Of a DNA stretch of 64,000 nucleotides, positions 1 to 64,000 are shown one piece after another. The notes below the pieces were generated by a model that saw only the letters and a list, made by a program, of their open reading frames with translations, had not been told where the DNA came from and ran no database searches. The DNA is from Leptospiraceae bacterium (GTDB taxonomy: Bacteria > Spirochaetota > Leptospiria > Leptospirales > Leptospiraceae). The first letter of the stretch is position 1. The number at the start of each line of letters is the position of its first letter. The translations under genes and the position numbers were made by a program. The DNA is taken from contig JAGOHK010000014.1 in the NCBI GenBank assembly GCA_017996175.1, positions 1 to 64,000 on the forward strand, read 5' to 3'.

Positions 1-572
1 TTATTTTTATCATTTTCAACGTCTATGATCGTACCATCAGGATTAAAACGAAGTTTGGACATTTGCATTAAAAATTTGTGAATATTATTTTGAACTGACA
101 GTTCCATAGCTTTACCAGCTCTTTCGGTTCCAAACCTTGCTTGAAGAAATTTAACCTCCCCCGTAGAATCTATTTCCATTATTTTTTTAGGAAAACCCTT
201 AAATAAAACCTGGTATTCAATTTGGATTTTTACTTCTGCATCATATAAATAAAATCCCCATTGCTTTTCTAGTTTTTTGATTATTACATCTATTGTCCAA
301 TTACAATTTATTTTCTGAAATTTTTCAAACCCTCTTGCATTTGCAATGGAATCCGAAACAGATTGCTTCAAATTATCATCATCAATATAAATAAAAGAAG
401 GCTGAAATTTTTCTGTATCCAGCGAACTTCCGACCCCCCTACCAACGCAAATATTTTCTCCAATTGGATTCACAAATCCATAGGTTGTAACTTCCATTTG
501 CCTTGCATTCGCTGAATAAGAAATGCAATTCAGCATATTCCCCAAAATAATTAATAAAATTATTTTCTTCAT
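1..572 (-). CDS. Putative lipoprotein, C-terminus beyond window edge
   Basis: An open frame starts at the ATG at 570-572 and is still open at base 1, giving 190 codons. The N-terminus is a short basic stretch followed by a hydrophobic run ending in Leu-Asn-Cys at residue 16, which fits a permissive spirochaete lipobox. The remainder is polar, with no motif I recognise; it includes a Gly-Arg-Gly-Val-Gly stretch near residue 43. It is divergent from msrA, with about 155 bases between them. Function is unknown; envelope location is inferred from the signal. Confidence 0.7.
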   Translation of the reverse strand, partial: MKKIILLIILGNMLNCISYSANARQMEVTTYGFVNPIGENICVGRGVGSSLDTEKFQPSFIYIDDDNLKQSVSDSIANARGFEKFQKINCNWTIDVIIKKLEKQWGFYLYDAEVKIQIEYQVLFKGFPKKIMEIDSTGEVKFLQARFGTERAGKAMELSVQNNIHKFLMQMSKLRFNPDGTIIDVENDKN

Positions 573-727
573 TTTAAAAATTCCTATCGAATCAACTCAA
601 ACACTACGCAATTTAAAACAATTACAAATTTCCAAAAGTATTTACATTTTTTGTTCCAGTAGAAAAGTAATGATTTAAAATGGCAAGAGATTAAAAAACG
701 GAAGTCAGCAAGCAGGAGAAAAGAACG

Positions 728-1237
728 ATGGAACTAACTACAATCGGTGGTGGATGTTTTTGGTGTTTAGAAGCAGTGTATCAATTGGTAGATGGTGTGA
801 AATCGGTTACGTCTGGTTATGCGGGTGGGGATAAAAAAAATCCAACTTATAAAGAAGTATGCGATGAAACAACGGGACACGCAGAGGTAATCCAAATAGA
901 ATTTGACCCAACTGTTATTTCCTTTGAAAAAATTTTAGACATCTTCTGGACAATTCACGATCCTACTACTTTAAATCGTCAAGGCAACGATACAGGAACG
1001 CAGTATCGCTCTATTATCCTCTACCACAATGATTCTCAAAAAAAAATCGCAGAATCGTCTCGCGTCAGTGCTGCGGCTAACTGGAAGAATCCTATTGTAA
1101 CAGAAATCGTTCCACTTGAAATATTCTACCCAGCAGAAGACTATCATCAAAATTACTTTCGAAATAATCCGTACAATTCTTATTGCAATTATGTTGTAAA
1201 ACCGAAAGTGGACAAATACAAAAAAGTGTTTGGATAA
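728..1237 (+). CDS. msrA: Peptide methionine sulfoxide reductase MsrA
   Basis: This enzyme reduces methionine-S-sulfoxide in proteins and free methionine, using thioredoxin-type electrons. The diagnostic GGCFWC motif is at residues 8-13, with catalytic Cys10. The family blocks SGYAGG, HAEV and a Tyr-His-Gln-Asn-Tyr stretch near the C-terminus are present. The length of 169 residues is normal for a single-domain MsrA. A good ribosome binding site (AGGAGA, about 714-719) precedes the ATG. It appears monocistronic; no MsrB is fused or adjacent. Confidence 0.96.
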   Translation: MELTTIGGGCFWCLEAVYQLVDGVKSVTSGYAGGDKKNPTYKEVCDETTGHAEVIQIEFDPTVISFEKILDIFWTIHDPTTLNRQGNDTGTQYRSIILYHNDSQKKIAESSRVSAAANWKNPIVTEIVPLEIFYPAEDYHQNYFRNNPYNSYCNYVVKPKVDKYKKVFG

Positions 1238-1279
1238 TTTGAGATTAACCTAATACCAATGTCTAAAATGTAGTCTGAG

Positions 1280-2575
1280 TTAATGAATTTTTTTAACTTT
1301 GCTATTAACATAATCGGCAAAGTATAGATTTGTCCCGTCCGATGTGATATGGGCAGGACCACTGATTTTTGCAGTAACCCCACTTCCATCCAAATCCCCT
1401 ACCCCAGCATTACCCACAATAGTAGTCACAGTTAAGGTACTGAGAGTAATTTTTCGAATGCGACTAGAAACATCACTCTCAGTAAAAAAAAGGTTAGTCC
1501 CATCACTCACAATTCCATCCATGGACTGAACCCGGGCAGCCGTACCTATACCGTCTAACGTACTACAAGAAACGGTAGGTGGTGGAGAGCCTATAATTGT
1601 TGTAATCGTTCGCCCAGTAATATCTATTTTACGAATGGAACAGTTTGCTCTATCATTCAAATAAAGATAAGTCCCATCAAAAGCTATCGCTCCCGTCGCA
1701 AGTCCAAGTCTACCTGATGCAGCACTTCCATCCGCATAACCATTAATAGCTCCAAGAATCAGAGATATACTATTATCCGCTAATTTAAGACTATTTACTT
1801 TAAAATTTTGATTAAAATACAAAAATGTTCCGTCGGTAGTAATTCCATAAGGATTAGCTAAACCAGAGGCTATCGCTACAACTTCGCCAGTTGAAATATC
1901 CAATTTTCTTATCATACCATTCAATGAATCTGCAATATAGAGCATATTATCGAAATACACTAACCCGCCCGGACCATAAAATGTAGCCGAAGTACCAAAG
2001 CCATCACTAGAACCTGGACTACCACTTCCTGCGATTATGGTAAATGCTCCGGTAGAGATAACTAATTTTGCAATTGTATGATTATCATATACCGCCAAAT
2101 ATATATTAGCCCCATCAGTAGTAATTCCATTTACACCAGTCAATGCAACAGCAGAAGGGATTGTAGTAACTGTCACATCTGCTGGAATTGTATATGGGAT
2201 TGGATTAAATATGGTTCCACCGACCAAAGGACCAGAAGCTGTTCCAACTTGACATACAATATTTACATCTGCTACATTTGTTTGAATCGTACCAGTTCCA
2301 TTTTGAATAACACAATATCTATCCGAAGGTAAAGATTGAATAGCCACAGAATAGGAATTGGATAAAGCTAATTTAGTCATAAATGTAAAATTACCATTTG
2401 TGGTTAGAACTAATTGCTCAGTAGAATTTAGTGAAAGAGTAATACTATTTGAGCCTAATCCAGATAAATTACCACTAACGGTAAACTCTAAACTAATCAA
2501 AGATTTTAGTTTGGGTTCATTCTTAATTTTGCAGCTCATAAATATAATTAAGAATAATAAAAATAAATTCCTCAT
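1280..2575 (-). CDS. NHL-repeat (beta-propeller) lipoprotein
   Basis: The 431-residue product opens with a hydrophobic signal ending in Phe-Met-Ser-Cys (residues 12-15), a spirochaete-type lipobox. About 90 residues of a beta-rich domain (Thr/Ser/Leu-rich) follow. Then come repeated units of roughly 50-60 residues of the type 'GLVYFDNMLYIADSLNGMI' and 'GTNLYFADYVNSKV', typical of NHL/SMP-30-like propeller blades. Such proteins are usually surface or periplasmic and bind ligands or proteins. Leptospira encode several similar lipoproteins. No catalytic motif was seen. Confidence 0.85.
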   Translation of the reverse strand: MRNLFLLFLIIFMSCKIKNEPKLKSLISLEFTVSGNLSGLGSNSITLSLNSTEQLVLTTNGNFTFMTKLALSNSYSVAIQSLPSDRYCVIQNGTGTIQTNVADVNIVCQVGTASGPLVGGTIFNPIPYTIPADVTVTTIPSAVALTGVNGITTDGANIYLAVYDNHTIAKLVISTGAFTIIAGSGSPGSSDGFGTSATFYGPGGLVYFDNMLYIADSLNGMIRKLDISTGEVVAIASGLANPYGITTDGTFLYFNQNFKVNSLKLADNSISLILGAINGYADGSAASGRLGLATGAIAFDGTYLYLNDRANCSIRKIDITGRTITTIIGSPPPTVSCSTLDGIGTAARVQSMDGIVSDGTNLFFTESDVSSRIRKITLSTLTVTTIVGNAGVGDLDGSGVTAKISGPAHITSDGTNLYFADYVNSKVKKIH

Positions 2576-2592
2576 AGAGTCCTCGAATGCCC

Positions 2593-3345
2593 CTAGTTTA
2601 AGCTACAGTAATATCTTAAGCAATCTTTTTTTAAAAAATAATCGATAAATCTATTTACTATTTTAAAAATCCATCGAACCCAATTTCTATTTGTCCATGC
2701 GCGGAATTGAAATTCTAAAAGTTCTTCTCTTAACGAAGAATCATAATACAAAATTTCTTTAAAAAATACGGCTGCATCCAGTGAAATTTTACTTTTTATA
2801 ATTTCATCTGTCATAAAAGCCACCCACTTAGTCGCTTCTACACAATCCATGGTATCATGAACCCAATAAGGAGACATACTAGTCTTTGTATCCATTACCC
2901 GCAGCCCAAACTTTGATCTATTTTTCTCAGAAAGTATGGGGACTTCTGTAACTCTTACGCTAAATACTACTAGAAAATAAAAATCAGGTGGAGCCTCTTT
3001 CATAAACTCCAGTGTAGTTCGAATCGAATTTTCTGTTTCTCCTGGAAATCCTATGATTAAAGAAATAACAGTCGTTAGCCCATGTTTTCTACAATTAGAA
3101 ATAGCCTGCTTATTTTTTTCAGGACTGATTTTTTTATTCATGTTCTGTAGTACAGTCAAGTCTGCCGATTCAATTCCTATTTGCACTTGAATACAGCCTG
3201 ATTTTTTTAATAGTATAACTACTTCCTCCTCGCAAAGATCATCGGCTCTGGCATAACAAATCCATTTAACACGAATATTCCTCTCAATCAGAAGATTACA
3301 AAATAAAATCAGTCTTTGTTTGGGCATTGTAAAAAGAGAATCCAA
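2593..3345 (-). pseudogene. 5'-truncated radical SAM protein remnant
   Basis: The 250-residue frame matches the second half of a B12-type radical SAM protein: a segment of the SAM barrel ('VKWICYARADDL', 'GCIQVQIGIESAD', 'LIIGFPGETENSIRTTLEF') and a C-terminal tail. The N-terminal cobalamin-binding region and the CxxxCxxC cluster motif are absent. Only a TTG (3343-3345) is available as a start, and an in-frame TAA lies just upstream. Without the cluster cysteines it cannot be an active radical SAM enzyme. I therefore call it a decayed gene; expression as an accessory domain is less likely. Confidence 0.75.
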
Positions 3346-3488
3346 ACAAGTGATTTAATTCGATGCTCTAACCATTCGTGACTTGCATAACTAGATTTTG
3401 CAAATTGCTTTTTTAAAAAACTGGAAAAGGTAGATTTATCATCAATTAAAAAACTTCCCGTAACTACTAAGACCTTTTTTTCTTTCAT
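3309..3488 (-). CDS. Short ORF abutting the truncated radical SAM gene
   Basis: An ATG at 3486-3488 opens a 59-residue frame beginning MKEKKVLVVTGSF. It runs into the 5' end of the truncated radical SAM gene in a different frame and stops at TGA 3309-3311. The first residues resemble the first beta-strand of a Rossmann or B12-binding fold, but the rest matches nothing I know. It may be the N-terminal scrap of the gene whose middle was deleted. The ribosome binding site is weak. Confidence 0.3.
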   Translation of the reverse strand: MKEKKVLVVTGSFLIDDKSTFSSFLKKQFAKSSYASHEWLEHRIKSLVWILFLQCPNKD

Positions 3489-3568
3489 AATCTTTTTTTG
3501 AAATAAAATCCTATTTTGTCAAGATAACAAACTTGCAATTGTAGAGAGTTTTTTATTCATATAAAAGA

Positions 3569-4537
3569 ATGGCTTTATTTAGTAGACTTCTACGAACAGA
3601 ACTTCTAGAAAAAGGAATCGACGAATTTAAACTTTTAGAAGAGGGTAAAGGCGAAATACCAAACCTAGCCTTTGAAGACCTAACACATGAAATTCTACGT
3701 GAGTTTGTAAAAGAAAAAGGGATTGGACTTACTACTTCTCTACTCTACAATAAATTATTGTACAAATCTAAAAGCTCTGAATTCATCAGAAAATTAGATT
3801 CGATTGAGCCCCATTTAACCAATCTCCCGAAGCTCTCCGGCAAATTACTAATAGCCCCTTCTGGGTTTTACAAAGAACTTCCAGAATACGCAGGGGATGG
3901 AAGTCTTGTTATGGAAATTGCCAATCAATTTGGACTGAACTCCGAAATCATACCAGTTAATACTAAAGGTTCCATCACAGAAAATGCAAACGTCATTGTA
4001 GAGTATTTAAAAAAAGAGCCATCGGATAGAATTATTATTTTTTCTTTAAGCAAGGGTGGCTCTGATTTGCTTCTTGCACTTGAGGCAGCGCCGGAATTAC
4101 AAAAGAAAATTTTAGTCTGGGTTTCTTTCTGTGGAATTTTTAAAGGCACACTCCTTGCCGATCAATTTCTTTCTAAAAGAGGAATTCGAAAATGGTTACA
4201 GGATGGAATTTTTAGAACTCTCGGAATAACCCGTGAATTTCTCCCAGAATTTTCTTATACGAAAGGAGTTCTTGCTAAAGAGGTTACACTTCGTTTGCCG
4301 AATGTTATCAGCGTAATTGGAGTTCCAATAGAATCTCATCTGCGCGGAAATCTTTTACGTAGATTTAGAACACTTTCTCCAAACGGTCCGAACGATGGAA
4401 TCTCTCTTCATCTAGATTCGATTTTACCTGAATCCAAAATCTATCCTGTTTGGGGAGCAGACCATTACTTTCGATTTTCCGGTATCTCCAAGTTGATTTA
4501 TAAAATCTTTTATTATATTGAAGAGCTGGAAAAATAA
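3569..4537 (+). CDS. Alpha/beta-hydrolase-like protein, unknown substrate
   Basis: The product has 322 residues and no signal peptide. Around residues 150-175 the sequence 'RIIIFSLSKGGSDLLLAL' resembles the nucleophile elbow of lipase-like alpha/beta hydrolases (strand-Ser-x-x-Gly-Gly-helix). A late His in 'WGADHYFRF' could complete a triad. The elbow reads S-L-S-K-G-G rather than classic G-x-S-x-G, so the assignment is tentative. The 3' end overlaps the frame of the Rieske oxygenase gene, so the two are probably co-translated and may act on the same substrate. Confidence 0.65.
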   Translation: MALFSRLLRTELLEKGIDEFKLLEEGKGEIPNLAFEDLTHEILREFVKEKGIGLTTSLLYNKLLYKSKSSEFIRKLDSIEPHLTNLPKLSGKLLIAPSGFYKELPEYAGDGSLVMEIANQFGLNSEIIPVNTKGSITENANVIVEYLKKEPSDRIIIFSLSKGGSDLLLALEAAPELQKKILVWVSFCGIFKGTLLADQFLSKRGIRKWLQDGIFRTLGITREFLPEFSYTKGVLAKEVTLRLPNVISVIGVPIESHLRGNLLRRFRTLSPNGPNDGISLHLDSILPESKIYPVWGADHYFRFSGISKLIYKIFYYIEELEK

Positions 4538-4538
4538 A

Positions 4539-5450
4539 TTGAAATCTTTTCCCTCCTCATGGTATTTTATAGCGAGTAGTAATGAAATTACCCGCAACTC
4601 TATTTTTCGATTAGAAATTTTTGAAAACTCTTTAGTCTTTTTCAGAAATAATAAAAATGTAGTAGTAGCATTGGACTCGAGATGTTCTCATCTAGGTGCT
4701 GACTTAGGAAACGGATTTCTAGATAAGGATAACTTGGTTTGTCCTTTGCACCATTGGAAATACAACAGTATGGGTAAATGTACATATACCACAGCGTCTA
4801 ACGTTGAACATTTTTCGCAAAAAACATTTCCAGTAGTAGAAGAGTTTGGTTCTGTTTTTGTTTTTCTGGGAGATGAGTTTTTTTCTTTCCCGGAGTTTGT
4901 TTTTAAGAAAGATTTTGTCTATGAGGCACTTCCAGAAGTCACTTTAAATACTACTTGGGAGACATTAGGGGCAAATGGGTATGATACGCTACATCTTTCA
5001 GTTGTTCATAAACGAGGTCTTCTGGAAAAGCCAATCTGTAGTTTTCCCGAAAAACATATTTTCAAAATGCAAACCAAAGCATTTGTAGAAGGAAATGAAT
5101 TTTCCGATAAAGTGATAAAGTTTTTGTCTAAAAATAAAATTTCTGCGGAGATTACATCTTTCGGTGGCGTCTTTATTACATTGGAATCCACTTTAAACAA
5201 AAAGAAGAGTCTACTCCTTGTATTCCTCCGTCCCGAAAAGGAAAATGTAAAGGTATACGCAATCGCTGGGATTCGAAAGAAAAATAAATTCCTGGATTAT
5301 TTTAGAAAAAAAATCTCCTCTTTTTTATTTCAAAAATTTTTATTCAAAGATATTATCCCCTTACAAAATATGAAACTTCGCCGCGAAAATCTTGCACTCG
5401 ATCCAGTTTTGAAATTGTACGATGAATATTTAAAGAATTTAGGATTTTAG
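4539..5450 (+). CDS. Rieske-type non-heme iron oxygenase alpha subunit
   Basis: This is an aromatic-ring hydroxylase or demethylase type oxygenase. Near the N-terminus is a complete Rieske [2Fe-2S] site (CSHLGADL ... CPLHH; C-x-H plus C-x2-H). Further on, NGYDTLHLSVVH supplies the Asn-x2-Asp-x2-His-x4-His mononuclear iron motif. A TTG at 4539, just after the stop of the preceding gene, is the most natural start; an in-frame TTG at 4518 is the alternative. About 303 residues is short for the family. No reductase or ferredoxin is adjacent, so electrons must come from elsewhere. The substrate is unknown. Confidence 0.88.
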   Translation: MKSFPSSWYFIASSNEITRNSIFRLEIFENSLVFFRNNKNVVVALDSRCSHLGADLGNGFLDKDNLVCPLHHWKYNSMGKCTYTTASNVEHFSQKTFPVVEEFGSVFVFLGDEFFSFPEFVFKKDFVYEALPEVTLNTTWETLGANGYDTLHLSVVHKRGLLEKPICSFPEKHIFKMQTKAFVEGNEFSDKVIKFLSKNKISAEITSFGGVFITLESTLNKKKSLLLVFLRPEKENVKVYAIAGIRKKNKFLDYFRKKISSFLFQKFLFKDIIPLQNMKLRRENLALDPVLKLYDEYLKNLGF

Positions 5451-5504
5451 GTTTGAGAAGAACAAAGTTCTGTTCGATATAATGATTGATCCTACTAGTT
5501 TAAA

Positions 5505-5599
5505 TGTCATCCCGAAACTTGCACTGAGCCTGTCGAATGTGTTTTCAGTCGGGGATCTGTAGAAATTGAGATTCCCGACAAAAGAACTCGGGAATGACA
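5505..5599. repeat. REP-like imperfect inverted repeat
   Basis: The element begins TGTCATCCCGA and ends TCGGGAATGACA, so its ends are near-perfect inverted complements about 95 bp apart. Internal TCGGGGATCT and GATTCCCGA pieces can also pair. Elements of this 'GTCATCCCGA...' style occur between genes in many bacteria. It lies just upstream of the PAP2 gene and creates a false upstream start for it. Confidence 0.6.
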
Positions 5600-5655
5600 A
5601 CCCAAAAATCTTGTCGAATTGTTTTAATTTTCCATTTCGAGCTTATAATAAAATT

Positions 5656-6309
5656 ATGAAATTTCCCTCTAAAAAAGAATTTATCGCTTACGCAAAACTC
5701 TATTTTCTCCTCTCAATTCTATTTACCCTAGTCTATGGCTTTACGAATTGGTTTACGCAATATAGAGAATGGAAATTGCATTTATATTTCGACTTCGAAC
5801 TGGGAATTCCATTTATTCCTGAATTTATTTTTATTTATTTTTCTATAATGCTTTTATTCTGGAGTCCGATTTTTTTTCTAGAGGAAAATGCTTTTTATCC
5901 GCTTGCTAAATCTTTTTGTTTTGCGACCGTCATTGCCGGTTTACTCTTCTTAGCCCTTCCTGCCGAACTTGGATTTAAAAGACCAGAAAAAGTTTTAGGT
6001 TTTGAAACAATCTACTCCCTACTCTACCAATTGGAACTTCCCCATAACCTAGTTCCATCCTTGCATATAACCTACAGTTTCCTCCTTTCGTTTTGGAATC
6101 TTGCCTATTCCAAAAATAATGTTTGGAAATTCGTATTCGCGGTATGGTTACTTCTTATTTGCCTCTCTGTTTTATTTGTGCATCAACATCATATTTTAGA
6201 TATTTTCGCAGGGATTCTTCTAGCGCTCATAAGTTTCCACATATTCCACTCGTGGGAGGGGCAAAGGAGGAGTATCCGTATTGAGTCTAGGTCCAGTCCA
6301 GAGTCTTAA
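5656..6309 (+). CDS. PAP2-family membrane phosphatase
   Basis: This is a multi-pass membrane phosphatase of the PAP2 superfamily (phosphatidic acid, undecaprenyl-PP or inositol-phospholipid chemistry). About five or six hydrophobic segments are visible. Two signature motifs are present: 'PSLHITYS' (PSxH) and 'VFVHQHHILDIFAG' (Hx4-6D). The frame is open upstream to 5566, but that part lies inside the REP-like element. The ATG at 5656, which directly precedes the first membrane segment, is the better start, giving 217 residues. The last 90 bases overlap the end of the convergent desaturase gene. Confidence 0.88.
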   Translation: MKFPSKKEFIAYAKLYFLLSILFTLVYGFTNWFTQYREWKLHLYFDFELGIPFIPEFIFIYFSIMLLFWSPIFFLEENAFYPLAKSFCFATVIAGLLFLALPAELGFKRPEKVLGFETIYSLLYQLELPHNLVPSLHITYSFLLSFWNLAYSKNNVWKFVFAVWLLLICLSVLFVHQHHILDIFAGILLALISFHIFHSWEGQRRSIRIESRSSPES

Positions 6310-7158
6310 GTACTGCCAGAAATAACCGATTGGTTTGATTACCTTATTTTGGAGCCCCTCTTCTTTTAAATAAATCCAAGGTAGGGCAGGTTTTAGATGA
6401 TGTTCATAATCCCAATTTCCATTTAAAAGTATTTTTTCGAATAGTAAACTCGCTTTTAGATTATGTGCTCCTTCTACTACATCTCGCTTTGTAAACGCAT
6501 GAGTGATATACTGTCTAGTAGACCAGTTGAATGCAAAACATAGATAGAGAACTAACGTCTGCTCCCAATGAAGTCCTACAACAAAAAATAAAAAGCACCA
6601 GAATAAAATTCCAAGAATAGTTTCCTCTCGAATATGTCTTACATCTTTTGGTTTCATGTCTTCAAACATGATATTAGAACTTTTGATTTCTTTTACCAGT
6701 TTTAAGTTGATTACATTTGGATAGAGGGAAAGTAGAATCGGTCCAACAGGAACCATAAACCAAAACCCACCAAGTAAAACTAAATACCAGCGCAAAATCT
6801 GTATATACTTGAACTGATTTTCATAATAACAATCGAACATTTCATGGTCTGTTCTGTTACAACAATGGTGTTTAATATGCGTTATCTTCACCATACTAAA
6901 AGAAGTTGGGAAGAGTAATCCGGCTAATACTCCGTAAACTCTATTCCATTTTGGGTCTGCGTGCAGATTCAAATGGGTAGCTTCATGAAGGAGTGCATAC
7001 GATGTTAAAAGTAAGAAGGAATATCCAATTCCTATCGGAAAAGAGTAAAGGAGTGGTAGTTTGGATGCTGTGATTAATATAGCTATGCTCCAGAAAAATA
7101 CTGTTAAGGTTAGAATTGCATTCAGCCTTACTGGGATTGGATATTTGTTTTCTTCCAT
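6220..7158 (-). CDS. Membrane fatty-acid desaturase family protein
   Basis: The product is an integral-membrane di-iron desaturase or hydroxylase. The histidine boxes HEATH, HIKHH and DYEHH are present in order, separated by paired membrane helices. The open frame extends upstream to 7275, but the ATG at 7156-7158 is preceded by a strong AAGGAAAG site, and the extra 39 codons run through a palindromic repeat; I therefore start at 7158 (312 residues). It probably introduces a double bond or hydroxyl into an acyl or carotenoid-like chain. The C-terminus overlaps the PAP2 gene tail to tail by 90 bases. Confidence 0.9.
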   Translation of the reverse strand: MEENKYPIPVRLNAILTLTVFFWSIAILITASKLPLLYSFPIGIGYSFLLLTSYALLHEATHLNLHADPKWNRVYGVLAGLLFPTSFSMVKITHIKHHCCNRTDHEMFDCYYENQFKYIQILRWYLVLLGGFWFMVPVGPILLSLYPNVINLKLVKEIKSSNIMFEDMKPKDVRHIREETILGILFWCFLFFVVGLHWEQTLVLYLCFAFNWSTRQYITHAFTKRDVVEGAHNLKASLLFEKILLNGNWDYEHHLKPALPWIYLKEEGLQNKVIKPIGYFWQYLRLWTGPRLNTDTPPLPLPRVEYVETYER

Positions 7159-7180
7159 TGTTAAATTCTTTCCTTTAAAT

Positions 7181-7210
7181 AGTAGGGGTTGAATATATTC
7201 AACCCCTACT
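7181..7210. repeat. 30-bp perfect palindrome of the GTAGGGGTTGAAT family
   Basis: Bases 7181-7210 (AGTAGGGGTTGAATA and its exact complement) form a perfect palindrome. It is followed by two copies of ACTCGTAAAAT. It sits in the 5' leader of the desaturase gene. The same core (GTAGGGGTTGAAT/ATTCAACCCCTAC) recurs at 32552-32645, so this is a dispersed repeat family rather than a site specific to one gene. Confidence 0.85.
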
Positions 7211-7303
7211 CGTAAAATATCGACTCGTAAAATGTTCAAAATTTCAATCGCAAAAGTGAAAATTCTTATATACAAAAAAATGCGGGAATCTTAAAAATAA
7301 TCT

Positions 7304-7882
7304 ATGATACGACTCCTACTATTTTCTTTTTTAATTTCACTTCTATTTTTCGTAAATCCAATTTTCTCGGAAGAAAACGCTGAGATTCACAATGAACTTA
7401 GGGCTTTTAAACAAAGTCTGGAAAAATCTTTCAACGAGGAAAATATTGATTCCCTTGTATCTCACCTGCACCCTAATATTGTAGTCACCTGGCAAAATGC
7501 TACTACCACTCGCGGCAGAGAAAACACAAAAAAATACATTGAAAAATTAATCAAAGGTCCAAATAGCATAGTTCAAAAATTCAAAACCTCTATCGACGTA
7601 GATGAACTTACTATTTTATACGGAGAAACCGGCGTTTCCTTTGGAAGCTCTGTTGACTATCTGGAATTACGCGAAGGAATTTCCCTCGACTTAAAAGAAA
7701 GATGGAGTGCAACTCTAGTCAAAGATAAGGGCAAATGGTATATAGCCTCTGCTCATATTTCTGTAAACCTTTTCGACAATCCAGTATTATCCTCTGCAAA
7801 GAATACTCTCTACTGGGCAATCCCACTTGCTCTTCTAATAGGTTTTTTAATCGGGTTCGTATTTCGCTCTTTGAAAAAATAG
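7304..7882 (+). CDS. SnoaL/NTF2-like secreted protein with C-terminal anchor
   Basis: The product has 192 residues: an N-terminal signal sequence (residues 1-22), a soluble domain, and a hydrophobic tail with a GxxxGF pattern ('IGFLIGFVF') followed by Arg and Lys residues. The soluble part looks like an NTF2/SnoaL-type cone fold: 'NEENIDSLVSHLHPNIVVTW' is typical of a first helix and strand, and 'LKERWSATLVKDKGKWYIASAHIS' of the last strands. Such domains bind small ligands or are enzymes. Its stop is 1 base before the next gene, so it may lead the radical SAM operon. Confidence 0.7.
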   Translation: MIRLLLFSFLISLLFFVNPIFSEENAEIHNELRAFKQSLEKSFNEENIDSLVSHLHPNIVVTWQNATTTRGRENTKKYIEKLIKGPNSIVQKFKTSIDVDELTILYGETGVSFGSSVDYLELREGISLDLKERWSATLVKDKGKWYIASAHISVNLFDNPVLSSAKNTLYWAIPLALLIGFLIGFVFRSLKK

Positions 7883-7883
7883 A

Positions 7884-9215
7884 ATGAAGATAACGCTAAT
7901 TTCTCCCAAAGGTCCATTGTATAAACATAAAACTGGAATTTTTAGAAAAGACTTACGGGCTTCCCCACTAACACTGACTACGTTAGCCGCTCTAGTTCCC
8001 AAAGAATTGAATGCCAAGATTGAAATCTATGATGAAGGTATTGAGGATTTGCCTCCTAATTTAGATTCAGACCTAGTAGGGATGACTGTAATCACTGGCT
8101 CTGCTCCTCGATCGTATGAACTTGCAAAACAATTTCGTTCGAATGGGATGAAAGTGGTTCTAGGCGGTCCCCATGTTACACTCTTACCCGAAGAAGCTAT
8201 GTTACACGCAGATGCGGTAGTTACCGGTTATGCGGAAGAAACCTGGCCTGAGTTACTTAGAGACTTTTCAATTGGAAAATTAAAATCCCGTTATGACATG
8301 AGCCATAGCTTTTCACTTGAGAGAAAGGAAAATCTTCCCTTTGCCAGAAGAGACTTACTCAGGAAAAATTCTTACAAGACTACTTATACATTTGAGGCTA
8401 CTCGTGGTTGTGTGCATAATTGTGAATTCTGTGTTGTGCCCACTGCCTGGGGAAGAAAGCCCTACCAAAAACCAGTCTCTCATATTATAGACGATATACG
8501 TCAGCTTGGTGCAAAAAGGCTTTTATTCTATGATTTAAACTTAATTGCAAACAGAGCTTACGCCAAGGAACTATTTACCGCACTCATTCCTTTAAAAGTA
8601 AAATGGGTCGGACTTGCGACTACCTTACTGGGCAAAGATGACGAATTATTAGAATTAACCGCTCGAAGCGGATGCAAGGGAATGCTTTTGGGTTTTGAAA
8701 GTATATTTCCTGATACTCTCAAATTAAATAACAAATCCTTTAACGACCCGGAACAATATGCAGAGATTATAAAGAAATTGCAAAAAGTAGGAATTGCAAT
8801 CAATGGGACTTTTGTATTTGGAAATGATACCGACACAAAAGATTCTTTTGATGCAGTTCGAGATTTTGTTCTCACAACTGGAATTGACCTTCCCCGTTTT
8901 TCCATTCTAACTCCATTTCCACGGACTCCGCTTTTCCAACGACTCGAAAAAGAAAATCGAATCATCGAACGAGATTGGAGTAAGTATGACGGACAACACG
9001 TAGTATTCGCACCCAAACAAATGACCGCAGATGAGCTAATGCGCGGGCATGAAAAAGTCTGGAAAGATGTATATTCATATAAAGGAATTTTTAAACGAGT
9101 ACTACAAAATTTTATGACTCCGATTTTTCCAATTGTAGTCGGGGCTAATATTGCTTATAGGTATTATGCATTTAACCTGTCTCGTTTTTATACTTGTAGA
9201 GGAGGATTCATTTGA
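7884..9215 (+). CDS. B12-binding radical SAM enzyme (first of tandem pair)
   Basis: Residues 1-130 form a cobalamin-binding Rossmann-like domain ('VGMTVITGSAPRSYELAKQF', 'VVLGGPHVTLLPEEA'). The SAM barrel follows, with Cys176, Cys180 and Cys183 (RGCVHNCEFC) for the 4Fe-4S cluster. The C-terminal region resembles DUF4070-type tails. Members often methylate unactivated carbons or do B12-independent radical chemistry on lipids and natural products. The start is one base after the previous stop, and the end overlaps the next gene by 4 bases. No His is seen at the usual DxHxxG position, so cobalamin would bind base-off. Confidence 0.92.
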   Translation: MKITLISPKGPLYKHKTGIFRKDLRASPLTLTTLAALVPKELNAKIEIYDEGIEDLPPNLDSDLVGMTVITGSAPRSYELAKQFRSNGMKVVLGGPHVTLLPEEAMLHADAVVTGYAEETWPELLRDFSIGKLKSRYDMSHSFSLERKENLPFARRDLLRKNSYKTTYTFEATRGCVHNCEFCVVPTAWGRKPYQKPVSHIIDDIRQLGAKRLLFYDLNLIANRAYAKELFTALIPLKVKWVGLATTLLGKDDELLELTARSGCKGMLLGFESIFPDTLKLNNKSFNDPEQYAEIIKKLQKVGIAINGTFVFGNDTDTKDSFDAVRDFVLTTGIDLPRFSILTPFPRTPLFQRLEKENRIIERDWSKYDGQHVVFAPKQMTADELMRGHEKVWKDVYSYKGIFKRVLQNFMTPIFPIVVGANIAYRYYAFNLSRFYTCRGGFI

Positions 9216-10588
9216 GGATAACATTAATTCACCCTTGTATTGGTCGAATCCCTGGCAAAAAGTACATTCGTGGTTGGCAGATGGAACCGCTCCCTGCCGC
9301 TCACTTAGTTGGGTTAACTCCAAAAGATATTGATGTGAAATTTTATGACGATAGAATGGAAGAAATTCCATATAACGAAAAAACCGACTTAGTCGCAATC
9401 AGTGTCGAAACCTATACCGCAAAACGATCTTACCAAATCGCAACTGAATACCGCAGACGTGGAATTCCAGTCGTCATGGGTGGGTTTCATCCTACGCTTA
9501 TGCCAGACGAAGTTTTAGAATACGCAGAGGCAATCGTAATAGGAGAAGCGGAAAGTTCCTGGCTCGACTTAATTTCTGATTTTAGAGAAGGGAGATTAAA
9601 ACGAATCTATAAATCAGACAAACGACCGGATATAACATCTGTTAGCCCCGACAGATCCATCTTTAAAAATAAAAACTATCTTCCTATCGGGTTAATCGAA
9701 GCAGGCAGAGGTTGTACTTTTAAGTGTGATTTTTGTGTGATACAGACTTATTTTAGCTCAACGCAAAATCATCGCGGTATACAGACGATTATCCATGAAA
9801 TTTTATCTCTTAAAAAAACAAAAAAACTTTTTTTCTTCGTAGATGACAATATTGTGTCTCACCCTAAAGAAGCAAAAGAACTATTTCGCGCGCTCATCCC
9901 TCTCAAAATTCGTTGGGTAAGCCAAGCTGCCATCACGATGACTCATGATGAAGAACTTCTTTCTATCATGAAAGAAAGTGGATGCCAGGGTGTTCTTATC
10001 GGTTTCGAGTCATTAAACGCTGAGAACTTACTCAGTATGAACAAATCTTTTAATAATCTAAAAGGTGGCGCGCAGGGAGCGATTGACAGGCTGCATAGAT
10101 TTAATCTCAGGTTATATGCTACTTTTATTTTTGGATACGATGGGGATACTCTTGATTCGTTTCAAAAGACTATTGACTTTTGTATTTCCAATTCTATCTT
10201 CATGGTTGCGTTTAATCATCTTACTCCGTTTCCAGGAACTCCTCTGTATAAACGACTCGAAGAAGAAGGAAGGCTTTTATACGACAAATGGTGGTTAGAC
10301 GATAGATATGCTTATGGGCAAGTTCCATTTAAAACTGTAATTCCACCCGATACAATTAAAAAAGAATGTGTGAGAGCGCGAAAAGAATTCTATGGATTTA
10401 AATCTATATTCAAAAGGATTTTTCACAAAACAAACTCGGGGAACTTTTTTATGCTACGAGCTTACCTATTTATCAATCTACTTCTAAGAAGAGAAGCTAC
10501 AGAAAGAGAAGATTATCCGCTTGGCGATAGAGCATTCAAAGGGGAATTGTTAAAAGTAAAAAATCTTGTAGAGCATGAGCCGCGTTAA
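9212..10588 (+). CDS. B12-binding radical SAM enzyme (second of tandem pair)
   Basis: This is a paralogue of the preceding gene with the same architecture: cobalamin domain ('VVMGGFHPTLMPDEVLEY') and radical SAM core (RGCTFKCDFC; Cys168, Cys172, Cys175). The TTG start overlaps the previous TGA (TTGA) and has a strong GGAGGA site, so translation is coupled. The two copies differ substantially across the substrate-facing barrel, which suggests successive or different steps rather than redundancy. The end overlaps the GNAT gene by 14 bases. The substrate is unknown. Confidence 0.92.
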   Translation: MRITLIHPCIGRIPGKKYIRGWQMEPLPAAHLVGLTPKDIDVKFYDDRMEEIPYNEKTDLVAISVETYTAKRSYQIATEYRRRGIPVVMGGFHPTLMPDEVLEYAEAIVIGEAESSWLDLISDFREGRLKRIYKSDKRPDITSVSPDRSIFKNKNYLPIGLIEAGRGCTFKCDFCVIQTYFSSTQNHRGIQTIIHEILSLKKTKKLFFFVDDNIVSHPKEAKELFRALIPLKIRWVSQAAITMTHDEELLSIMKESGCQGVLIGFESLNAENLLSMNKSFNNLKGGAQGAIDRLHRFNLRLYATFIFGYDGDTLDSFQKTIDFCISNSIFMVAFNHLTPFPGTPLYKRLEEEGRLLYDKWWLDDRYAYGQVPFKTVIPPDTIKKECVRARKEFYGFKSIFKRIFHKTNSGNFFMLRAYLFINLLLRREATEREDYPLGDRAFKGELLKVKNLVEHEPR

Positions 10589-11687
10589 AATTTTAAAAGC
10601 AATTTTAGAGGATAATGAAGGTTTGCTGGAATTTCTAAAAGAGAATCCTTCACCAGGGTTAATTCAAATTCAGCTAGACCGTACTCCTTCCTACTTCGAT
10701 TCGATTCGAGTGGAAGGTTTTCCAAGTGATGTGATGATTGGAAAAGAAACGAATACCGGAAAAATCGCAGGCGTAGGAAATCGAAGTGAAAAAAATTGTT
10801 TTGTAAATGGAAAACCAGAACAGTTAGGTTATCTAAGCACACTTAGAATTAAAGAGGAATATCGAAATTCTATTTTTTTAGTAAAATCCTATAACTTTTT
10901 AAAAGAACTCCATAAAAAATCAAAAGTAAAATTTTATCTAACGACTATACTCAAAGAAAATAAATTAGCCCGGGCTATTTTGACTTCCAAGAGAGCTGGT
11001 TTGCCTATTTATGAAAGTATTGGATTTTATCATACCTATATTATTTCTAAGAATCAAAAAATCAATACTGCGAATAATAATTATTCAGTGCAGGTTGCAA
11101 AAGAAGAGGAGATAACGGATATTATCCTTTTTTTAAATTCTTATGGCAAGGAAAAACAATTTTTTCCAATCTACACGAAGGAAGATTTTTTAAATAAAAA
11201 TACTTTATTAAACGGAATTCAAATTAGCGATATTCTAATTGCCAGAGAAAAAGGAGAAATCGTAGGAGTTATTAGTTTATGGAAGCAAAATTCTTTTCGA
11301 AAATGGATTGTAAAAGATTACGAACCGATTTTGAAATATTCTAGACGGATTTACAATATCTATGCTTATCTAATGAGAAAACCAGTATTACCCGCTCTTG
11401 ACACTGAATTCAAATACCGGTTTCTATCCACTGTAACCATAAAAGATAATAATTCCGAAGTATTTAAAGCCTTACTCAATGTTGTCTGGAGTATTCTAGA
11501 TCAAAAGACAGATACAGATTATTTAGTCGCAGGTTTTCATGAAAAAAATACGATAGGCGATGTGGTAAATCAATTTCCGCATTGGAAGATCACAAGTGAA
11601 GTTTTTGTTGTCTATTGGGAAGAAGAAAAACAAGATATTCCAGATTTTAGAAATGGAATTCCTTACTTGGAAGTTGGCTCTCTATGA
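10575..11687 (+). CDS. GNAT-like protein, probably two acetyltransferase-fold halves
   Basis: The product has 370 residues. The first half has GNAT character: 'GYLSTLRIKEEYRNSIFLVK' resembles the acyl-CoA-binding strand and helix, and 'ARAILTSKRAGLPIYESIGF' the C-terminal 'N-x-x-A-x-x-x-Y-e-x-x-G-F' element. The second half repeats a weaker version ('DILIAREKGEIVGVISLW'). It probably transfers an acyl or aminoacyl group to an amine made in the pathway. Its ATGA overlap with the next gene shows translational coupling. The donor and acceptor are unknown. Confidence 0.7.
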   Translation: MSRVKILKAILEDNEGLLEFLKENPSPGLIQIQLDRTPSYFDSIRVEGFPSDVMIGKETNTGKIAGVGNRSEKNCFVNGKPEQLGYLSTLRIKEEYRNSIFLVKSYNFLKELHKKSKVKFYLTTILKENKLARAILTSKRAGLPIYESIGFYHTYIISKNQKINTANNNYSVQVAKEEEITDIILFLNSYGKEKQFFPIYTKEDFLNKNTLLNGIQISDILIAREKGEIVGVISLWKQNSFRKWIVKDYEPILKYSRRIYNIYAYLMRKPVLPALDTEFKYRFLSTVTIKDNNSEVFKALLNVVWSILDQKTDTDYLVAGFHEKNTIGDVVNQFPHWKITSEVFVVYWEEEKQDIPDFRNGIPYLEVGSL

Positions 11688-12412
11688 AGCAGCTAACGGC
11701 AAGTAAGCTTCTAATCTCAGACCTAGAAGAATTTCAAATCCTAGAAATGTTCTCTCTTATGGAAAACTATTACAACCATGTGAGCATTTCCCAATTTAAA
11801 AAAGACCTTTCCGAAAAAGATATTCTTATCCTCCTAAAAGATTCCTCAAACCAAATACAGGGTTTTTCTAGCCAAAAAATATTTTCCTTTCAATATAAAA
11901 ATCAGAGTTTACGAATTGTATTTTCTGGAGATACTGTAATTCATAAAAATTTTAGAGGTAGCCTTGAGCTTCCGATTGCGTGGGGGAAATTTATGTTGGA
12001 AGTAGAATCTAACTTTAAGGAAGATCCTCTTTACTGGATGTTAATCACCAAAGGAATTCGAACGTTCCGTTACCTTCCTGTATTTTTTTACGAATTTTAT
12101 CCAAATCCTTATACACCAATTCCAGAATCCATTTCAGATCTTCGTCACACACTTGGACTTTTTAAATTCGGGAATCAATATGACAGAATAAGCGGTATTA
12201 TTCGCGGCAAAGAAGATTCCCAGTCGATAAAAGAATTAGAAGAAGATGAAGAATTTATCCTAAACCGAAGTTTTGATCCCTATATAGATTTTTTTAAAAA
12301 CAGGAACCCCGGTTTTGGGAATGGAGATGAATTACTATGTTTAACTAGGTTTACCCGAAAGAATTTACGTCCATTTATCGTACGCGCTTTAGAAAAGGAA
12401 AATAAAAAATGA
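11684..12412 (+). CDS. Unknown protein in radical SAM/GH3 operon
   Basis: The product has 242 residues, is soluble, and has no signal peptide. The N-terminal part has the alternating pattern of a GNAT-like fold ('IVFSGDTVIHKNFRGSLELP' resembles the core strand and CoA loop), but conserved residues are not clear. It overlaps its neighbours by 4 bases on both sides (ATGA), so it is firmly part of the operon. It is possibly a diverged acyltransferase or a partner of the preceding GNAT-like protein. Confidence 0.75.
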   Translation: MKQLTASKLLISDLEEFQILEMFSLMENYYNHVSISQFKKDLSEKDILILLKDSSNQIQGFSSQKIFSFQYKNQSLRIVFSGDTVIHKNFRGSLELPIAWGKFMLEVESNFKEDPLYWMLITKGIRTFRYLPVFFYEFYPNPYTPIPESISDLRHTLGLFKFGNQYDRISGIIRGKEDSQSIKELEEDEEFILNRSFDPYIDFFKNRNPGFGNGDELLCLTRFTRKNLRPFIVRALEKENKK

Positions 12413-14043
12413 AACCTCTACAGTATTTATCTAATAGTATTTGGAAAATTATTTCAAAAAGTAAATTTGATAAATTTATCATTGCTTCGAGTCAAGTGTC
12501 CTTAACGCAAGAGAAATATCTTTTAGATCTTTTAAAGCGAAATCAAAATACCAGTTATGGTAAACGTTACAATTTTAAAGCATTTCGAAACAGTAAAGAT
12601 TACCAAACAAAAGTGCCAATAACTGAATATGAGGATTACAGGCATTATCTAGAACAAATTCGAGACGGAAAAAAAAATATACTAAGCTCTGATCCATTTC
12701 TTAGATTTACACTGACAAGTGGCACAACCAGTTCCTCTAAATGGATTCCGTATAACGTTAGTTTAAAAAAAGAATTTGAAGAATCTATCGGGACTTGGGT
12801 TTATAATTTATTTGAAGTTTATCCAGAATTGCTGAATGGAAGCGCATACTGGTCAATATCTCCTATTTTAAATGAGGAAAAATATGACTCTAAAATTCCT
12901 GTCGGATTCGAAGAAGACTCTTCTTATTTCGGTTTTCTAGAACGATTTTTAGTTAATTCTATTCAAGCAGTTCCGGCTTTGGTATCTAAGATTTCTAACT
13001 TCGATGATTTTAAGTACGTTACTCTTCTTTTTTTACTCTCCGATTCAGAGCTTCGTTTGATTTCTGTATGGAGCCCAAGTTATCTTAAAATACTTTTAGA
13101 CTATTATAAAGAAAAATCTGATTCATTGCTAAATGATTTAGAAAATGGTACAATCTCAATTAATATCGAACAGAAATTTAAAAAAAAACTTCTTTCTAAA
13201 CTCCGAAGAGACCCCAAACGTGTAGAGTATTTAAAAAAGATTTCTAAGGGGAAACATATTTCATGGGAACAAGTCTGGCGACATCTAACATTAATTAGCC
13301 TCTGGACAGACGGTAATTCCAAATTATTTCTCCCTGAAATCCAAAAGTTATTCCCGAATACTAAAATCCAAGGGAAAGGATTATTATCCACGGAAGGATT
13401 TATTACTTTTCCATTCCATTTGAATGATTTTTTCGGTAATGTGCTTGCAGTCAATTCGCATTTTTTTGAATTTAGAGAAATTGAATCTGGAAAAGTATAT
13501 CTAACAAATGAATTAAAGATGGATTCTATTTATGAAATTATACTTACGACTGGTGGAGGATTATATCGTTATGCCACAAAAGATAGAGTTCAATTAACCG
13601 GATATTATAATCAGGTTCCAAACCTAAGTTTTTTAGGTAAGCAAGAGACGATCTCAGATCTTGTTGGAGAAAAATTAAGTGAACAACATTTACAGCAAGT
13701 TTTAAAATCAGAATTCAAAAAGTTTAAAATTAACCCTGAATTTTATTATGTTAAACCAGTGATTAACGAAAATGTAGGTACATATATTTTATTTTTAGAA
13801 ACTTTAAATAATTACAATAAGAAAAATTTAGCCAATTCAATTGATTCGCTTTTAATGGATAATATCTATTATGCTCATGCTCGCGAGGCTGGGCAACTTT
13901 CAAAATTTCAAATAGAATCTCTACCGAATGATTCCATGAAGGAATACCTTGAATCAAAATCTAAACGTAATCTTATCGGAACAACTAAACACTCCTTATT
14001 TCATCATAAAACCGATACAAAAAAAGATAACAAAATGCTGTAA
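12409..14043 (+). CDS. GH3-family acyl-adenylating amide synthetase
   Basis: GH3 proteins adenylate a carboxylic acid and couple it to an amine or amino acid; plant members make auxin and jasmonate conjugates. The 544-residue length is typical. The phosphate-binding motif LTSGTTSSSK is at residues 102-111, and the YRYATKDR motif (386-393, equivalent to YRxGD) is present before a C-terminal lid domain. It ends the operon and overlaps the convergent ceramidase-like gene by 59 bases. Bacterial GH3 substrates are poorly known. The operon suggests it joins a radical-modified product to an amine, or activates an acyl group for the GNAT proteins. Confidence 0.9.
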   Translation: MKPLQYLSNSIWKIISKSKFDKFIIASSQVSLTQEKYLLDLLKRNQNTSYGKRYNFKAFRNSKDYQTKVPITEYEDYRHYLEQIRDGKKNILSSDPFLRFTLTSGTTSSSKWIPYNVSLKKEFEESIGTWVYNLFEVYPELLNGSAYWSISPILNEEKYDSKIPVGFEEDSSYFGFLERFLVNSIQAVPALVSKISNFDDFKYVTLLFLLSDSELRLISVWSPSYLKILLDYYKEKSDSLLNDLENGTISINIEQKFKKKLLSKLRRDPKRVEYLKKISKGKHISWEQVWRHLTLISLWTDGNSKLFLPEIQKLFPNTKIQGKGLLSTEGFITFPFHLNDFFGNVLAVNSHFFEFREIESGKVYLTNELKMDSIYEIILTTGGGLYRYATKDRVQLTGYYNQVPNLSFLGKQETISDLVGEKLSEQHLQQVLKSEFKKFKINPEFYYVKPVINENVGTYILFLETLNNYNKKNLANSIDSLLMDNIYYAHAREAGQLSKFQIESLPNDSMKEYLESKSKRNLIGTTKHSLFHHKTDTKKDNKML

Positions 14044-14698
14044 GGATATGCCAAATAGCGTGTCCTTGTAAAATATGATTTTCTGGATCACATATAATTC
14101 TTTTGAAATCTAAAATCCAAATTAAAAAAGCAATAATAAAGCAGGAAATAGCAAGTAGAAAATTTCGATAGTAAACAAATGAAAAAGATTGATGGGCTGA
14201 CCTAAGTGATTTTTCCCTACGAAAAATTTTAAATTCTAAGAAAATAGCGGTTACTAAGTGTAAGCCGAAAATAAAAACTCCTATACTCTTAAAAATAAGA
14301 AGAAGGGACATGGAAAAAAAGATTAGAACAATAAATATATAGAATATTTTTTTATCATTAATTCCATTTAATCTATGCCAATTTAAAACAACTAAAAGAG
14401 AAGAAAAAAAATACATCGAAGACAAATCAAAAAATTGAAAAAGAAAAGTAAAACTTGCATGATATAAAAAAGAAGCAATACCAGTTAGGATGGCGGCTAT
14501 CGGAAATAAAACTAGATAAGTAGGCGTGTTACCCTTTTTCTTAAAAAACAAATAGGACCCAATAATGATATAAGCGATATTCGACCATGTATTAGCTGGA
14601 GTTGTAATGTAAGAGCAAAGATTTCTCTCGCAAAACTGCATAGTTGGTGGTAAAAAATTAGACCAAGGGCAATTTAAAGGAAGTAATTCAATTGTCAT
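13985..14698 (-). CDS. Alkaline-ceramidase-like (CREST) membrane hydrolase
   Basis: The product is a seven-helix membrane protein of 237 residues. The pattern TPANTWSN (33-40), Ser76 and His80 in SFLYH, Asp91 in DLSSMY, and His213 and His217 in HAIWH matches the zinc site and family motifs of alkaline ceramidases (in human ACER3: Ser77, His81, Asp92, His217, His221). The family hydrolyses the amide of ceramides or related acyl amides. It lies tail to tail with the GH3 amide synthetase. Whether the substrate is a sphingolipid or another acyl amide cannot be told. Confidence 0.85.
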   Translation of the reverse strand: MTIELLPLNCPWSNFLPPTMQFCERNLCSYITTPANTWSNIAYIIIGSYLFFKKKGNTPTYLVLFPIAAILTGIASFLYHASFTFLFQFFDLSSMYFFSSLLVVLNWHRLNGINDKKIFYIFIVLIFFSMSLLLIFKSIGVFIFGLHLVTAIFLEFKIFRREKSLRSAHQSFSFVYYRNFLLAISCFIIAFLIWILDFKRIICDPENHILQGHAIWHILTAFCYLFLYRFYDEIRSV

Positions 14699-14844
14699 AT
14701 CACAATTGAATTTTCATATTCAAAAAAAACAAGAATTCATTTATACCCCTTTTGTGAAACATAAAATTACCAACATCTTGGGAAAAAGAAAAGTTTTGAT
14801 TGTAAAATTTATGGCAGAATAGTTTAAAGTTAAGTAAGGTATCT

Positions 14845-16041
14845 ATGGATAATTCTCTTTTTAAAATCGTTAATTTTAGCCCTGGTTCTTACATCACTCT
14901 AGAGGGAGAAAGAAAAACAGCAACCCAATTCTATATCATAAAAGATGGAAGAGTTAATTTACAAAGAACATTTCCTGTAGCCAATGAAAAATCTAGCGAA
15001 GTAATCGGTCCTGGAGATTTTTTTGGAGTAATTGCGGCTATGAGTCAATATCCGCAAATTGAATCTGCGATTGCAATGACAAATGTTACACTCATCGCAG
15101 TTGGTCAAAATCGGTTTGGAGAATTAATTCAAAAAAATGCAGCACTTGCAATGAAAATCATTCGCTTTTTTTCAAAAAAACTAAGAGACTTTGACCAAGG
15201 ACAATCCAACAAAACCGTAGGCTCCAAAGTAACAGGAGAAGAAGATTTAAGTTTACTCTTTTCTATGGCAGAAAATTATTTTTTACAAGGGAATATGGAA
15301 AGCGCTGTCTACCTTTACCAGAGTTATATAAAATACGTCCCGAAGGGCGAGTTCACAGCAAAGGCAAAAGAAAAACTAAAAACATTAGGCAAACCCTTAG
15401 AAATGCAAGCGTTAAGTGGGGCAAACAGAAGTTATACGCAAAACCAAATGATCTTCAGTGAAAATGAACCAGGACACGATTTATTTATTCTCCAAAAAGG
15501 AAAAGTAAAAATCACTAAAATCATTAAGGAAAATGATGTACTTTTAAATATAATGAAGCCGGGAGATATTTTCGGTGAAATGGCACTTCTTGATAATAAA
15601 CCTAGATCTGCATCTGCGATTGCAATGGAGGATGTAGATTTACTTGCAATCAATAAAACAAATTTTGAGTCAATGGTTCAAACTCAACCACAACTCATGA
15701 GTAAAATTATCACAGTTCTTTCTGAGAGAGTTTGGAACGCATACAAAAAGATTGCCAACGCAATGATTGAAGATATCAACGGTCGAATTGCAGATATGTT
15801 ACTTACACTAGTAGAAAAAAACCGTGTAAAAATTGCTCCCAAAGCAGATTATAATTTTCAAATTGGGATATTCGATCTTTTAAAAATGCTCGGTCTCACA
15901 GATAGAGATACAAATTTAATCATGAAATTTATGACAAATAATAAATTCATTCATCTAGATGGAGAAACTCTTATTTGTTCTGATTTAGCATTACTCGATC
16001 GTTTAGTTCACTATCATAAAGAAGGCAAACGTAAAAACTAA
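14845..16041 (+). CDS. Protein with two cyclic-nucleotide-binding domains
   Basis: The product has 398 residues. A first CRP-type cNMP domain lies at about 1-120 ('VIGPGDFFGVIAAM'). A TPR-like helical linker is at about 140-190. A second, better-conserved cNMP domain is at about 205-315, with the phosphate-binding cassette GDIFGEMALLDNKPRSASA. The C-terminal 80 residues resemble a degenerate CRP effector region without a clear DNA-recognition helix. The second pocket looks competent for cAMP or cGMP; the first lacks the Arg-Ser pair. Two class III cyclases elsewhere in the window could supply the ligand. The stop overlaps the convergent GGDEF gene by 4 bases. Confidence 0.9.
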   Translation: MDNSLFKIVNFSPGSYITLEGERKTATQFYIIKDGRVNLQRTFPVANEKSSEVIGPGDFFGVIAAMSQYPQIESAIAMTNVTLIAVGQNRFGELIQKNAALAMKIIRFFSKKLRDFDQGQSNKTVGSKVTGEEDLSLLFSMAENYFLQGNMESAVYLYQSYIKYVPKGEFTAKAKEKLKTLGKPLEMQALSGANRSYTQNQMIFSENEPGHDLFILQKGKVKITKIIKENDVLLNIMKPGDIFGEMALLDNKPRSASAIAMEDVDLLAINKTNFESMVQTQPQLMSKIITVLSERVWNAYKKIANAMIEDINGRIADMLLTLVEKNRVKIAPKADYNFQIGIFDLLKMLGLTDRDTNLIMKFMTNNKFIHLDGETLICSDLALLDRLVHYHKEGKRKN

Positions 16042-17291
16042 ATTCGGCTAACACGGTTACGCCCCTGCGCTTTTGATTTATAGAGAGCCTTATCAGCTCT
16101 CTTAATTATATCAAGCACCGATTTGTCTGATTTTTTATAGGAGCTTATACCAAAGCTACATGTCATAAAAATCTTTTTTTTCCCAAAATCAAATTCCGTT
16201 TTTTCGATAATTCGGCGAATTCTCTCTGATGCAATAATAGCTTCCTTTGATTTCGTTTCAGGTAACAAAATCACGAACTCTTCTCCCCCATACCTTGCGA
16301 GCACATCTTCACTTCTTAATTCTAATTTTAAAATATTAGCAATTTCTTTTAAAAAGAAATCTCCTGCATCATGCCCAAAAGAATCATTTACATTTTTAAA
16401 ATGATCAATATCGCAAATAACCATCGAGAAAGGGTTGAAATATCTTTTTGAAATTCTAAAAAAATGATCTGCTTGTTCGAATAATTTTCGACGATTTCCG
16501 ATTCCGGTTAACGCATCTGTACTTGCTTCTTGCGAAAGAACCAACTCAATTTGTTTTCTTTTTTCTATTTCCTCTAAAAGTTCATCCATTTTAGAATGCA
16601 ATTCACTTTCTAAACGAGATGATCTGATTAAAATAAAAATAATCGTTAAACCTAGAATTGAAAGCACTCCAAAAAAACTAAATAACTGCAAAAATTGATT
16701 TGGTGTGTAAAGATGCTCCGGAATTTTTTCAGTTGTAAGAGACCAAATCGCACGAACAAAAAAAATAAGACCTAATAAAAAAGTATAAATAATTCCAAGA
16801 GTATCAATGAAAAAAGTCTCTTTTGTTTTAAAACGAAAAAATAAAATAACATGATTAAAAAAAATATAGGATCCCCAGATAGAAACCCCAAAAAATCTAC
16901 CCCTCGGACTTTCTAGAAAAAATAAACAAAAGAAATAAACAAAAATCGGAAATAGTAAGTGAAAAGAAAGAAAAGTTTTGTTGTATGTTAAACCAAAAAA
17001 TCGCCTTGTCCCAAAGAGCAAAACAGTATTACCCGTTAAGAAAAAATAATTGCCAAATAATAAAATTAATTTTCTTATCAAAATATCTTGTTGAGTTAAA
17101 AGAAAGGGGAATATACAAAACGCAATAAGTAGAAAAAAAAAACCTACACTCCACTCCCCCATTCCCCTAAATCTTCTTTGAGTTAAGTAAATAAAGAAAA
17201 TACTCAGAGTACAAATCAACGCAGCAGGTACCAATGCAAATAGTAAACTTGGTTGATCTACATAAAGGGAAAGTTGGTAAATATAATTCAT
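16038..17291 (-). CDS. Membrane diguanylate cyclase (GGDEF)
   Basis: The N-terminal half has about seven transmembrane helices and no obvious periplasmic domain. A short coiled coil ('ELLEEIEKRKQIELVL') links it to a C-terminal GGDEF domain. The active-site loop is GGEEF in 'ARYGGEEFVILLPE', and an RxxD inhibitory site (RSED) lies five residues before it. It is therefore predicted to make c-di-GMP with product inhibition. The 417-residue length is complete. It ends convergently with the cNMP-binding gene. Confidence 0.94.
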   Translation of the reverse strand: MNYIYQLSLYVDQPSLLFALVPAALICTLSIFFIYLTQRRFRGMGEWSVGFFFLLIAFCIFPFLLTQQDILIRKLILLFGNYFFLTGNTVLLFGTRRFFGLTYNKTFLSFHLLFPIFVYFFCLFFLESPRGRFFGVSIWGSYIFFNHVILFFRFKTKETFFIDTLGIIYTFLLGLIFFVRAIWSLTTEKIPEHLYTPNQFLQLFSFFGVLSILGLTIIFILIRSSRLESELHSKMDELLEEIEKRKQIELVLSQEASTDALTGIGNRRKLFEQADHFFRISKRYFNPFSMVICDIDHFKNVNDSFGHDAGDFFLKEIANILKLELRSEDVLARYGGEEFVILLPETKSKEAIIASERIRRIIEKTEFDFGKKKIFMTCSFGISSYKKSDKSVLDIIKRADKALYKSKAQGRNRVSRI

Positions 17292-17449
17292 TTTCTTAGC
17301 TTGAAAACATATTTTTTATAGACATACAACTAGAAGTCATTCTAATTTTTCTGTCTGTAAAATTATTTAATAAATTCAGAAAAATACTATTCTATATAAA
17401 AAAACCCTTGAAAGATCAGACATTAGAAAAAAAATGGCAGTAATATTTA

Positions 17450-17523
17450 GGGCCCGTAGCTCAGTTGGTTAGAGCACTCGCTTGATAAGCGAGGGGTCAC
17501 AAGTTCAAATCTTGTTGGGCCCA
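17450..17523 (+). tRNA. tRNA-Ile (anticodon GAT)
   Basis: The 74-base cloverleaf begins GGGCCCG and ends CGGGCCC-type acceptor plus A. The D-arm is GCTC/GAGC, the anticodon stem CTCGC/GCGAG with loop TTGATAA (anticodon GAT at 17484-17486), and the T-arm ACAAG-TTCAAAT-CTTGT. CCA is not encoded. It is followed by tRNA-Ala after 93 bases, the usual Ile-Ala order of bacterial rRNA spacers, but no rRNA gene is nearby. Confidence 0.97.
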
Positions 17524-17616
17524 ATTTAGTTGATAGAAGATAGTTAATAGTAGATAAGTCGTTTGAGGCTTATTTCTTATAACTACAACTACCCACCATC
17601 AACTATTTACTAACAT

Positions 17617-17689
17617 GGGGCTTTAGCTCAGCTGGGAGAGCATCTGCTTTGCAAGCAGAGGGTCATCGGTTCGATCCCGATAAGCTCCA
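17617..17689 (+). tRNA. tRNA-Ala (anticodon TGC)
   Basis: The 73-base cloverleaf has a GGGGCTT/AAGCTCC acceptor (one G-T pair), a GCTC/GAGC D-arm, anticodon stem TCTGC/GCAGA with loop TTTGCAA (TGC), and T-arm ATCGG-TTCGATC-CCGAT. CCA is not encoded. The spacer to tRNA-Ile contains complementary pieces (TAGTTAATAGTAG with CAACTATTTACTAAC) that may form a processing hairpin. Confidence 0.97.
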
Positions 17690-17767
17690 CATTTCCTTCT
17701 CTTATTATTTCCCCTGTTCAACAGAATATGATTTACTTTACGGTGTTAGATTCTGTATGGTTTCAGA

Positions 17768-18865
17768 ATGCCACAGAAAAATTCCATTACGCCCATGAAT
17801 ACCAATATAAAAAAGAAAACCTCATTAGGAAAAGATAAATCAAAACCAGAAAAGAAGAACACTAAACCCAAACGAACAATCAAAGAGAGTATAGATAAAA
17901 CCGTTTCTGTTTTAAAAGTCGGTGCTGCTAAGGGTGTCACTATTTTAAACGGAGTTGTAGGAGATACACTTGAAGAAAAAGTAAATCCGATTGCACTTAA
18001 AATGCAATTCTATAAAGGCGGTAAACCTATCACTCTAACGAAAGAGGAGATAACTAAGATTTACCCCAAGCCAACTTCCAAAATCTGCATACTGGTTCAT
18101 GGTTTAGTCAGTGACGAACTGATGTGGAATTTTCCTAAGAGCAAAGATAATTATGGTAATCTATTACAAAAGGAATTGGGGTATACACCGTTTTACCTAC
18201 GGTATAATTCCGGACTTCATATTTCGGAAAATGGAAAAAATCTTTCTACTTTAATTCACACCTTATTTAAAAATTATCCAACGACAATCAAAGAATTAGT
18301 TTTAATCGGGCACAGCATGGGTGGTCTTGTTATCCGCAGTGCTTGCTACTATGGGGACAAACAAAATGTAACTTGGATTTATAAAATAAAGAAAATTTTC
18401 CTACTCGGATCTCCGCACCTAGGCGCACCCTTAGAAAAATTCGGAAACGTGGTAACTAACGTATTAGATAAAATCCCAAACCCATTTACTAAGATTACTA
18501 AAAATGTAATCAATCTAAGAAGTGCGGGTATTAAAGATTTGCGCTATGGATATTTAATTGATGAAGATTGGAAAGGAAAAGACCCAGATGCTCTTCTCAA
18601 AAATTCCAAAAATCCAGTACCGCTTCAAGAAGGAGTAAAGTATTATATAATCTCAGGAACAGTTACCGAAAATCCAGAAAGTATATTTGCTACTTGGTTT
18701 GGAGATGCAATGGTGCGAAAACCTAGCGCACTTGGAAAAAGTAATAATGAAAAATACAATCTACCAATCCCAGAAGAAAATCACAAAGAGTTTGCAGGTA
18801 TTGCGCATATCGCTCTCATGCATGAACAGAAGATTTACAACCAAATAAAAGAATGGTGTGAGTAA
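17768..18865 (+). CDS. Lipase/esterase of the alpha/beta hydrolase fold
   Basis: The product has 365 residues. The first 50 are Lys-rich with no signal peptide. The hydrolase core starts near residue 95 (oxyanion strand 'KICILVHGLVSDELMW') and carries the nucleophile elbow GHSMGG in 'ELVLIGHSMGGLVIRSACYY'. 'FLLGSPHLGAPLEKFG' follows, as in PGAP1- and triacylglycerol-lipase-like proteins. A late His ('AGIAHIALMH') could complete the triad. It probably cleaves a lipid ester in the cytoplasm or at the inner membrane. An alternative ATG lies nine codons downstream. Confidence 0.88.
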   Translation: MPQKNSITPMNTNIKKKTSLGKDKSKPEKKNTKPKRTIKESIDKTVSVLKVGAAKGVTILNGVVGDTLEEKVNPIALKMQFYKGGKPITLTKEEITKIYPKPTSKICILVHGLVSDELMWNFPKSKDNYGNLLQKELGYTPFYLRYNSGLHISENGKNLSTLIHTLFKNYPTTIKELVLIGHSMGGLVIRSACYYGDKQNVTWIYKIKKIFLLGSPHLGAPLEKFGNVVTNVLDKIPNPFTKITKNVINLRSAGIKDLRYGYLIDEDWKGKDPDALLKNSKNPVPLQEGVKYYIISGTVTENPESIFATWFGDAMVRKPSALGKSNNEKYNLPIPEENHKEFAGIAHIALMHEQKIYNQIKEWCE

Positions 18866-19012
18866 GAAACTGATTCCCACTGACTTGCAAAGTTTGATTG
18901 ATGGAAGAAGTAGAGTGGAAGCTTTGTCAAATAACGTAACTGCGCGAACATCGATAAAAAATGATATGAATCCGAACTGCGTTGCAAATATTCAAGAACT
19001 ATCTCATCTTTT

Positions 19013-19047
19013 ATCGGTGTCCTCGGTGTTTATCGGTGGTATTCTTT
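19013..19047 (+). repeat. Short ATCGGTGT repeat copy A
   Basis: This is a block of three ATCGGTGT-type units (ATCGGTGTCC, TCGGTGTTT, ATCGGTGG) followed by TATTCTTT. It is nearly identical to the reverse complement of 29811-29846, including the flanking GGTGGTAxTCTTT. The third relative is at 29960-29985. Confidence 0.75.
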
Positions 19048-19072
19048 AAAATTTTTCAAATCATGTGGCACC

Positions 19073-19357
19073 CTAGATTTCGCTCGGGTGTTTGATGTAA
19101 TAAATGGAAAGCCACAGCGTGCCCAGTAGCACCACAACATAAGCGACTAACGCACTGGTGAAATCTACTATCGGTAGAATGGATGCAACGATAGCAATTT
19201 TACCCGCAGTTAATCTTGTAGCTTCACCAAGAAGTAAAAAGATTCCACCAAGTGCAATTAAGTGAAATCTACCCATTGTTTCTTTGCCGACCCTTGCGAA
19301 TCTAGCAAAAACAGGAACAGCAAGAAGAGCCATAGCAAAAATTGTGATCTCATTCAT
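19073..19357 (-). CDS. Small three-helix membrane protein
   Basis: The product has 94 residues with three predicted membrane helices and short charged loops ('[12 protein letters not shown]'). It has a reasonable Shine-Dalgarno (AGGAGGCTC just upstream of the ATG at 19357). I do not recognise the family. It stands alone between the lipase and a DUF5063 gene on the opposite strand. Confidence 0.7.
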
Positions 19358-19670
19358 GATGAGCCTCCTAAATACAATTAAGAGGATAACACAGAATAGA
19401 TGTTAAAGATACAAAAATTTTAATTTGAAAGAAAAATATTGTTTCACTACCAAAATTGAAAAAGACTCTTTCAAAAGTCAAGCGGTATTTACTGCTATTT
19501 TTTTATTTATTTGGAAAGGCAAAGGAGTCTAACGTAAAACAGTTTCGACCATCGAAAATTAAATTCATGTTATTGATTTTAATAGGAACGAATATAAAAT
19601 TAATCGTAATGCTCAGATTTCTAATCTCACATCACCCGATTAGAAATCTGGATAATAGGAGATTATTAGA
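19358..19670. other. Intergenic stretch, nothing convincing
   Basis: This 313-base divergent region contains only a weak 75-codon TTG frame (19456-19683) with no ribosome binding site and no recognisable motif. A good AGGAG site near 19658 serves the TTG start of the next gene. Confidence 0.5.
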
Positions 19671-20186
19671 TTGGACAAACTAGCATTATCAGCAAGTGTA
19701 ATGAAATTTTTAGAAAGAAATACAACTCAGTCTTTTTTAAATGCGACTCAGAACTTTTTAAACCTGCTCGAGATGGAAATCTCTGTAGAAGAAATTTTTT
19801 GGAGAAAAATTCATTTTGCATTAATTGATTTATATAGCACGGGATTCAATTTGGGAGAAATAGAATTAGACGTTACTGAGAATACATTCAATTCTCCAAA
19901 AAAAGTCTCTCCAAAATATCCTATCAACTTAAAATTTAGCAAGAAATATTGGAAAGTAATGAATCCTCTGCAAATAGAAAATCCCATTGAAGGTGATATT
20001 GCTCTTGATTTGGAAGACATTTACCACAACTTAAAAATGGAACTAGAGAAAATAAAAATAGGAACCGACGAAGCAGTCGAAGACGCACTATGGCAATTGA
20101 AATTTAGCTTCCAAACTCATTGGGGAAATCATTGTGTAGATGCGCTAAAGATATTGTACTATTTTTCTCATGATGAAATTTTTTAG
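19671..20186 (+). CDS. DUF5063-like protein
   Basis: The product has 171 residues and is acidic and helical. The C-terminal region 'EAVEDALWQLKFSFQTHWG' followed by a conserved Leu-rich helix resembles the end of DUF5063 proteins, whose role is unknown. The TTG start is supported by AGGAG nine bases upstream. It has no signal peptide and stands as a single gene. Confidence 0.65.
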   Translation: MDKLALSASVMKFLERNTTQSFLNATQNFLNLLEMEISVEEIFWRKIHFALIDLYSTGFNLGEIELDVTENTFNSPKKVSPKYPINLKFSKKYWKVMNPLQIENPIEGDIALDLEDIYHNLKMELEKIKIGTDEAVEDALWQLKFSFQTHWGNHCVDALKILYYFSHDEIF

Positions 20187-20280
20187 TACCGAATAACTTT
20201 ATTTATCCTTAAAATTACTAAACTCGAAAAAAATTTAAATTTTTGCGCACAAAAAGAAAGTTTTTTGCGCTAGTAATAAC

Positions 20281-20658
20281 ATGATAGTATTTCAAAACTC
20301 AAACGAATTTCTGCTAGATACAATTGAAGATCGAAACCACACCGTGTCAACTCTGCTAATTCCAGCAAATCTGATGCCCAGTTTTTTGTTTTTACTAAAA
20401 AATCATGGTGCGGATAATGTCACGGTTTACCTGAGAAATCTGCTCTCGATGTTCCGAACCCTTACTCACTCAGGAATGATTCCTAAACCGGTCAAAGTCA
20501 AAACAGAATACCAAGAAGAGGGACAAAATCTCTGCCGTGTGGGATTTCGTCCAAATAATGCAGACTGGATTGAACTAGGTGAGCTGGCTCTCGCCTATGG
20601 CAAATCTCGCTGCTGGTTGTTCGTCTATTTGCTCAAGCTGGACATCATGGGTTTGTGA
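20281..20658 (+). CDS. DUF1564 family protein (Leptospira-type)
   Basis: The product has 125 residues. The blocks 'TLLIPANLMPSFLFLLKNHG', 'MFRTLTHSGMIPKP', 'YQEEGQNL' and 'WIELGELALAYGKSRCW' match my memory of DUF1564, a paralogous family of Leptospira genomes with a possible ribbon-helix-helix-like N-terminus. Function is unknown. It is useful mainly as a lineage marker. A long non-coding stretch follows it. Confidence 0.85.
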   Translation: MIVFQNSNEFLLDTIEDRNHTVSTLLIPANLMPSFLFLLKNHGADNVTVYLRNLLSMFRTLTHSGMIPKPVKVKTEYQEEGQNLCRVGFRPNNADWIELGELALAYGKSRCWLFVYLLKLDIMGL

Positions 20659-21268
20659 TATCTTCTCGCTCATAGTGGATTGGGCTTTGCAGTTCCAACA
20701 TCCCCCAATGTTGAACTAGAAAGCTATTGGACTTTGCAGCGATCTGAATTGAACTTTGCACGGAAGTATTACGTAAAAGTTTAGTAAAAGCACAAAAGTT
20801 CTGATAGCCACAAAGTTTTTCTTAAAATGCAAAAAGTCCAAAGTCGACTTATACCATTTCTCAATTAGAATTGCGTCAAACTTTCACAAATAAGTCGAAA
20901 TGGTTTATACCAATTCACTTTTCTGTTAAATCTTCCGCACTGTTTAAATAGAATCAGTATATACCTACAGAATAAACAAAACATCAATTAGGTCGATTAG
21001 TTGCTATTTACCGATTCACAGTAATGCGACTATGTAAAAGTATTGCCACTGTAAATATTTTTGTTCTTTTTTTGCTCATATTCCTTCTCCTTTGAAAATA
21101 CTAGGTTGTAGACAAAAAAATCAAGTTTTTTAATTTCAAAATGAACGATTTGAGTAAACGGATACTTTTACATTTTCGTTAACGTTTATACTAACCAAGT
21201 AAAATTATATTAGACAGGATACAGGAAAAAGTTAAATTATAAACACCTGAGTATTTGAGGTTAAAAAA
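20659..21268. other. 610-bp non-coding stretch with degenerate repeats
   Basis: No ORF with a credible start is seen. The segment 20841-20919 has two similar half-palindromes: AAGTCGACTTATACCATTTC, then ATAAGTCGAAATGG and TTTATACCAATTC, which can pair with each other. The first 120 bases carry GGACTTTGCAG and AACTTTGCA echoes. This could be decayed repeat or gene material around a DUF1564 gene. Confidence 0.5.
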
Positions 21269-21403
21269 ATGAGATTTATTAAGAATGATGGGAATAATAA
21301 TGATAAGCCAATGAAAAGGATAACTGGTGCTGAATATAAAAATGCAGTAGAGAATAGTCATTACCTTCGTAAAATATCTGGTGAACTATTAGAAGCAATG
21401 TAA
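21269..21403 (+). CDS. 44-residue small protein upstream of antitoxin-like gene
   Basis: An ATG at 21269 follows a GAGG site at about 21257 and opens a 44-residue frame ending at TAA 21401-21403. The frame continues in phase through that stop into the next gene (GAA GAA TTT GAA CAA ATG...). The two may therefore be one ~121-codon gene interrupted by a nonsense codon, or two short overlapping-phase genes. The sequence 'KRITGAEYKNAVENS' is helical and polar. I do not recognise it. Confidence 0.45.
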   Translation: MRFIKNDGNNNDKPMKRITGAEYKNAVENSHYLRKISGELLEAM

Positions 21404-21418
21404 GAAGAATTTGAACAA

Positions 21419-21631
21419 ATGAAAAAAGAAGACGAATTAGAATTAAAAAATATTAGCAAAACTGCAACTAGGGTAACTTCATCGAAAGATTTCAATATTC
21501 CGATTTATTTAGAAGAAGATTTAAGGGGATACTTTTTCGGTTATGCTAAAAAACACAATCTGGACGAAACGGATTACATTAATAATCTGCTACTAAAAAT
21601 AAAAATCAATATTAACAAGGTAATTTTATGA
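21419..21631 (+). CDS. BrnA/RHH antitoxin-like small protein
   Basis: The product has 70 residues. The C-terminal half 'DFNIPIYLEEDLRGYFFGYA' followed by 'DETDYINNLLLK' has the strand-helix-helix pattern of ribbon-helix-helix antitoxins (compare 'I-x-I-R-L-D-x-D-L...'). No toxin gene is adjacent. It is in the same frame as the 44-residue ORF upstream, separated by one stop codon. Its 3' end overlaps the start of the following secreted-protein gene by 4 bases. Confidence 0.5.
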   Translation: MKKEDELELKNISKTATRVTSSKDFNIPIYLEEDLRGYFFGYAKKHNLDETDYINNLLLKIKININKVIL

Positions 21632-22194
21632 AATACATTTTATTTCTATCACTTCTATCTCTATCAATTTTCGCTGAAGAAAAAATGAAATTCGAGAAAT
21701 ACAAAAACCCACTCGATGCTGCAATTTGCAAAACCAATAAATTTGCAGATTGCCTTGCTTATAAATACATACAACACTATCATCCAAGCGCAAAGGCTGC
21801 TGATTGGTATAAAAATATTTCAGTCGGACATTATTTTGAATATAAAGTAAGTTACCAAAACGAAAGAGAAAAAGGAGATATTCAATTTTCATTTCAATCA
21901 TATTCAGACGGGCTAGAATGGAAATACTGGGAGGATTCTGTTATTATTCGTATAAAAGATCCGATGAGACTAATTGAGAAAAAAGAAACTCTAGAAAAAA
22001 TAAAAGAAAAGTTAGAATCTAAATTTGATGAAAAATACGAAATCGAAAAAATTACTAAAACAATCAGTCGTGAATTAATGCAGGCCCAACAAAATCCAAA
22101 AGAATATTACTCTATTGAAGAAAAGTTCAAATACAAAATTCGAGTTAATGGAAAAAATTTATCCTTTGATGGAGTCGGGGATAAGATTGATTAA
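21628..22194 (+). CDS. Secreted protein of unknown function
   Basis: The product has 188 residues with an N-terminal signal peptide ('YILFLSLLSLSIFAEE', likely cut after Ala16). The mature part is rich in Lys, Glu and aromatic residues, with three Cys near the N-terminus (AAICKTNKFADCLAYK). The middle is beta-like; a charged helix of about 40 residues follows. The start overlaps the antitoxin-like gene (ATGA). It ends 4 bases into the carbamoyltransferase gene, tail to tail. Confidence 0.7.
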   Translation: MKYILFLSLLSLSIFAEEKMKFEKYKNPLDAAICKTNKFADCLAYKYIQHYHPSAKAADWYKNISVGHYFEYKVSYQNEREKGDIQFSFQSYSDGLEWKYWEDSVIIRIKDPMRLIEKKETLEKIKEKLESKFDEKYEIEKITKTISRELMQAQQNPKEYYSIEEKFKYKIRVNGKNLSFDGVGDKID

Positions 22195-23120
22195 CTATTC
22201 AGTAGCCTAAGTATCACAGCCTTTTGTGCATCCAAACGATTTTCTGCTTGTTGGAAAATAATAGAGCGTTCTGATTTTACAATTTCCCGAGAAATTTCAT
22301 AACCAGCGTGAATCGGCATATCATGCATCACTTTTGCCTTGGAGTTTTTCAATAATTCAGAATTAATCTGATAGGGCATCATCACTCTTATACGTTCTTC
22401 TTTTTCTTTTGCATAAGATGGTTCATTGAAAAATTCCATATCCACCCAAGTATCTGTATACACATACTCATTGTTATTCACAGCATGTTTCAAATCAGTT
22501 TCCCATGTAAGAGTTCCGTGATCGGTTCCTCTTTTTATGATATGCTCTAGCGCAGCTTCTTTGGGAACAATGGGTGTAACAAGCGTTAGGTGCACTCCAA
22601 GCGCAGCCGTAATTCCAATAAGAGAATTTACAACATTATTGTGAACACCCACATAACAAAGAGTAGCCCCTTCTATACTTCCCTTATCTAATCTAATCGT
22701 AAGCATATCCGCAAGCGCTTGGCAAGGATGAAATAAATTGCAGCACCCATTGATTACCGGAACTTGCGAACCTGATTTTAAAGTAAGCAGGTCTTCATGT
22801 TTTTTCATCCGAGCCATGATAATAGAAACGTTTCGTGATAAATACTCTGCTTCAAAATCAATATCGGAGAGTTGAAAGTTAGAAGCTCTCCAGTCTAAAT
22901 AAATTGCATGACCACCAAGTTCTGTCATTCCTGCTTCGAAGGAAACTCTTGTGCGAGTAGAAGTTTTTTGAAATAACATAGCCATCGTACGCCCTTGCAT
23001 ATGTCCTGCAAAGTAAACACGATTATTTTTTACATAAACTGCATAATCTAATAAGGACTGAATCTCATCATCTGACCAGTCACTCCAACTGATCAAATGT
23101 TTTACTGTGTTGTATGGCAT
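22191..23120 (-). CDS. argF: Ornithine carbamoyltransferase-like enzyme, variant active site
   Basis: This is a transcarbamylase that normally makes citrulline from ornithine and carbamoyl phosphate (arginine pathway). The carbamoyl-phosphate motifs are intact: STRTR at 54-58 and HPCQ at 131-134. The amino-acid side is unusual. The ornithine loop SMG is replaced (YTDTWVDM at 221-228) and the HCLP signature is HDMP at 266-269, so the Cys is missing. The 309-residue length is normal. It may be a lineage variant of OTCase or use another amine. No other arg gene is adjacent. Confidence 0.85.
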   Translation of the reverse strand: MPYNTVKHLISWSDWSDDEIQSLLDYAVYVKNNRVYFAGHMQGRTMAMLFQKTSTRTRVSFEAGMTELGGHAIYLDWRASNFQLSDIDFEAEYLSRNVSIIMARMKKHEDLLTLKSGSQVPVINGCCNLFHPCQALADMLTIRLDKGSIEGATLCYVGVHNNVVNSLIGITAALGVHLTLVTPIVPKEAALEHIIKRGTDHGTLTWETDLKHAVNNNEYVYTDTWVDMEFFNEPSYAKEKEERIRVMMPYQINSELLKNSKAKVMHDMPIHAGYEISREIVKSERSIIFQQAENRLDAQKAVILRLLNS

Positions 23121-23162
23121 AGATATAATATCGGCAACAGTAATGCTTAGATTTATCGACTA

Positions 23163-23558
23163 TTAAGATTGTGGTTGTTTTAAAACCTCTGCGTAAAGTA
23201 CAATAGAGCTCATCAGTTCGCCATCTATCGTAAATGCAAGAGAATATTTCCCAGGAGCAGGAATGGTTACGCCAGCAGTATTAAAGATTAATTCGATTAA
23301 CTCTTCTGGATTTTGAGATTGTATCTCTCCTGTAATCGGAAGAATATCTTGATTTGTTTCCATATTTGTTAGAGTGAGAGCAAAATCATGTTTACCCACA
23401 ATATTTGTCGCTGCCGCATAAATGCCCCAAGGCGCAGTTTGGACAGGAAACGTTTGCGCAAAAATTTTGCTAAATGTTCCTATAATTCCTTTTTTTCCGT
23501 TGTTCTCAACAATCACGCGATCAGCAAATAACAGTGCGATACAAACTGGTTCTTTCAT
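23163..23558 (-). CDS. DUF6941-like protein
   Basis: The product has 131 residues, is soluble, and has no signal peptide. The pattern 'ALLFADRVIVENNGKKGIIG' followed by 'FPVQTAPWGIYAAATN' resembles DUF6941 proteins, predicted beta-sandwich proteins of unknown role. A GGAAAT-type ribosome binding site precedes the ATG at 23558. It lies 42 bases upstream of the carbamoyltransferase start on the same strand, so they may be co-transcribed. Confidence 0.65.
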   Translation of the reverse strand: MKEPVCIALLFADRVIVENNGKKGIIGTFSKIFAQTFPVQTAPWGIYAAATNIVGKHDFALTLTNMETNQDILPITGEIQSQNPEELIELIFNTAGVTIPAPGKYSLAFTIDGELMSSIVLYAEVLKQPQS

Positions 23559-23591
23559 AGAATAATTTCCTTTTATTATTTATTGATTCAA

Positions 23592-23798
23592 CTATTTCTT
23601 AAATTTAGCTTTTAGTTTTAAAATTTCTAGTTGTTGATATATAATAATTCCAATTAAAAACAAAGTCAAAATAGGCCAGATAATACAGAAAATATATACA
23701 TTAATTTCGTTGTATGAAATCCCGAATACTTTTGCCCAGTAAATTAAAATTTCTACACACCAATCAAATATAATATCTATTAAGCTTTTTCTTACCAT
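23592..23798 (-). CDS. Small membrane protein
   Basis: The product has 68 residues with a strong hydrophobic segment of about 25 residues ('IFCIIWPILTLFLIGIIIYQ') and a Lys-rich cytoplasmic tail (LKLKAKFKK). An amphipathic N-terminal helix precedes it. It lies just downstream of the M23 peptidase on the same strand (16-base gap) and is likely co-transcribed. I do not recognise the family. Confidence 0.55.
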   Translation of the reverse strand: MVRKSLIDIIFDWCVEILIYWAKVFGISYNEINVYIFCIIWPILTLFLIGIIIYQQLEILKLKAKFKK

Positions 23799-23814
23799 TT
23801 TCCAAATCCCTAAA

Positions 23815-24855
23815 TTACATATGCTGATAAAATATCGGCTTTTCGTTTTTCTGAAATCGTCTCACTTCATAGTGCAGATGATAACCCGTAGCCCTTCCAG
23901 TATTACCGACACTCCCTAACTTTTGTCCCTTTTTGACATGGTCGCCGAGGCTAACTTCCATTTTGTCCAAGTGACCGTATCTAGTTTCGTAACCCATGAT
24001 ATGTTTTACAACGATTAACTTACCGTAGCCGCCTTTCTTTCCTACAAAAATAACTTCCCCGTCTGCTGAAGAAATTACATCCGTCCCTTTTGGAGCTGCG
24101 ATGTCTAAGCCACCATGGAAAGTTTTCTTTTTTGTAAATGGATCTAGCCTCGCTCCAAATCCAGAAGTTAAATACCCTTCGTTTAATGGCGGGTTAAATG
24201 CAAGACCATAGAAAAAAGATTTTTCAATTTTACCAAGAGTTTTTCCTGGAACAAACCATTCTTCTCTTTGTTTATCATAGACAATCAAATGATTTGGCAT
24301 ACTGTATTTTTCAGCTAGTTTTTCCCGGCTTCTCTCTGACTCAGGGAGATTCTCCGTGTCATATACGCCGCGCATATTGGGGATAAGAAGCGTCATCCCC
24401 ACGCGAATATCCTGCGGAGAACTAAGTGCATTTACAGAAGAAATCGTGTCGATATTCATTCCAGTTCTTGCCATGATTCGAAAAAAATTATCTCCTTGCA
24501 CGACGGTATATTTATAGAAGTTAAGCGGAATATAAGAGTCTGCTTGAATTTTTGATTTAGAAACTTTTAGATTGTATTTAACTTCACTTCTTAATTTTTT
24601 TAAGACTTCATTTTCGTAATCTAAATTCTTTAAGAGTTCAATTGGAAAAATGTAAATTGGTATAAAACAAATTCCAAAAATAAATACCCATAATGATTTT
24701 CCATGAATCGCTCCTTTTATGCAATGAAAGCAATTTTTTTGAATTAGAAAGGTGATAATACTTTTAGATTTCCGTATTTGAAAATTTAAAATATATAAAA
24801 TTCTATTGAAATTTTGATAAAAAGAAATTTTACAATTAGACATGATACCCGTCAT
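23815..24855 (-). CDS. LysM + M23 peptidoglycan endopeptidase (start region disturbed)
   Basis: This is a periplasmic LytM/M23 zinc endopeptidase. A membrane anchor ('SLWVFIFGICFIPIYIFPIE') is followed by a LysM module ('VVQGDNFFRIMARTGMNID') and a C-terminal M23 domain with HGGLD and HLHYE zinc ligands. It cuts or remodels peptidoglycan cross-links. The open frame reaches back to 24855, but a perfect site (AAAGGAG, 24711-24717) and ATG (24702-24704) lie just before the anchor in the wrong frame by one base. The true start was probably there, and one A has been lost from an A-run (24697-24700). Confidence 0.85.
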   Translation of the reverse strand: MTGIMSNCKISFYQNFNRILYILNFQIRKSKSIITFLIQKNCFHCIKGAIHGKSLWVFIFGICFIPIYIFPIELLKNLDYENEVLKKLRSEVKYNLKVSKSKIQADSYIPLNFYKYTVVQGDNFFRIMARTGMNIDTISSVNALSSPQDIRVGMTLLIPNMRGVYDTENLPESERSREKLAEKYSMPNHLIVYDKQREEWFVPGKTLGKIEKSFFYGLAFNPPLNEGYLTSGFGARLDPFTKKKTFHGGLDIAAPKGTDVISSADGEVIFVGKKGGYGKLIVVKHIMGYETRYGHLDKMEVSLGDHVKKGQKLGSVGNTGRATGYHLHYEVRRFQKNEKPIFYQHM

Positions 24856-24965
24856 CTCTAGTCTTAAACAAATGTTGCAAAGTTCTAAAGGCTAAATGAA
24901 TTCTATAAAACTAAAAAGCGAAGTCTCATCTAAAAAATTTTGAGTCAAAGGTTTGCTGAATCTTA

Positions 24966-25802
24966 TTAGCCAAACGCACCAGCTCTAAGTTTATCAAGCG
25001 GATAAATCATATAAACCGTTGTTGTTGTCTTAGCTTGGGTGTATGTAAAATACTCTAAAGGATTAAGACCCATACTATAAAACCCTTCATCAATCATAGC
25101 AATTCCAAAGCCGGCGGACTCTTTTTCATCTAAAAACTCTGGACGGAAATAATCGGAAGAACGACCTTCTAAAAATAGTTTATAATGTTTTTCACGAGAC
25201 TCGTTGATTCGATCCATATCGCCTTCCATGATAGGAGAATCATTTTTGATGCGAATATAAAGTTCTTTTTCATCCAGACGAATTTTCATAGAAATCTTTC
25301 TTTTCTCAATCTTCATTTTTTCTCGAATCGAGAGTAACAGTTCCCGATCGTCTTCAGAAATTTCTTGTTTCTTCACTCGCACTTTGTCTTCTAAGGAAAG
25401 AATATTTTGAACGAGCTTTTTTATTTTTTCAGGAACTACATAACGTTGCATTGCATCCCGAAGAGCGCTCGTATCTAGAATGATTTGGAGAAGTCTGTCA
25501 ATTTCTTTCTCAGAATTTTCTACATCCCGCAATTTATTCGCTAGTTCATTTTTAAAAATAGTGTAACGAATATTTCCCTTGATGGCATTGAGAAGTGCTT
25601 CCATGAGACCGCTAAATAAATGAAAAGAAGACAACGGATCTGCACCTATTCGCTCCAAAAGTCCATTAATAATAGCTGAAATCAAATCTCTAGTGTCACG
25701 TGTGAGCCCTTTAAGCTCCAAGTGTAGGTTGTTTCGTTTAATGATTTCATCTAAACTAGCTGAAATCTCGGCGCTGTTTAAGAATTTTTTCTGATTTGCC
25801 AT
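24966..25802 (-). CDS. GHKL-ATPase-like regulatory protein
   Basis: From the ATG at 25802 the product has 278 residues. The N-terminal part is helical. 'GLMEALLNAIKGN' resembles the N-box helix of a histidine-kinase-like ATPase, and 'SAGFGIAMIDEGFYSMGLNP' the G-box and following helix. The middle has a long charged helical insert (100-160). No phospho-His region is seen. It could be an anti-sigma or RsbW-like kinase, or a degenerate ATPase. An in-frame upstream extension to 25880 has no ribosome binding site. Confidence 0.7.
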   Translation of the reverse strand: MANQKKFLNSAEISASLDEIIKRNNLHLELKGLTRDTRDLISAIINGLLERIGADPLSSFHLFSGLMEALLNAIKGNIRYTIFKNELANKLRDVENSEKEIDRLLQIILDTSALRDAMQRYVVPEKIKKLVQNILSLEDKVRVKKQEISEDDRELLLSIREKMKIEKRKISMKIRLDEKELYIRIKNDSPIMEGDMDRINESREKHYKLFLEGRSSDYFRPEFLDEKESAGFGIAMIDEGFYSMGLNPLEYFTYTQAKTTTTVYMIYPLDKLRAGAFG

Positions 25803-25903
25803 ATTTCCGTATTCATTAGATTGGTTTTTGTAGTATAGCCGTGAAATTGAAATTTTATATACTTTAAATAATATCGCCAATACTGCAAGTAGGATTTAGA
25901 ATA

Positions 25904-26155
25904 ATGGAAAGAAAAAATTATTTCGAGCTAAAAACTCCTGATTTAGGAGACACCGACAAAATCGAACTGATAAAATGGTATAGCAAGATCGGGGACAAAA
26001 TCCAAGAAGGACAAGAAGTTCTAGAACTTGTAACAGATAAGGCAGCGTTTCCTGTAGAAGCTCCTGTGAATGGAATTCTATCCGAAATTCGTGTTCCAGC
26101 AGGCGCGACTGTCCAAAAATATGAAGTACTCGGAGTCATGGAACTCGCAAGCTAA
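25904..26155 (+). CDS. Free-standing lipoyl (biotinyl-like) carrier domain
   Basis: The product has 83 residues and is a complete lipoyl/biotinyl swinging-arm domain. '[30 protein letters not shown]' has the beta-hairpin with the lipoylation Lys in TDKA, and '[13 protein letters not shown]' the symmetrical second half. Such domains are normally the N-terminal part of dehydrogenase E2 subunits; here nothing else is fused. It ends on the TAATG overlap with the phosphoesterase gene. The partner enzyme is unknown. Confidence 0.88.
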
Positions 26156-27027
26156 TGAAATTTATTCATATCTCAGACCTGCATATTCCAGTTCGAATTC
26201 CGCTCATATCTCTCCGGGGAAAAATGATTAGCGGTTATTTAAACTTTGCTCTTAGAAGACGCAAGTTGCATCCAATCAGTGCAGTCCACCGATTGATTGA
26301 ATTCGTGCAAAAAACCGATTACGATTGTCTAATTCTTTCGGGTGACATCACTAACGTCTCTCATGAAAGAGAATTTGCAGAGACTAGAAAAGTCCTAGCT
26401 CCCATTTTAAATGAAAAGGCTTTCGTGATTCCGGGAAACCATGACCGGTACATGACCAAGTCCGTAAAGCCAGTCGATTTATACGAAAAATACTTTGGAG
26501 AATTTTCAGGCACACAAATTCCGAACACAGAAGGAGAATACATCCGAACAAAAAAAGTAAAAGACCTGACTCTAATTGGTTGGGATTCAAATGAACCTAC
26601 GCCAATTGCAATCGCAACAGGTTTTGTAAAACCAAAAGTAATTTCGCTCACGCAAAAATTTCTAACGGAAAATAAAATCGAAAAGTATACAGTTATATGC
26701 CACCATCCGATTTGGAGTCCACCGGATAGTTTCGAATCCGAATACCACAAAATGAAAAATCGAGAAGAAGTAATCAGCACTCTTTTAACAAATCCACCGC
26801 TTGCCTATTTTCATGGACATTGTCATTCGAATTGGATTCGAAATAAAACAGCGGATACTCCTTATTACATCATCAACTCCGCTTCTAGCACAAGGATTTC
26901 AGATCCAACACACCGGACTGGTTTTCATGTTGGAGAATTAAAAGATGCTGGACTTCAAATCAAACGTCATGCGTTTAGGAAAGAAGTTCATGACTATAAA
27001 GAAGATTCGCTTGTTTGGTATGATTAA
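26155..27027 (+). CDS. Metallophosphoesterase
   Basis: This calcineurin-like phosphoesterase has 290 residues with all five metal-binding blocks: DLHI (residues 8-11), GDITN, GNHDRY, a late His in 'VICHHPIW', and HGHCH in 'AYFHGHCHSNW'. The arrangement resembles CpdA/Icc-type and UDP-diacylglucosamine-hydrolase-type enzymes. It is tightly coupled to the lipoyl-domain gene (1-base overlap). With two class III cyclases in the window, cyclic-nucleotide hydrolysis is one possibility, but the sequence does not prove a substrate. Confidence 0.9.
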   Translation: MKFIHISDLHIPVRIPLISLRGKMISGYLNFALRRRKLHPISAVHRLIEFVQKTDYDCLILSGDITNVSHEREFAETRKVLAPILNEKAFVIPGNHDRYMTKSVKPVDLYEKYFGEFSGTQIPNTEGEYIRTKKVKDLTLIGWDSNEPTPIAIATGFVKPKVISLTQKFLTENKIEKYTVICHHPIWSPPDSFESEYHKMKNREEVISTLLTNPPLAYFHGHCHSNWIRNKTADTPYYIINSASSTRISDPTHRTGFHVGELKDAGLQIKRHAFRKEVHDYKEDSLVWYD

Positions 27028-27054
27028 TTGTAGGAAATTATGCCCAAATTACCC

Positions 27055-27082
27055 TTGACAAAACCAATAAATTTGTTACTGT
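27055..27082 (+). promoter_or_regulatory. Probable sigma-70 promoter of the toxin-antitoxin pair
   Basis: A consensus -35 (TTGACA, 27055-27060) is separated by 16 bases from TACTGT (27077-27082), and the antitoxin ATG follows at 27119. The repressor operator is probably near, but no clear palindrome was seen. Confidence 0.5.
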
Positions 27083-27118
27083 AATAAAAGACTTCACGAA
27101 TGAAATTGGATATAGAGA

Positions 27119-27370
27119 ATGAACGCGATAGAATTAAAATCTGACATACTTAAATTAATCAATATTATTGAAGACGAATCTTTTTTACATGCTATTCGAA
27201 TATTGTTGCTAAAACAAATTCCGAATTCTGAAACGAAAGATTTCTGGAATGACCTACCGATTCGTATTCGAAAAGATATTGAAACTGCATTAATGGAAGC
27301 GGATAAGGGTGAATTAATTCCACATGAAGAAGTCATGAAAGAATTTAGAGTAAAATACCTAAAGGCATGA
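27119..27370 (+). CDS. Antitoxin of ParDE/RelBE-type module
   Basis: The product has 83 residues, is acidic and mostly helical. The C-terminal 'LMEADKGELIPHEEVMKEF' is a pattern seen in antitoxins paired with ParE-like toxins, and is thought to wrap the toxin. The last 4 bases overlap the toxin start (ATGA). A good promoter lies upstream. Confidence 0.82.
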   Translation: MNAIELKSDILKLINIIEDESFLHAIRILLLKQIPNSETKDFWNDLPIRIRKDIETALMEADKGELIPHEEVMKEFRVKYLKA

Positions 27371-27666
27371 AAGTCAATTGGACTCCGAATGCGAAGAAAA
27401 GCTTTGAACATATTTTAGATTGGCTCTACGCAAAATGGACAAATAAAGAAATCGAGAATTTTCTAGACCAAACAGATTCTACCATCGAACAAATAAAAAA
27501 TAATCCTTATCTCTATCGAGCATCCGAACAAAATGAGCAAGTTAGAAGAGGTTTGGTAAATCGATTTATCAGTCTATACTATAGAGTTAGAACGAAAGAA
27601 GAAGAAATTGTTTTACTCACCTTTTGGGACAATCGACAGAATCCAGAAAGTAATAAATATGATTAA
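27367..27666 (+). CDS. ParE/RelE-superfamily toxin
   Basis: The product has 99 residues with ParE-like features: 'WTPNAKKSFEHILDWLYAKW' (N-terminal strand and helix pair), 'PYLYRAS', and 'VRRGLVNRFISLYYRV' followed by a strand ending in 'LLTFWDNRQNP'. Members poison gyrase or cleave mRNA. The Arg-rich strand is present, but the catalytic set cannot separate ParE from RelE activity. It overlaps its antitoxin by 4 bases. Confidence 0.85.
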   Translation: MKVNWTPNAKKSFEHILDWLYAKWTNKEIENFLDQTDSTIEQIKNNPYLYRASEQNEQVRRGLVNRFISLYYRVRTKEEEIVLLTFWDNRQNPESNKYD

Positions 27667-27703
27667 AAAATCTAAAAAAGTAGGGTATTAGTATATTTAG
27701 AGG

Positions 27704-27811
27704 CTACTAGATATTATTTTCTTGGAAGCTTTCGGAAAAGAAGATGCTGATACTGCGATTGGAATTGCTACAGATATTTTAGGTCTTGTGAAGGGCGTAT
27801 TAAGTTCTTAA
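27704..27811 (+). pseudogene. C-terminal gene fragment without a start
   Basis: After an in-frame stop, a 36-codon open stretch ends at TAA 27809-27811 and encodes a sensible helical C-terminus ('FGKEDADTAIGIATDILG'). It has no ATG or ribosome binding site. It looks like the tail of a gene whose body was lost next to the toxin-antitoxin module. Confidence 0.35.
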
Positions 27812-27824
27812 ATATTCTTTCCTT

Positions 27825-28334
27825 TTAATATGCTGTTGCTAGAGCAACAATTGCATCTCTTCCACCGGGAACTTTCGCATAAAAAACACATTCACAATCT
27901 CGCCACTCATGTCCTTGCCCATCTACACTAAAATCCTTATAGTAATAAGAATAGGATTTAGGTTTACAATTTAGCTTGGTGATCTGAGTTCGCTTTTTAA
28001 TTACCTCAACTGATTTTGACCAATCAGGTTCTCCTTGACTACATACTAGACTAGAAATACTCGTGTCCGTTAAAACTAAATGCATTTCTTCTTTCGCCTG
28101 CTTCGTCGCCGACTGAATACATTTGTTTTGATAGTCTTCTGCTTTCAACTTCGCAGAAAGAATTTCAACCTTACCATAAAACTTTGCATAAAAATAATCG
28201 TGAGGCTTCTTATTAATATCCTCAGGAGCACCCGCCCATCCGAAAAGTTCTTTTGGAGTTACGGGTTTATTTGGAGTATCCGCACAGGTTAGGATAGCGA
28301 ATAGAATTGGGAATAAAAGGACACGAAAGTTCAT
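27825..28334 (-). CDS. Putative lipoprotein
   Basis: The product has 169 residues with a signal ending in Ile-Leu-Thr-Cys (residues 14-17), a spirochaete lipobox. The mature part has five further Cys residues, including a C-x-C pair near the end ('DCECVFYAKVPGGRDAI'). The pattern suggests a disulfide-stabilised small domain. A run of similar lipoproteins is known from Leptospira, but I do not recognise a named family. Confidence 0.75.
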   Translation of the reverse strand: MNFRVLLFPILFAILTCADTPNKPVTPKELFGWAGAPEDINKKPHDYFYAKFYGKVEILSAKLKAEDYQNKCIQSATKQAKEEMHLVLTDTSISSLVCSQGEPDWSKSVEVIKKRTQITKLNCKPKSYSYYYKDFSVDGQGHEWRDCECVFYAKVPGGRDAIVALATAY

Positions 28335-28396
28335 ATTTTAAAATTAACAGAGTTGTTGCGAAATTTAATTACTTAGTAATTGAACCTTGCGTAAAA

Positions 28397-28493
28397 GGTC
28401 ACTTCGATACATTTTCGCCGCCGGTTGGTACGTGAAAAACCTTATCTTTTCAAGGTTTTTTAATCGAACCACTGGCGAAAACACTCAGTGACC
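28397..28493. repeat. Nested palindromic repeat (GGTCACT...AGTGACC)
   Basis: The ends GGTCACT (28397) and AGTGACC (28493) are exact inverted complements. Inside them TTTTCGCC pairs with GGCGAAAA, and AAAAACCTT pairs with AAGGTTTTT around a short TATCTTTTC apex. This gives a long interrupted hairpin of about 97 bases, of MITE or REP type. A GTTGGTACGTxAAAAAC piece recurs at 53708-53726. Confidence 0.75.
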
Positions 28494-28630
28494 ACCACCT
28501 TAATACACAGTCTGTCAATGACCGAAATAATCCCTAAAATTTTATCAGTGTTCATAGCGTTAGCGTGTGCCCATTCCCCCCTGCGCTTAGTCGCGCCCAA
28601 CGCCTTCGTATGGTAATCTTTTAGTTTTTC

Positions 28631-29077
28631 TTAAACCTCTTCCTCAGTATGAAGTATCTCCGGTAACTTCTTCTTATAGATTTTATCATTTTTCAAATCA
28701 ACGAAGTAGACACGTATTTCAGGAAAAGCAATACAAAGTCTGACCCAAGCATTTTTCATGGACTCGATTCGTTTTTTCATGTCCTGTAAAAATTGGATAG
28801 GCATGGCGATGATGATGTATTCAGAATCGGGTTGTTCGAGTTGGGCAAAGGCACGAAAAAAAACTTCGTAGAAATCACGAGTTGCCGCTTTGGGAGAGGA
28901 CTTAAAACCAATGACTTCGACATAAAGATGCATATCATCTTTTTCAGCGATGATATCGGGGCTTACGCCTTCAATTTTTTTATGATGATTCATTTTAAAG
29001 CCCTGGTTGTCTAATTTTCTTCGAACCAATTCTTCTACTTCTTTTCGTTTAATTGGTTTCTCTTTTTTATTTCCCAT
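28631..29077 (-). CDS. PD-(D/E)xK nuclease-like protein
   Basis: From the ATG at 29077 (GAGGGA just upstream) the product has 148 residues. A helix ('RKEVEELVRRKLDNQGF') is followed by 'SPDIIAEKDDMHLYVEVIGF' and Lys. This gives the D ... E-x-(V/I)... K layout of restriction-endonuclease-like folds, as in Mrr-type or Holliday-junction resolvase-like proteins. The two Lys after the Glu strand make this plausible but not certain. No methylase or partner gene is adjacent. Confidence 0.65.
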   Translation of the reverse strand: MGNKKEKPIKRKEVEELVRRKLDNQGFKMNHHKKIEGVSPDIIAEKDDMHLYVEVIGFKSSPKAATRDFYEVFFRAFAQLEQPDSEYIIIAMPIQFLQDMKKRIESMKNAWVRLCIAFPEIRVYFVDLKNDKIYKKKLPEILHTEEEV

Positions 29078-29133
29078 ACAATTCCCTCTGTAAAACACTC
29101 TTACAATTTTTTGCTATTTGCAAGAAATTTATT

Positions 29134-29802
29134 TTAATCCAATTCAGTTAATTTTAGGTATTTTTCCCTGTCTCCTACGTCCACCGCATCTCTAGGGAGA
29201 AGGTATCCATCCAGACGATTCTCATGACTCAATACTCGAAAAATATCAGCAAGGTCATAGAAAGAATTCCTTGGAATCTCTGCTAAAATAGACGCACGCA
29301 AAATCGCCATTCCAACATAAAAATACTTCCCCTCTCGAAAATAGACCTTGCCCTCTTGCAAATCTAAAGTAGTATACTTTGCTCCTAACTCTGGACGAGA
29401 AAGAAAAAGCAAACAATCCCCAGAATAATTTTGAATTACTTCAAACAAATCTTTTAAATGCGAATTGGAATTTAGCAAAACATCTGGATTTAAAGTTAGA
29501 AAAATTTCATCGTCTTGGATAATACCCTGTATCCCCGTTTTCATTCCTCCACCTGTTCCTAAAATTTCTGGCTCGTAGGAAATATGAAATTTATATTCGC
29601 CGTATTTTTTTAGATGTTCGTGAATTTTTTCTGCATAATAATGCGTGTTCACGATAAATTCTTTTACTCCAAACTGGGCGGCAAAATCTATCGAGTGGTC
29701 AAACAGTGTTTTGCCCTTATAGGGAAGTAGCGGCTTAGGGAGATTAGTCGTTAAATCTCCCATTCGCTTGCCAAAACCTGCTGCTAGTATGAAACACTTC
29801 AT
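29134..29802 (-). CDS. Sugar-1-phosphate nucleotidylyltransferase
   Basis: The product has 222 residues from the ATG at 29802, which directly precedes the nucleotide-binding motif LAAGFGKRMGDLT. 'PKPLLPYKGKTLFDH' (Lys for phosphate), 'GTGGGMKTGI' and the metal-binding Asp in 'FLTLNPDVL' follow. The short length and motifs resemble MurNAc-1-phosphate uridylyltransferase (MurU) and mannose-1-phosphate guanylyltransferase. It probably makes an NDP-sugar for envelope synthesis or cell-wall recycling. An upstream extension to 29832 lies in a repeat and is unlikely. Confidence 0.88.
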   Translation of the reverse strand: MKCFILAAGFGKRMGDLTTNLPKPLLPYKGKTLFDHSIDFAAQFGVKEFIVNTHYYAEKIHEHLKKYGEYKFHISYEPEILGTGGGMKTGIQGIIQDDEIFLTLNPDVLLNSNSHLKDLFEVIQNYSGDCLLFLSRPELGAKYTTLDLQEGKVYFREGKYFYVGMAILRASILAEIPRNSFYDLADIFRVLSHENRLDGYLLPRDAVDVGDREKYLKLTELD

Positions 29803-29810
29803 GGCTTTTA

Positions 29811-29846
29811 AAAGATTACCACCGATGGACACCGATTAACACCGAT
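29811..29846 (-). repeat. Short ATCGGTGT repeat copy B
   Basis: Read on the minus strand this is three units of ATCGGTGT/ATCGGTGG followed by TAATCTTT, almost the same as 19013-19047. Together with 29960-29985 (opposite orientation) it forms inverted ends of a ~175-bp spacer between the nucleotidylyltransferase start and the pheT stop. Confidence 0.75.
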
Positions 29847-29959
29847 ATTCAATTTACGAATGTCTACAAAGCATTTGCACGTTTCTCGATTATTTTATGA
29901 AAACCGCCCAAACAGATATCCAGCTTTATTGAATACATAAAATATGTTAAACCATTCCT

Positions 29960-29985
29960 ATCGGTGTTCATCGGTGGGTTATCTT
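29960..29985 (+). repeat. Short ATCGGTGT repeat copy C
   Basis: Two units (ATCGGTGTTC, ATCGGTGGG) are followed by TTATCTT. The pheT stop codon lies inside this copy. Its orientation is opposite to copy B. Confidence 0.7.
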
Positions 29986-32366
29986 AGTTGATATCCATTA
30001 TCCTTTGCGAGGTTAATCAGCTTATCCGTAACTTCTTTGATCGCGGCTTGGGTAAAGGTTTCTTTATAGTTCATGAGGGCTACGCGATAAGTCACAGACT
30101 TTTTATCAGGTGCGATGTTTTGTCCTGTGTAGATGTCGTGAACCCAGATGGATTGGATTTCGGAAACGCCTAGTTTACTTACTAAGTGTGCATAATTCTC
30201 TGTAACCGCAGAACGTTCCATGACAAGAGAAATGTCTACCTGATCCTGTGGGAAATGGGATGGAGGAACAAAGGTAAACTTTTTGTTTTCAGGAAGATTT
30301 AATCGTTCGATTGCGTCAAAATACAATTTGCCGACTAAAACTCTTCTTTTGATACTATAGGTGTCGTTGTATTTGGGATGGAGATAACCTAACTCGGCGA
30401 TTACTTCCCCTGCTAATTTCCACTGGACACAAGCGTTTGGATGGAAATAGGAAAGATTTGTTTTTTCTAGTTCGATATTTTTGAATCCGAATAAGCGAAA
30501 CAAAGTATCTATCTCATTTCTTACAGTTAAAAAATCATTCTCTGCTTCTATTAAATCATTGGACTTACGATTGCCTAGAAAACCAAAACCGAAAAATCTT
30601 TTTTCGTCTGCAAGCTCGTCTGCTTTGAGTTTGTGATAGGTTCTTCCCAGTTCAAAAATTTTGACTGTTTCAAATCTGTCAGCGTTAACCGCGATATGCT
30701 TTAGAATAGAAGGATAAATCGAAGTTCTAAGAAATTTAAACTCGTCTGGCATTGAGTTTGCGATTCCTAGTGCTGTAGTATCATCGTCTTGTTCAAATTT
30801 GGTATCTTCTTCAGATGCAAAAGAGTAGTTGAATACTTCTGCATAACCCAATTGGGTGAAGATGGATTTGATCGAGCGCTCTACTTCTCGTTTTGGATTT
30901 TTGTTTACTGGTTTTACATCTGAGAGGAGAGGTTTACGTTCAATAGCCGCATAACCTAAAGAACGTCCTACTTCTTCTACTAAATCTTCTTCGATTGTAA
31001 TGTCGTAGTTGTGTCTGTAAGGAGGAACGATTACTACTAGGTCATCTTCTTTAGTGCTTACATGAAAGCCCAGTCTTTGTAAAATATCTACAATCACTTT
31101 CTTTTCAAAAATTGTTCCGAGTTTGGCATTTAAAAAGGTAAATGTGGTTTTGATTTCTTGTTTTTCTTTTTTGTGCTCGAAGCCTGCTGGTTTACTGGAT
31201 GTGAGTTTTGGACATCCATTTTCTTTGAGTAATTCTAGGGCGCGGTGAATCACGGGTAAACTCGAATGTGAATCCAATCCTTTTTCATAACGAACTGCGG
31301 ATTCAGTGCGGATTCCAGTAACTCGAATGGTTTTACGCACATCTTCTCGTTTGAATACTGCTGATTCTAAAATTGCCTCTGTAGTTGTAGCGGATATAGC
31401 AGATTCTTCGCCACCCATTACACCTGCTAGTGCAACTGGAACGCCGGAATTGGATATAACCAAAATGGATTTGTCTAACTCTTTGGTTGTTTTATCCAAA
31501 AGTGCAATTTTATCTTTGTCACGGGCAAATTTTACTTCAAGTGCAACTTCGCCTAACTTCGCTTTATCAAAGAAGTGAGTGGGTTGTCCCATTTCAAGCA
31601 TCACATAATTGGAAATATCCACTACGTTGTTGATCGACTTGATTCCACATTTCAAAAGCCGGTCTTTGATTTTGGAAATGGAGTCTTTGATTTCAAAACC
31701 TTTTACACTCACAGCAAAATAGGAGTGTGCGTTTTTGTTTTCAAATACTTTAGGACTTGGGTCATTGGAAAATAAAAATTCGGTGTCAAACGGATCGTAT
31801 TTTACTTTGATCCCAAGTTGTGCGGCAAGTTCGCGGGCAAATCCAAAATGACTCCAAAGATCGGGTCTATGGGTAATGGATTTATTATCTATTAAAATGA
31901 TTTTGTCTTCTGAATCTAGAAGCTCGCGTAGGCTTACACCAAGTTTCGTATCAGGGGCTAATTTCATTAGTCCATTTGCTTCTTCACTAAGTCCAAGTTC
32001 CTTCTCAGAACAAAACATTCCAAAACTATCTACACCGCGAAGTTTTCCTTCTTTGATTTCTTTTCCATCGGGGAACACAGTCCCAATCATAGCAAGTGGA
32101 ACAATTTCTCCCTCTGCAACTTGTGCTCCTGTGACAATTTGAATCTTCTTAGTTCCAATGTCGGCTGTGCATACACTTAATTTGTCTGCGTCAGGGTGTT
32201 TGTTTACTTCGGCCACTTTCGCCGACACAATCGAGGAAAGATGCTCTCTGTATTCCGACACATCGTCTATTTCACAAATCGAGAGATTGATCTTCTCTTG
32301 AATTTTTTCAAACGGAATGGATTTAAAATCCGCAAAATCATTTAGCCAGTTATAAGATAGTTTCAT
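29979..32366 (-). CDS. pheT: Phenylalanyl-tRNA synthetase beta subunit
   Basis: This is the beta subunit of the heterotetrameric PheRS that charges tRNA-Phe and, through its B3/B4 domain, edits Tyr-tRNA-Phe. The 795-residue length is standard. Visible are the N-terminal EMAP/OB-like tRNA-binding domain ('VNKHPDADKLSVCTADIG', residues 53-70), the B3/B4 region ('SIKSINNVVDISNYVMLEMG'), B5 ('VDILQRLGF'), a class II-like core ('EVFNYSFASEEDT') and the C-terminal ferredoxin-like anticodon-binding domain. pheS is not adjacent in this window, unlike in many bacteria. The stop codon lies in a short repeat. Confidence 0.97.
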   Translation of the reverse strand: MKLSYNWLNDFADFKSIPFEKIQEKINLSICEIDDVSEYREHLSSIVSAKVAEVNKHPDADKLSVCTADIGTKKIQIVTGAQVAEGEIVPLAMIGTVFPDGKEIKEGKLRGVDSFGMFCSEKELGLSEEANGLMKLAPDTKLGVSLRELLDSEDKIILIDNKSITHRPDLWSHFGFARELAAQLGIKVKYDPFDTEFLFSNDPSPKVFENKNAHSYFAVSVKGFEIKDSISKIKDRLLKCGIKSINNVVDISNYVMLEMGQPTHFFDKAKLGEVALEVKFARDKDKIALLDKTTKELDKSILVISNSGVPVALAGVMGGEESAISATTTEAILESAVFKREDVRKTIRVTGIRTESAVRYEKGLDSHSSLPVIHRALELLKENGCPKLTSSKPAGFEHKKEKQEIKTTFTFLNAKLGTIFEKKVIVDILQRLGFHVSTKEDDLVVIVPPYRHNYDITIEEDLVEEVGRSLGYAAIERKPLLSDVKPVNKNPKREVERSIKSIFTQLGYAEVFNYSFASEEDTKFEQDDDTTALGIANSMPDEFKFLRTSIYPSILKHIAVNADRFETVKIFELGRTYHKLKADELADEKRFFGFGFLGNRKSNDLIEAENDFLTVRNEIDTLFRLFGFKNIELEKTNLSYFHPNACVQWKLAGEVIAELGYLHPKYNDTYSIKRRVLVGKLYFDAIERLNLPENKKFTFVPPSHFPQDQVDISLVMERSAVTENYAHLVSKLGVSEIQSIWVHDIYTGQNIAPDKKSVTYRVALMNYKETFTQAAIKEVTDKLINLAKDNGYQLR

Positions 32367-32376
32367 AATGTCTTGT

Positions 32377-32436
32377 ATTACCCACCACAGATGTAGAGAC
32401 GTAGCGCGCTACGTCTCTACATCTGTGGTGGGTAAT
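32377..32436. repeat. 60-bp perfect palindrome
   Basis: Bases 32377-32406 are exactly complementary to 32407-32436 with no loop, centred on GTAGCG/CGCTAC. Arms include TTACCCACCACAG and ATGTAGAGAC. It sits 11 bases upstream of the pheT start codon in the leader, so a very stable hairpin or cruciform would form there. It resembles the GTAGAGACG-type palindromes found between genes in other phyla. Confidence 0.9.
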
Positions 32437-32488
32437 GGTGAATGTCCTTTTCAGTTTTTTTTAAAGCGAGCGTTAGCGATCAACTGGA

Positions 32489-32520
32489 TGAATGGGGATA
32501 ATTAGTATCATCCCCATTCA
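32489..32520. repeat. Hairpin TGAATGGGGAT/ATCCCCATTCA
   Basis: An 11-bp perfect stem (32489-32499 with 32510-32520) surrounds a 10-base loop. It is flanked on both sides by GCGAGCG repeats (AAAGCGAGCGTTAGCG and AGGCGAGCGCGGCGG). It forms part of a 275-bp repeat-packed interval without genes between pheT and the CitE-like gene. Confidence 0.75.
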
Positions 32521-32551
32521 GGAAGGCGAGCGCGGCGGCGTTATGTAAATT

Positions 32552-32645
32552 GTAGGGGTTGAATACATTCAACCCTCTACTCGGAAAATGTCGCCGCAAC
32601 GCCCAATCAATTACGCATAACGGGTTGAATGTATTCAACCCCTAC
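32552..32645. repeat. Nested palindromic element, GTAGGGGTTGAAT family
   Basis: The left arm (32552-32575) and right arm (32622-32645) are exact 24-base inverted complements, and each arm is itself a palindrome (GGGTTGAAT-AC/GT-ATTCAACCC). Further in, ATTACGCATAACG can pair with CGTTATGTAAAT (about 32539-32550) outside the left arm. The right arm supplies the stop codon of the CitE-like gene. A 30-bp copy of the arm lies at 7181-7210. Confidence 0.88.
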
Positions 32646-33634
32646 GAGAAAAATCTCTTCACGACTTCGTCTGGTAATTTCTGTCCGGTGATCTTTGCTT
32701 TTTGGACTAGTTCCCAGAAATAACGATAGGTTGCGCGGTCGTGTAATTCGCCTGCATGTTGGATTGGTCCCCATTCTGCGTTTTGTGCCGCTATTAAAAT
32801 TTCGCAAGCAGTTTGCACTTCGCTGTAGTCGGGTGTCATCGCGTCGAGTATTGCTTGGATTTGCGTTGGGTAGATTGACCACATGCGTAAAAATCCAAAT
32901 CCGTTTCTTGCGCGGCTTGCGTCGCTGTACGTTTGGTATTGGTTTTTTAAGTCGAGGGTAACGTTATGCGCTGGGATTACTCCGTGGGCTAGTGCCGCCG
33001 CAACGACAGTCGCTTTCGCCTGACGTAAAAGTTCGTGTTCAAATTGTCCAGGGCTTCTCATTGCTGATGCTGGAATCGCTCCATGGTGACCGGAGATAAA
33101 GTCCATTAGCCCGAAGTCAAGAACCTGCATCCATGGAAGAGCTGCAATTTGTTCTACTTCAAGAAGTGCTCCGTGGGTTTCAACGAGAACGTGAATTGGA
33201 ATTTCTCTTTTGATATTTGCTTTCTTAGCTGCCTCTTGGATGTAGGAAATCATTTCCGCAACTTGGGACGCTTTGGTTGGTTTTGGAATTGTGATGTAGG
33301 CGATTTTTTCTCCCGCTCCTGGAACGATGATGTCAACGTCTAATTTCCAATGTGCGTTTGAATAGTCATGGATACGAACGCCGCTCATTTTGTGAACATT
33401 TAGGTCTGAGTTTTGGATTCGCACGATCATTTCTGCGTGTTCTTTTTCTTTTCCTGTTTGTGCTCCATCTTCGCAATCCATCGTGATGTCGAAGAGTCCG
33501 CCCATTTTGTTTTGGAGTTCAAGTGCTTTGGTGATGAGTTTTTCCGATCCTGCGAAATGCTCGCAAGCTGGAATAATAGGGAATGGTTTTTCTCCCGAAA
33601 AGAGTGCTGAATTTGGATGCTCTAATTTTGCCAT
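32642..33634 (-). CDS. HpcH/HpaI aldolase / CitE-like lyase
   Basis: This TIM-barrel Mg-dependent C-C lyase of the citrate lyase beta / malyl-CoA lyase superfamily has 330 residues. The metal and CoA-site blocks are seen: 'FDITMDCEDGAQTGKE' (metal-binding acidic loop), 'RIHDYSNAHWKLDVD', 'IHVLVETHGALLEV' (catalytic Glu) and 'LDFGLMDFISG'. It probably cleaves or forms a malyl-CoA-like thioester; no citrate lyase alpha or gamma subunit is nearby. Base composition is GC-richer than its neighbours, as for a well-expressed gene. The stop codon lies in a repeat. Confidence 0.88.
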   Translation of the reverse strand: MAKLEHPNSALFSGEKPFPIIPACEHFAGSEKLITKALELQNKMGGLFDITMDCEDGAQTGKEKEHAEMIVRIQNSDLNVHKMSGVRIHDYSNAHWKLDVDIIVPGAGEKIAYITIPKPTKASQVAEMISYIQEAAKKANIKREIPIHVLVETHGALLEVEQIAALPWMQVLDFGLMDFISGHHGAIPASAMRSPGQFEHELLRQAKATVVAAALAHGVIPAHNVTLDLKNQYQTYSDASRARNGFGFLRMWSIYPTQIQAILDAMTPDYSEVQTACEILIAAQNAEWGPIQHAGELHDRATYRYFWELVQKAKITGQKLPDEVVKRFFS

Positions 33635-33726
33635 AAATCTACCTTTTTCTTGCCCTAGGGCGTATTATTTAAAATTTCTATCCTTATACTATGGCTAGGA
33701 AAGGGAGTTTGGAGTAAATTCAATTT

Positions 33727-35244
33727 TTAGGTCAGGGTGTCGCCTTTTATCTTTGGTTCATACAAACAATACTCACTTTTTCCTGACCGTTTGCGCTTTG
33801 CCTCATACATTGCTTGGTCTGCGTGGTGTAAAAGTGTATCTGCCTCACTCGCGTCCTGCGGGAAAATGGTAATTCCAATACTGGCACTGACCTTCGCAAA
33901 GCGACCTTGCCCAATGTCAACTGCTCGACTCACTTCCTCTAATACTTTATTTAATACTCGCTTGTAACCATCCGGCAATTTAAAATCGCCTAGCAGAATT
34001 ACAAATTCGTCACCTCCCAACCGTGCCACTGTATCTTGACTGCGGATAATCTTTCGAAATCGCTCTGCAATTTCCTTTAAGACTAAATCGCCTATTGCGT
34101 GACCAAACTCATCATTCACTGGTTTAAATCCATCTAAGTCAATGTAACAAATCCCGAGAGAAGTTTTTGTTCGCTCTGAGCGGGCAATAGCTAAACTCAT
34201 ACGGTCTTTTAGTAAAAGCCGATTTGGTAGACCGGTTAACGCATCGTGATAAGCAATTTTTTCAAGGATAGCTTGCTGTTGAATCAAATGACTCACATTA
34301 GAAAACACTGCCACATAATTACTAATAGCCCCTTCTTCTGTTTTAACTGCCGATAGCGTTAGCCACTCTGCTTCTAATTCTCCTGTCCGGCGGCGATTCT
34401 TTATTATCCCACTCCAATGACCGGAATCGTTTAAAGTATTCCAAAAATCTTCCGCTTGTTTTTTTTCTTTTAAGCCTGACTTGGGTAAACTTAGATCGTT
34501 TCCGATTATTTCCTCCATGGAAAATTCCGTTATCTCACAAAAAGAAGGATTCGCTTCTATAATTTTAAAGTCTGGATCAGTAATACAGATCGCATCTAAT
34601 GTGTTGTCAAATACATTTGCCGCCAAACGAATCTTAGCCTCAGCCATTTGTCTTTGTGTAATTTCGCGCATTAGCTCGAGTGTTCGACTAGAGAGGCTAT
34701 CATACATAGTCAGTATAGTTTCGATTAGAACTTTTAATGCACCGGTCATTTCCTTTTCTGCGGTACGTTTGGCTTCTTCTAGTGGCAAACCTGCTTTTAC
34801 CGCTAAAGCTACTTTTGACATACGTTTATCGCTATCTAAAATATGAAACGCCAACCAATGAGTTAGAAAAGAAAGAATATCCTCAATTACTCCATCTACA
34901 GACTTATCAGTCTCTTTCTCTTTGAGTATTAAAATATCGGTTACAAAATTTTTATGTTCTGCTTGATGTGCTAAATTTAGAGAATCCTCTCCTAAGTATG
35001 TAATCCAGACTTTTTCTTCGGATTGAAAATGAAACAGCGCATACTCCGTTAGTTCGTTGAAAATATTTTCCAACGTAGGTGCATCCGATCGAAATGCTAA
35101 ATGTCCCGCGAGTAAATTCAATAAATCAACGAGTCGTTTATGCTGTTCATCTATTTGCGCAATTCCCGTTTCAAAATTAGTATTCCATGGGAAAACTTCT
35201 ACCATCTTTACTTGTAGTTCTTTTTTTTGTTCCATAGAATGCAT
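33727..35244 (-). CDS. Hemerythrin-PAS-GGDEF diguanylate cyclase
   Basis: The product has 505 residues. The N-terminal bacteriohemerythrin domain (20-150) has the di-iron ligands: His in IDEQHKRL, His and Glu in FHFQSEE, HQAEH, and HWLAFHILDSD. A helical linker and a PAS domain (about 205-320) follow, then a C-terminal GGDEF domain with GGDEF intact and an RxxD I-site (RSQD) before it. Oxygen or redox state bound at the di-iron centre probably tunes c-di-GMP synthesis. It is soluble, with no membrane segment. Confidence 0.95.
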   Translation of the reverse strand: MHSMEQKKELQVKMVEVFPWNTNFETGIAQIDEQHKRLVDLLNLLAGHLAFRSDAPTLENIFNELTEYALFHFQSEEKVWITYLGEDSLNLAHQAEHKNFVTDILILKEKETDKSVDGVIEDILSFLTHWLAFHILDSDKRMSKVALAVKAGLPLEEAKRTAEKEMTGALKVLIETILTMYDSLSSRTLELMREITQRQMAEAKIRLAANVFDNTLDAICITDPDFKIIEANPSFCEITEFSMEEIIGNDLSLPKSGLKEKKQAEDFWNTLNDSGHWSGIIKNRRRTGELEAEWLTLSAVKTEEGAISNYVAVFSNVSHLIQQQAILEKIAYHDALTGLPNRLLLKDRMSLAIARSERTKTSLGICYIDLDGFKPVNDEFGHAIGDLVLKEIAERFRKIIRSQDTVARLGGDEFVILLGDFKLPDGYKRVLNKVLEEVSRAVDIGQGRFAKVSASIGITIFPQDASEADTLLHHADQAMYEAKRKRSGKSEYCLYEPKIKGDTLT

Positions 35245-35270
35245 AAGAAATAAAAATTTATGTTATCAGG

Positions 35271-35540
35271 TTACGATAAACTTGCTTCACTTGGAACTTC
35301 AATTAAGAAATATCCACTTTTTTGGCTTTCTCGAATTGGCAAAAATATAGTTTGAGAATTCGACCGTTTAATATAGATTCCTAATTCTTCCGAATTCTCT
35401 GGCGTTTTCTCAATATTTGCCTCTGGGTATATGTTTTGAAAAAAAGTAATGATTTCTGGAATCGTGTGAAAGGTTTCTATTGTTGATCCAGCCTGATGGT
35501 TTTCAATTCCAAAAAATTTAAGTATTTGTTCAAATATCAT
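35271..35540 (-). CDS. Small hypothetical protein
   Basis: The product has 89 residues, is acidic, and has no signal peptide. A helical N-terminus ('MIFEQILKFFGIE') is followed by a beta-type region ('TIFLPIRESQKSGYFLIEVP'). A clear AAAGGAAA ribosome binding site precedes the ATG. It lies 26 bases upstream of the hemerythrin-GGDEF gene on the same strand and may be co-transcribed with it. The family is not recognised. Confidence 0.65.
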   Translation of the reverse strand: MIFEQILKFFGIENHQAGSTIETFHTIPEIITFFQNIYPEANIEKTPENSEELGIYIKRSNSQTIFLPIRESQKSGYFLIEVPSEASLS

Positions 35541-35704
35541 ATTTGTTTCCTTTTGCTATTTTCATTTCTCAAAATTTCCTTTCGCATGTTTGACAATCTA
35601 TTCTGTATATGTGTTCGCAAGTTTCTCCCATAATCGTAGGTTTATAATTTACCTTTAAATAGTCATTCAGATTATTTGCCACGGTTTTTTTACAAAGTAT
35701 TTTT

Positions 35705-36124
35705 TCAAATACAATATACTATTTTAGGCACACCATTTTCCATTCCAAATACAAATGCATTTTGTTCAAACGCTTTCGCTAACTTCTTAGCTATTTGTAA
35801 ATCTATTCCAAATGCACAAAACGATTCTTCTTTCCAAGTATTATCTCCAGACTCACCAATGCCTTTGCAGTATAGAATTTCTTTTTGGATTAGAAATTTT
35901 TCTAATTCTAAATTTCTAATACGATTTTCTTCAATAGGCTTTAGAGAAGAATTAGGATTTGCCGCTGTTATGAATGCAAAATTATTTACTCGAAGATCAT
36001 CAAGGATTTGCTTCATTTCAATTGATACCTTTCCTACCTTTAGTATAATTTCTTTTTGATCAAAAAATACTTTGTAATCAGTATCCTCATATACCTTTCT
36101 TAATTCGGCTGAAATTTTACTCAT
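35705..36124 (-). CDS. DUF3293-like protein
   Basis: The product has 139 residues from the ATG at 36124; an in-frame TTG four codons earlier is an alternative. The pattern 'FAFITAANPNSSLKPIEENR', then 'GIGESGDNTWKEESFCAFG', then 'LAKAFEQNAFVFG' follows the layout of DUF3293 (A-x-x-P-x-S ... N ... W-E-E-S-x-x-x-G ... F-x-Q-x-A). Function is unknown. It is a cytoplasmic single gene. Confidence 0.75.
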   Translation of the reverse strand: MSKISAELRKVYEDTDYKVFFDQKEIILKVGKVSIEMKQILDDLRVNNFAFITAANPNSSLKPIEENRIRNLELEKFLIQKEILYCKGIGESGDNTWKEESFCAFGIDLQIAKKLAKAFEQNAFVFGMENGVPKIVYCI

Positions 36125-36168
36125 CCTAAATAACAAAACTCGAAATAAAAAAATTAGCTTCCAATTAT

Positions 36169-36762
36169 TTAAAGCTTAAAAGGCAATAAGTTCTTCATTG
36201 GAATCGTTGCGGTAGGAAACCATATCAAGACACCAATACTAAATACAAGAAGTAGATAGATAATCTTTTTTCTTGAAAGCGGATTACCAGCATTCTTCTC
36301 CGTATGCACAAACCAAAAAATACAAACAAGGCTAAATAGAAATTCGATCCCAATGGCAAGATGCGGAAATTTTAAATAAGAATTTAAACCAACACTTATT
36401 GAATCAACTCCTAACAATTGGTGTTCAAATCCGACAATAAAATCACAAAGCACATGAAACAAAGTGAGAAAACCGCACCAAAAAGCAAACGACCGATCTT
36501 TAAAAAAAACAAATATAATCCCTCCGACGGCAAATCCTTGTAATGCGGCAGGAATTAAATTATGAGAGTATGTCATCTGCACTTGTAAACCTTGAATCGT
36601 AGCATCCAAGAGAGAAGCGGGTTTAGTTTCTTCAATACCTAAGAGTGCAAGAAGTAACCATAGAAATTCTGGAACATTGGAGCAAACTAGAAGTATCCAG
36701 AAGGGGTATCTTTTGAACTTACTATAAGGAATTAAAGCAGAAGCGTAATGACCTAGAATCAT
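36169..36762 (-). CDS. Multi-pass membrane protein (YdjM/DUF457-like layout)
   Basis: The product has 197 residues from the ATG at 36762, which has a perfect AAAGGAGAA site; the longer open frame to 36864 lacks one. About five or six transmembrane helices are visible. The N-terminal 'HYASALIPYSKFKRYPFW' and later 'YSHNLIPA' and 'FHVLCDFIVGFEHQ' recall the His/Asp positions of membrane-bound metal-dependent hydrolases (YdjM-like). Function is unproven. Confidence 0.7.
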   Translation of the reverse strand: MILGHYASALIPYSKFKRYPFWILLVCSNVPEFLWLLLALLGIEETKPASLLDATIQGLQVQMTYSHNLIPAALQGFAVGGIIFVFFKDRSFAFWCGFLTLFHVLCDFIVGFEHQLLGVDSISVGLNSYLKFPHLAIGIEFLFSLVCIFWFVHTEKNAGNPLSRKKIIYLLLVFSIGVLIWFPTATIPMKNLLPFKL

Positions 36763-36970
36763 AAGTTCTCCTTTGTGACGATTTTGTTGATTAAATAAAA
36801 ACCGAACAAATAAAATAGAATCATTGTAATTATTAGTGTTGGCATAACCTGTTTTGAGATTCAATTGAATTTTTGTAAAGTAAAATCTAATTTCATTTTA
36901 GAAATCCATCTGGATAACATTCCTATTGACTATTTATCCTACACAAGATTTCTATCACTAGGAGTATTCA

Positions 36971-38599
36971 ATGAAGTGGTGGCAAACAACAACAATTTAT
37001 CAAATCTATCCAAGGTCATTTTTTGATACGAATGAAGATGGGATAGGCGATTTAAAAGGAATCCTTTCGAAATTAGATTATATAAAAGACTTAGGATTTG
37101 AAACGATTTGGATTTCTCCTTTTTACAAAAGTCCCGGAAAAGACTTTCATTACGACATTAGCGATTACTTATCAATAGACCCAATTTTTGGAACGTTAGA
37201 CGATGTAGATATATTGATTAAAGAAACTCATAAAAGAAAAATGCGAATTGTATTTGATATGGTACTAAACCATACATCAAACGAACATCCTTGGTTTCTG
37301 GAATCTAGGTCAAGTAAAGACAATCCAAAACGAGATTGGTATATATGGAAAAAAGGAAAGGCGAAAGACTCACCACCTAACAACTGGATGTCGATGATTA
37401 ATAAACCCGGATGGAATTACGATGCTCTAACGGATGAATGGTATTTTGCGAACTTTTTAGATTTTCAACCGGATTTGAATTATAGAAATCCTGAAGTAAA
37501 AGAAACTATGTTTGCCATTATGCGCTTTTGGTTGGATAAAGGTGTAGATGGATTTCGCCTGGATATATTCAATAGTATCTATAAAGATACTTGGTTTAGA
37601 GATAATCCATTTTCGCTTCGATTTATTCCAACTCCTGATTCGCAGGATGAAGCTTTTTTCCAAAAGAAAATTCATACCTTAAATCACCCGGACTGCTTTA
37701 AACTCGCGAAAGAAATCCATTCTCTTTTAGATGAATACCCATCAGATAGATTTTTACTTGGGGAAGTAAGTGGGAATGATACTATCTTGAAAAAATTTTT
37801 AGGAGAGGATAATGAGGGATTACATCTAGTATTCCAATTTGAACTGATTCACTTTCAATTCTCTGCCAAGTTCTTTCAAGACCTTCTAGTAAAAAATGAG
37901 GCTATTTATCCTTATCCGTATACTCCGACTTACGTCTATGGAAACCACGACCAGATGCGTTATATTGAAAAGATAGATCGTAATCCAGGCAAAGCAAAAC
38001 TTCTCGCCTTATTCCAATTTACCGCTCGCGGAATTCCAGTTGTATACTATGGTGAAGAAATAGGAATGCAAGATACAGATATTCCAAACTGGGAAGGAAA
38101 AGATCCAATTGCCCAGCAAAATGCATTTTTCCCTAAGTTTCTAGCAAATGCTATCGGTGTTTACATGAACCGAGACAATTGTAGAACTCCGATGCAATGG
38201 AATTCTACCGCCAACGCAGGATTTACCGCAGCAACAGTAAAACCATGGATTGCAGTTTCTCCCGATTATCCACATGTCAATGTAGAGACAGAGTCCTCTG
38301 ACGAAAATTCTATTCTGAATACATACAAAGGTCTTTTAAAACTTAGAAATGAAAATCCTGCTTTTCAAATAGGAAATTTAGAAGTAGTAATGGATTACAA
38401 GGAGTATCCAAACTTACTTGTATTCAGCCGATCAGATGGTAAAAAGAGTTTTGAAGTATTTCTGAATTTTGGATCAGAGAAATTAGAGATCAAATTACCC
38501 GCTATTCGAAAGTCTATCTTCGCTTTAACAGGTGCTACGATTAGTTCTGATTCAAAGTTAGAGCTAGCGGCAAATAGCGGTATTGTGCTAGTAGTGTAA
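36971..38599 (+). CDS. GH13 alpha-glucosidase / oligo-1,6-glucosidase type
   Basis: The product has 542 residues and is a typical GH13 barrel: conserved region I 'DMVLNHTS', region II 'GFRLDIFN' with nucleophile Asp198, acid/base Glu265 in 'LGEVSG', and region IV 'YGNHDQMR' with Asp327. 'NRDNCRTPMQWNSTANAGF' precedes the C-terminal beta-domain, as in oligo-1,6-glucosidase, alpha-glucosidase and trehalose-forming relatives. It has no signal peptide, so it is cytoplasmic. It probably splits alpha-glucosides or trehalose-like sugars. A TAGGAG site precedes the start. Confidence 0.93.
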   Translation: MKWWQTTTIYQIYPRSFFDTNEDGIGDLKGILSKLDYIKDLGFETIWISPFYKSPGKDFHYDISDYLSIDPIFGTLDDVDILIKETHKRKMRIVFDMVLNHTSNEHPWFLESRSSKDNPKRDWYIWKKGKAKDSPPNNWMSMINKPGWNYDALTDEWYFANFLDFQPDLNYRNPEVKETMFAIMRFWLDKGVDGFRLDIFNSIYKDTWFRDNPFSLRFIPTPDSQDEAFFQKKIHTLNHPDCFKLAKEIHSLLDEYPSDRFLLGEVSGNDTILKKFLGEDNEGLHLVFQFELIHFQFSAKFFQDLLVKNEAIYPYPYTPTYVYGNHDQMRYIEKIDRNPGKAKLLALFQFTARGIPVVYYGEEIGMQDTDIPNWEGKDPIAQQNAFFPKFLANAIGVYMNRDNCRTPMQWNSTANAGFTAATVKPWIAVSPDYPHVNVETESSDENSILNTYKGLLKLRNENPAFQIGNLEVVMDYKEYPNLLVFSRSDGKKSFEVFLNFGSEKLEIKLPAIRKSIFALTGATISSDSKLELAANSGIVLVV

Positions 38600-38608
38600 A
38601 AACCTGCC

Positions 38609-38658
38609 ATTATCACCTATTATGCTGCGACCCAGGGAGTAGCATAATAGGTGATAAT
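38609..38658. terminator. 18-bp perfect hairpin between convergent genes
   Basis: Bases 38609-38626 (ATTATCACCTATTATGCT) pair exactly with 38641-38658 around a 14-base loop. It lies between the stop codons of the GH13 and SDR genes, where a two-way terminator is expected. No long T-run follows on either strand, so it may instead be a palindromic repeat acting as an mRNA-stabilising end. Confidence 0.55.
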
Positions 38659-38662
38659 AAAC

Positions 38663-39439
38663 CTATGCCTTCTTAGTCTTAGGTGCAAAAATTCTTACAA
38701 AATTGTCGGTCAATGGCGGAAAGATTCTTGCTATATCATAAATTTCAGGATAGGCGACAACGATTTTTTTATCGAGATAACCTTCTACGATTTTTTCTGC
38801 CATGATAGCTCTATCGCCTACCGGCATCATCTTCATGATCGCATTCTCATCGTAACCCGCACGTGCCCCTTTTTCCAAAGCAGTGCTTACAGGTCCTGGG
38901 TAAACTGTTAAGACATGAATTCCATCATCCTTAACTTCCCCTGCAAGAACTTCAGAAGCCATACCAAAACCTGCTTTCGATCCTGCATACCAGGTAGAAC
39001 CGGGTAATGGTGTTTTGCCTGCCATACTCGCGATATTGATAATTCCACCTGTTTTTCGAGAAAGCATAGATGGTAGTAAAAGTTTAATCAATTTCATAGG
39101 AGCAATTAAATCAAGGGTTAACATTAACATGCCCCTCTCCCAACTCATCACGGAGAAATCTTCAATAATCATAATTCCTGCGTTATTAATTAGAACATCT
39201 ACATCACCAAATCCCGATTTGACATTAGCCAATACGGATTCGAACTCATCGAGTTTTGTAAGATCGAGAGGATACCCTTTTACTTGAATCCCAGCTGCTG
39301 TCATTTTTTCAGTGGTGATTTTTAATTGTTTCTCGTCTTTATCCAAAATGGAAAAAGTATCTTTTGGAAATTTAGAATACCAATACTCTACAATACTTTC
39401 TCCAATCCCTGTTGCCGCGCCTGTTATTAATATATGCAT
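38663..39439 (-). CDS. Short-chain dehydrogenase/reductase (SDR)
   Basis: This NAD(P)-dependent oxidoreductase is 258 residues, a classic SDR length. The cofactor motif TGAATGIG is at residues 6-13, NNAG at 85-88, and the catalytic Ser138, Tyr151 and Lys155 in 'IASMAGK ... WYAGSK'. The C-terminal helix and 'VYPGPVSTAL' are normal. The substrate is not predictable. It stands alone, convergent with the GH13 gene. Confidence 0.93.
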   Translation of the reverse strand: MHILITGAATGIGESIVEYWYSKFPKDTFSILDKDEKQLKITTEKMTAAGIQVKGYPLDLTKLDEFESVLANVKSGFGDVDVLINNAGIMIIEDFSVMSWERGMLMLTLDLIAPMKLIKLLLPSMLSRKTGGIINIASMAGKTPLPGSTWYAGSKAGFGMASEVLAGEVKDDGIHVLTVYPGPVSTALEKGARAGYDENAIMKMMPVGDRAIMAEKIVEGYLDKKIVVAYPEIYDIARIFPPLTDNFVRIFAPKTKKA

Positions 39440-39480
39440 AATTGATAATTGAAAAAATCTATTTAGTTAGGCAAGTAAAA

Positions 39481-39741
39481 TTAAGCAGCATTTTTTCTTG
39501 CAACCGAAAGATCGTATTCCGCTTGCATCCTTACCCATAACTCCGCCGTAGTTCCGATCACTTTCTCTAGCACCAGTGCAAATTCAGGACTAATAGCTCG
39601 TTTACCATTTACTATTTCATTTATCTTGCGAGGAGAGCATTTACATTTCTCTGCAAATTGGGATTGATTCAAACCCATCTCTTTCATATAAATTTCGAAA
39701 AGGACTTGCCCAGGATGCATTGGTTTTGGGTTTTTTATCAT
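39481..39741 (-). CDS. higA: HigA-type antitoxin (XRE HTH)
   Basis: The product has 86 residues, with the HTH 'LNQSQFAEKCKCSPRKINEI' followed by 'VNGKRAISPEFALVLEKVIG', the HigA/VapI family signature. Its opening 'NPKPMHPGQVLFEIYMKE' is also typical. It neutralises the toxin encoded 2 bases upstream and probably represses the operon. Toxin-first gene order fits HigBA. Confidence 0.93.
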   Translation of the reverse strand: MIKNPKPMHPGQVLFEIYMKEMGLNQSQFAEKCKCSPRKINEIVNGKRAISPEFALVLEKVIGTTAELWVRMQAEYDLSVARKNAA

Positions 39742-39743
39742 AA

Positions 39744-40040
39744 TTAGCCTCTGTGATAGTTCTCTATTTTAACATCTAAAAATTCGCCATCTTTAAATTG
39801 AAAAGTAATACACCAAGGAAGATTAATAGTAATACTCCATTCCAATTTCCTATTGCCCTTTAGTTTATGAAGCCTGATGTTCGGTGGTTGACCTTTTATT
39901 TTTAAATCATTCAAAGTAGAAGTACTATGCATAATCGTTAAAAGCGCTTTCGCTCGTATCCAAATTTCTCTAGGAAAATTTTTACAGGTATTAGTTTCCC
40001 ATAATTCTTCCGTAGCTCTATTTGCAAAATTCCGAATCAT
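39744..40040 (-). CDS. higB: HigB toxin
   Basis: The product has 98 residues of the RelE-superfamily HigB type: 'TEELWETNTCKNFPREIWIRA' and 'PPNIRLHKLKGNRKLEWSIT' followed by 'LPWCITFQFKDGEFLDVKIENYH'. It is predicted to be a ribosome-dependent mRNA interferase. It precedes its antitoxin with a 2-base gap. The catalytic Arg and His positions are kept. Confidence 0.92.
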   Translation of the reverse strand: MIRNFANRATEELWETNTCKNFPREIWIRAKALLTIMHSTSTLNDLKIKGQPPNIRLHKLKGNRKLEWSITINLPWCITFQFKDGEFLDVKIENYHRG

Positions 40041-40086
40041 AAACTATTACACTATACGGTATAACGGGAAATTTAACAAGTAAAAA

Positions 40087-40693
40087 TTATGCGAGTTGTA
40101 ATTTTTGAAATCTATACTGTGTTCGGGATAAGATTGCAATTATTTCCTTGCAGTTCCCTTTTCGCGCGCGGTCTAAAGGAGTTTTACCGCTCGCATCTTT
40201 TATTTTCGTATTCGCACCTTTATCGACTAAATACTTTACGATTTCTACATGCCCCCGTATGCAAGCCCAGAATAATGGAGTGTAACCTCCATTGTATTCT
40301 TCATTTATATCAGCACCATCGTAAACTAAAAGCTCCATAACTTCAAGATGCCCATAATAACGGAGTATGATTTTTATTATCCCTTGCATTTTTTTTTGCC
40401 CCTTTCTGGATTAAAAACTTAGCTACTTCAAGTCTACCAAAATGACTTGCTAAATGTAGTGGAGTTTGTCCAAGTTTGTCCTGCACATTTATGTCAAATT
40501 GATTAGTAATTAATTGTTTAACTGTTGGCAAATCACCGTTTGCCGAAGCAATATGTAATGTGGTCCATAATAAATTAGATTCTGTGTTAACTTCCCCTTG
40601 TCCAGGTGTTAAAGGAGTTTTCTGTTGTCTGGATGTCGTCGGACATTTTAATAAGCAAAAAAATAACAGGATAATCAGTATTAGCTTTTTCAT
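40087..40693 (-). pseudogene. Ankyrin-repeat lipoprotein split by a 14-bp repeat deletion
   Basis: Two frames (40343-40693 and 40087-40389) together encode a signal sequence ending in Leu-Leu-Lys-Cys (residue 17), then about four ankyrin repeats. The first frame ends 'HTPLLWAS' and stops; the second resumes with 'YYGHLEVMELLVYDGADIN'. Both readings use the same bases. Restoring a second copy of TATTATGGGCATCT (14 bases) gives one continuous frame with exact 33-residue spacing (TPLHLASHFG... to TPLLWASYYG...). The gene therefore probably lost one copy of a 14-bp tandem repeat. An assembly error is the alternative. Confidence 0.85.
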
Positions 40694-40818
40694 TTCATTA
40701 ATATAAATTCAAAAGCTCCAACGGAGTGTAATACATTCTGCATAATAAAAACAGATTCTCGCTTCCTAAGGGTCGTTCGAACATCAGTAAGGACTATGCA
40801 GATTAATTCTAAAAATTT

Positions 40819-41175
40819 CTATTTTGGCGCGTAACGGGTGTAAGTCTTATCTCCGAGGATTAGTTTTTCTCCGTCAATCTTTACTGGAACAGTTTCCGTT
40901 TTACTTAAATCAGTGCGTTCCATTGTAAGTTTGTCACCGGTTACTGACCATTTGCCTTCCCACATCGTTGCCTCTCCATCTGGTCCTTGGATATGCAAAC
41001 GACCGTCTTGGAAAAAGTCTAAACCGATCTGGTCTGCCGTAGTATTCCAGCCATAAGTTCCTTCTTTGCTGACTAAAAACGCTTTTATATCCGCCTCAGA
41101 TGCTCCCTTTTTGCAACCAATCAATAAAACCGATAGACACAAAGCCGTAACGATTATCTGTAAAATTTTTTTCAT
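40819..41175 (-). CDS. Putative lipoprotein
   Basis: The product has 118 residues with a signal ending in Leu-Leu-Ile-Gly-Cys (Cys21), a standard lipobox. The mature domain is beta-rich ('GLDFFQDGRLHIQGPDGEA', 'MWEGKWSVTGDKLTMERTD'), with an alternating-strand pattern like small lipocalin-like or META-like barrel proteins. It is probably anchored in the inner or outer membrane. Function is unknown. Confidence 0.8.
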   Translation of the reverse strand: MKKILQIIVTALCLSVLLIGCKKGASEADIKAFLVSKEGTYGWNTTADQIGLDFFQDGRLHIQGPDGEATMWEGKWSVTGDKLTMERTDLSKTETVPVKIDGEKLILGDKTYTRYAPK

Positions 41176-41251
41176 TTTCTATTTTCACTCCTTTGTATTG
41201 AATTAACGTCATTTTAAAAATCTTTGGGAAATAAGGAATCAATAAACGGGA

Positions 41252-41290
41252 TTTTTGAAGGTGCGAAAGCGTTTTCGCACTTTCAAAAAT
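41252..41290. other. Hairpin between lipoprotein and fapA
   Basis: TTTTTGAAGGTGCGAAA pairs with TTTCGCACTTTCAAAAA around a short GCG loop (one mismatch). It lies 84 bases beyond the fapA stop on the minus strand. The flanking A/T runs belong to the stem, so it is only a weak candidate terminator. Confidence 0.5.
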
Positions 41291-41373
41291 TACGTTCACA
41301 CCTTCTAAAAAATATATTCTCGCGGTTTAAAATTTTGATCGCCTGTAGAGCGATTGCATTTAAATGGGAAGGA

Positions 41374-43041
41374 TTATTTGTCTTTTTTTGCGCGAGGTGG
41401 CAATGTCGAACGAGTTGGAATTCCCTCTTCATTATTGTAAATAAAACAACGCCCGTTATAAGTTTTGAGTTCTGAATTATAAATTTTACCTTTGCCGAGG
41501 TTAACGGATACTTTGGGAAATAGGCTTTTTTCCACGTCTACGAATGCTTCGCCAGAAGGTTCATAGCTTACAACTAACGTTTCATATTGAGTTTTGGTAT
41601 TGGCGAGTAAGTCGATGTATTTTTTTTCTACCTCATAGAGTTTTAGAAGCATAGATTTTTCTTCCGGAGTATTTTCTTTTTTGGGATCAATGAGTTTTGT
41701 CATACTTTGTTTTACTTTTTTTAAAATTTCTTCATGGGAAAAAATTTCTTCTTTCATCTTACGAAGTTCTTCTAGAATTTCTGGAGGCAAACCGACAATT
41801 ACCTCTGTTTTAGTTTCTACAACTGCCCCTAGTTTACTGACCGCAATCATTTTTCCTGCAATAGCCTCTCCACCGATTAATTCCCCCCGCCCTCCTTTAA
41901 TTGTAATCGAATCTCCTGCAACTAATTCAGAATGCATAGATGCCTCTTCTATAAAAATACTTCGTCCTGCTTTGATATTTCCCTGCTCCACAAACCGAGC
42001 GTACACATCTGCCTTGGATTCTATCACTCCCCCATTTCGCCCCATCACACCACCGGATAACACAATGTCACGCTCTGCATACAAAAAGACTCTTCCCACA
42101 CTTTTTTTAATCATGAGAGATCCTTTTGTGCGGAGTGTAAAATTATCCGCAACCGTTCCATCTACAATGATCGTTCCCGGAAAATCGACATTACCCGTTG
42201 AATAGTCTACATTTTCTAAATAACAAACCTCATCCACACGAATCGTTCCATCTCTTTCTAAAATAGGTCTGCCTGCAATTTTTGCAGTTAACTTCTTAGA
42301 GTCTTCCGACAATTCGCAATTAGCCCCAATTTTCCATTCCCCTTCGAGAGGTTTATCCATTGGAACTTCTTCACTAAAAACATTTTTTCCATTTGTTCCA
42401 GGTCTCGCGTCTATCTTCTCTGCTAGAATCCCGCCTTGTTTGGTATTTTTGATTACTTGAATGTCTTTAAAATCTACTCGTCCATGAGTATCTTCATGCA
42501 GATTAGGTTTGTTATGCGGCTCGAATAAAACTTTGATATAACCGTTAATACTTGGTGTAGGTTTTAGTCCTTCTGCCACAAGAGTTTTAATGAAATACTT
42601 TTGGTTATCCAATAAATGCGCGACTACATCTTCTTTGATTCCAAAAAAAATTCCGTTTGTCTTTAGAGATTCAATCACTCTTTCTTTTCCGAGCGTTAGT
42701 CCCCCATGGAGTGCAGGGTAGATAATAATAAAAGCCTGCATTTTATCGGGCGAAATTTCGATTTCTAATTTGGAATCAACTGGATTTCCGCCCGTCCAGA
42801 CTGCGATTTGATGATCTCTCCCGTCTGCATTGGCAACGATTACTTCTACCTGTGCTCTATCATATCCATCTATATTAAACAGCTTCAATCTTTGAAATAC
42901 ATCTTGCCTTGTAACAGGTTTACCGTTCTTACCCGGCTTATATACAGCAAGTACTGCATGGTTGTTTTCATTTTTAATTTGAAAAGATCCATTTTCTTTA
43001 TTTTCAAGGTCTTTTAAGATTGATTCTGTGAAGTTATTCAT
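41374..43041 (-). CDS. fapA: FapA (DUF342) family protein
   Basis: The product has 555 residues. The N-terminal part (about 1-230) is FapA-specific ('GTNGKNVFSEEVP', typical 'G-T-N-G' motif before the beta-helix). The central right-handed parallel beta-helix (about 240-400) has repeats such as 'GTIIVDGTVADNFTLRTKGS' and 'GKMIAVSKLGA'. A coiled coil (410-500) and a small C-terminal domain follow. In other bacteria FapA proteins link to flagellar or cell-surface polarity and membrane fluidity, but no precise role is settled. It lies 9 bases downstream of the CoA-binding protein gene and may be co-transcribed with it. Confidence 0.9.
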   Translation of the reverse strand: MNNFTESILKDLENKENGSFQIKNENNHAVLAVYKPGKNGKPVTRQDVFQRLKLFNIDGYDRAQVEVIVANADGRDHQIAVWTGGNPVDSKLEIEISPDKMQAFIIIYPALHGGLTLGKERVIESLKTNGIFFGIKEDVVAHLLDNQKYFIKTLVAEGLKPTPSINGYIKVLFEPHNKPNLHEDTHGRVDFKDIQVIKNTKQGGILAEKIDARPGTNGKNVFSEEVPMDKPLEGEWKIGANCELSEDSKKLTAKIAGRPILERDGTIRVDEVCYLENVDYSTGNVDFPGTIIVDGTVADNFTLRTKGSLMIKKSVGRVFLYAERDIVLSGGVMGRNGGVIESKADVYARFVEQGNIKAGRSIFIEEASMHSELVAGDSITIKGGRGELIGGEAIAGKMIAVSKLGAVVETKTEVIVGLPPEILEELRKMKEEIFSHEEILKKVKQSMTKLIDPKKENTPEEKSMLLKLYEVEKKYIDLLANTKTQYETLVVSYEPSGEAFVDVEKSLFPKVSVNLGKGKIYNSELKTYNGRCFIYNNEEGIPTRSTLPPRAKKDK

Positions 43042-43050
43042 CGTTTGCCC

Positions 43051-43443
43051 TTACCTGCTCTCTACCATCACACATGCATAAGCAAGATAGTTTTTTTGAT
43101 TCTGTTCTAAGTATTCTATAATCTCTTCGCTCTCTGCTCCTGGTTGCAACCAAAAATTATCGTAGCCATTAGCCACAGCTTTTTTGATAGTATCCATTCC
43201 AATCTTTGGCGGAACTACCATATCAATGATGTCAGGAACAAATCCAAGTTCCTCTAACGTATGATACGCCTTATCCCCATCAATGGTTGTCGCCTTGGGA
43301 TTAACACCGTATACCTTGATATTTTTACTTTTCAAATCTTTATAGATAATATTTCCGTATTTGGAAGAATCGTTCGTGGCGCCTACAATCGCAATAGTAC
43401 AATCTTTTTTTTTGAGTAATTCTAGGACTCTATTTTCTTTCAT
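43051..43443 (-). CDS. CoA-binding domain protein (YccU-like)
   Basis: The product has 130 residues and is a single Rossmann domain. 'IAIVGATNDSSKYGNIIYKD', 'KVYGVNPKATTIDG', 'VPDIIDMVVPPKIG' and 'FWLQPGAESEEI' are the ordered blocks of the CoA_binding_2 family. It binds CoA or another nucleotide; no partner ligase domain is attached. It sits in a run with a methyltransferase upstream (3-base gap) and fapA downstream. Confidence 0.92.
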   Translation of the reverse strand: MKENRVLELLKKKDCTIAIVGATNDSSKYGNIIYKDLKSKNIKVYGVNPKATTIDGDKAYHTLEELGFVPDIIDMVVPPKIGMDTIKKAVANGYDNFWLQPGAESEEIIEYLEQNQKNYLAYACVMVESR

Positions 43444-43446
43444 ACT

Positions 43447-44082
43447 TTACTCCCTATAATCATAAAATTGAGTTTTAAATTCTGGACCTGCAACAATTTC
43501 CATTCCATATACAAATTCATTTATTGTAAATGCATTTACGATTTTCAACTTATAGAACTCGGCTAAGTATTTCATTTTATCAAAAGAAATTTTATCTTTA
43601 ATCGCTGGACCTTCGGGAAACTCCACCTTAGCCCAATCAATTACAAAAAGTCTGCCTTCTGGTTTCATCGATCGAATGAGTCCGTCCATAGCAAACCCTG
43701 GATCAGGAAATGTAGAAAGACACATGGAAGTAAAAATCACATCCGGTAGTGGAATCCAATTGGGAAGAAGTGGATGCTCTGTTTTATCAATATGTACAAC
43801 TGTAAAGTTTTGTATATTCTCCTCGACCTTCTTCTTAAGTACCATATCCAGAATTTCTTGTTGGTAATCTATTCCCCAGAGATGTGCCTCTTTATTCATT
43901 TTCTTTTTTAAATGATGGATAAAAAAACCTTTCCCCATTCCAAAATCCGCAACATGCATCGCGTCTTTAATTTCTATATAGTACATGATTTTTTCAGGTG
44001 GGCAAATAATCTTTCTGCGTGAGGACAAAAGAAAGTCCTGGTATTTCATATCTTCGTAATAGTCAATTTCCTGGCTAATCAT
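43447..44082 (-). CDS. Class I SAM-dependent methyltransferase
   Basis: The product has 211 residues. Motif I is 'VADFGMGKGFFIHHL' at about 38-52, and the acidic end of strand 2 is in 'LWGIDYQQEIL'. A proline-containing loop ('DVIFTSMCLSTFPDPG') replaces the usual catalytic motif IV. Methyl-acceptor residues are not diagnostic. It lies at the head of an apparent three-gene run (methyltransferase, CoA-binding, fapA). Confidence 0.85.
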   Translation of the reverse strand: MISQEIDYYEDMKYQDFLLSSRRKIICPPEKIMYYIEIKDAMHVADFGMGKGFFIHHLKKKMNKEAHLWGIDYQQEILDMVLKKKVEENIQNFTVVHIDKTEHPLLPNWIPLPDVIFTSMCLSTFPDPGFAMDGLIRSMKPEGRLFVIDWAKVEFPEGPAIKDKISFDKMKYLAEFYKLKIVNAFTINEFVYGMEIVAGPEFKTQFYDYRE

Positions 44083-44182
44083 CGCAATATTTTCCCTATT
44101 ATGTCTAATCGACTCTACAATCTGAACTCTTAAATGTCGACAATAAAATTACGATTGTAAACTCGGCAAATAATAATTATGG

Positions 44183-45811
44183 TTGAAATTTATTTCCATG
44201 TATTCTATTTTTGTTTTTCTTTTATCCGTATATGGTACAGCTATGAAACACTTAACTAAACTCAACCGATTCCTTTCAGAAATCCGATTTTCTAAAAACT
44301 TCCAACTAGGTCTTTTCGTCATTTTGATTTCACTGCTAACGATTCCTATTTTCACCCAGGAAACGCAGCCCAATAAAAAAGTAGATAAAGATGTTGTTTC
44401 CGACCTAAAAGCGACACTCAGCAGTGATTCCATTTCCATTGAGCTAAATTGGACTCCTCCTGCCGAAGAAGGAGATATAATCATAGCAAGATCAAATGAA
44501 GTGATTGATACAGTGGAAAAACTAGGTGTTTCTGATTCTTTGGGAAAACATAAAAGTGATAAAGCAAATATCTTTAATTTCTTTAAAGATCAAAATTTAA
44601 GACCGGGTGAATACTATTATGCGATTGTGCTAGTCTCGCAAGTTAAAAAGAAAAGAGTAAAACTTTTTCCCGGAGTAAACTATACCATCATTCCTGTAGT
44701 GATTCCAGAAAGAGCAGAAAATCCTAAAATCGCAACACCTGTTCTAGAAGATTCTCATACATCTGACTCTATTGATCATTTGAAAATTAAAAATATTGAT
44801 AATTCTGTGAGAATTACTTGGACACCTCCGCACGATGCAGAAAAAAATTCAGTCAAGTATACCATTTACCGCTCCCTTGACTCAATGTCCAATATAGGAC
44901 TCTTAGACAAAGCAACTAAAATTGGAGAAGTTTTACACCCCGAAACAACTTTTCTAGATATAGGTCTAAACTCTTCTCAAACCGTTTACTATGGAGTATC
45001 CGTAACAATCAAAGAGAAAGAAAAAATTCCTCTGGTAGAAGATAAATCCTTTCGAAAATTCTATTTTGTAAAAGCAGAAAAAAAAGAAGTAGAAGACATC
45101 AAAGTTATTCCAGAAAAAAAAGAAACAATCTCAATTGAGCCTAAATTACTCCAAGTAGAAAATTTAGCGGGTGAAGTAAGAAAAGATGGAATACATCTCA
45201 CTTGGTCTTCTCCCAAAGATGCATTGAATAATTCTACTACCTATTATATATACGAATCAAAAACTCCCTTTATCAATGAATTAAATTCCAAACTCACAGA
45301 AAATGCAAAAAGAGTTGGAACTGTAGTCCATCCTGATTTGTCTTTTCTTCACCCTAGTACTGATAAATCTTCAACAGCATACTATGGAGTAACCACAAAG
45401 AACCACGATGAGCCAGAAAACACAATCCTGAAAGAAGGACAATCCTACATTAAAATCGAATTCGAAGCCCCAAAAAAAAAGAAAAAGAAGAAAGAAGAGC
45501 CTAAGGTAGAGGAAAAAACTCCCGTACTCGTGGATGAATTAAATCCAGATTTTGATACGATCATGACATATTACTATAAAAAACAAAGATTTAGAGAAGC
45601 GCTCGTTAAATTTAAATCTCTGGCGGATAGAGTTTCCGATAATTCCCTAAGGGGCAAATCTCTATTTTTCGCAGCACTCTGTCACTATAACATGAGTGAA
45701 TTCAATTCCGCTTTAAAAATATTATTAAAAGAAGAAGTTCAAATGAACTATGATAAAGAACGTATAGATTTTTATGTCAAAAGATGTTTAGAAAATCGGG
45801 GAAATAAATGA
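44183..45811 (+). CDS. FN3-like repeat and TPR envelope protein
   Basis: The frame has up to 542 residues; a start at the ATG at 44243 (522 residues) places a membrane signal ('GLFVILISLLTIPIF') near the N-terminus. Three fibronectin-type-III-like modules of about 100-130 residues follow ('SIELNWTPPAEEGDIIIARS', 'VRITWTPPHDAEKN', 'GIHLTWSSPKDALN'), then a Lys-rich linker ('KKKKKKEEPK') and a C-terminal TPR-like helical domain. It is probably periplasmic or surface-located. The ATGA overlap with the next gene links it to a second TPR protein. Confidence 0.8.
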   Translation: MKFISMYSIFVFLLSVYGTAMKHLTKLNRFLSEIRFSKNFQLGLFVILISLLTIPIFTQETQPNKKVDKDVVSDLKATLSSDSISIELNWTPPAEEGDIIIARSNEVIDTVEKLGVSDSLGKHKSDKANIFNFFKDQNLRPGEYYYAIVLVSQVKKKRVKLFPGVNYTIIPVVIPERAENPKIATPVLEDSHTSDSIDHLKIKNIDNSVRITWTPPHDAEKNSVKYTIYRSLDSMSNIGLLDKATKIGEVLHPETTFLDIGLNSSQTVYYGVSVTIKEKEKIPLVEDKSFRKFYFVKAEKKEVEDIKVIPEKKETISIEPKLLQVENLAGEVRKDGIHLTWSSPKDALNNSTTYYIYESKTPFINELNSKLTENAKRVGTVVHPDLSFLHPSTDKSSTAYYGVTTKNHDEPENTILKEGQSYIKIEFEAPKKKKKKKEEPKVEEKTPVLVDELNPDFDTIMTYYYKKQRFREALVKFKSLADRVSDNSLRGKSLFFAALCHYNMSEFNSALKILLKEEVQMNYDKERIDFYVKRCLENRGNK

Positions 45812-46995
45812 GTAGATTAATTTTTGTATTAGTTGGATTTTTATTTGTTGCTGCAGGAGTTTTGACCGCTGTTCACTTTATGGTCAACCGAGCAGAAGAA
45901 AAAACAGCGGAAAGTAGCGCATATCCATTCGAAGAAAGATTAAAGATAGCAGAAGAACTATTAAGTCAATCCAGTAAAAAAAGCTCTCAAAAAGCACTTC
46001 TTCTTTTTACAGAACTTTCTTCTAAGACCATCCCTGAAGGACTAAAATTTAGAGTTACATTCGGTCATGCAGGTGCCCTTCAAAAAAATAAAGATAGACT
46101 TAGAGCTCTAGATATTTACAAAGAATTAAACCAACTACCAAATCTCTCCAAAGAGGAGAGGGAAAATCTAAGTTATGCGCTCGGAAATTTACTGCTAATT
46201 TTAAATCAGGAAGAAGAAGGGCGAATACACCTCAATTCAGTTTTACAAACTAGTAAAGATAATAAACTTAGATCAAAGGCACTACTTTCGATTGCTGATT
46301 ATTTTATGCGAAAGGTAAAATACGAAAATGCTAGTAAAAATTACTTTCTTGCGGTTCAGGAATATCCTAATAATGTGCAAGCAAGAATTGGATGGACAAG
46401 AGCACTTAGAAAACTCGGAAAGGATTTTGCCTCTTACGATATTTTCGAAAATTATTCAGAAGAAGTTTCAGCCATTGACAAAGAAGAAACAAAGCCGAAA
46501 GTTAGCGAAGAAAAATCTGCCGGATTTGATAAAGCTAAAACTCTTTATAATAAAAATCAATTCGAAAAAGCATTACATGCATTTGCAAAACTTCTCAAAA
46601 AAACTCATTCAGGCAAACAACGAGAGAGAATTCTTTATTATATGGGAGAATCCAATTTAAAACTAGGACGTTATTCGGAAGCAATACGCTTTGCAGAGGA
46701 AGTTTTAGTGAATGAACCAACTTCTTTAGATCATTATGCCTTATTCACAAAAGGAATGGCTTTATTTTCAACAAAAAAATATGATAGAGCAGCAGCAGTT
46801 TTCAATGCGATAGTAGATAAGTATGAAACAAGTACGTTAACCGAAAGAGCTAAAAGATATGCAAACGAATGTTTGCACCTGCTAAAAGAAGATGTAAAAT
46901 ATCCATCAACTGAAGAGAAAAAGAATGAAGAAATGGACGCACCTGAAAATAATAACTCCGAAGACGGAGAAAGTGAAGAAGAAGCAAGGGCTTAA
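45808..46995 (+). CDS. Membrane-anchored TPR protein
   Basis: The product has 395 residues. A single N-terminal membrane anchor ('LIFVLVGFLFVAAGVLTAVHF') is followed by about eight TPR units, for example 'ASKNYFLAVQEYPNNVQARI' and 'ALHAFAKLL ... RERILYYMGESNLKLGRYSEA'. An acidic tail ends it. It overlaps the upstream FN3 protein gene by 4 bases and so probably forms a complex with that protein on the outer face of the inner membrane. Confidence 0.87.
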   Translation: MSRLIFVLVGFLFVAAGVLTAVHFMVNRAEEKTAESSAYPFEERLKIAEELLSQSSKKSSQKALLLFTELSSKTIPEGLKFRVTFGHAGALQKNKDRLRALDIYKELNQLPNLSKEERENLSYALGNLLLILNQEEEGRIHLNSVLQTSKDNKLRSKALLSIADYFMRKVKYENASKNYFLAVQEYPNNVQARIGWTRALRKLGKDFASYDIFENYSEEVSAIDKEETKPKVSEEKSAGFDKAKTLYNKNQFEKALHAFAKLLKKTHSGKQRERILYYMGESNLKLGRYSEAIRFAEEVLVNEPTSLDHYALFTKGMALFSTKKYDRAAAVFNAIVDKYETSTLTERAKRYANECLHLLKEDVKYPSTEEKKNEEMDAPENNNSEDGESEEEARA

Positions 46996-47062
46996 ATACT
47001 TTTAAAAAATAGGAGCCATAAAAAAATAATCTTGAAATAAAATTTTTTTATGTAATCTTTAC

Positions 47063-49195
47063 ATGATGCGTTACGGGATATACTTATTAACTTTTCTTTT
47101 TTTATTTAATTCCTGTAACTTTATTAAAAACAATCCACATATTAATAATCCAAAAGCTCAAAAAGGAATACTAGACTTACGAGATTGGAATTTTGAAGAA
47201 CAAGGTGCTGTTAAATTAGATGGAGAGTGGGAGTTTTATTGGGAAGAACTTTATTCTTTAGAAGAAATCAATGGAATTTATTTAGACAAATCTTACTTCA
47301 CCATCCCGCGTACTTGGAACGATAGAGATGTAAACGGAAAAATTTTAGACGGGGATGGGTTCGCCACTTTTAGACTGAGAATCCTTCTGCCGCCTGACTC
47401 TCCTGCACTTGCAATTCGCTCACAACAGCAAGCTACTGCGTTCAAAATATTTGTAAATGGAAGCGGGACTTTGGGGTCAGGTAGAGTTGGAAAAACTGAG
47501 TTAGAATCCATTCCAGATACAATCCCCGCTATCGGTTACACCCCCGACCTGAGGATGCAAGATATGGAAATAGTGATGCAAATTTCTAATTTTCATCATA
47601 GAAAGGGGGGGGTTTGGCATAGTATTTTTTTAGGAACTTATCATCAAATTAGCGAAATAGAAAAATCAGCAAGAGAAACAGATTCTTTCTTGGCGGGACT
47701 TTTATTTTTTATTTTTGTATATCATATAGGATTTTATCAACTCAGACGCAATGATAAATCGTCTATCGCATTTTCTTTCTTTTTCTTGTTACTTTTTTTT
47801 CGAATTATCACTACCGGTGAGAAGCTAATTACAAATTACCCCATCTTTGATAATTTTTATATTTACATCCGAATGGAGTATCTTGTTTTTTTCTGGGGAC
47901 CTTCTCTTGGAATCCAATTTTTGCATTACCTTTTTCCCAAAGAAATAGATAAGCGAATTCATTACGTTTATTACGGATTAAGTACCTTAGCAACTCTCAG
48001 TCTTTTTTTAAAACCGAAGTATTTTACATTTGCACTGCCAATACTACAACCTTTTTTTCTTCTACTATTAATTATAGTTCCCTACTTTTTATTCAGAGCA
48101 ATTCAGCACAAACGGGAATATGCAAGATCCATATTAGTCAGCACAAGTGCGATTATTCTCACGAACGTACACGACCTACTGGTTCTTAATGAAGTAATTC
48201 ATACAAATATGTTTTTAATTCCCTACGGAATTGCAGTAATGGCGCTTACTCAGTCCTATGCGCTACTCTTGAAATTTTCTGCTGCCTTTAAAAGAATTGA
48301 AGAATTATCAGGGGACTTAAGAAGGACTAATTTTGCTTATGCGCGCTTCGTTCCTTATGAACTAATACTTTATCTAAAAAAAGAAAGTATTTTAGAGGTT
48401 ATGCTTGGAAATCAAATCCAAAGGGAAATGACGATTTTGTTTTCGGATATAAGATCTTTTACAGAGTTATCAGAAACCATGACCCCGGAAGAAAATTTTA
48501 ATTTTTTAAATGCATACTTAAAAAGAATGAATCCTTGCGTGCAGTACCATAATGGATTTATTGATAAATACATCGGAGATGGGCTAATGGCTCTTTTCCC
48601 CATAAGTCCAGATGATGCAGTTGAATCGGCAATTGCTATGCAGAAAGAAATTAGAATTTACAATGAACAGAGAGTAGAAAAAAAATATGCTCCCATTCAG
48701 ATTGGGATAGGGCTTCACACTGGAATGATAATGCTTGGAACGATTGGAACCGAAGATCGTATGGAAGGCACTGTCATTTCCGATGCAGTAAACCTAGCTT
48801 CTCGAATTGAAGGGCTCACTAAAATGTACGGCGCCGCTATTCTTTTAAGCATCGAGACTTTGTTCTCCTTAGATGATGCAGATAAATATATGTATAGAAT
48901 TTTAGACAGAGTAAAAGTAAAAGGTAAAAGTAAAAATCTTACCGTTGTAGAAATTTTAGACGGTCACTCTGAATCCGTACTCGAATTATTCAAAGCTACA
49001 AAAACCCAATTCGAAACAGGGGTTAGTTACTATTTAACGCAAGATTTTCACTTAGCAGTGAGTTGCTTCAAAGAGATTGTTGAAATAAACCAATATGACA
49101 AGGCAGCCCAGCTCTACTTGAAACGTTCTCTATACTATGAAAAAAATGGAGTCCCTTTTGATTGGGAAGGGGTATCTTCCTTTGATGATAGATGA
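47063..49195 (+). CDS. 7TM adenylate cyclase (7TMR-DISM + class III cyclase)
   Basis: The product has 710 residues. A signal or lipobox-like start (FNSC near residue 18) is followed by an extracytoplasmic beta-sandwich of the 7TMR-DISMED2 type ('DLRDWNFEEQGAVKLDGEWE'), then seven membrane helices (about 205-400), then a class III cyclase (445-640). Metal Asp residues are in 'LFSDIRSF' and 'IGDGLMALF'; Lys in 'DKYIGDG' and Thr in 'EGTVISD' suit ATP; the transition-state Asn and Arg are in 'NLASRIEG'. A TPR-like tail ends it. cAMP production in response to an external ligand is inferred. Confidence 0.93.
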   Translation: MMRYGIYLLTFLFLFNSCNFIKNNPHINNPKAQKGILDLRDWNFEEQGAVKLDGEWEFYWEELYSLEEINGIYLDKSYFTIPRTWNDRDVNGKILDGDGFATFRLRILLPPDSPALAIRSQQQATAFKIFVNGSGTLGSGRVGKTELESIPDTIPAIGYTPDLRMQDMEIVMQISNFHHRKGGVWHSIFLGTYHQISEIEKSARETDSFLAGLLFFIFVYHIGFYQLRRNDKSSIAFSFFFLLLFFRIITTGEKLITNYPIFDNFYIYIRMEYLVFFWGPSLGIQFLHYLFPKEIDKRIHYVYYGLSTLATLSLFLKPKYFTFALPILQPFFLLLLIIVPYFLFRAIQHKREYARSILVSTSAIILTNVHDLLVLNEVIHTNMFLIPYGIAVMALTQSYALLLKFSAAFKRIEELSGDLRRTNFAYARFVPYELILYLKKESILEVMLGNQIQREMTILFSDIRSFTELSETMTPEENFNFLNAYLKRMNPCVQYHNGFIDKYIGDGLMALFPISPDDAVESAIAMQKEIRIYNEQRVEKKYAPIQIGIGLHTGMIMLGTIGTEDRMEGTVISDAVNLASRIEGLTKMYGAAILLSIETLFSLDDADKYMYRILDRVKVKGKSKNLTVVEILDGHSESVLELFKATKTQFETGVSYYLTQDFHLAVSCFKEIVEINQYDKAAQLYLKRSLYYEKNGVPFDWEGVSSFDDR

Positions 49196-49626
49196 TTAAA
49201 TCTTTTTTAGAGAAATTTCAAATTCTCGCCAAACACCACCCAAACGAAATACCTTCCCTTTCGCAAATTTATCAAAATGGAATTTTACTCGCAGAAAGAT
49301 TTAATCAAGTGGAAGAAACTTCTACAACTCATCTACATAGCGAAATTTTATGTATAGAGGCAGTACAAAAAAAAATAAATTCGAAATTTTTAAATGACTG
49401 TATTTTGCTAACCAGCATTGAGCCTTGTATAATGTGTGCGGGAGCAATTATCCAATCTAGAATCGCTGAGGTTATTTATTTCTTAGAAGCAACAAAAACA
49501 GAGGGGATAACTTCGATTAGCTTTGAATCTATTTACTCAAAAAATCATTTTCCGAAATTGACATTACTCCATTCAGAAGAAATTGAATCTATTGTGAAAG
49601 ATTTTTTTAAATCTAAAAGGGGCTAA
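49192..49626 (+). CDS. tadA: tRNA adenosine deaminase TadA-like
   Basis: The product has 144 residues of the CDA-fold deaminase family. The zinc motif is H49-S50-E51 (HSE rather than the common HAE) with P78-C79-x2-C82, and 'EPCIMCAGAIIQSRI' is very TadA-like. It is expected to convert wobble adenosine 34 to inosine in tRNA-Arg. The fold is slightly short and divergent, so a nucleobase deaminase is possible. It overlaps the cyclase gene by 4 bases (ATGA). Confidence 0.82.
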   Translation: MIKSFLEKFQILAKHHPNEIPSLSQIYQNGILLAERFNQVEETSTTHLHSEILCIEAVQKKINSKFLNDCILLTSIEPCIMCAGAIIQSRIAEVIYFLEATKTEGITSISFESIYSKNHFPKLTLLHSEEIESIVKDFFKSKRG

Positions 49627-49694
49627 TGAACCTAACACCAAATGCAACTCAAATAACCTCTTAAAGAAATTTACCTTACGCTATTATTTGATAT

Positions 49695-50252
49695 TTATTT
49701 AATCGGTTCATAGCAGAGCAGCACTACCCCACTCTTCAAAAAAGTTTTAGTACGAAGCAACTTCAAATCGAGGTCGCATTTGAGTCCTTTGAATATTTGT
49801 GCTCCAGCTCGAACGACTGGATCAACCATGATTTGGTATTCGTCAATTAATCCTAGTTCTGCGCACTGAGTGACAATACTCCCACTTCCGAGTATAGTAA
49901 TATCTTTCTTAGATGTCTTTTTTATTTTCTGAATAAATTCACCAATATTCGTTTTCACTATTTTTGTATTTTTCCAATCTGCTTTTTTTAAAGTAGTAGA
50001 AAACACAATTTTATCTGCATCATTCATATTCTTAGCCATAAGAGGAGAATTTTCTTTAGCCATAGAAGTTTTCCAGTATCCTGCCATCATCTCATAGGTT
50101 ATACGCCCAAATAAAAGTATATTATCAGATTTCATATTCTCGAGCGCATACTCGCTTTCTTCCTCTCCATGCGTATGCCAACTAATATCTCCCTTGGCTC
50201 CCTTAAAATTTCCATTCAAGGTTATAAAGTTAAATGCAATTAATTTTCCCAT
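49695..50252 (-). CDS. RibD C-terminal/DHFR-like reductase
   Basis: The product has 185 residues from the ATG at 50252. 'FNFITLNGNFKGAKGDISWH' and 'NILLFGRITYEMMAGYW', followed by 'ITILGSGSIVTQCAELGLID' and 'EYQIMVDPVV', are the ordered blocks of the RibD_C (dihydrofolate-reductase-like) family. It binds NADPH in a DHFR fold; the substrate of the stand-alone members is unknown. It is 17 bases downstream of the PIN toxin gene. Confidence 0.88.
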   Translation of the reverse strand: MGKLIAFNFITLNGNFKGAKGDISWHTHGEEESEYALENMKSDNILLFGRITYEMMAGYWKTSMAKENSPLMAKNMNDADKIVFSTTLKKADWKNTKIVKTNIGEFIQKIKKTSKKDITILGSGSIVTQCAELGLIDEYQIMVDPVVRAGAQIFKGLKCDLDLKLLRTKTFLKSGVVLLCYEPIK

Positions 50253-50269
50253 ATTCTGCCTCACTAAAA

Positions 50270-50698
50270 TTAAGACAATTCCAGCTTCTCCAAAATTTCA
50301 TCTGCACTGAAAATTTTCATATCTGCTTTCTTAAAGTCTTTCTTATTTCTGCTTACCAAGTAATCTAAGCCATTATTTTTTGCGACTATGTATTGAATCG
50401 AATCTTCGAAATCAGAAAAACCAATTTTCATGGCTGCTCTCATTATTTCTTCATCGACAGCTAATACTTTAATAATATCAATGAGATCTTTTAAGCATTC
50501 CAAAGCTTTTTTATTGCTCTTTAATTCTTTTCTGAGAATGTAATAGATATTTGCCGCTACCAAAGAGGAAGTAAACAGATGAATCTTTTTAGAATCACCT
50601 AAGTCCAAAAGTTTTGCGGAGGCTTCATAAAATTCTTCTCTTTCTAAAAGCACGTCTAGAATGATATCGGAATCTAGAAATAGTTTTGGTTTACTCAT
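50270..50698 (-). CDS. PIN-domain (VapC-like) toxin
   Basis: The product has 142 residues. The PIN acidic residues are in 'KLFLDSDIILDVLLE' (Asp), a middle Glu/Asp in 'VDEEIMRAA' and 'SDFEDSIQYIVAKNNGLDYL', giving the usual metal-binding quartet. 'RNKKDFKKADMKIFSADEIL' is the standard end. It is predicted to be an endoribonuclease of tRNA or mRNA. It starts at the stop of its antitoxin (4-base overlap). Confidence 0.9.
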   Translation of the reverse strand: MSKPKLFLDSDIILDVLLEREEFYEASAKLLDLGDSKKIHLFTSSLVAANIYYILRKELKSNKKALECLKDLIDIIKVLAVDEEIMRAAMKIGFSDFEDSIQYIVAKNNGLDYLVSRNKKDFKKADMKIFSADEILEKLELS

Positions 50699-50946
50699 TT
50701 ACCTAAATGTTTTTCGATTAAGTAGTTACTTACGGAATCTTTATAGTCAATAGACTTTCCTTTTAAAACTCCACTTACCTTTCGAACACGAGGGGATAAA
50801 TTCTGCTTAAACTTCTTGGAAGATGTAAGCTCTAGAAAATATTCCTCAACCAAGCGAGATAAACTCTGGTTTGTTTCCGAAGCATATTCCTTCGCTCGAT
50901 TTATAATGCCTTTATCTAATTTTAAAGTTAATTTTGTATCTACCAT
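50695..50946 (-). CDS. Ribbon-helix-helix antitoxin (DUF6364-like)
   Basis: The product has 83 residues. 'KLTLKLDKGIINRAKEYASE' and 'NQSLSRLVEEYFLEL' form the strand-helix-helix DNA-binding fold of DUF6364 antitoxins; the C-terminal tail ('GKSIDYKDSVSNYLIEKHLG') would wrap the PIN toxin. It overlaps the toxin start by 4 bases, in the usual antitoxin-first order. Confidence 0.88.
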   Translation of the reverse strand: MVDTKLTLKLDKGIINRAKEYASETNQSLSRLVEEYFLELTSSKKFKQNLSPRVRKVSGVLKGKSIDYKDSVSNYLIEKHLGK

Positions 50947-51047
50947 ACGTATAACAATAAATATAATACGTATTAAGTCAATTAGAATTTAAAACTTTTT
51001 TCGCTCGATTTATTAGGCTAATCTAATTTATTGGAATTTCCAACTAA

Positions 51048-51132
<85 letters not shown>

Positions 51133-51144
51133 TTTTTTACTGCC

Positions 51145-52506
51145 ATGTCAGAAGAAAGCCACCTAGTATTCGCCCGAAAATACCGACCTCAACTATTTAA
51201 AGAAGTAGTTGAGCAAAAACTTGCTATCGGTGCACTCCTAAACGCTCTCAAGAATAATCGAGTCGGTCATGCCTATATTTTCTTCGGTCCACGTGGAGTT
51301 GGAAAAACTACCATCGCAAGGCTTCTCGCGAAACGTTTAAATTGTGAATCACCTGAAGATAACGAGCCTTGTAATAAATGTAAATCCTGCACTGAAATTA
51401 TGAAAGGCAATTCCAATGATGTATTGGAAATTGACGCGGCGAGTAACCGTGGGATCGATAATATCCGTGACCTTCGGGAAAATGTAAAATTCTCCCCAAT
51501 GGGTGGACGTTATAAAATTTACATCATCGATGAGGTTCACATGCTCACCGATCAATCGTTTAACGCATTATTAAAAACACTCGAAGAGCCACCCCATCAC
51601 GTAGTATTCATATTAGCCACAACCGAATACCACAAAATTCCAGAAACGATTCTTTCTAGATGTCAGGACTTTGTATTTAAAAAAGTTCCTCTGCCTAATT
51701 TACAATCATACATAGAGCATCTCTGCAAGATTGAAAAAATTGATTATGATTCCGATGGATTATTTTGGGTAGCAAAAAAAGGTGATGGATCTGTAAGAGA
51801 TACACTTTCCTTTTTAGAGCAAGCAGTTACCTTCACCGACGGGCATATCACTGGTAAACTCATAGGCAAAATGATCGGCTACCAAGGCGTAGACGTTCAG
51901 ATTGAATTGTTCAAAAGTATTTTAGGCGAGAAGACATTTCACAAATCTTTCCAGACAATCGAAAAAGTTTACAATGAAGGGGCTGACCTTCATAAATTCG
52001 CATGGGACTTCGTAGAATTTACACATGCACTCATACTAATCAAAGAAAATCTTGCTGATCGGGATTCTTTAAATTATCCGATAGAAGATATTCAAAAAAT
52101 CACAAAAGAACTAGAAACGTATAGTTCAGAAATCCTTACCCTACTTTCTGAAAAAATATATTCCATTTATGAAAAACTCATGTATTTAAAACTCAGAAAC
52201 TCTTTTGAAATGAAAATTTTTATAGAAATTTCTATTCGAAAATTAATCATTGATTTGAATAAACCTTCTGTAGCAGGTATTTTAGAAAAAATTCACGACT
52301 TGCAACAACTCCTCCAAAAAGAAGGAGAGAAATTTATAGCATCGGGAGTTTCCGAAAAACCTACCCCTACTCAGGCAGTAAAAGCAGCGGTTACTGTAAA
52401 TAAGCCTGAGATAGAAGAAGCCCCAGAGGATATTGATATGGAATCTATACTGAAAGATAAATTCTTAGGTACAGAAGTAGATTCATCGAAGTTACCGGAA
52501 ATTTAG
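51145..52506 (+). CDS. dnaX: DNA polymerase III gamma/tau subunit
   Basis: This clamp-loader ATPase has 453 residues from the ATG at 51145; an apparent longer frame only reads through the tRNA-Ser gene. Walker A is FFGPRGVGKTT (47-57), zinc ligands are Cys67, Cys76, Cys79 and Cys82, Walker B is 'IYIIDEVHML', and the sensor-1 region is 'VFILATTEYHKIP'. A short C-terminal tail follows, so the tau-specific part is reduced. It precedes ybaB and recR, the common dnaX-ybaB-recR order. Confidence 0.96.
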   Translation: MSEESHLVFARKYRPQLFKEVVEQKLAIGALLNALKNNRVGHAYIFFGPRGVGKTTIARLLAKRLNCESPEDNEPCNKCKSCTEIMKGNSNDVLEIDAASNRGIDNIRDLRENVKFSPMGGRYKIYIIDEVHMLTDQSFNALLKTLEEPPHHVVFILATTEYHKIPETILSRCQDFVFKKVPLPNLQSYIEHLCKIEKIDYDSDGLFWVAKKGDGSVRDTLSFLEQAVTFTDGHITGKLIGKMIGYQGVDVQIELFKSILGEKTFHKSFQTIEKVYNEGADLHKFAWDFVEFTHALILIKENLADRDSLNYPIEDIQKITKELETYSSEILTLLSEKIYSIYEKLMYLKLRNSFEMKIFIEISIRKLIIDLNKPSVAGILEKIHDLQQLLQKEGEKFIASGVSEKPTPTQAVKAAVTVNKPEIEEAPEDIDMESILKDKFLGTEVDSSKLPEI

Positions 52507-52633
52507 TAACCGATGTATTATAGCCTGCGGCTAACAAGCCCACCGCTAGGTGTGCAACACTCTTTTCCAGCGAGGGCACGCTGGACTCAACTTGTTTGCA
52601 AGGTGAGCCAAAAAACTTTTTAGGAGAAAATTT

Positions 52634-52984
52634 ATGTTTGGAAAAAAATTAGATAAAATGGCTGAGACTCTCGGCAAAATGAAAGACATGAAAAACCAAA
52701 TGGCAGCGATTCAGAAGCGAATCTCTGTTATCCGCGTAACCGCATCTGCCGGAGCAGGAATGGTAGACGTTACCGCTAGTGGTGACGGTGTTATCACAAA
52801 TATTAAAATTAATAAAAATCTTTTTGAAGGCGAAGACATGAAGATGTTAGAAGACCTAGTAATCTCAGCGACAAACGAAGCCCTCAAAAAATCCAAAGAT
52901 GCAATGACCCACGAAATGAAAAATGTAACTGGCGGATTCGATCCAAACGAACTTAGTAAACTCTTTGGCGGATCGGGTGACTGA
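52634..52984 (+). CDS. YbaB/EbfC nucleoid-associated protein
   Basis: The product has 116 residues. '[20 protein letters not shown]' (N-terminal helix), '[20 protein letters not shown]' (three-stranded sheet) and '[19 protein letters not shown]' followed by the C-terminal helix are the standard blocks. It binds DNA as a dimer and may bridge recombination with replication. AGGAGA precedes the ATG. It overlaps recR by 8 bases (GTG start of recR inside it). Confidence 0.95.
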
Positions 52985-53570
52985 TCTTCTTTTTAAAAAA
53001 TTAGTATCTACCCTCAGCTCTCTTCCTGGAATCGGGAAGAAGAGCGCCTATCGTATAGGTTTTCATATCCTACGCATGGACTCAACTGCATTCGCAAACT
53101 TTATTGAAAGCATTGAGTCTGTAAAATCCAATCTAAAATTTTGTAAAAAATGTGCCGGCATCACTGAATTCGAAATCTGTGAAATCTGCTCGGCTGACAC
53201 TCGCCTAAAAAATATTCTTTGCGTAGTTGAACTTCCTGAAGATATTTTCTTCATTGAAAATACCGGAGAGTTTAAAGGGAAATATCATGTATTAAATGGG
53301 GTAATTTCACCGTTAGACGGCATAGGTCCCGAAAATCTTCGTATCAAAGAATTACTAGAACGTCTCAAAGACGAACCTGTCGAAGAAGTTTTACTTGCAA
53401 CTAACCCTACTCTTGAAGGTGATGCTACTGCGTCTTATCTATTTAACATCCTGCGGTCAACAGGCATTAAACTCACTCGTATCGCTCATGGAGTGACCGT
53501 TGGGAGTACGCTTGAGTATGCGGATCAGTATACTCTGGGTAAAGCCATCAAATCTAGACTTACGATTTAA
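52977..53570 (+). CDS. recR: Recombination mediator RecR
   Basis: From the GTG at 52977 the product has 197 residues; a TTG four codons earlier is an alternative. The helix-hairpin-helix '[20 protein letters not shown]' is followed by a zinc C4 site ('[16 protein letters not shown]') and a Toprim domain (about 75-175: '[12 protein letters not shown]', '[20 protein letters not shown]'). It works with RecF and RecO to load RecA at gaps. It is the last gene of the dnaX cluster. Confidence 0.95.
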
Positions 53571-53707
53571 AAATTGAGTTGTCTCCTGTTCTCCTGCTAC
53601 GCACGAATGGAAAGTCTAGAAATCGTTTTATAAGCCAGCATTTCTTTAACGAATCGAAAAGTTTTTTTTGAAAAGTTATCATACTTTACTAAGTCAAAAA
53701 ACTTTCA

Positions 53708-53728
53708 GTTGGTACGTAAAAAACTTTT
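53708..53728 (+). repeat. GTTGGTACGT fragment shared with the 28.4-kb element
   Basis: GTTGGTACGTAAAAAACTTTT is close to GTTGGTACGTGAAAAACCTT of the repeat at 28397-28493. It abuts the adenylate cyclase stop codon (53729). An upstream partner AAAAGTTTTTTTTGAAAAG (about 53657-53675) may pair with it. Confidence 0.5.
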
Positions 53729-56700
53729 TTATGAATTTTTGAAATTATTGTATGATTCAAAGAAAAGTTCATTTGGAATAAACCCTTCCCTGTCGCGCGA
53801 GAGTTCTGGTTTAATTCGAAGCAGAAAATACATATCAATCATACCTTTATTTTTGGCTTCGATCTTTCCCCTGTATTCACATTCAAAAAAATCTTTTACA
53901 GAATTGTAGGTTGCATCCGAGATATTAATTTTAGCGATTGAGCCGTTTGATTCCATTCTAGAAGCAGTGTTAACCGCATCTCCCCACACGTCATAGGCAA
54001 ACTTTGTTTTGCCTATGACTCCGGCGACTACCGTTCCTGTATGAATTCCAAGTCTCATATCCCAAAATTCTCCACCTGAAATTTGTTCTACTATAGATTT
54101 AGTTTCATTCATAAAATGCTGCATTTCAATGGCAGCTAGGCAAGCATCAATTGGGTGAGTAGAGTTAATCTCTGGTAAACCCCCCGCACACATATAGGCG
54201 TCACCTATCGTTTTAAGTTTTTCAATATTTCTTCTCTCACAAATTTGATCAAATTGCAAGAAGATCATATCTAATTTATCTAATAAATCTTCCGGGGACA
54301 TCTGACTAGCTATTCTTGTAAAACCTTTGAAGTCAGTAAAAATAACGGTTACTGAATCATAAAGTACTGGTTTGACAAATCCTTTCTCTTTTAGTTCGTT
54401 TGCTATTTTTTCCGGGAGGATATTCAATAGTAACTTGTCAGATTTTTCTTTTTCCGCACTGATAATTTCTTGGGCTTTGATATTTTCAGTTACATCAAAA
54501 TAAAGTGCGATTAGACCAATGATTTCATTGTTAATATCAAACAGTGGAGAGTAATTGATTTCAAATGTAAATTGTTCTATTTTACTTCGCAGTATTTTGG
54601 GTTCACCATCCAATGCAGAAATGATTGCTTCTATCGCATCAGGGTTATCTTCAAACATTTCTAATATAGAAACTCCATTTGCTTGTCCACTTTTGAGACC
54701 AATTAGATTTAGACTTCGTCCCTCTGATAAAGTAATAATTCCGTAAACATCCGTAGAAAATAAAATTAAAGGAGCATTGGACAATACGGTTGTTAAAGCA
54801 GCCTGCGATTTTACTAAATCAGAAGTTCGTTCGGTTACTTTTATTTCCAACTCATCATAAGATTTTTTTAAATTAGAACTCATCTCGTTAAATCTTTCAG
54901 AGAGAACACCAACCTCATCATTCGTATTAATTGGAATTTCATGGTCAAGGTTTCCGGCTGCGATAATTTGTGCGCCCTTCGCAAGGGATAACAACGGTTT
55001 TGTGATATACGAAGACAAAAAAAGCGTTAGTAGAATGGTAAGAAGTAATGTAAATAATCCTGCAATTGCGACGATATTTTGCATTTCGTAAATCGGATTA
55101 TAAACAATGTCACGGTCATATTCGAAAATGGCTACGCCGATTTTAATTGTATTCCCATAGTATTCTATCAATATAGGAAATGTTATTTTTAGTATATTTC
55201 GATTAGTTTGAATTGAGAATTCTTCTATCAAGTCGATTGTATTCACGGATTGGATATACGAAATTTCCGTTTCAGGTGCATATTCGTTTACTTTTGTTTT
55301 ATTGAAGTCAACTACGTATTTGCCGTAAACATTAATAATATAAACATCCATCAGTCCTTCAATATTGGATTTTAAAATTTCAGATACAATTGAGTTAGTC
55401 GCAGTATAGGTATTATCCTCTATTAAATCTTCTCTTGCGATATTGGCGATATTTATAGCGAAATTTCTGCATACTTCCATTGTTTTATTTTGTAGAATTA
55501 TTTTACTATTGTAAAGAAATATATACGAAATAACCGATATACAAATCACAGTAATTGCGGATGTAAAAAATCCAAGTTTAAATTTGAGGCTAACGAATAT
55601 TACCCTATCTTTCCATTTAATTTTTTGATCACTACTGGATAAATAAACAGAGAGTATAATAAGGAAAGAAAAAGAGGAAAGAAAAAAAACACTATCACCT
55701 AAAATAGATTCATACAATCCAACTTGAATTGACTCTTCTATACTTTGAATTGGAATGTCGGCTGCTAGTACATAATCCTTTTTGATTATACTTTTGATTG
55801 GAATTAATACAGTTCTAAAACTTCCCCATTCAGTGCCAAACTCATTAAAGTAAATAATTTTATTTTTACGAATGGATTCGAATATCTTATCTTGAAATGT
55901 AGTCACTTCATCTTTGAATTTAGTAATCAAACCTTTATCTAAATCTTGCTTTATTTCGCTGCTTGTGGCATAATAAAGTTTGCCGTTTTCTTCAATGATA
56001 GAATAAAGATAAGAAAAATGAATATCCTCTGCAAATTGACTTAGAGTATCAACGATTTTTTCATACTCGAGCGGGGTTATAGAATTCAATTTTTCGTGAT
56101 AACCTATAGGTATTATGCTTTTCATCGCTAGGGTCGCGGTAAGCAAAATAGAATCAGAATATTCGTAGATTTGATTTTTTTTCTTTTGATAATGATAAAT
56201 GGAAAATATAAAAGTAAAAACAATTGTAATAAATAAAGAGAGGTAAATCCCTGTTCTCCTTTTCTGAATAAAGATATATTCGTAGATTCTTCTTTGATTG
56301 AGTAAATCATACGTAAGGTAGGCAAAAGGAAAAAATATACAAATTCCAACCAAAATAGAAATCCCTACAAAATAATGAATAGAACTTTGAATTTTTTCTA
56401 GGTTCATATCTGCTGCAATTAAATATATTTTTCCTGATTTTGTTTTCTCGGGAAGTGCTACGGTTCTAAAATTTCCCCATTTATCTTTAGAGTAAATAGG
56501 GTGAATTTTGTTTACAGTAATATCTATTTTCTTTAGGTCAGAATTTTCTTCGATAGAATACTCATCATAAAAGTTTGGATCTATTTTTTTAATTATATCG
56601 CTTGTTTTGGTATTGGTAGAGGTAAAATAAAATTTGCCGTTCTCTTTGACTAGAGTATAAATGTATTCGATTTGAATATCTCGAATCAATTTATTTAGAG

Positions 56701-56953
56701 TTTCTTTTATCTTATCGTATTCATCTTTGGAGATAGAATTTTTATCTTTTATTTTTTCATGATAATCTTGTGGTAATATATACTTCAGGGAATGGACAGC
56801 GATGGATAGTTTTTCATCTACCATTTGGTAATAACGATTTACGTTTACTTTAAATAGAAAAAATGAAAAACTCACAGAAAAAAGAAAAACAAAACCCAAA
56901 GCAAATAGATTTAAAAAAAATCTGAGTTTAGACTTTAGGTTTTTTATTTTCAT
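53729..56953 (-). CDS. Large membrane adenylate cyclase with three sensor modules
   Basis: The product has 1074 residues. Two similar extracytoplasmic modules are stacked in tandem (about 30-200 and 250-430; each has 'YHEKI/L', 'ENGKFYFTSTNT' or 'ENGKLYYATSSE', and W-G-(N/S)-F-R-T-V-L). A third sensor like that of the neighbouring SpoIIE gene follows (about 480-640, 'IYIINVYGKYVVDFNKTKVN'), then HAMP, a PAS domain (about 735-840) and a class III cyclase (875-1050; 'FTDFKGFTRIA', 'KTIGDAYMCAGG', 'YDVWGDAVNTASRME'). Lys and Asp fit adenylate specificity. It is the last gene of the SBP/SpoIIE/cyclase run. Confidence 0.92.
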   Translation of the reverse strand: MKIKNLKSKLRFFLNLFALGFVFLFSVSFSFFLFKVNVNRYYQMVDEKLSIAVHSLKYILPQDYHEKIKDKNSISKDEYDKIKETLNKLIRDIQIEYIYTLVKENGKFYFTSTNTKTSDIIKKIDPNFYDEYSIEENSDLKKIDITVNKIHPIYSKDKWGNFRTVALPEKTKSGKIYLIAADMNLEKIQSSIHYFVGISILVGICIFFPFAYLTYDLLNQRRIYEYIFIQKRRTGIYLSLFITIVFTFIFSIYHYQKKKNQIYEYSDSILLTATLAMKSIIPIGYHEKLNSITPLEYEKIVDTLSQFAEDIHFSYLYSIIEENGKLYYATSSEIKQDLDKGLITKFKDEVTTFQDKIFESIRKNKIIYFNEFGTEWGSFRTVLIPIKSIIKKDYVLAADIPIQSIEESIQVGLYESILGDSVFFLSSFSFLIILSVYLSSSDQKIKWKDRVIFVSLKFKLGFFTSAITVICISVISYIFLYNSKIILQNKTMEVCRNFAINIANIAREDLIEDNTYTATNSIVSEILKSNIEGLMDVYIINVYGKYVVDFNKTKVNEYAPETEISYIQSVNTIDLIEEFSIQTNRNILKITFPILIEYYGNTIKIGVAIFEYDRDIVYNPIYEMQNIVAIAGLFTLLLTILLTLFLSSYITKPLLSLAKGAQIIAAGNLDHEIPINTNDEVGVLSERFNEMSSNLKKSYDELEIKVTERTSDLVKSQAALTTVLSNAPLILFSTDVYGIITLSEGRSLNLIGLKSGQANGVSILEMFEDNPDAIEAIISALDGEPKILRSKIEQFTFEINYSPLFDINNEIIGLIALYFDVTENIKAQEIISAEKEKSDKLLLNILPEKIANELKEKGFVKPVLYDSVTVIFTDFKGFTRIASQMSPEDLLDKLDMIFLQFDQICERRNIEKLKTIGDAYMCAGGLPEINSTHPIDACLAAIEMQHFMNETKSIVEQISGGEFWDMRLGIHTGTVVAGVIGKTKFAYDVWGDAVNTASRMESNGSIAKINISDATYNSVKDFFECEYRGKIEAKNKGMIDMYFLLRIKPELSRDREGFIPNELFFESYNNFKNS

Positions 56954-57001
56954 TTAGTATTTTTAATCCTTACCGTTTTTGGCATTGTATATAGAAGAGA
57001 A

Positions 57002-58555
57002 TTATTTGCACTCAATTCCTACAAATGCTATATCATCTTGTAACTCTTCTCCGTGTAAAAAAATATGCAATTTACTAAAGACATCATCTATTGTGTAAGA
57101 AATGGAATTGAATTTATTTTCGAGTAAAACTTCATACAATCTTTCTTCTCCGAATTCCTCCTCCCCATAAAACTCCTCAAAAATACCGTCAGTGAAAACA
57201 AAAACACGGTCAGAAGTTTTAAATGGATATTCGACAACTCCATATTCACAGTTTGGTTTAAGTCCGATTAAAGGTCCTGTTTTGGGTAATAATTTGTAAG
57301 TCCCTTCTTTATGAATTAAAACTCCAGGTGGATGTCCGGCGGAAGAAAATCGCAACTTAAAATTTTGGGTATCAATATCCAGAAGAATGCAAGTTAAGAA
57401 TGTGTTTAATGTTCCGTATCTCCTGCTAAATTCTTTATTAAAAATTTCCATCACTTGATTTACGGGAAGGGCAAAGTTTTTAATGCTATCATAGATTCCT
57501 TGTATCGCCATTACGATTAATGCTGCTTGTATTCCATGTCCAGTAGCGTCAGCTAAAAAAATGCGACTGGTGGTTTCATCTAATTTGTCGATGCTATAAA
57601 AATCTCCCCCAACTCCTACCTCTGTCATAGCAACATATTTTACTCCAATATCTAATTCTTTATGTTCTCGGAAGTTAGTCGTAAGAGTTGCCGATTGAAT
57701 TTTTTGTGCGACTGATAGATCTCTTCGAATTAAACTTAGGCTTTCGTTGAGTGCCGCGGTTCTTTCTTTTACTTTTTCTTCTAATTGTTCGTAGGACTTT
57801 TTTAAATTATTACGCATTTCGTTAAACTCTTCTGAGAGTAATCCAATTTCATCGCTGCTATCAATCTGAATATTATGATCCAATACACCTGAGGCTATTA
57901 ACTGTACACCGTTAGAAAATAAAATAATAGGTTTTGTAATATAACTTGCTACAATAAATGTAACAATGAGGGTAAGGATTGTAATTCCCAGACCAACAAG
58001 TGCAATTTTAGTCTGTGCATCATAAACCGGTCTGTAAATTATATCTCTGTCATATTCAAAAATAGCTGCACCAATTTTTAATGGTTGTTCGTTATAATTG
58101 ATATAAATAGGATATGTGACTTTCAAAATATTCTTGTTTGTATCTGCTAAATACTTTTCTTGTAAATCTAAGGACTTAATATTTGTAAGATAAAATAATT
58201 CCTCGGTGGATGCAAATTCAGTGAGATTAGTTTTGTTAAATTTCACTACGAATTTTCCATACACGTTTACAATATATATACTTTCAAGTCCCTCTACTTT
58301 TGACTTAAAAATTTCATTAATCACTGAGTTAGTGGATTCATAAGTTGCATCAAGTACCAAATCTTCACGCACTACATTCGATATGTTTTCTGCGAAATTT
58401 CTACAAATTTCGATCGTTTTTTTTTGCATGATAATTTTACTATTATAAAAAAATACAAAAGAAATACTAGAAAGGCAAAGAATTGTCACAGCGGATGTCA
58501 GTAGGGAAAATTTTAATTTAATACTGATGAATCTTTTTTTGTTTTTCTGAAACAT
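57002..58555 (-). CDS. SpoIIE-type PP2C phosphatase with extracytoplasmic sensor
   Basis: The product has 517 residues. A membrane helix, an extracytoplasmic sensor (about 45-190), a second helix, a HAMP domain and a coiled coil lead to a PP2C/SpoIIE phosphatase (from about 280). Metal Asp residues are in 'GVGGDFYSID', 'ADATGHGIQAALI' and 'FTDGIFEEF'. The sensor and HAMP are strongly alike to the third sensor of the downstream cyclase, residue by residue ('VYGKFVVKFNKTNLTEFAST' versus 'VYGKYVVDFNKTKVNEYAPE'). It probably dephosphorylates an anti-sigma antagonist. It has a 3-base gap to the SBP gene. Confidence 0.92.
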   Translation of the reverse strand: MFQKNKKRFISIKLKFSLLTSAVTILCLSSISFVFFYNSKIIMQKKTIEICRNFAENISNVVREDLVLDATYESTNSVINEIFKSKVEGLESIYIVNVYGKFVVKFNKTNLTEFASTEELFYLTNIKSLDLQEKYLADTNKNILKVTYPIYINYNEQPLKIGAAIFEYDRDIIYRPVYDAQTKIALVGLGITILTLIVTFIVASYITKPIILFSNGVQLIASGVLDHNIQIDSSDEIGLLSEEFNEMRNNLKKSYEQLEEKVKERTAALNESLSLIRRDLSVAQKIQSATLTTNFREHKELDIGVKYVAMTEVGVGGDFYSIDKLDETTSRIFLADATGHGIQAALIVMAIQGIYDSIKNFALPVNQVMEIFNKEFSRRYGTLNTFLTCILLDIDTQNFKLRFSSAGHPPGVLIHKEGTYKLLPKTGPLIGLKPNCEYGVVEYPFKTSDRVFVFTDGIFEEFYGEEEFGEERLYEVLLENKFNSISYTIDDVFSKLHIFLHGEELQDDIAFVGIECK

Positions 58556-58558
58556 TGT

Positions 58559-60166
58559 TTATTTTTTTTCCCACAGCAGGTAACATTTTTTATCCGCATC
58601 TCGAAGACAATTTTCATACTTTAACATAGCTATTTTTTTTTCTTTGGAAAGTCTCAGATATTCTTTTACATTTTTATTTTCAGGATCTACCAAAAGTATA
58701 TTTTGAAACATTTCTTCTGCCTCCGAATATTTTCTAACTTCATACAGACTTTTTCCAGTCTGAGTGTAAATGGATATATTCTGAGTTTCCTTCGTGCGAA
58801 GTCGCGCCAAATTAGCCTTAGCCTTTGTATTTAAATCTAAAATTCTGAGTGAATTTAAGTATTTTTGCAATGCGGCAAATGGTTGGTTTAAAGCTTCTAG
58901 TTTTTCACCGCTTAGCCTTTCAGACTCACTTTCTTGAAATAAGGAATCTTGTATACCTTGTCTGGCTCGTTTATTTTCAGGATGTAACTTTAACACTTGT
59001 AAATAAAGCTCCTGTTCTTTTTTATAATTTTTTGTATTTTTATATTCTTCTGCTCTTTCTAAAAATTCTGCTATTTTATCTCCATTCATTCGTTGATTAA
59101 TGTGATTTCTGTAATAAAAAGCAGTATAATTGTTTGGATCTTCTTTGAGTATTTTTTCCATTACCAGAATGCTAATTTCAAGATTCCCCTTTTCATAAAA
59201 TCGAATTCCTTCTATCAGCAAACGGCTATTTTCCGCTCTGCGAATGATATTTTCAGGCAGGCTAATTCCTGATTCCTCTGAATATGTTTTATTCAAACTT
59301 AAAGAAAATTCCTTTACACCTATTGCGTATCCATCTTTGCATTTAGTTTTTCCTGAGAGAACTTCATTGACTAAATCTCCCACGAGGGTTCCTACCCGCG
59401 CATAATAGGGTGTAATACTGAACGTAGTCCCAACATTTACAATAAATGGAATTTGTGTCATGAGGATAATTTTATTTTCTTTTGCAAATTTCGATATTGT
59501 TTCGAAATTTTCTTGCGTATAAATTGGATCGGGAACAAGATAGAATGCATCTATTTTTCCCTTGAGGTTCTTTAGTATTGGCGCAAAATCAGATTTATTC
59601 TCCACTTTTATTTTTTGAAATAAAATTCCGAATTGAGAATCGGAATAGTCGGCTTCATTTGCAAAAAGCTCACCCGAATTATTACTAAAAATAGAAATTA
59701 CAACCTTAGCCTGTGGATCTATTTCTTTTAGTGATCTAAAAAAATCTTGGATAGGAACATCTATATGTACCCCGCAAGTATTGGTCGCAAAATTAAAACC
59801 AATCGCCCTGGGTGCATTTACTAGAGAATACAAAATCGGAACTGTAGTCAAATTTTCTCGAGCAACTAGGCTTGCCTGTGGACCGAGTGTAATTAAAAGA
59901 TTAGCTTTTTTGTTTTCTAAATTCGAAAAAAAAACTTTGAGTTCTTTTTCACTCATACTATTTGTGAAATTTAAGTTAAGATTTTTTTTAGAGCTGGATT
60001 GAATACTTTGAAGAGTGCTCAGATAAACGCTATTATTCGAGGATAGAAGCACATCAACTGAAGAATTATCATCTGCAAAAATGGAAAAGGAAATTAGAAA
60101 GAAATAAAAACAAACTTGTAAAATTTTTTTTTGTGTTCGATGGAGGACTTTGTTTATTTTTCTCAT
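58559..60166 (-). CDS. ABC-type substrate-binding protein fused to TPR domain
   Basis: The product has 535 residues with a cleavable-looking signal ('ILQVCFYFFLISFSIFADD'). The first 300 residues match the ABC_sub_bind family (TrpX-like: 'LLITLGPQASLVARENLTTV', 'PILYSLVNAPRAIGF', 'VPIQDFFRSLKEIDPQAKVV', 'KIDAFYLVPDPIYTQENFE'). TPR units of about 34 residues follow ('YTAFYYRNHINQRMNGD', 'LEALNQPFAALQKYLNSLRI', 'ARQGIQDSLFQESESERLSG'). No ABC permease or ATPase is adjacent, so it is likely a ligand sensor rather than a transporter part. It faces the TonB receptor gene divergently. Confidence 0.9.
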   Translation of the reverse strand: MRKINKVLHRTQKKILQVCFYFFLISFSIFADDNSSVDVLLSSNNSVYLSTLQSIQSSSKKNLNLNFTNSMSEKELKVFFSNLENKKANLLITLGPQASLVARENLTTVPILYSLVNAPRAIGFNFATNTCGVHIDVPIQDFFRSLKEIDPQAKVVISIFSNNSGELFANEADYSDSQFGILFQKIKVENKSDFAPILKNLKGKIDAFYLVPDPIYTQENFETISKFAKENKIILMTQIPFIVNVGTTFSITPYYARVGTLVGDLVNEVLSGKTKCKDGYAIGVKEFSLSLNKTYSEESGISLPENIIRRAENSRLLIEGIRFYEKGNLEISILVMEKILKEDPNNYTAFYYRNHINQRMNGDKIAEFLERAEEYKNTKNYKKEQELYLQVLKLHPENKRARQGIQDSLFQESESERLSGEKLEALNQPFAALQKYLNSLRILDLNTKAKANLARLRTKETQNISIYTQTGKSLYEVRKYSEAEEMFQNILLVDPENKNVKEYLRLSKEKKIAMLKYENCLRDADKKCYLLWEKK

Positions 60167-60301
60167 AACATTATGATTCCTTAATATCTCTCGTTATCAA
60201 AACCGAAAACAAGAGGTTTTGGAGTTAAATGGAATTTTTTAGATAAGTGGGGAATCAAAAAATCTCATTCTCCTCTAAAAAAATATACTCTAATTTTAAC
60301 C

Positions 60302-60329
60302 TTGACTTTCTAGATTGAATAAATACTTT
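60302..60329 (+). promoter_or_regulatory. Candidate promoter of the TonB receptor gene
   Basis: TTGACT (60302-60307) is followed after 16 bases by TACTTT (60324-60329), 39 bases before the ATG at 60368. It lies in the divergent interval with the substrate-binding gene, where a regulator could act on both. No operator palindrome was seen. Confidence 0.4.
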
Positions 60330-60367
60330 CCTTGCAAAAGGTAAAGTAAAATCTTTCCATTTCTATT

Positions 60368-63301
60368 ATGAAAAAAAATCTTTTTTTAGCTATCGGAATT
60401 CTTTTTCCTTTTTTATCGATTCTTTCCAGTGACATCAATAAAAAAATTTCCCTTGGCAAGTTTATTCCTCATAAAACGGAAATAGATAACAATCGAGAAA
60501 ATAAAATTATCTCCTCCTTAGCTGCTTCTCTGGAATCCGCAGGTTACAGTATTACTTTTCTAAAAGGTAATAGAGAGTCTAATTTAGATTTAGCGCAAAA
60601 AAATGGGTCTCTCTATTATGTAGAAGGTTATTACCAGGGAAAAAGAGAAAAAAATATTCTTACTCTTTATGCATTACTTTACGATCCAAAAACTGGATAC
60701 TTAGTCGATGTAATTCGACAATCAAATGATATTGTGGATTCACTGGGTACAGAATTTAAAGACCTAAATGATAAATACAAAGAAGATGAAAATAAAGTGA
60801 CTCAAAGTTTAGGTGATGCCGTGTCTTTCTCTGTTTTAACAAATCCTTCTAAGACAGAAATTCGAGAAAATATCTATGATCAATTATTATCTAGACCCAT
60901 TGGAAAAGAAATAGATGTCTCGATTGCCAAAGAAGATAAGACTGAGAAATCAAAAGAAATTTTAAAACAACTTGGAGAAGAGGAAGTCATTACCGCCTCA
61001 AGAACTAGCCAAAAGATTTCAGATGCTCCTTCTAAAGTTGTAGTATTTTCGAGAGATACAATTCATGAGAGAGGATACCGAACATTAACCGAATTACTGC
61101 AAGACGTACCTGGGTTCGATTTTAATTCGTTTAATGATTCGGGAGAATACCCAACTGATTTAATTCTAAGAGGTATCTCGGATGTGGGGCAAACTCAAAT
61201 TTTGCTCATGGAAAACGGAGTTATTCAAAATGATATAGGAAATGGATGGCTGAGACATGTTCAGTTTGATACTGTCCTTGTGGATGTGGAGCGAATCGAG
61301 ATTATCTTGGGTCCCGGTTCTTCTCTCTACGGGGCAAACGCTTATGCAGGATTAATTAATATTATCACTCGAAAAGGAAAGTCCCTGTTCACTAAAAAAA
61401 ATGCAACCGTTATGGGAGATACAAGACTCCAAGTGGGTGCGAATAATACTTATTTGCCGGAAGGAATGTTTGCATTTAAGTTGCCAAACGATATGATTTT
61501 TCAATTGGCAGGAAGATATTATAATACAAACGGGGATAAAGGTAAAGGGCGACCTGATCCTGGAAATTATTTTAACAATAACTTTGAGCCTAATCAAGTT
61601 CAAATTGCGCCTGATCCAAACCGTATCATAGTAAATAACGATAGGACTCTTTTCGGAACATCAAAACCTTTGACTAACGGTTTTGATAATTCCGCAAAAG
61701 ATTTTTTTGTTAGAGGTGCATTGTCGAAAGATGGACTGACTATTGGGTTTAATATCTGGGATGTAAAAGAAGGACTCGGAACTTACGTTCCTTCTTATGA
61801 ATATTTTACAAATACAAAGGGAATACCCTTTATGAAACATCACAGAGGATACTATGTAAATGCAAGTTATGAGACTAGTATAACCCAAAAACTTTTTTCA
61901 ACTAGTAAAATTTATTACCGCAATACAACGATTATGCCCGACACTGGTTTTGTCTATACCTATCGTTATCAAAGTATTGATTCACCGATGATAAATGGAC
62001 AGCCTGGAGTACCGACCTACGATAAAGCAAAACAATATTACGGACCGAGCACAATGACCGGTGCACAACAACAATTTAACTATAATGTAACTGAGTCAAA
62101 TAACCTAGTTTTTGGGTTACAACTGGATAAATTCATAAGACAGTCGATTAGTGATTCCGTTGGTGCAATTGGTGTAGGTGGAGTATCGCTTGGAAGAAAG
62201 CAGAACACTAATTCGAATGTTGTGGATTCTGCATGGGAAAGCGAAAAACAATCAGTAGCCGCAGTTTTCTATTCAACTACTACTGCAGGATATATCCAGG
62301 ATGAACAAAAGTTTTTTAACGATAAATTATCTTTTACTCTCGGGGTCAGACATGACCAGGATTCTGACTTTGGGAAAATATGGACGAAACGTGCGGCTAT
62401 TATCGGTAAACCTATACAATGGTACAATGTAAAATTTCTTTACGGAGAAGCTTTCAAAGCACCAACGGTATTTCAGCTCTATGATGAATTTAGAGGAAAT
62501 CGAAATTTAAAACCACAAAAAATTCAAACCTTTGAAGTTGAAAATTCTTTTTTCATTAATAAAATTGCTACTTTAAAAGCGGGATATTTTATGAGTCTCT
62601 TGGATGGACAAATTTCTGAAGGAAGAAATCCAGATCCAAACGCTCCGGCTACCAAATCTACAATTTTTCAAAACTTCAAACCTACTCATATTTTTGGATA
62701 CACTTTCGAAGGCGAGATTTCGGTTACGAATGAAATTAAGGTATTTGGAAATTATACCATTACCCGCGATAGAAATATGAAAACTCTTTTCGACATACAG
62801 GCTAATGGCGCTGGAAACATAACATCGATTAGCCCCATATATGATGGAAAAGAAATAGATAATATAGCAGCCAAGAAAGGAAACATAGGAATCAATATTT
62901 TATTTTTTAAAAAGTTGAATGTAAACTTAAGATTGAATTATGTTGGAAAAAGAAAAGCACCCATTACAAATAAATATTTTCAGCCATACGATCCTACTTT
63001 TATCTCTAAAAATTACCCTTATCAGATAGAAGGAACACCAGATGGTTATATGTCCGCCTACACTTTATTAAATGCTACTATTACCTACAAAGATATTTTC
63101 GGAATTGAAGGTTTAGAGCTACAACTTATTGGTAGAAATATTCTAAATAAATCGTACGGAGGTATGGGTAGGCAGAGCGGGAATGCGGTTCGTCCCATTG
63201 ACGGATTACAGCCAAGTATCCGTAACCCGGACGGATTTGTAAGTCCCTACCATCCACAACCTGGACGGGAAATTTTTTTTCAGATTGTATATGCTTTTTG
63301 A
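60368..63301 (+). CDS. TonB-dependent outer-membrane receptor with extra N-terminal domain
   Basis: The product has 977 residues. After a signal peptide (residues 1-20) comes an additional ~190-residue domain ('AASLESAGYSITFLKGNRES', 'GSLYYVEGYYQGKREKNILT') not usual in transport-only receptors. A TonB-box-like 'EEEVITASRTSQKIS' and a plug domain with 'YRTLTELLQDVPGFDF' and 'ERIEIILGPGSSLYGANAYA' follow, then a 22-strand barrel ending in 'REIFFQIVYAF' (terminal Phe). The ligand is unknown. It is divergent from the SBP/SpoIIE/cyclase genes, which suggests signalling as well as uptake. Confidence 0.94.
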   Translation: MKKNLFLAIGILFPFLSILSSDINKKISLGKFIPHKTEIDNNRENKIISSLAASLESAGYSITFLKGNRESNLDLAQKNGSLYYVEGYYQGKREKNILTLYALLYDPKTGYLVDVIRQSNDIVDSLGTEFKDLNDKYKEDENKVTQSLGDAVSFSVLTNPSKTEIRENIYDQLLSRPIGKEIDVSIAKEDKTEKSKEILKQLGEEEVITASRTSQKISDAPSKVVVFSRDTIHERGYRTLTELLQDVPGFDFNSFNDSGEYPTDLILRGISDVGQTQILLMENGVIQNDIGNGWLRHVQFDTVLVDVERIEIILGPGSSLYGANAYAGLINIITRKGKSLFTKKNATVMGDTRLQVGANNTYLPEGMFAFKLPNDMIFQLAGRYYNTNGDKGKGRPDPGNYFNNNFEPNQVQIAPDPNRIIVNNDRTLFGTSKPLTNGFDNSAKDFFVRGALSKDGLTIGFNIWDVKEGLGTYVPSYEYFTNTKGIPFMKHHRGYYVNASYETSITQKLFSTSKIYYRNTTIMPDTGFVYTYRYQSIDSPMINGQPGVPTYDKAKQYYGPSTMTGAQQQFNYNVTESNNLVFGLQLDKFIRQSISDSVGAIGVGGVSLGRKQNTNSNVVDSAWESEKQSVAAVFYSTTTAGYIQDEQKFFNDKLSFTLGVRHDQDSDFGKIWTKRAAIIGKPIQWYNVKFLYGEAFKAPTVFQLYDEFRGNRNLKPQKIQTFEVENSFFINKIATLKAGYFMSLLDGQISEGRNPDPNAPATKSTIFQNFKPTHIFGYTFEGEISVTNEIKVFGNYTITRDRNMKTLFDIQANGAGNITSISPIYDGKEIDNIAAKKGNIGINILFFKKLNVNLRLNYVGKRKAPITNKYFQPYDPTFISKNYPYQIEGTPDGYMSAYTLLNATITYKDIFGIEGLELQLIGRNILNKSYGGMGRQSGNAVRPIDGLQPSIRNPDGFVSPYHPQPGREIFFQIVYAF

Positions 63302-63363
63302 ATTCATAGAAAATATATTCTTGACTAGTGATACTCAACATCTAAAATACCGTTAATAAAAAA

Positions 63364-64000
63364 ATGAAAGAATTTTTAGTCATAATCCCCGTTTACAACG
63401 AAAAGGCGACAGTCTATGATGTCGCATTACGCACAATAGCCGCAAGCCATGACTTTGCAGATATACTATTTGTAAACGATGGATCAAATGATGGAACTGA
63501 CATTATTCTAAATGAAATCCAAAAAGCTCATCCTTACCTATTCGTACATCATAAAAAAAATGGGGGTTATGGTTCTAGTTTGATTTACGGATTCGAATTC
63601 GGAATTGAAAAAAAGTATCCTTATTTAATTACAATGGACTGTGATGAACAACACCAGCCAAAAGACCTAGAAAGATTTATTAGTTACAATCGAAAAATTG
63701 ATGTAGTAAGCGGAAGTCGTTATGCGCCAAAGTCTAGATCTATTGGTATAGTTCCGCCCGAAGATAGAGTAGAGATTAACAGGCGTATAACTACGGCGAT
63801 CAATAAAAAATACGGTTGGTACATTACAGACGCTTTTTGCGGTTTCAAGAGATACTCCACATCTAAGTTAAAGAATTTTACTTTCACTGAATACGGTTAT
63901 GCATTTCCGATGGAGTTTTGGGCATACACGAAAAAAAATAATCTTACACTTGCTGAAATCGCTGTAGATAAAATCTATATCACTGATGATAGAAGCTTCG
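63364..64000 (+). CDS. Family 2 glycosyltransferase, C-terminus beyond window edge
   Basis: An ATG at 63364 opens a frame of 212 codons still open at the edge. 'FLVIIPVYNEKATVYDVAL' is the GT2 N-terminus; 'ILFVNDGSNDGTDIIL' carries the nucleotide-binding Asp, and 'LITMDCDEQHQPKDL' the metal-binding DxD-type loop (here DCDEQ). 'VVSGSRYAPKSR' and 'TDAFCGFKRYS' are like dolichol-phosphate-mannose synthases. It is probably an undecaprenyl- or polyprenyl-phosphate sugar transferase for envelope glycans. Confidence 0.92.
   Translation, partial: MKEFLVIIPVYNEKATVYDVALRTIAASHDFADILFVNDGSNDGTDIILNEIQKAHPYLFVHHKKNGGYGSSLIYGFEFGIEKKYPYLITMDCDEQHQPKDLERFISYNRKIDVVSGSRYAPKSRSIGIVPPEDRVEINRRITTAINKKYGWYITDAFCGFKRYSTSKLKNFTFTEYGYAFPMEFWAYTKKNNLTLAEIAVDKIYITDDRSF

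Follow-up and report, generated by a model that had tools for sequence, protein, structure and literature searches.

A mobile gene cluster pairing two B12-binding radical SAM enzymes with GNAT-fold proteins and a GH3-family synthetase recurs across bacterial phyla

Introduction

Five plus-strand genes between positions 7884 and 14043 of a Leptospiraceae contig (JAGOHK010000014.1, assembly GCA_017996175.1) are joined by successive overlaps of 4, 14, 4 and 4 nt, and raise the question of whether they serve a single pathway and, if so, what that pathway might make. A sequence-only reading had described them as two diverged cobalamin/radical SAM enzymes, a double-GNAT protein, an unknown protein and an acyl-adenylating GH3 enzyme, and had proposed radical methylation or rearrangement followed by acyl/amide coupling. 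We revisited the locus within the window, that is, the whole 64,000-nucleotide stretch of DNA analyzed here, and in other bacterial genomes. The genes are referred to, 5' to 3', as R1 and R2 (radical SAM), A (tandem GNAT), N (single GNAT) and G (GH3).

Results

Gene layout and extent of the cluster

All five ORF positions and the four overlaps were confirmed. The set is larger than the five genes originally described, as a SnoaL-like gene lies directly 5' of R1, its stop codon ending at 7882, 1 nt before the R1 start, and genes that recur with the cluster are found upstream back to 3569. The coupled operon is thus one of six genes starting at 7304, and the functional unit extends upstream to at least 3569. 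The TTG start codon of R2 is preceded by TAGAGGAGGATTCAT. Scanning for promoters and terminators was uninformative, yielding 49 and 8 sites versus 40 +/- 6 and 8.5 +/- 3 in shuffled sequences. The features are as follows.

1239..14005, no strand: inserted segment of 12.8 kb, from comparison with the same-genus genome G002
3569..4537, + strand: abH, alpha/beta-hydrolase-like protein of 322 aa, typed by eye without a Pfam match; relatives near the cluster in L038, L041, L059 and L060
4518..5450, + strand: Rieske1, Rieske non-haem oxygenase of 310 aa with a TTG start (Pfam Rieske 3e-18; iron-ligand motifs)
5656..6309, + strand: PAP2-family membrane phosphatase/phosphotransferase (Pfam PAP2 4e-10; ORF open from TTG 5566, ATG at 5656)
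6220..7158, - strand: FAD, FA_desaturase-superfamily di-iron membrane oxygenase/desaturase (Pfam FA_desaturase 3e-19; ORF open from TTG 7275)
7304..7882, + strand: SnoaL-like protein bearing a hydrophobic segment at the C terminus; the coupled operon starts with this gene (SnoaL_3 3e-5)
7884..9215, + strand: R1, B12-binding radical SAM enzyme (Pfam, motifs, tree clade)
9212..10588, + strand: R2, B12-binding radical SAM enzyme with a TTG start and a strong ribosome-binding site (Pfam, motifs, tree clade)
10575..11687, + strand: A, tandem-GNAT acyltransferase-like protein (AlphaFold model and Foldseek; profile matches GNATs only)
11684..12412, + strand: N, single-GNAT-fold protein without a Pfam or NCBIfam family (AlphaFold model and Foldseek)
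12409..14043, + strand: G, GH3-family acyl-adenylating amide synthetase (Pfam GH3/GH3_M/GH3_C)

Rieske1 bears the iron-ligand motifs CxH-X17-CxxH and DTLHLSVVH and also occurs in the operons of L062, L101, L107, L019 and L073. PAP2 is found in-operon in L062, L107 and L112, and the desaturase-like gene in L062, L101 and L107. SnoaL relatives are present at 16 of the 85 loci compared here (see below), and an alpha/beta-hydrolase gene lies near five of them.

Predicted folds and motifs of the core proteins

R1 and R2 each combine Radical_SAM, B12-binding and DUF4070 Pfam domains (E 2e-15/9e-11 for R1 and 6e-15/2e-10 for R2) with an intact CX3CX2C cluster motif, starting at residue 176 in R1 and 168 in R2, and intact GGxHxTxxPxE loops. 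Both are hence assigned to the B12-binding radical SAM enzymes and predicted to bind cobalamin and a 4Fe-4S cluster; sharing 38% identity, they are the sole pair this close in the genome, and the original description of two diverged enzymes of this type holds. The two proteins score far under every NCBIfam cut-off (BchE, HpnJ, PhpK, HpnR, TIGR04072 and any named B12-radical SAM equivalog), their top curated match being BchE, at 84 and 94 bits versus a cut-off of 481, with weak matches also to the methyltransferase families PhpK, HpnR and TrpM-type and to CysS and TsrM-type structures. Because BchE scores so far below its cut-off, homology does not give the reaction type of R1 and R2. When 129 radical SAM sequences were placed on a tree, the R2 clade took in 44 of the 46 encoded directly upstream of A and the R1 clade 31 of the 35 placed second upstream, a topology in which R1 and R2 resolve as two old clades that have kept their gene order.

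Neither A nor N has a match in Pfam. The AlphaFold model of A (pLDDT 95) most closely resembles CaNAT, the tandem GNAT MAB_4324 and N-myristoyltransferases (NMTs) among PDB structures (Foldseek E ~1e-12), and a profile search with A returned GNATs only, bearing out the double-GNAT description. N, which had been called an unknown protein, indeed belongs to no Pfam or NCBIfam family and found no match when its sequence was searched against the PDB, yet its model (pLDDT 95) adopts a GNAT fold similar to AAC(2')-Ia and NMT (Foldseek E ~5e-6). Residues D41, K45, S81-G-D-T84, W118 and T127 of N are invariant in an alignment of 64 sequences. Based on these models, A and N are predicted members of the GNAT fold and putative acyltransferases, their top matches being GNAT members only (probability 1.00). 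The presence of GNAT folds beside a GH3 enzyme suggests acyl transfer from CoA or a carrier protein.

Enzymes of the GH3 family convert a carboxylic acid to its adenylate and form an amide from it. As had been proposed, the fifth gene encodes a complete protein of this family, with N, M and C domains (PF03321, 185 bits; PF23571, 59 bits; PF23572, 32.5 bits; cut-offs 23.6; E 2e-54) and intact nucleotide-binding motifs (TSGTT at 103, STEG at 327, YRY at 386 and the conserved D392). A GH3 profile search matched plant GH3.12 and JAR1 at E 1e-43.

Conservation of the gene set across phyla

A profile scan with the N family over 84,980 species genomes returned 296 matches, the best 80 of which came from at least 15 phyla, as assigned from record titles, many of them of metagenome-assembled genomes for which single assignments may be wrong. 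They include Calditrichia, Bacteroidales, Omnitrophota, Kiritimatiellae and other Verrucomicrobia, Planctomycetes, Riflebacteria, Desulfobacterota and Spirochaetia; Anaerolineales, Clostridiales, Bacillaceae, Acidobacteria groups, Elusimicrobia and Nitrospirae; and Melainabacteria, cyanobacteria, Fibrobacteria, Acidimicrobiia and many Pseudomonadota. Culturable carriers are found in Sulfitobacter algicola, Novosphingobium, Burkholderia, Parachitinimonas and, on a plasmid, Citrobacter.

With the addition of five loci from the window's taxonomic order, these 80 make up a set of 85 loci in which N lies near GH3 in 70, near A in 64, near both in 63 and near an R-family radical SAM gene in 58; since the loci were found through N, counts of N are conditioned on it, and many of the contigs are cut. 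The contiguous order R-R-A-N-GH3 was kept in 20 loci and N-GH3-R-R-A in seven. Across 33 loci, the gene distances for A, N and GH3 co-vary (r 0.46-0.72; null maxima 0.28-0.29), and those for R1 and R2 follow the other genes more weakly (r 0.24-0.48; null maxima 0.28-0.43 overall). The search of Leptospiraceae and other phyla thus recovered the order in dozens of unrelated genomes, and the genes are clustered, not scattered, where relatives carry them.

Insertion of the cluster in one piece

Positions 728-1238 and 14006-16041 of the window align, at 80% and 77% identity, to a single contiguous stretch of G002 in which the MsrA and ceramidase genes are separated by 8 nt. The neighbors shared with G002 are genes for a methionine sulfoxide reductase (window 728-1237), a ceramidase (13985-14698) and a cyclic-nucleotide-binding protein (14845-16041), and genome G003 has the same flanks without the cluster between them. 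N, A and GH3 were missing from the same-genus and same-family genomes searched. By this alignment, the 1239-14005 segment represents a clean 12.8-kb insertion, horizontally acquired as one piece; loss in the relatives is less likely, because all same-family genomes searched are devoid of the cluster. The segment carries a DUF6923-like gene and a radical SAM fragment, followed by the alpha/beta-hydrolase-like, Rieske, PAP2, desaturase-like, SnoaL, R1, R2, A, N and GH3 genes.

No direct repeats or tRNA genes were found framing the insertion borders. Base composition is silent on a recent transfer, the GC content of the segment (0.349) equaling that of the window (0.349). The ceramidase gene, considered as a pathway member with sphingolipids in mind, was rejected, as it occupies the same place in cluster-free G002 and is not found again at any of the other cluster loci.

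Mobility is evident from a plasmid of Citrobacter portucalensis that harbors N, GH3, R, R, GNAT, R, R, PAP2 and SnoaL in one run; this plasmid cluster had no match in the E. coli genomes searched. The spread is patchy, as the cluster is carried by 11 of 349 Burkholderiales genomes (about 3%), and Sulfitobacter algicola provided the only close match among 346 Rhodobacterales genomes (0.3%).

Alternation of the radical SAM pair with a Rieske oxygenase

Two roseobacters and Novosphingobium (L062, L107 and L101) encode N, GH3, R, R, A, SnoaL, Rieske1 and the desaturase-like protein in one direction, with PAP2 next in the run of both roseobacters, and thus carry the same parts as the insertion in the window. 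At other loci that are missing R1 and R2, a second, VanA-type Rieske oxygenase (Rieske2) adjoins the core, taking the place of the R pair in L041, L073, L019 and L142, often together with a 900-residue protein that combines an RnfD/NQR2-like membrane part with FG-GAP and UnbV domains. The ligand motifs CxH-Xn-CxxH and D-x2-H-x4-H were intact in the six Rieske1 and Rieske2 sequences checked, placing both in the Rieske oxygenase family.

Rieske2 was present in none of 57 loci with R and in 16 of 26 without (Fisher 1e-10, a test that ignores kinship, so that part of the signal is relatedness). Eight newly sampled Burkholderiales loci comprised six with Rieske2, none with R and two with neither within 20 kb. 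Of the 91 loci that yielded an N sequence, 57 had R, 21 had Rieske2 and none had both, and the N tree shows four or more switches; a sign test on phylogenetically independent pairs was not significant, there being too few pairs (about four independent switches). At a threshold of 1e-40, R1 and R2 were found nowhere in the genomes carrying Rieske2 (G013, G021, G027, Burkholderia, Parachitinimonas and Tahibacter), and were present in G000, G025, Sulfitobacter and Novosphingobium. Both states occur inside the window's order, G025 bearing the radical SAM form and G013, G021 and G027 the Rieske2 form. R1 and R2 therefore appear to have been swapped for an O2-using Rieske enzyme in some aerobes.

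A third variant, found in cyanobacteria, Tahibacter, Accumulibacter and some Burkholderiales, comprises an AurF-like oxygenase, a ferredoxin, a fatty acid hydroxylase and Rieske2. The sole curated match of the cyanobacterial hydroxylase is the ornithine lipid hydroxylase OlsE, under cut-off, and A is absent from the whole genomes of Tahibacter and the cyanobacterium. At the Acinetobacter baumannii locus (L111), N, GH3, TolC and GNAT genes directly follow EmrA-EmrB, with an amidase of the indoleacetamide-hydrolase type (563.7 bits versus a cut-off of 532) and without an oxidative enzyme in the vicinity. The parts shared by every variant are N and GH3.

Discussion

The cluster encodes what we take to be a real, conserved and mobile pathway, apparently undescribed. 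A description of such a cluster did not turn up in the open-access literature searched on GH3 combined with radical SAM, GNAT or Rieske, on UnbV with Rieske and on the Acinetobacter locus, in agreement with the earlier statement that no characterized pathway with this set is known. Amide-forming pathways for lipids or metabolites are known as a kind; the composition of this one and its anaerobic/aerobic exchange are new.

As an explanation of the whole, we favor, at an even chance of being right, an acquired cassette for an acyl-amide, aminolipid-like metabolite in which R1 and R2 perform an oxidation without O2. The carboxylic acid that G would adenylate is probably a fatty acid, and the amine to which G would couple it is probably an amino acid; A and N would either transfer further acyl groups or bind the donor of these groups. 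R1 and R2, acting sequentially or as a pair, would modify the carbon skeleton by an O2-independent oxidation such as a hydroxylation, a dehydrogenation or a ring formation, a step for which the related cassettes of several aerobes may use the VanA-type Rieske oxygenase, with its electron supply, and O2. The optional module made of SnoaL, Rieske1, the desaturase-like protein, PAP2 and the alpha/beta-hydrolase, which is present in the window, may add O2-dependent tailoring at the membrane. The window organism keeps R1 and R2 alongside these O2-dependent tailoring genes. The product would be related to, and distinct from, that of the OlsH ornithine-lipid route. The acyl/amide coupling proposed earlier fits the GH3 precedent of OlsH (PMC12493201); that its product is a lipid or a small molecule is something we infer.

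The balance tilts toward a lipid-like product, because the membrane-type PAP2, the desaturase-like protein and the fatty acid hydroxylase recur. The alternative that the product is a secreted small molecule (a signal, a metallophore or an antibiotic-like acyl-amide) and not a membrane lipid is the most serious competitor, one that we hold possible though doubtful. The very patchy spread and the plasmid-borne copy are typical of specialized metabolism, and since N, GH3, TolC and GNAT follow EmrA-EmrB in A. baumannii, where an amidase accompanies them, a secreted compound is likely in that species; at the other loci, in contrast, the cluster is not accompanied by any conserved exporter, regulator or immunity gene, and membrane enzymes recur instead.

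It is unlikely, to our minds, that R1 and R2 are C-methyltransferases adding methyl branches, with Rieske2 marking another product class and not a substitute for the pair. Several of the families that they weakly match are methyltransferases, as noted above, and the exclusion of Rieske2 rests on few switches. Their top curated match, BchE, is not a methyltransferase, however, and Rieske2 replaces the pair beside the same core genes, and a Rieske oxygenase is unable to methylate. If the Rieske oxygenase that alternates with the pair is its substitute, R1 and R2 most likely oxidize without O2, as BchE does, and the radical methylation or rearrangement of the sequence-only reading is accordingly the less likely chemistry.

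That the cluster simply represents OlsH-type ornithine-lipid synthesis seems improbable. OlsH is a planctomycete GH3 enzyme that makes a lyso-aminolipid (N-acyl-ornithine) from fatty acids and ornithine (PMC12493201). It is the single NCBIfam match of G (NF052613), and a GH3 gene shares one unit with an alpha/beta-hydrolase gene in Singulisphaera (PMC12493201) as it does in the window. The match, however, scores 49.8 bits versus a cut-off of 620 and is confined to residues 10-117, so that G fails as an OlsH lyso-ornithine lipid synthetase; the best OlsH score in five cluster-bearing planctomycete genomes was 64.5 bits against the same cut-off. OlsG is absent, the alpha/beta-hydrolase is missing near most loci, and the description of the OlsHI pathway makes no mention of radical SAM, GNAT or Rieske genes (PMC12493201). 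Finally, the view that the genes are merely adjacent or co-transcribed, which could appeal to the frequency of overlaps in compact genomes, is refuted by the comparative data and can practically be discarded, since the identical order in dozens of unrelated genomes shows that the grouping is not due to chance, and the co-varying trees and the insertion of the whole 12.8-kb set argue, as does this order, for one functional unit.

In a broader reading, to which we would give slightly less than an even chance, a widespread and so far unrecognized class of bacterial acyl-amide lipids or metabolites is made, with or without O2, by one mobile cassette existing in anaerobic and aerobic forms, namely with the paired B12-radical SAM enzymes, with Rieske and the RnfD/FG-GAP/UnbV protein, or with the AurF-like oxygenase and fatty acid hydroxylase. 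If true, an orphan pathway found in at least 15 phyla among the best 80 matches would yield a new class of bacterial metabolite, two of its five core proteins (A and N) having no named family. The alternation of the R pair with Rieske2 is a natural experiment, in that comparing the products of both variants would reveal the role of the radical enzymes.

Comparison with known systems

A, like CaNAT, MAB_4324 and the N-myristoyltransferases, consists of two fused GNAT folds (~370 residues), whereas N has one GNAT fold, extended by additional helices at its C terminus; both differ from these proteins in sharing only 9-15% identity with them and in lacking a Pfam or NCBIfam family. The family TIGR04072 (rSAM_ladder_B12, lipid biosynthesis) likewise ties B12-radical SAM enzymes to lipid gene clusters, but R1 and R2 score 65 and 70 bits against its 360, and the condensing-enzyme and ACP genes of those clusters are absent at the window locus. 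OlsH-OlsI of Singulisphaera acidiphila (PMC12493201) offers a bacterial GH3-family acyl-amide synthetase in an operon with lipid-linked enzymes, and an alpha/beta-hydrolase-like gene lies nearby in the window too; the two GNAT-fold proteins, the two B12-radical SAM enzymes and the oxygenases have no counterpart there.

BchE is the anaerobic Mg-protoporphyrin oxidative cyclase, for which an O2-dependent counterpart exists. R1 and R2 resemble it in their B12-binding/radical SAM domain order, in their CX3CX2C motif and in the alternation of an O2-independent enzyme with an O2-dependent one in other organisms, and differ from it in being two dedicated paralogues encoded beside GNAT and GH3 genes, with no porphyrin genes nearby. 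If our reading is correct, the pair would be a further case, after BchE, of an O2-independent step replaced by an O2-dependent one.

Ends of the inserted segment

Besides the pathway genes, two further genes were found within the inserted segment, the stretch of the window that is extra relative to a same-genus genome:

Window 1280-2575, minus strand: repeat-rich protein with a weak DUF6923 match
Window 2593-3345, minus strand: C-terminal half of a B12-type radical SAM gene

The first is placed between MsrA and the pathway genes. The product of the second is a distant relative of sequences of the R2 type, R2 being one of the pathway's paired radical SAM genes (best E 3e-15), and the CX3CX2C part was absent from every frame upstream; the gene is probably a decayed extra radical SAM copy. 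At the other end, the gene for the GH3 amide synthetase and the ceramidase gene of the host overlap tail to tail, the shared stretch being the final 59 nt of the GH3 gene (window 13985-14043). Because the insertion border, 14006, falls within this overlap, approximately the last 12 GH3 codons are host sequence.

Related loci in other genomes

Loci in other genomes (L-numbers) included the following:

L112 9962-20627: complete cluster that includes four to five radical SAM genes, Citrobacter portucalensis plasmid NZ_CP134684.1
L111 4192-15900: single run of genes, Acinetobacter baumannii NZ_CP064203.1
L022 9436-11061 and L023 9176-10795: second GH3 gene of each of these two Leptospirales genomes
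L019 13870-16572, minus strand: fusion protein, adjoining the Rieske2 variant
L091 9977-19503: third-variant gene set (cf. Phormidesmis)
L138 10814-12916 and L067 7268-9385: amidohydrolase-like protein of ~700 residues in the third variant, adjoining gene N and PAP2

The Citrobacter plasmid is mobilizable, of the IncFIB/IncFII type, and came from a gull. The Acinetobacter run, in which no radical SAM gene was found, reads LuxR-type regulator, indoleacetamide-hydrolase-type amidase, EmrA, EmrB, gene N (single GNAT fold), GH3, TolC, tandem GNAT and SurE-like; its sequence, of 3.97 Mb, is labelled a plasmid. The second GH3 genes of the two Leptospirales genomes lie in a different conserved context, with neighbors typed by eye as methyltransferase-like, sterol-desaturase-like and mandelate-racemase-like.

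Beside the Rieske2 variant, whose loci carry a VanA-type Rieske oxygenase and lack the radical SAM pair, the fusion protein (~900-970 residues; L019, L041, L066, L073, L087, L103 and L142) joins an NQR2/RnfD-like membrane domain to FG-GAP repeats and UnbV/ASPIC, and is perhaps the electron donor of this variant. Third-variant loci (L091, L094, L067, L080, L106, L138 and L139), devoid of the tandem GNAT, combine gene N and GH3 with an AurF-like oxygenase, a small ferredoxin, an OlsE-like fatty acid hydroxylase, a hexapeptide protein and Rieske2.

Follow-up and report, generated by a model that had tools for sequence, protein, structure and literature searches.

The window, as we call the 64,000-nucleotide stretch of Leptospiraceae DNA analysed here, contains a three-gene operon on the minus strand and, divergent from it at 60368-63301, a gene for a TonB-dependent receptor. 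The operon is read in the order binding protein, SpoIIE protein and cyclase, and the locus as a whole holds one receptor, one binding protein and two sensors:

53729-60166, minus strand: three-gene operon
58559-60166, minus strand: gene for a secreted protein of 535 aa with an ABC_sub_bind lobe (PF04392; alignment of 27 sequences) and C-terminal TPRs, the candidate relay
57002-58555, minus strand: gene for the sensor-HAMP-SpoIIE protein, 517 aa
57686-58546, minus strand: sensor-HAMP-coil cassette of the SpoIIE protein, aa 4-290, from BLASTP against the cyclase copy
57800-57952, minus strand: HAMP of the SpoIIE protein, aa 202-252 (PF00672, 40.5 bits, cut-off 25)
57707-57796, minus strand: signalling-helix region, aa 254-283, with ERT at aa 264 and the chimera crossover, from identity counted in tens of residues
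57011-57574, minus strand: SpoIIE/PP2C-type phosphatase domain, aa 328-515 (PF07228, 132.8 bits, cut-off 25)
53729-56953, minus strand: gene for a protein of N-terminal repeats, sensor, HAMP, PAS and class III cyclase, 1074 aa
55604-56953, minus strand: two membrane repeats in tandem at the N-terminus of the cyclase, aa 1-235 and 236-450 (65/192 identical, E 1e-28)
54752-55612, minus strand: sensor-HAMP-coil cassette of the cyclase, aa 448-734, from BLASTP against the SpoIIE-protein copy
54467-54808, minus strand: PAS domain between HAMP and cyclase, aa 716-829 (TIGR00229, 24.6 bits, cut-off 22.9)
53819-54364, minus strand: cyclase catalytic domain, aa 864-1045 (PF00211, 174.4 bits, cut-off 21.9)
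60368-63301, plus strand: gene for the TonB-dependent receptor, 977 aa (PF00593 and PF07715)
60368-60952, plus strand: N-terminal domain of the receptor, about aa 1-195, with a predicted TolB-N/PelC/CsgG-like fold (model pLDDT 81)

Only 3 nt separate the binding-protein gene from the SpoIIE gene, and 48 nt lie between the SpoIIE and cyclase genes. No terminator-like site was found between the three operon genes, the single site detected lying inside the binding-protein gene. The last protein of the operon is assigned to the class III nucleotide cyclases on the Pfam cut-off, and its product is presumably cAMP rather than cGMP, judging from its Lys/Asp motif letters. Its best NCBIfam match is WalK (NF033092), at 87.8 bits and under the cut-off of 725. 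The two extra N-terminal membrane repeats and the PAS domain of this protein, like the binding-protein gene at the head of the operon and the divergent TonB receptor gene, go beyond what an earlier annotation of the window, the sequence-only reading, had described; Pfam PAS_9 stays below its cut-off here.

The SpoIIE protein and the cyclase share a large input module. BLASTP between the two window proteins aligns 287 residues without a gap, with 148/287 identical and 215/287 similar (E 8e-94), and the aligned cassette consists, in order, of TM1, a single Cache/WalK-like periplasmic domain, TM2, HAMP and a coiled coil. The sequence-only reading had likened the N-terminal half of the SpoIIE protein to about residues 470-740 of the cyclase, over positions 54860-58555, which fits the aligned coordinates, and the stretches that it quoted as common do occur in both copies (VYGKFVVKFNKT / VYGKYVVDFNKT, and FEYDRDI). 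Its claim of a duplicated input module placed on a phosphatase and a cyclase is supported by the identity of 148/287, and common ancestry of the two cassettes is shown at the level of sequence. Copy against copy, 81/144 residues are identical in the periplasmic part, 24/37 (65%) in the long helix, 30/50 in HAMP and 15/36 in the coil. The likeness ends at the output parts, where the sequence-only reading placed its limit and identity falls to 12/227. At the DNA level, 465/888 positions of the aligned stretch are identical, which makes the duplication old and rules out a recent duplication or an assembly echo.

Sequence comparison further indicates that the SpoIIE gene is a chimera of a sensor like that of the neighbouring cyclase and a phosphatase of the 7TMR-DISM SpoIIE type. 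In blocks of ten residues, the share identical to the cyclase drops from 8/10 at aa 244-253 to 2/10 at aa 284-293, while identity to 7TMR-type SpoIIE proteins climbs from 1-2/10 to 7-9/10. Because these curves cross at aa 254-283, where the ERT motif lies, the join between the sensor and the other phosphatase falls inside the signalling helix. ERT is a mark of the signalling helix, an element described as linking sensor domains to PP2C or cyclase outputs (PMC1592074). The window phosphatase part is 59-62% identical over 224-227 aa to SpoIIE proteins in the genomes G000, G005 and G007; the relative in the window's own genome carries a 7TMR-DISM sensor, and those of G005 and G007 look alike by eye. 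Beside the GGD motif of the window SpoIIE domain is a 2-residue insertion that may affect phosphatase activity. The best NCBIfam match of the protein is the SiaA profile NF038263, at 67.7 bits and below the equivalog cut-off of 700 bits. The SpoIIE repertoire of the window's genome amounts to 77 matches.

The fold of the sensor was predicted for the SpoIIE copy, on an alignment of 30 sensors (mean pLDDT 84). In the model, TM1 continues into a long helix, which is followed by one PAS-like sheet module of about 80 residues, TM2 and HAMP, the layout of a single Cache or WalK-like extracytoplasmic PAS domain. The dCache fold suggested earlier is not borne out, since the model has one module in place of two tandem PAS-like modules. 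Fold matches include the WalK extracellular domain (4ywz; Z 12.9, rmsd 2.8 over 139 residues), an integrative model of WalK (9a5d; Z 17.7), CitA (1p0z; Z 12.5), DcuS (3by8; Z 11.7) and LuxQ (2hj9; Z 10.1), where Z values within 1 of each other are tied and do not name a ligand. Entries for dCache domains are also among the matches, though the model is a single module. Ten columns are invariant in the alignment of 30 sensors, among them that of Cys51 in the window SpoIIE protein (30/30). This residue, Cys495 in the cyclase, is positioned in the periplasmic long helix; the sole other Cys in the first 205 residues of the SpoIIE protein is Cys27, in TM1.

The pockets of the two copies were compared as identity per secondary-structure element. 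In the Cache core (aa 90-170), 42/81 residues are identical between the window copies, and three of the five framework strands are 60-69% identical, with 9/14 in strand b4 and 9/13 in b5. Among the soluble parts, the two sensors differ most in the loop/helix at aa 106-129, where 8/24 residues are identical between the window copies and 9/24 between those of G007. Between the window and its G007 orthologues, the SpoIIE proteins agree at 14/24 residues of this loop and the cyclases at 20/24. The framework is thus conserved, whereas the loop differs more from paralogue to paralogue than from orthologue to orthologue. These alignments caution against a common small ligand; as regards a common partner protein they are neutral.

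Six full-length sensors of this family are encoded in the window's own genome. A sensor match at E <= 1e-3, in some cases weak, is present in 27/48 genomes of the class, and the phylum sample gives 76/296, nearly all of the added ones being weak. A scan of contigs yielded 8 loci, labelled Leptospirales, Leptospiraceae, Spirochaetia or uncultured bacterium. At E < 1e-30 there were 32 sensor genes, of which 31 were kept, locus L105 being dropped as the same stretch as L063. Outputs in the family are SpoIIE with a TPR tail, short SpoIIE, a third SpoIIE kind, adenylate cyclase and histidine kinase, where the SpoIIE kinds are labels set in this analysis and L102 is grouped with the TPR kind. Compared with phosphatase parts elsewhere in the family, that of the window protein is 28% identical to the ones in L059 and L103 and gives nothing significant against C85 (15 bits). 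On the sensor tree, the 30 labelled rows call for at least 6 output changes with five labels, or 5 with all SpoIIE merged. Judged by these searches and this tree, the cassette belongs to a spirochaete-lineage family with exchangeable outputs. An adjacent SpoIIE-cyclase pair occurs in 2/48 genomes of the class, G000 and G007. The tree places the SpoIIE and cyclase copies of these two genomes together, with G006 outside (support 86/91); the alternative of one clade for all cyclase sensors is not rejected (p-AU 0.113). In G006, the binding-protein gene runs straight into the cyclase N-terminus, with no SpoIIE gene between.

While the outputs of these sensors change, their neighbourhood is conserved. 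Counting a binding-protein neighbour at E < 1e-90 with its own profile and within the stretch read, an ABC_sub_bind-TPR gene lies near 29/31 sensor genes directly, and near 30/31 with one inferred across a contig break. Of these genes, 21 are within 150 nt of the sensor gene, and the remaining 8 lie 600-2845 nt away, far enough for other genes to fit between; 27/29 are on the same strand as the sensor. The gene was not seen near L052, whose contig starts inside the cyclase gene, or near L106, where the 19.5 kb read holds no such binding protein. On another contig of G006, a cyclase N-terminal fragment directly follows an ABC_sub_bind-TPR gene, and this fragment and L052 are probably one gene. 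The stretch read also includes a TonB receptor for 23/31 sensor genes, or 24 counting the G006 contig-break case; the loci without one are L052, L063 (contig end), L106 and L097-L101, the latter from one genus.

The association is also evident in the reverse direction. All full-length binding-protein genes (19/19 at E <= 1e-150, one by the G006 inference) stand at sensor loci in the 13 genomes covered, which are a chosen rather than a random sample, 11 of them chosen for a strong sensor. The distant loci L110, L111, L118 and L119, which at first seemed to have the binding protein, were not counted; in L110 and L111 the proteins in question are TPR-only. L120, a locus with a shorter ABC_sub_bind gene and a weak sensor match (5e-8), was left out of the counts as well. 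Over 26 loci, binding protein and sensor co-vary (Mantel r 0.90, 0/5000 permutations), a correlation confounded by descent; the five paralogue pairs in the window's own genome are about equally distant and add nothing to it. A search of open-licence literature found no published description of this gene set.

The binding protein matches ABC_sub_bind at 64.4 bits against a cut-off of 25.9 and has solved relatives in 3lft, 6hni and 3lkv. It falls far under the equivalog cut-off of the tryptophan-binding profile TrpX (NF041285; 62.4 vs 390 bits). Candidate ligands of its lobe are aromatic amino acids, in view of the likeness to TrpX, and haem, since a ferrochelatase gene stands next to three related loci. 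Two of its residues, Cys131 and Cys276, are invariant in 27/27 aligned sequences, and its last TPRs (aa 466-515) have the lowest mean entropy among the compared segments, 1.54 vs 1.76 for the lobe. In the TonB receptor, the modelled N-terminal domain resembles TolB-N, PelC, FlgT and CsgG (Z ~10-12). It has no Pfam name, a scan of the window receptor giving plug and barrel only, and an STN signalling domain is absent in the 13 N-domains scanned, which sets these receptors apart from transducers of the FecA type. Beyond these loci, the N-domain gave 40 matches in 11/13 genomes searched; in the window's own genome, there are 11 such matches vs 5 full-length binding-protein genes.

The sensor relatives and their recurrent partner genes suggest one exchangeable signalling chain across the envelope, and this partner set around an output-swapping sensor is more interesting than the duplication itself. 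We lean somewhat towards reading the window locus as one trans-envelope signalling unit, in which receptor and binding protein feed two sensors and their outputs. The TonB-dependent receptor in the outer membrane would take up or sense a substrate, and the secreted ABC_sub_bind-TPR protein would carry the receptor state through the periplasm and dock on both paralogous inner-membrane receptors, at their Cache domains and probably by way of the conserved last TPRs. HAMP and the signalling helix would then pass the change to the SpoIIE (PP2C-type) phosphatase and the adenylate cyclase, so that a single input would result in dephosphorylation of a protein and in cAMP. This chain is proposed because the neighbourhood is conserved and the binding protein stays constant while the outputs change. 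Also counted in its favour are the identity of the two cassettes, the output changes on the sensor tree, the short gaps between the operon genes, the conservation of the last TPRs, and the fold matches to WalK (Z 12.9) and LuxQ (Z 10.1), both receptors controlled by partner proteins; counted against it are L106 without a binding protein, L097-L101 without a TonB receptor, the TonB N-domains away from such loci, and the divergence of the loop at aa 106-129. What we infer here is that the binding protein touches the sensor, that the TonB receptor takes part as described, and that both outputs share one signal. That one signal splits into two branches, as the sequence-only reading proposed, is plausible, mainly because one binding-protein gene stands beside two sensors in one operon.

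The two sensors might nevertheless answer different cues and merely share an operon, their Cache domains having diverged in specificity since the duplication. The copies are about half identical overall, and the loop at aa 106-129 agrees at 8/24 between them against 14/24 (SpoIIE) and 20/24 (cyclase) for the orthologues, which speaks for this reading. We consider it unlikely, however, with one binding-protein gene serving the operon, the long helix (24/37) and strands b4 (9/14) and b5 (9/13) well kept, and the SpoIIE-cyclase pair kept together in two species. A different objection is that the receptor and binding protein form an import system whose genes the sensors regulate, rather than carrying the signal. 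TonB receptors and binding proteins are usually parts of import, and the TonB N-domain is found in many receptors away from sensors. This explanation also seems doubtful, given that all 19/19 full-length binding-protein genes are at sensor loci (one by inference) and that import proteins seldom carry a TPR tail.

Other readings concern how the two outputs relate. The two could form one pathway in series, as in SiaABCD, with a phosphoprotein as substrate of the phosphatase and controller of the cyclase. The adjoining genes, SiaA as the top-scoring NCBIfam profile for the SpoIIE protein (67.7 bits) and a weakly SiaC-like gene (PF09345, E 0.004) after a related sensor-SpoIIE gene in L059 point in this direction, but that score compares with a SiaA equivalog cut-off of 700 bits, the phosphatase and cyclase genes of the window have no third gene between them, and the cyclase has its own sensor; we rate a series arrangement as quite unlikely. 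Even less probable is a mixed receptor, with heterodimers formed via the common helix, HAMP and coil and carrying both phosphatase and cyclase. The gap-free alignment of 287 residues, a long helix 65% identical and an invariant Cys within it (30/30) would suit such dimers, whereas HAMP (30/50) and coil (15/36) have diverged, and activity in class III cyclases of this kind takes a pair of cyclase chains.

On the favoured reading of a single trans-envelope unit, the locus could also represent a class of outer-membrane-to-cytoplasm receptor that is absent from the literature covered. It would be composed of a TonB receptor whose N-domain is TolB-like, a binding protein with TPRs as relay, and one type of Cache sensor with an invariant periplasmic Cys, its phosphatase, cyclase and kinase outputs being exchanged at the signalling helix; in the window, one relay would serve two outputs together. 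This wider proposal is tentative and somewhat doubtful. If true, an outer-membrane signal would be read across both membranes by a relay indifferent to the attached enzyme, and the enzyme would have changed several times in evolution while the relay was kept. The family would then be a series of receptors found in nature, alike in the kind of input they take and well suited to comparing how Cache, HAMP and helix drive a phosphatase, a cyclase or a kinase. The chain would also be a candidate for what feeds some of the many SpoIIE proteins in these spirochaetes.

Parts of this arrangement are known from other systems. In LuxPQ and similar systems, a secreted periplasmic binding protein is coupled to a PAS/Cache-fold receptor. 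The window locus is similar in that a binding protein goes with a PAS/Cache-fold receptor, one that matches LuxQ itself (2hj9, Z 10.1). Unlike LuxP, the window protein combines ABC_sub_bind with TPRs, and its pairing with the sensor is one of gene neighbourhood; the window family moreover has TonB receptor neighbours, and phosphatase and cyclase among its outputs. WalK (YycG) shares the extracellular-domain fold of the window sensor, which differs in outputs and neighbours and is about 7-16% identical in the fold-match rows. In FecA-FecR-FecI surface signalling, the TonB receptor has an added periplasmic domain at its N-terminus and is found with an inner-membrane signalling protein. The window likewise has a TonB receptor with an extra N-domain near inner-membrane signalling proteins; unlike that of FecA, this domain is TolB-like and without an STN match, and the four window genes scanned include no FecR or sigma factor.

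The closest parallels for the output side are SiaABCD and the signalling-helix receptors. In SiaABCD of Pseudomonas, one operon is reported to encode both a HAMP-PP2C phosphatase and a cyclase (PMC8457831, PMC7647112, PMC7278518). The window operon makes the same pairing, with its NF038263 match, but in place of a c-di-GMP cyclase and the SiaC link it has a class III cyclase with its own sensor copy. The signalling-helix receptors (PMC1592074) have an ERT coiled coil that joins sensor domains to PP2C, cyclase or kinase outputs, a feature shared here; what the window SpoIIE protein adds is a concrete chimera, in which two ancestries meet within the helix.

Both proteins that carry the sensor in the window have features of their own:
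Window 55604-56953: two tandem membrane repeats at the cyclase N-terminus
Window 57608-57613: a 2-residue insertion directly N-terminal to the phosphatase GGD motif

The membrane repeats share 65/192 identities, are missing in the shorter sensor-cyclase of genome G003 (locus L050), and have relatives in 5 of 48 class genomes (E <= 1e-3). Neither the G007 orthologue nor the 7TMR-DISM-type SpoIIE proteins have the two extra residues of the phosphatase, which may have arisen by tandem duplication or may reflect a mistake in the assembly.

Beside distant or weakly matching sensors lie neighbours other than the full binding protein, which combines a lobe with TPRs in the window (locus coordinates refer to the stretch read there):
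L110 10224-11267 and L111 8130-9167: TPR-only proteins, divergent from distant sensor-cyclases
Contig C43 of the window's own genome (G000), 27593-30245: a SpoIIE frame with a weak match to the sensor, and a short binding-protein-profile match

Judging from the TPR-only proteins, the TPR part looks like an older partner. On C43, the weak sensor match (E 4e-7) lies in a SpoIIE frame that adjoins a match without TPRs to the binding-protein profile (6.8e-27); locus L120 has a similar pair. G000 holds 77 SpoIIE-domain matches.

Other neighbours of sensor-SpoIIE genes are:
L053 9359-10441: ferrochelatase gene (PF00762, 7.9e-79)
L059 9424-10355: two small genes 3ʹ of a sensor-SpoIIE gene

The ferrochelatase gene adjoins a sensor-SpoIIE-TPR gene, and the same protein start also occurs beside the G005 and G007 loci. 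Ferrochelatase beside sensor loci hints at haem or iron as the signal. The second small gene at L059 is weakly SiaC-like (PF09345, E 0.004); together with the sensor-SpoIIE gene, the small genes perhaps form an output of the SiaABC type.
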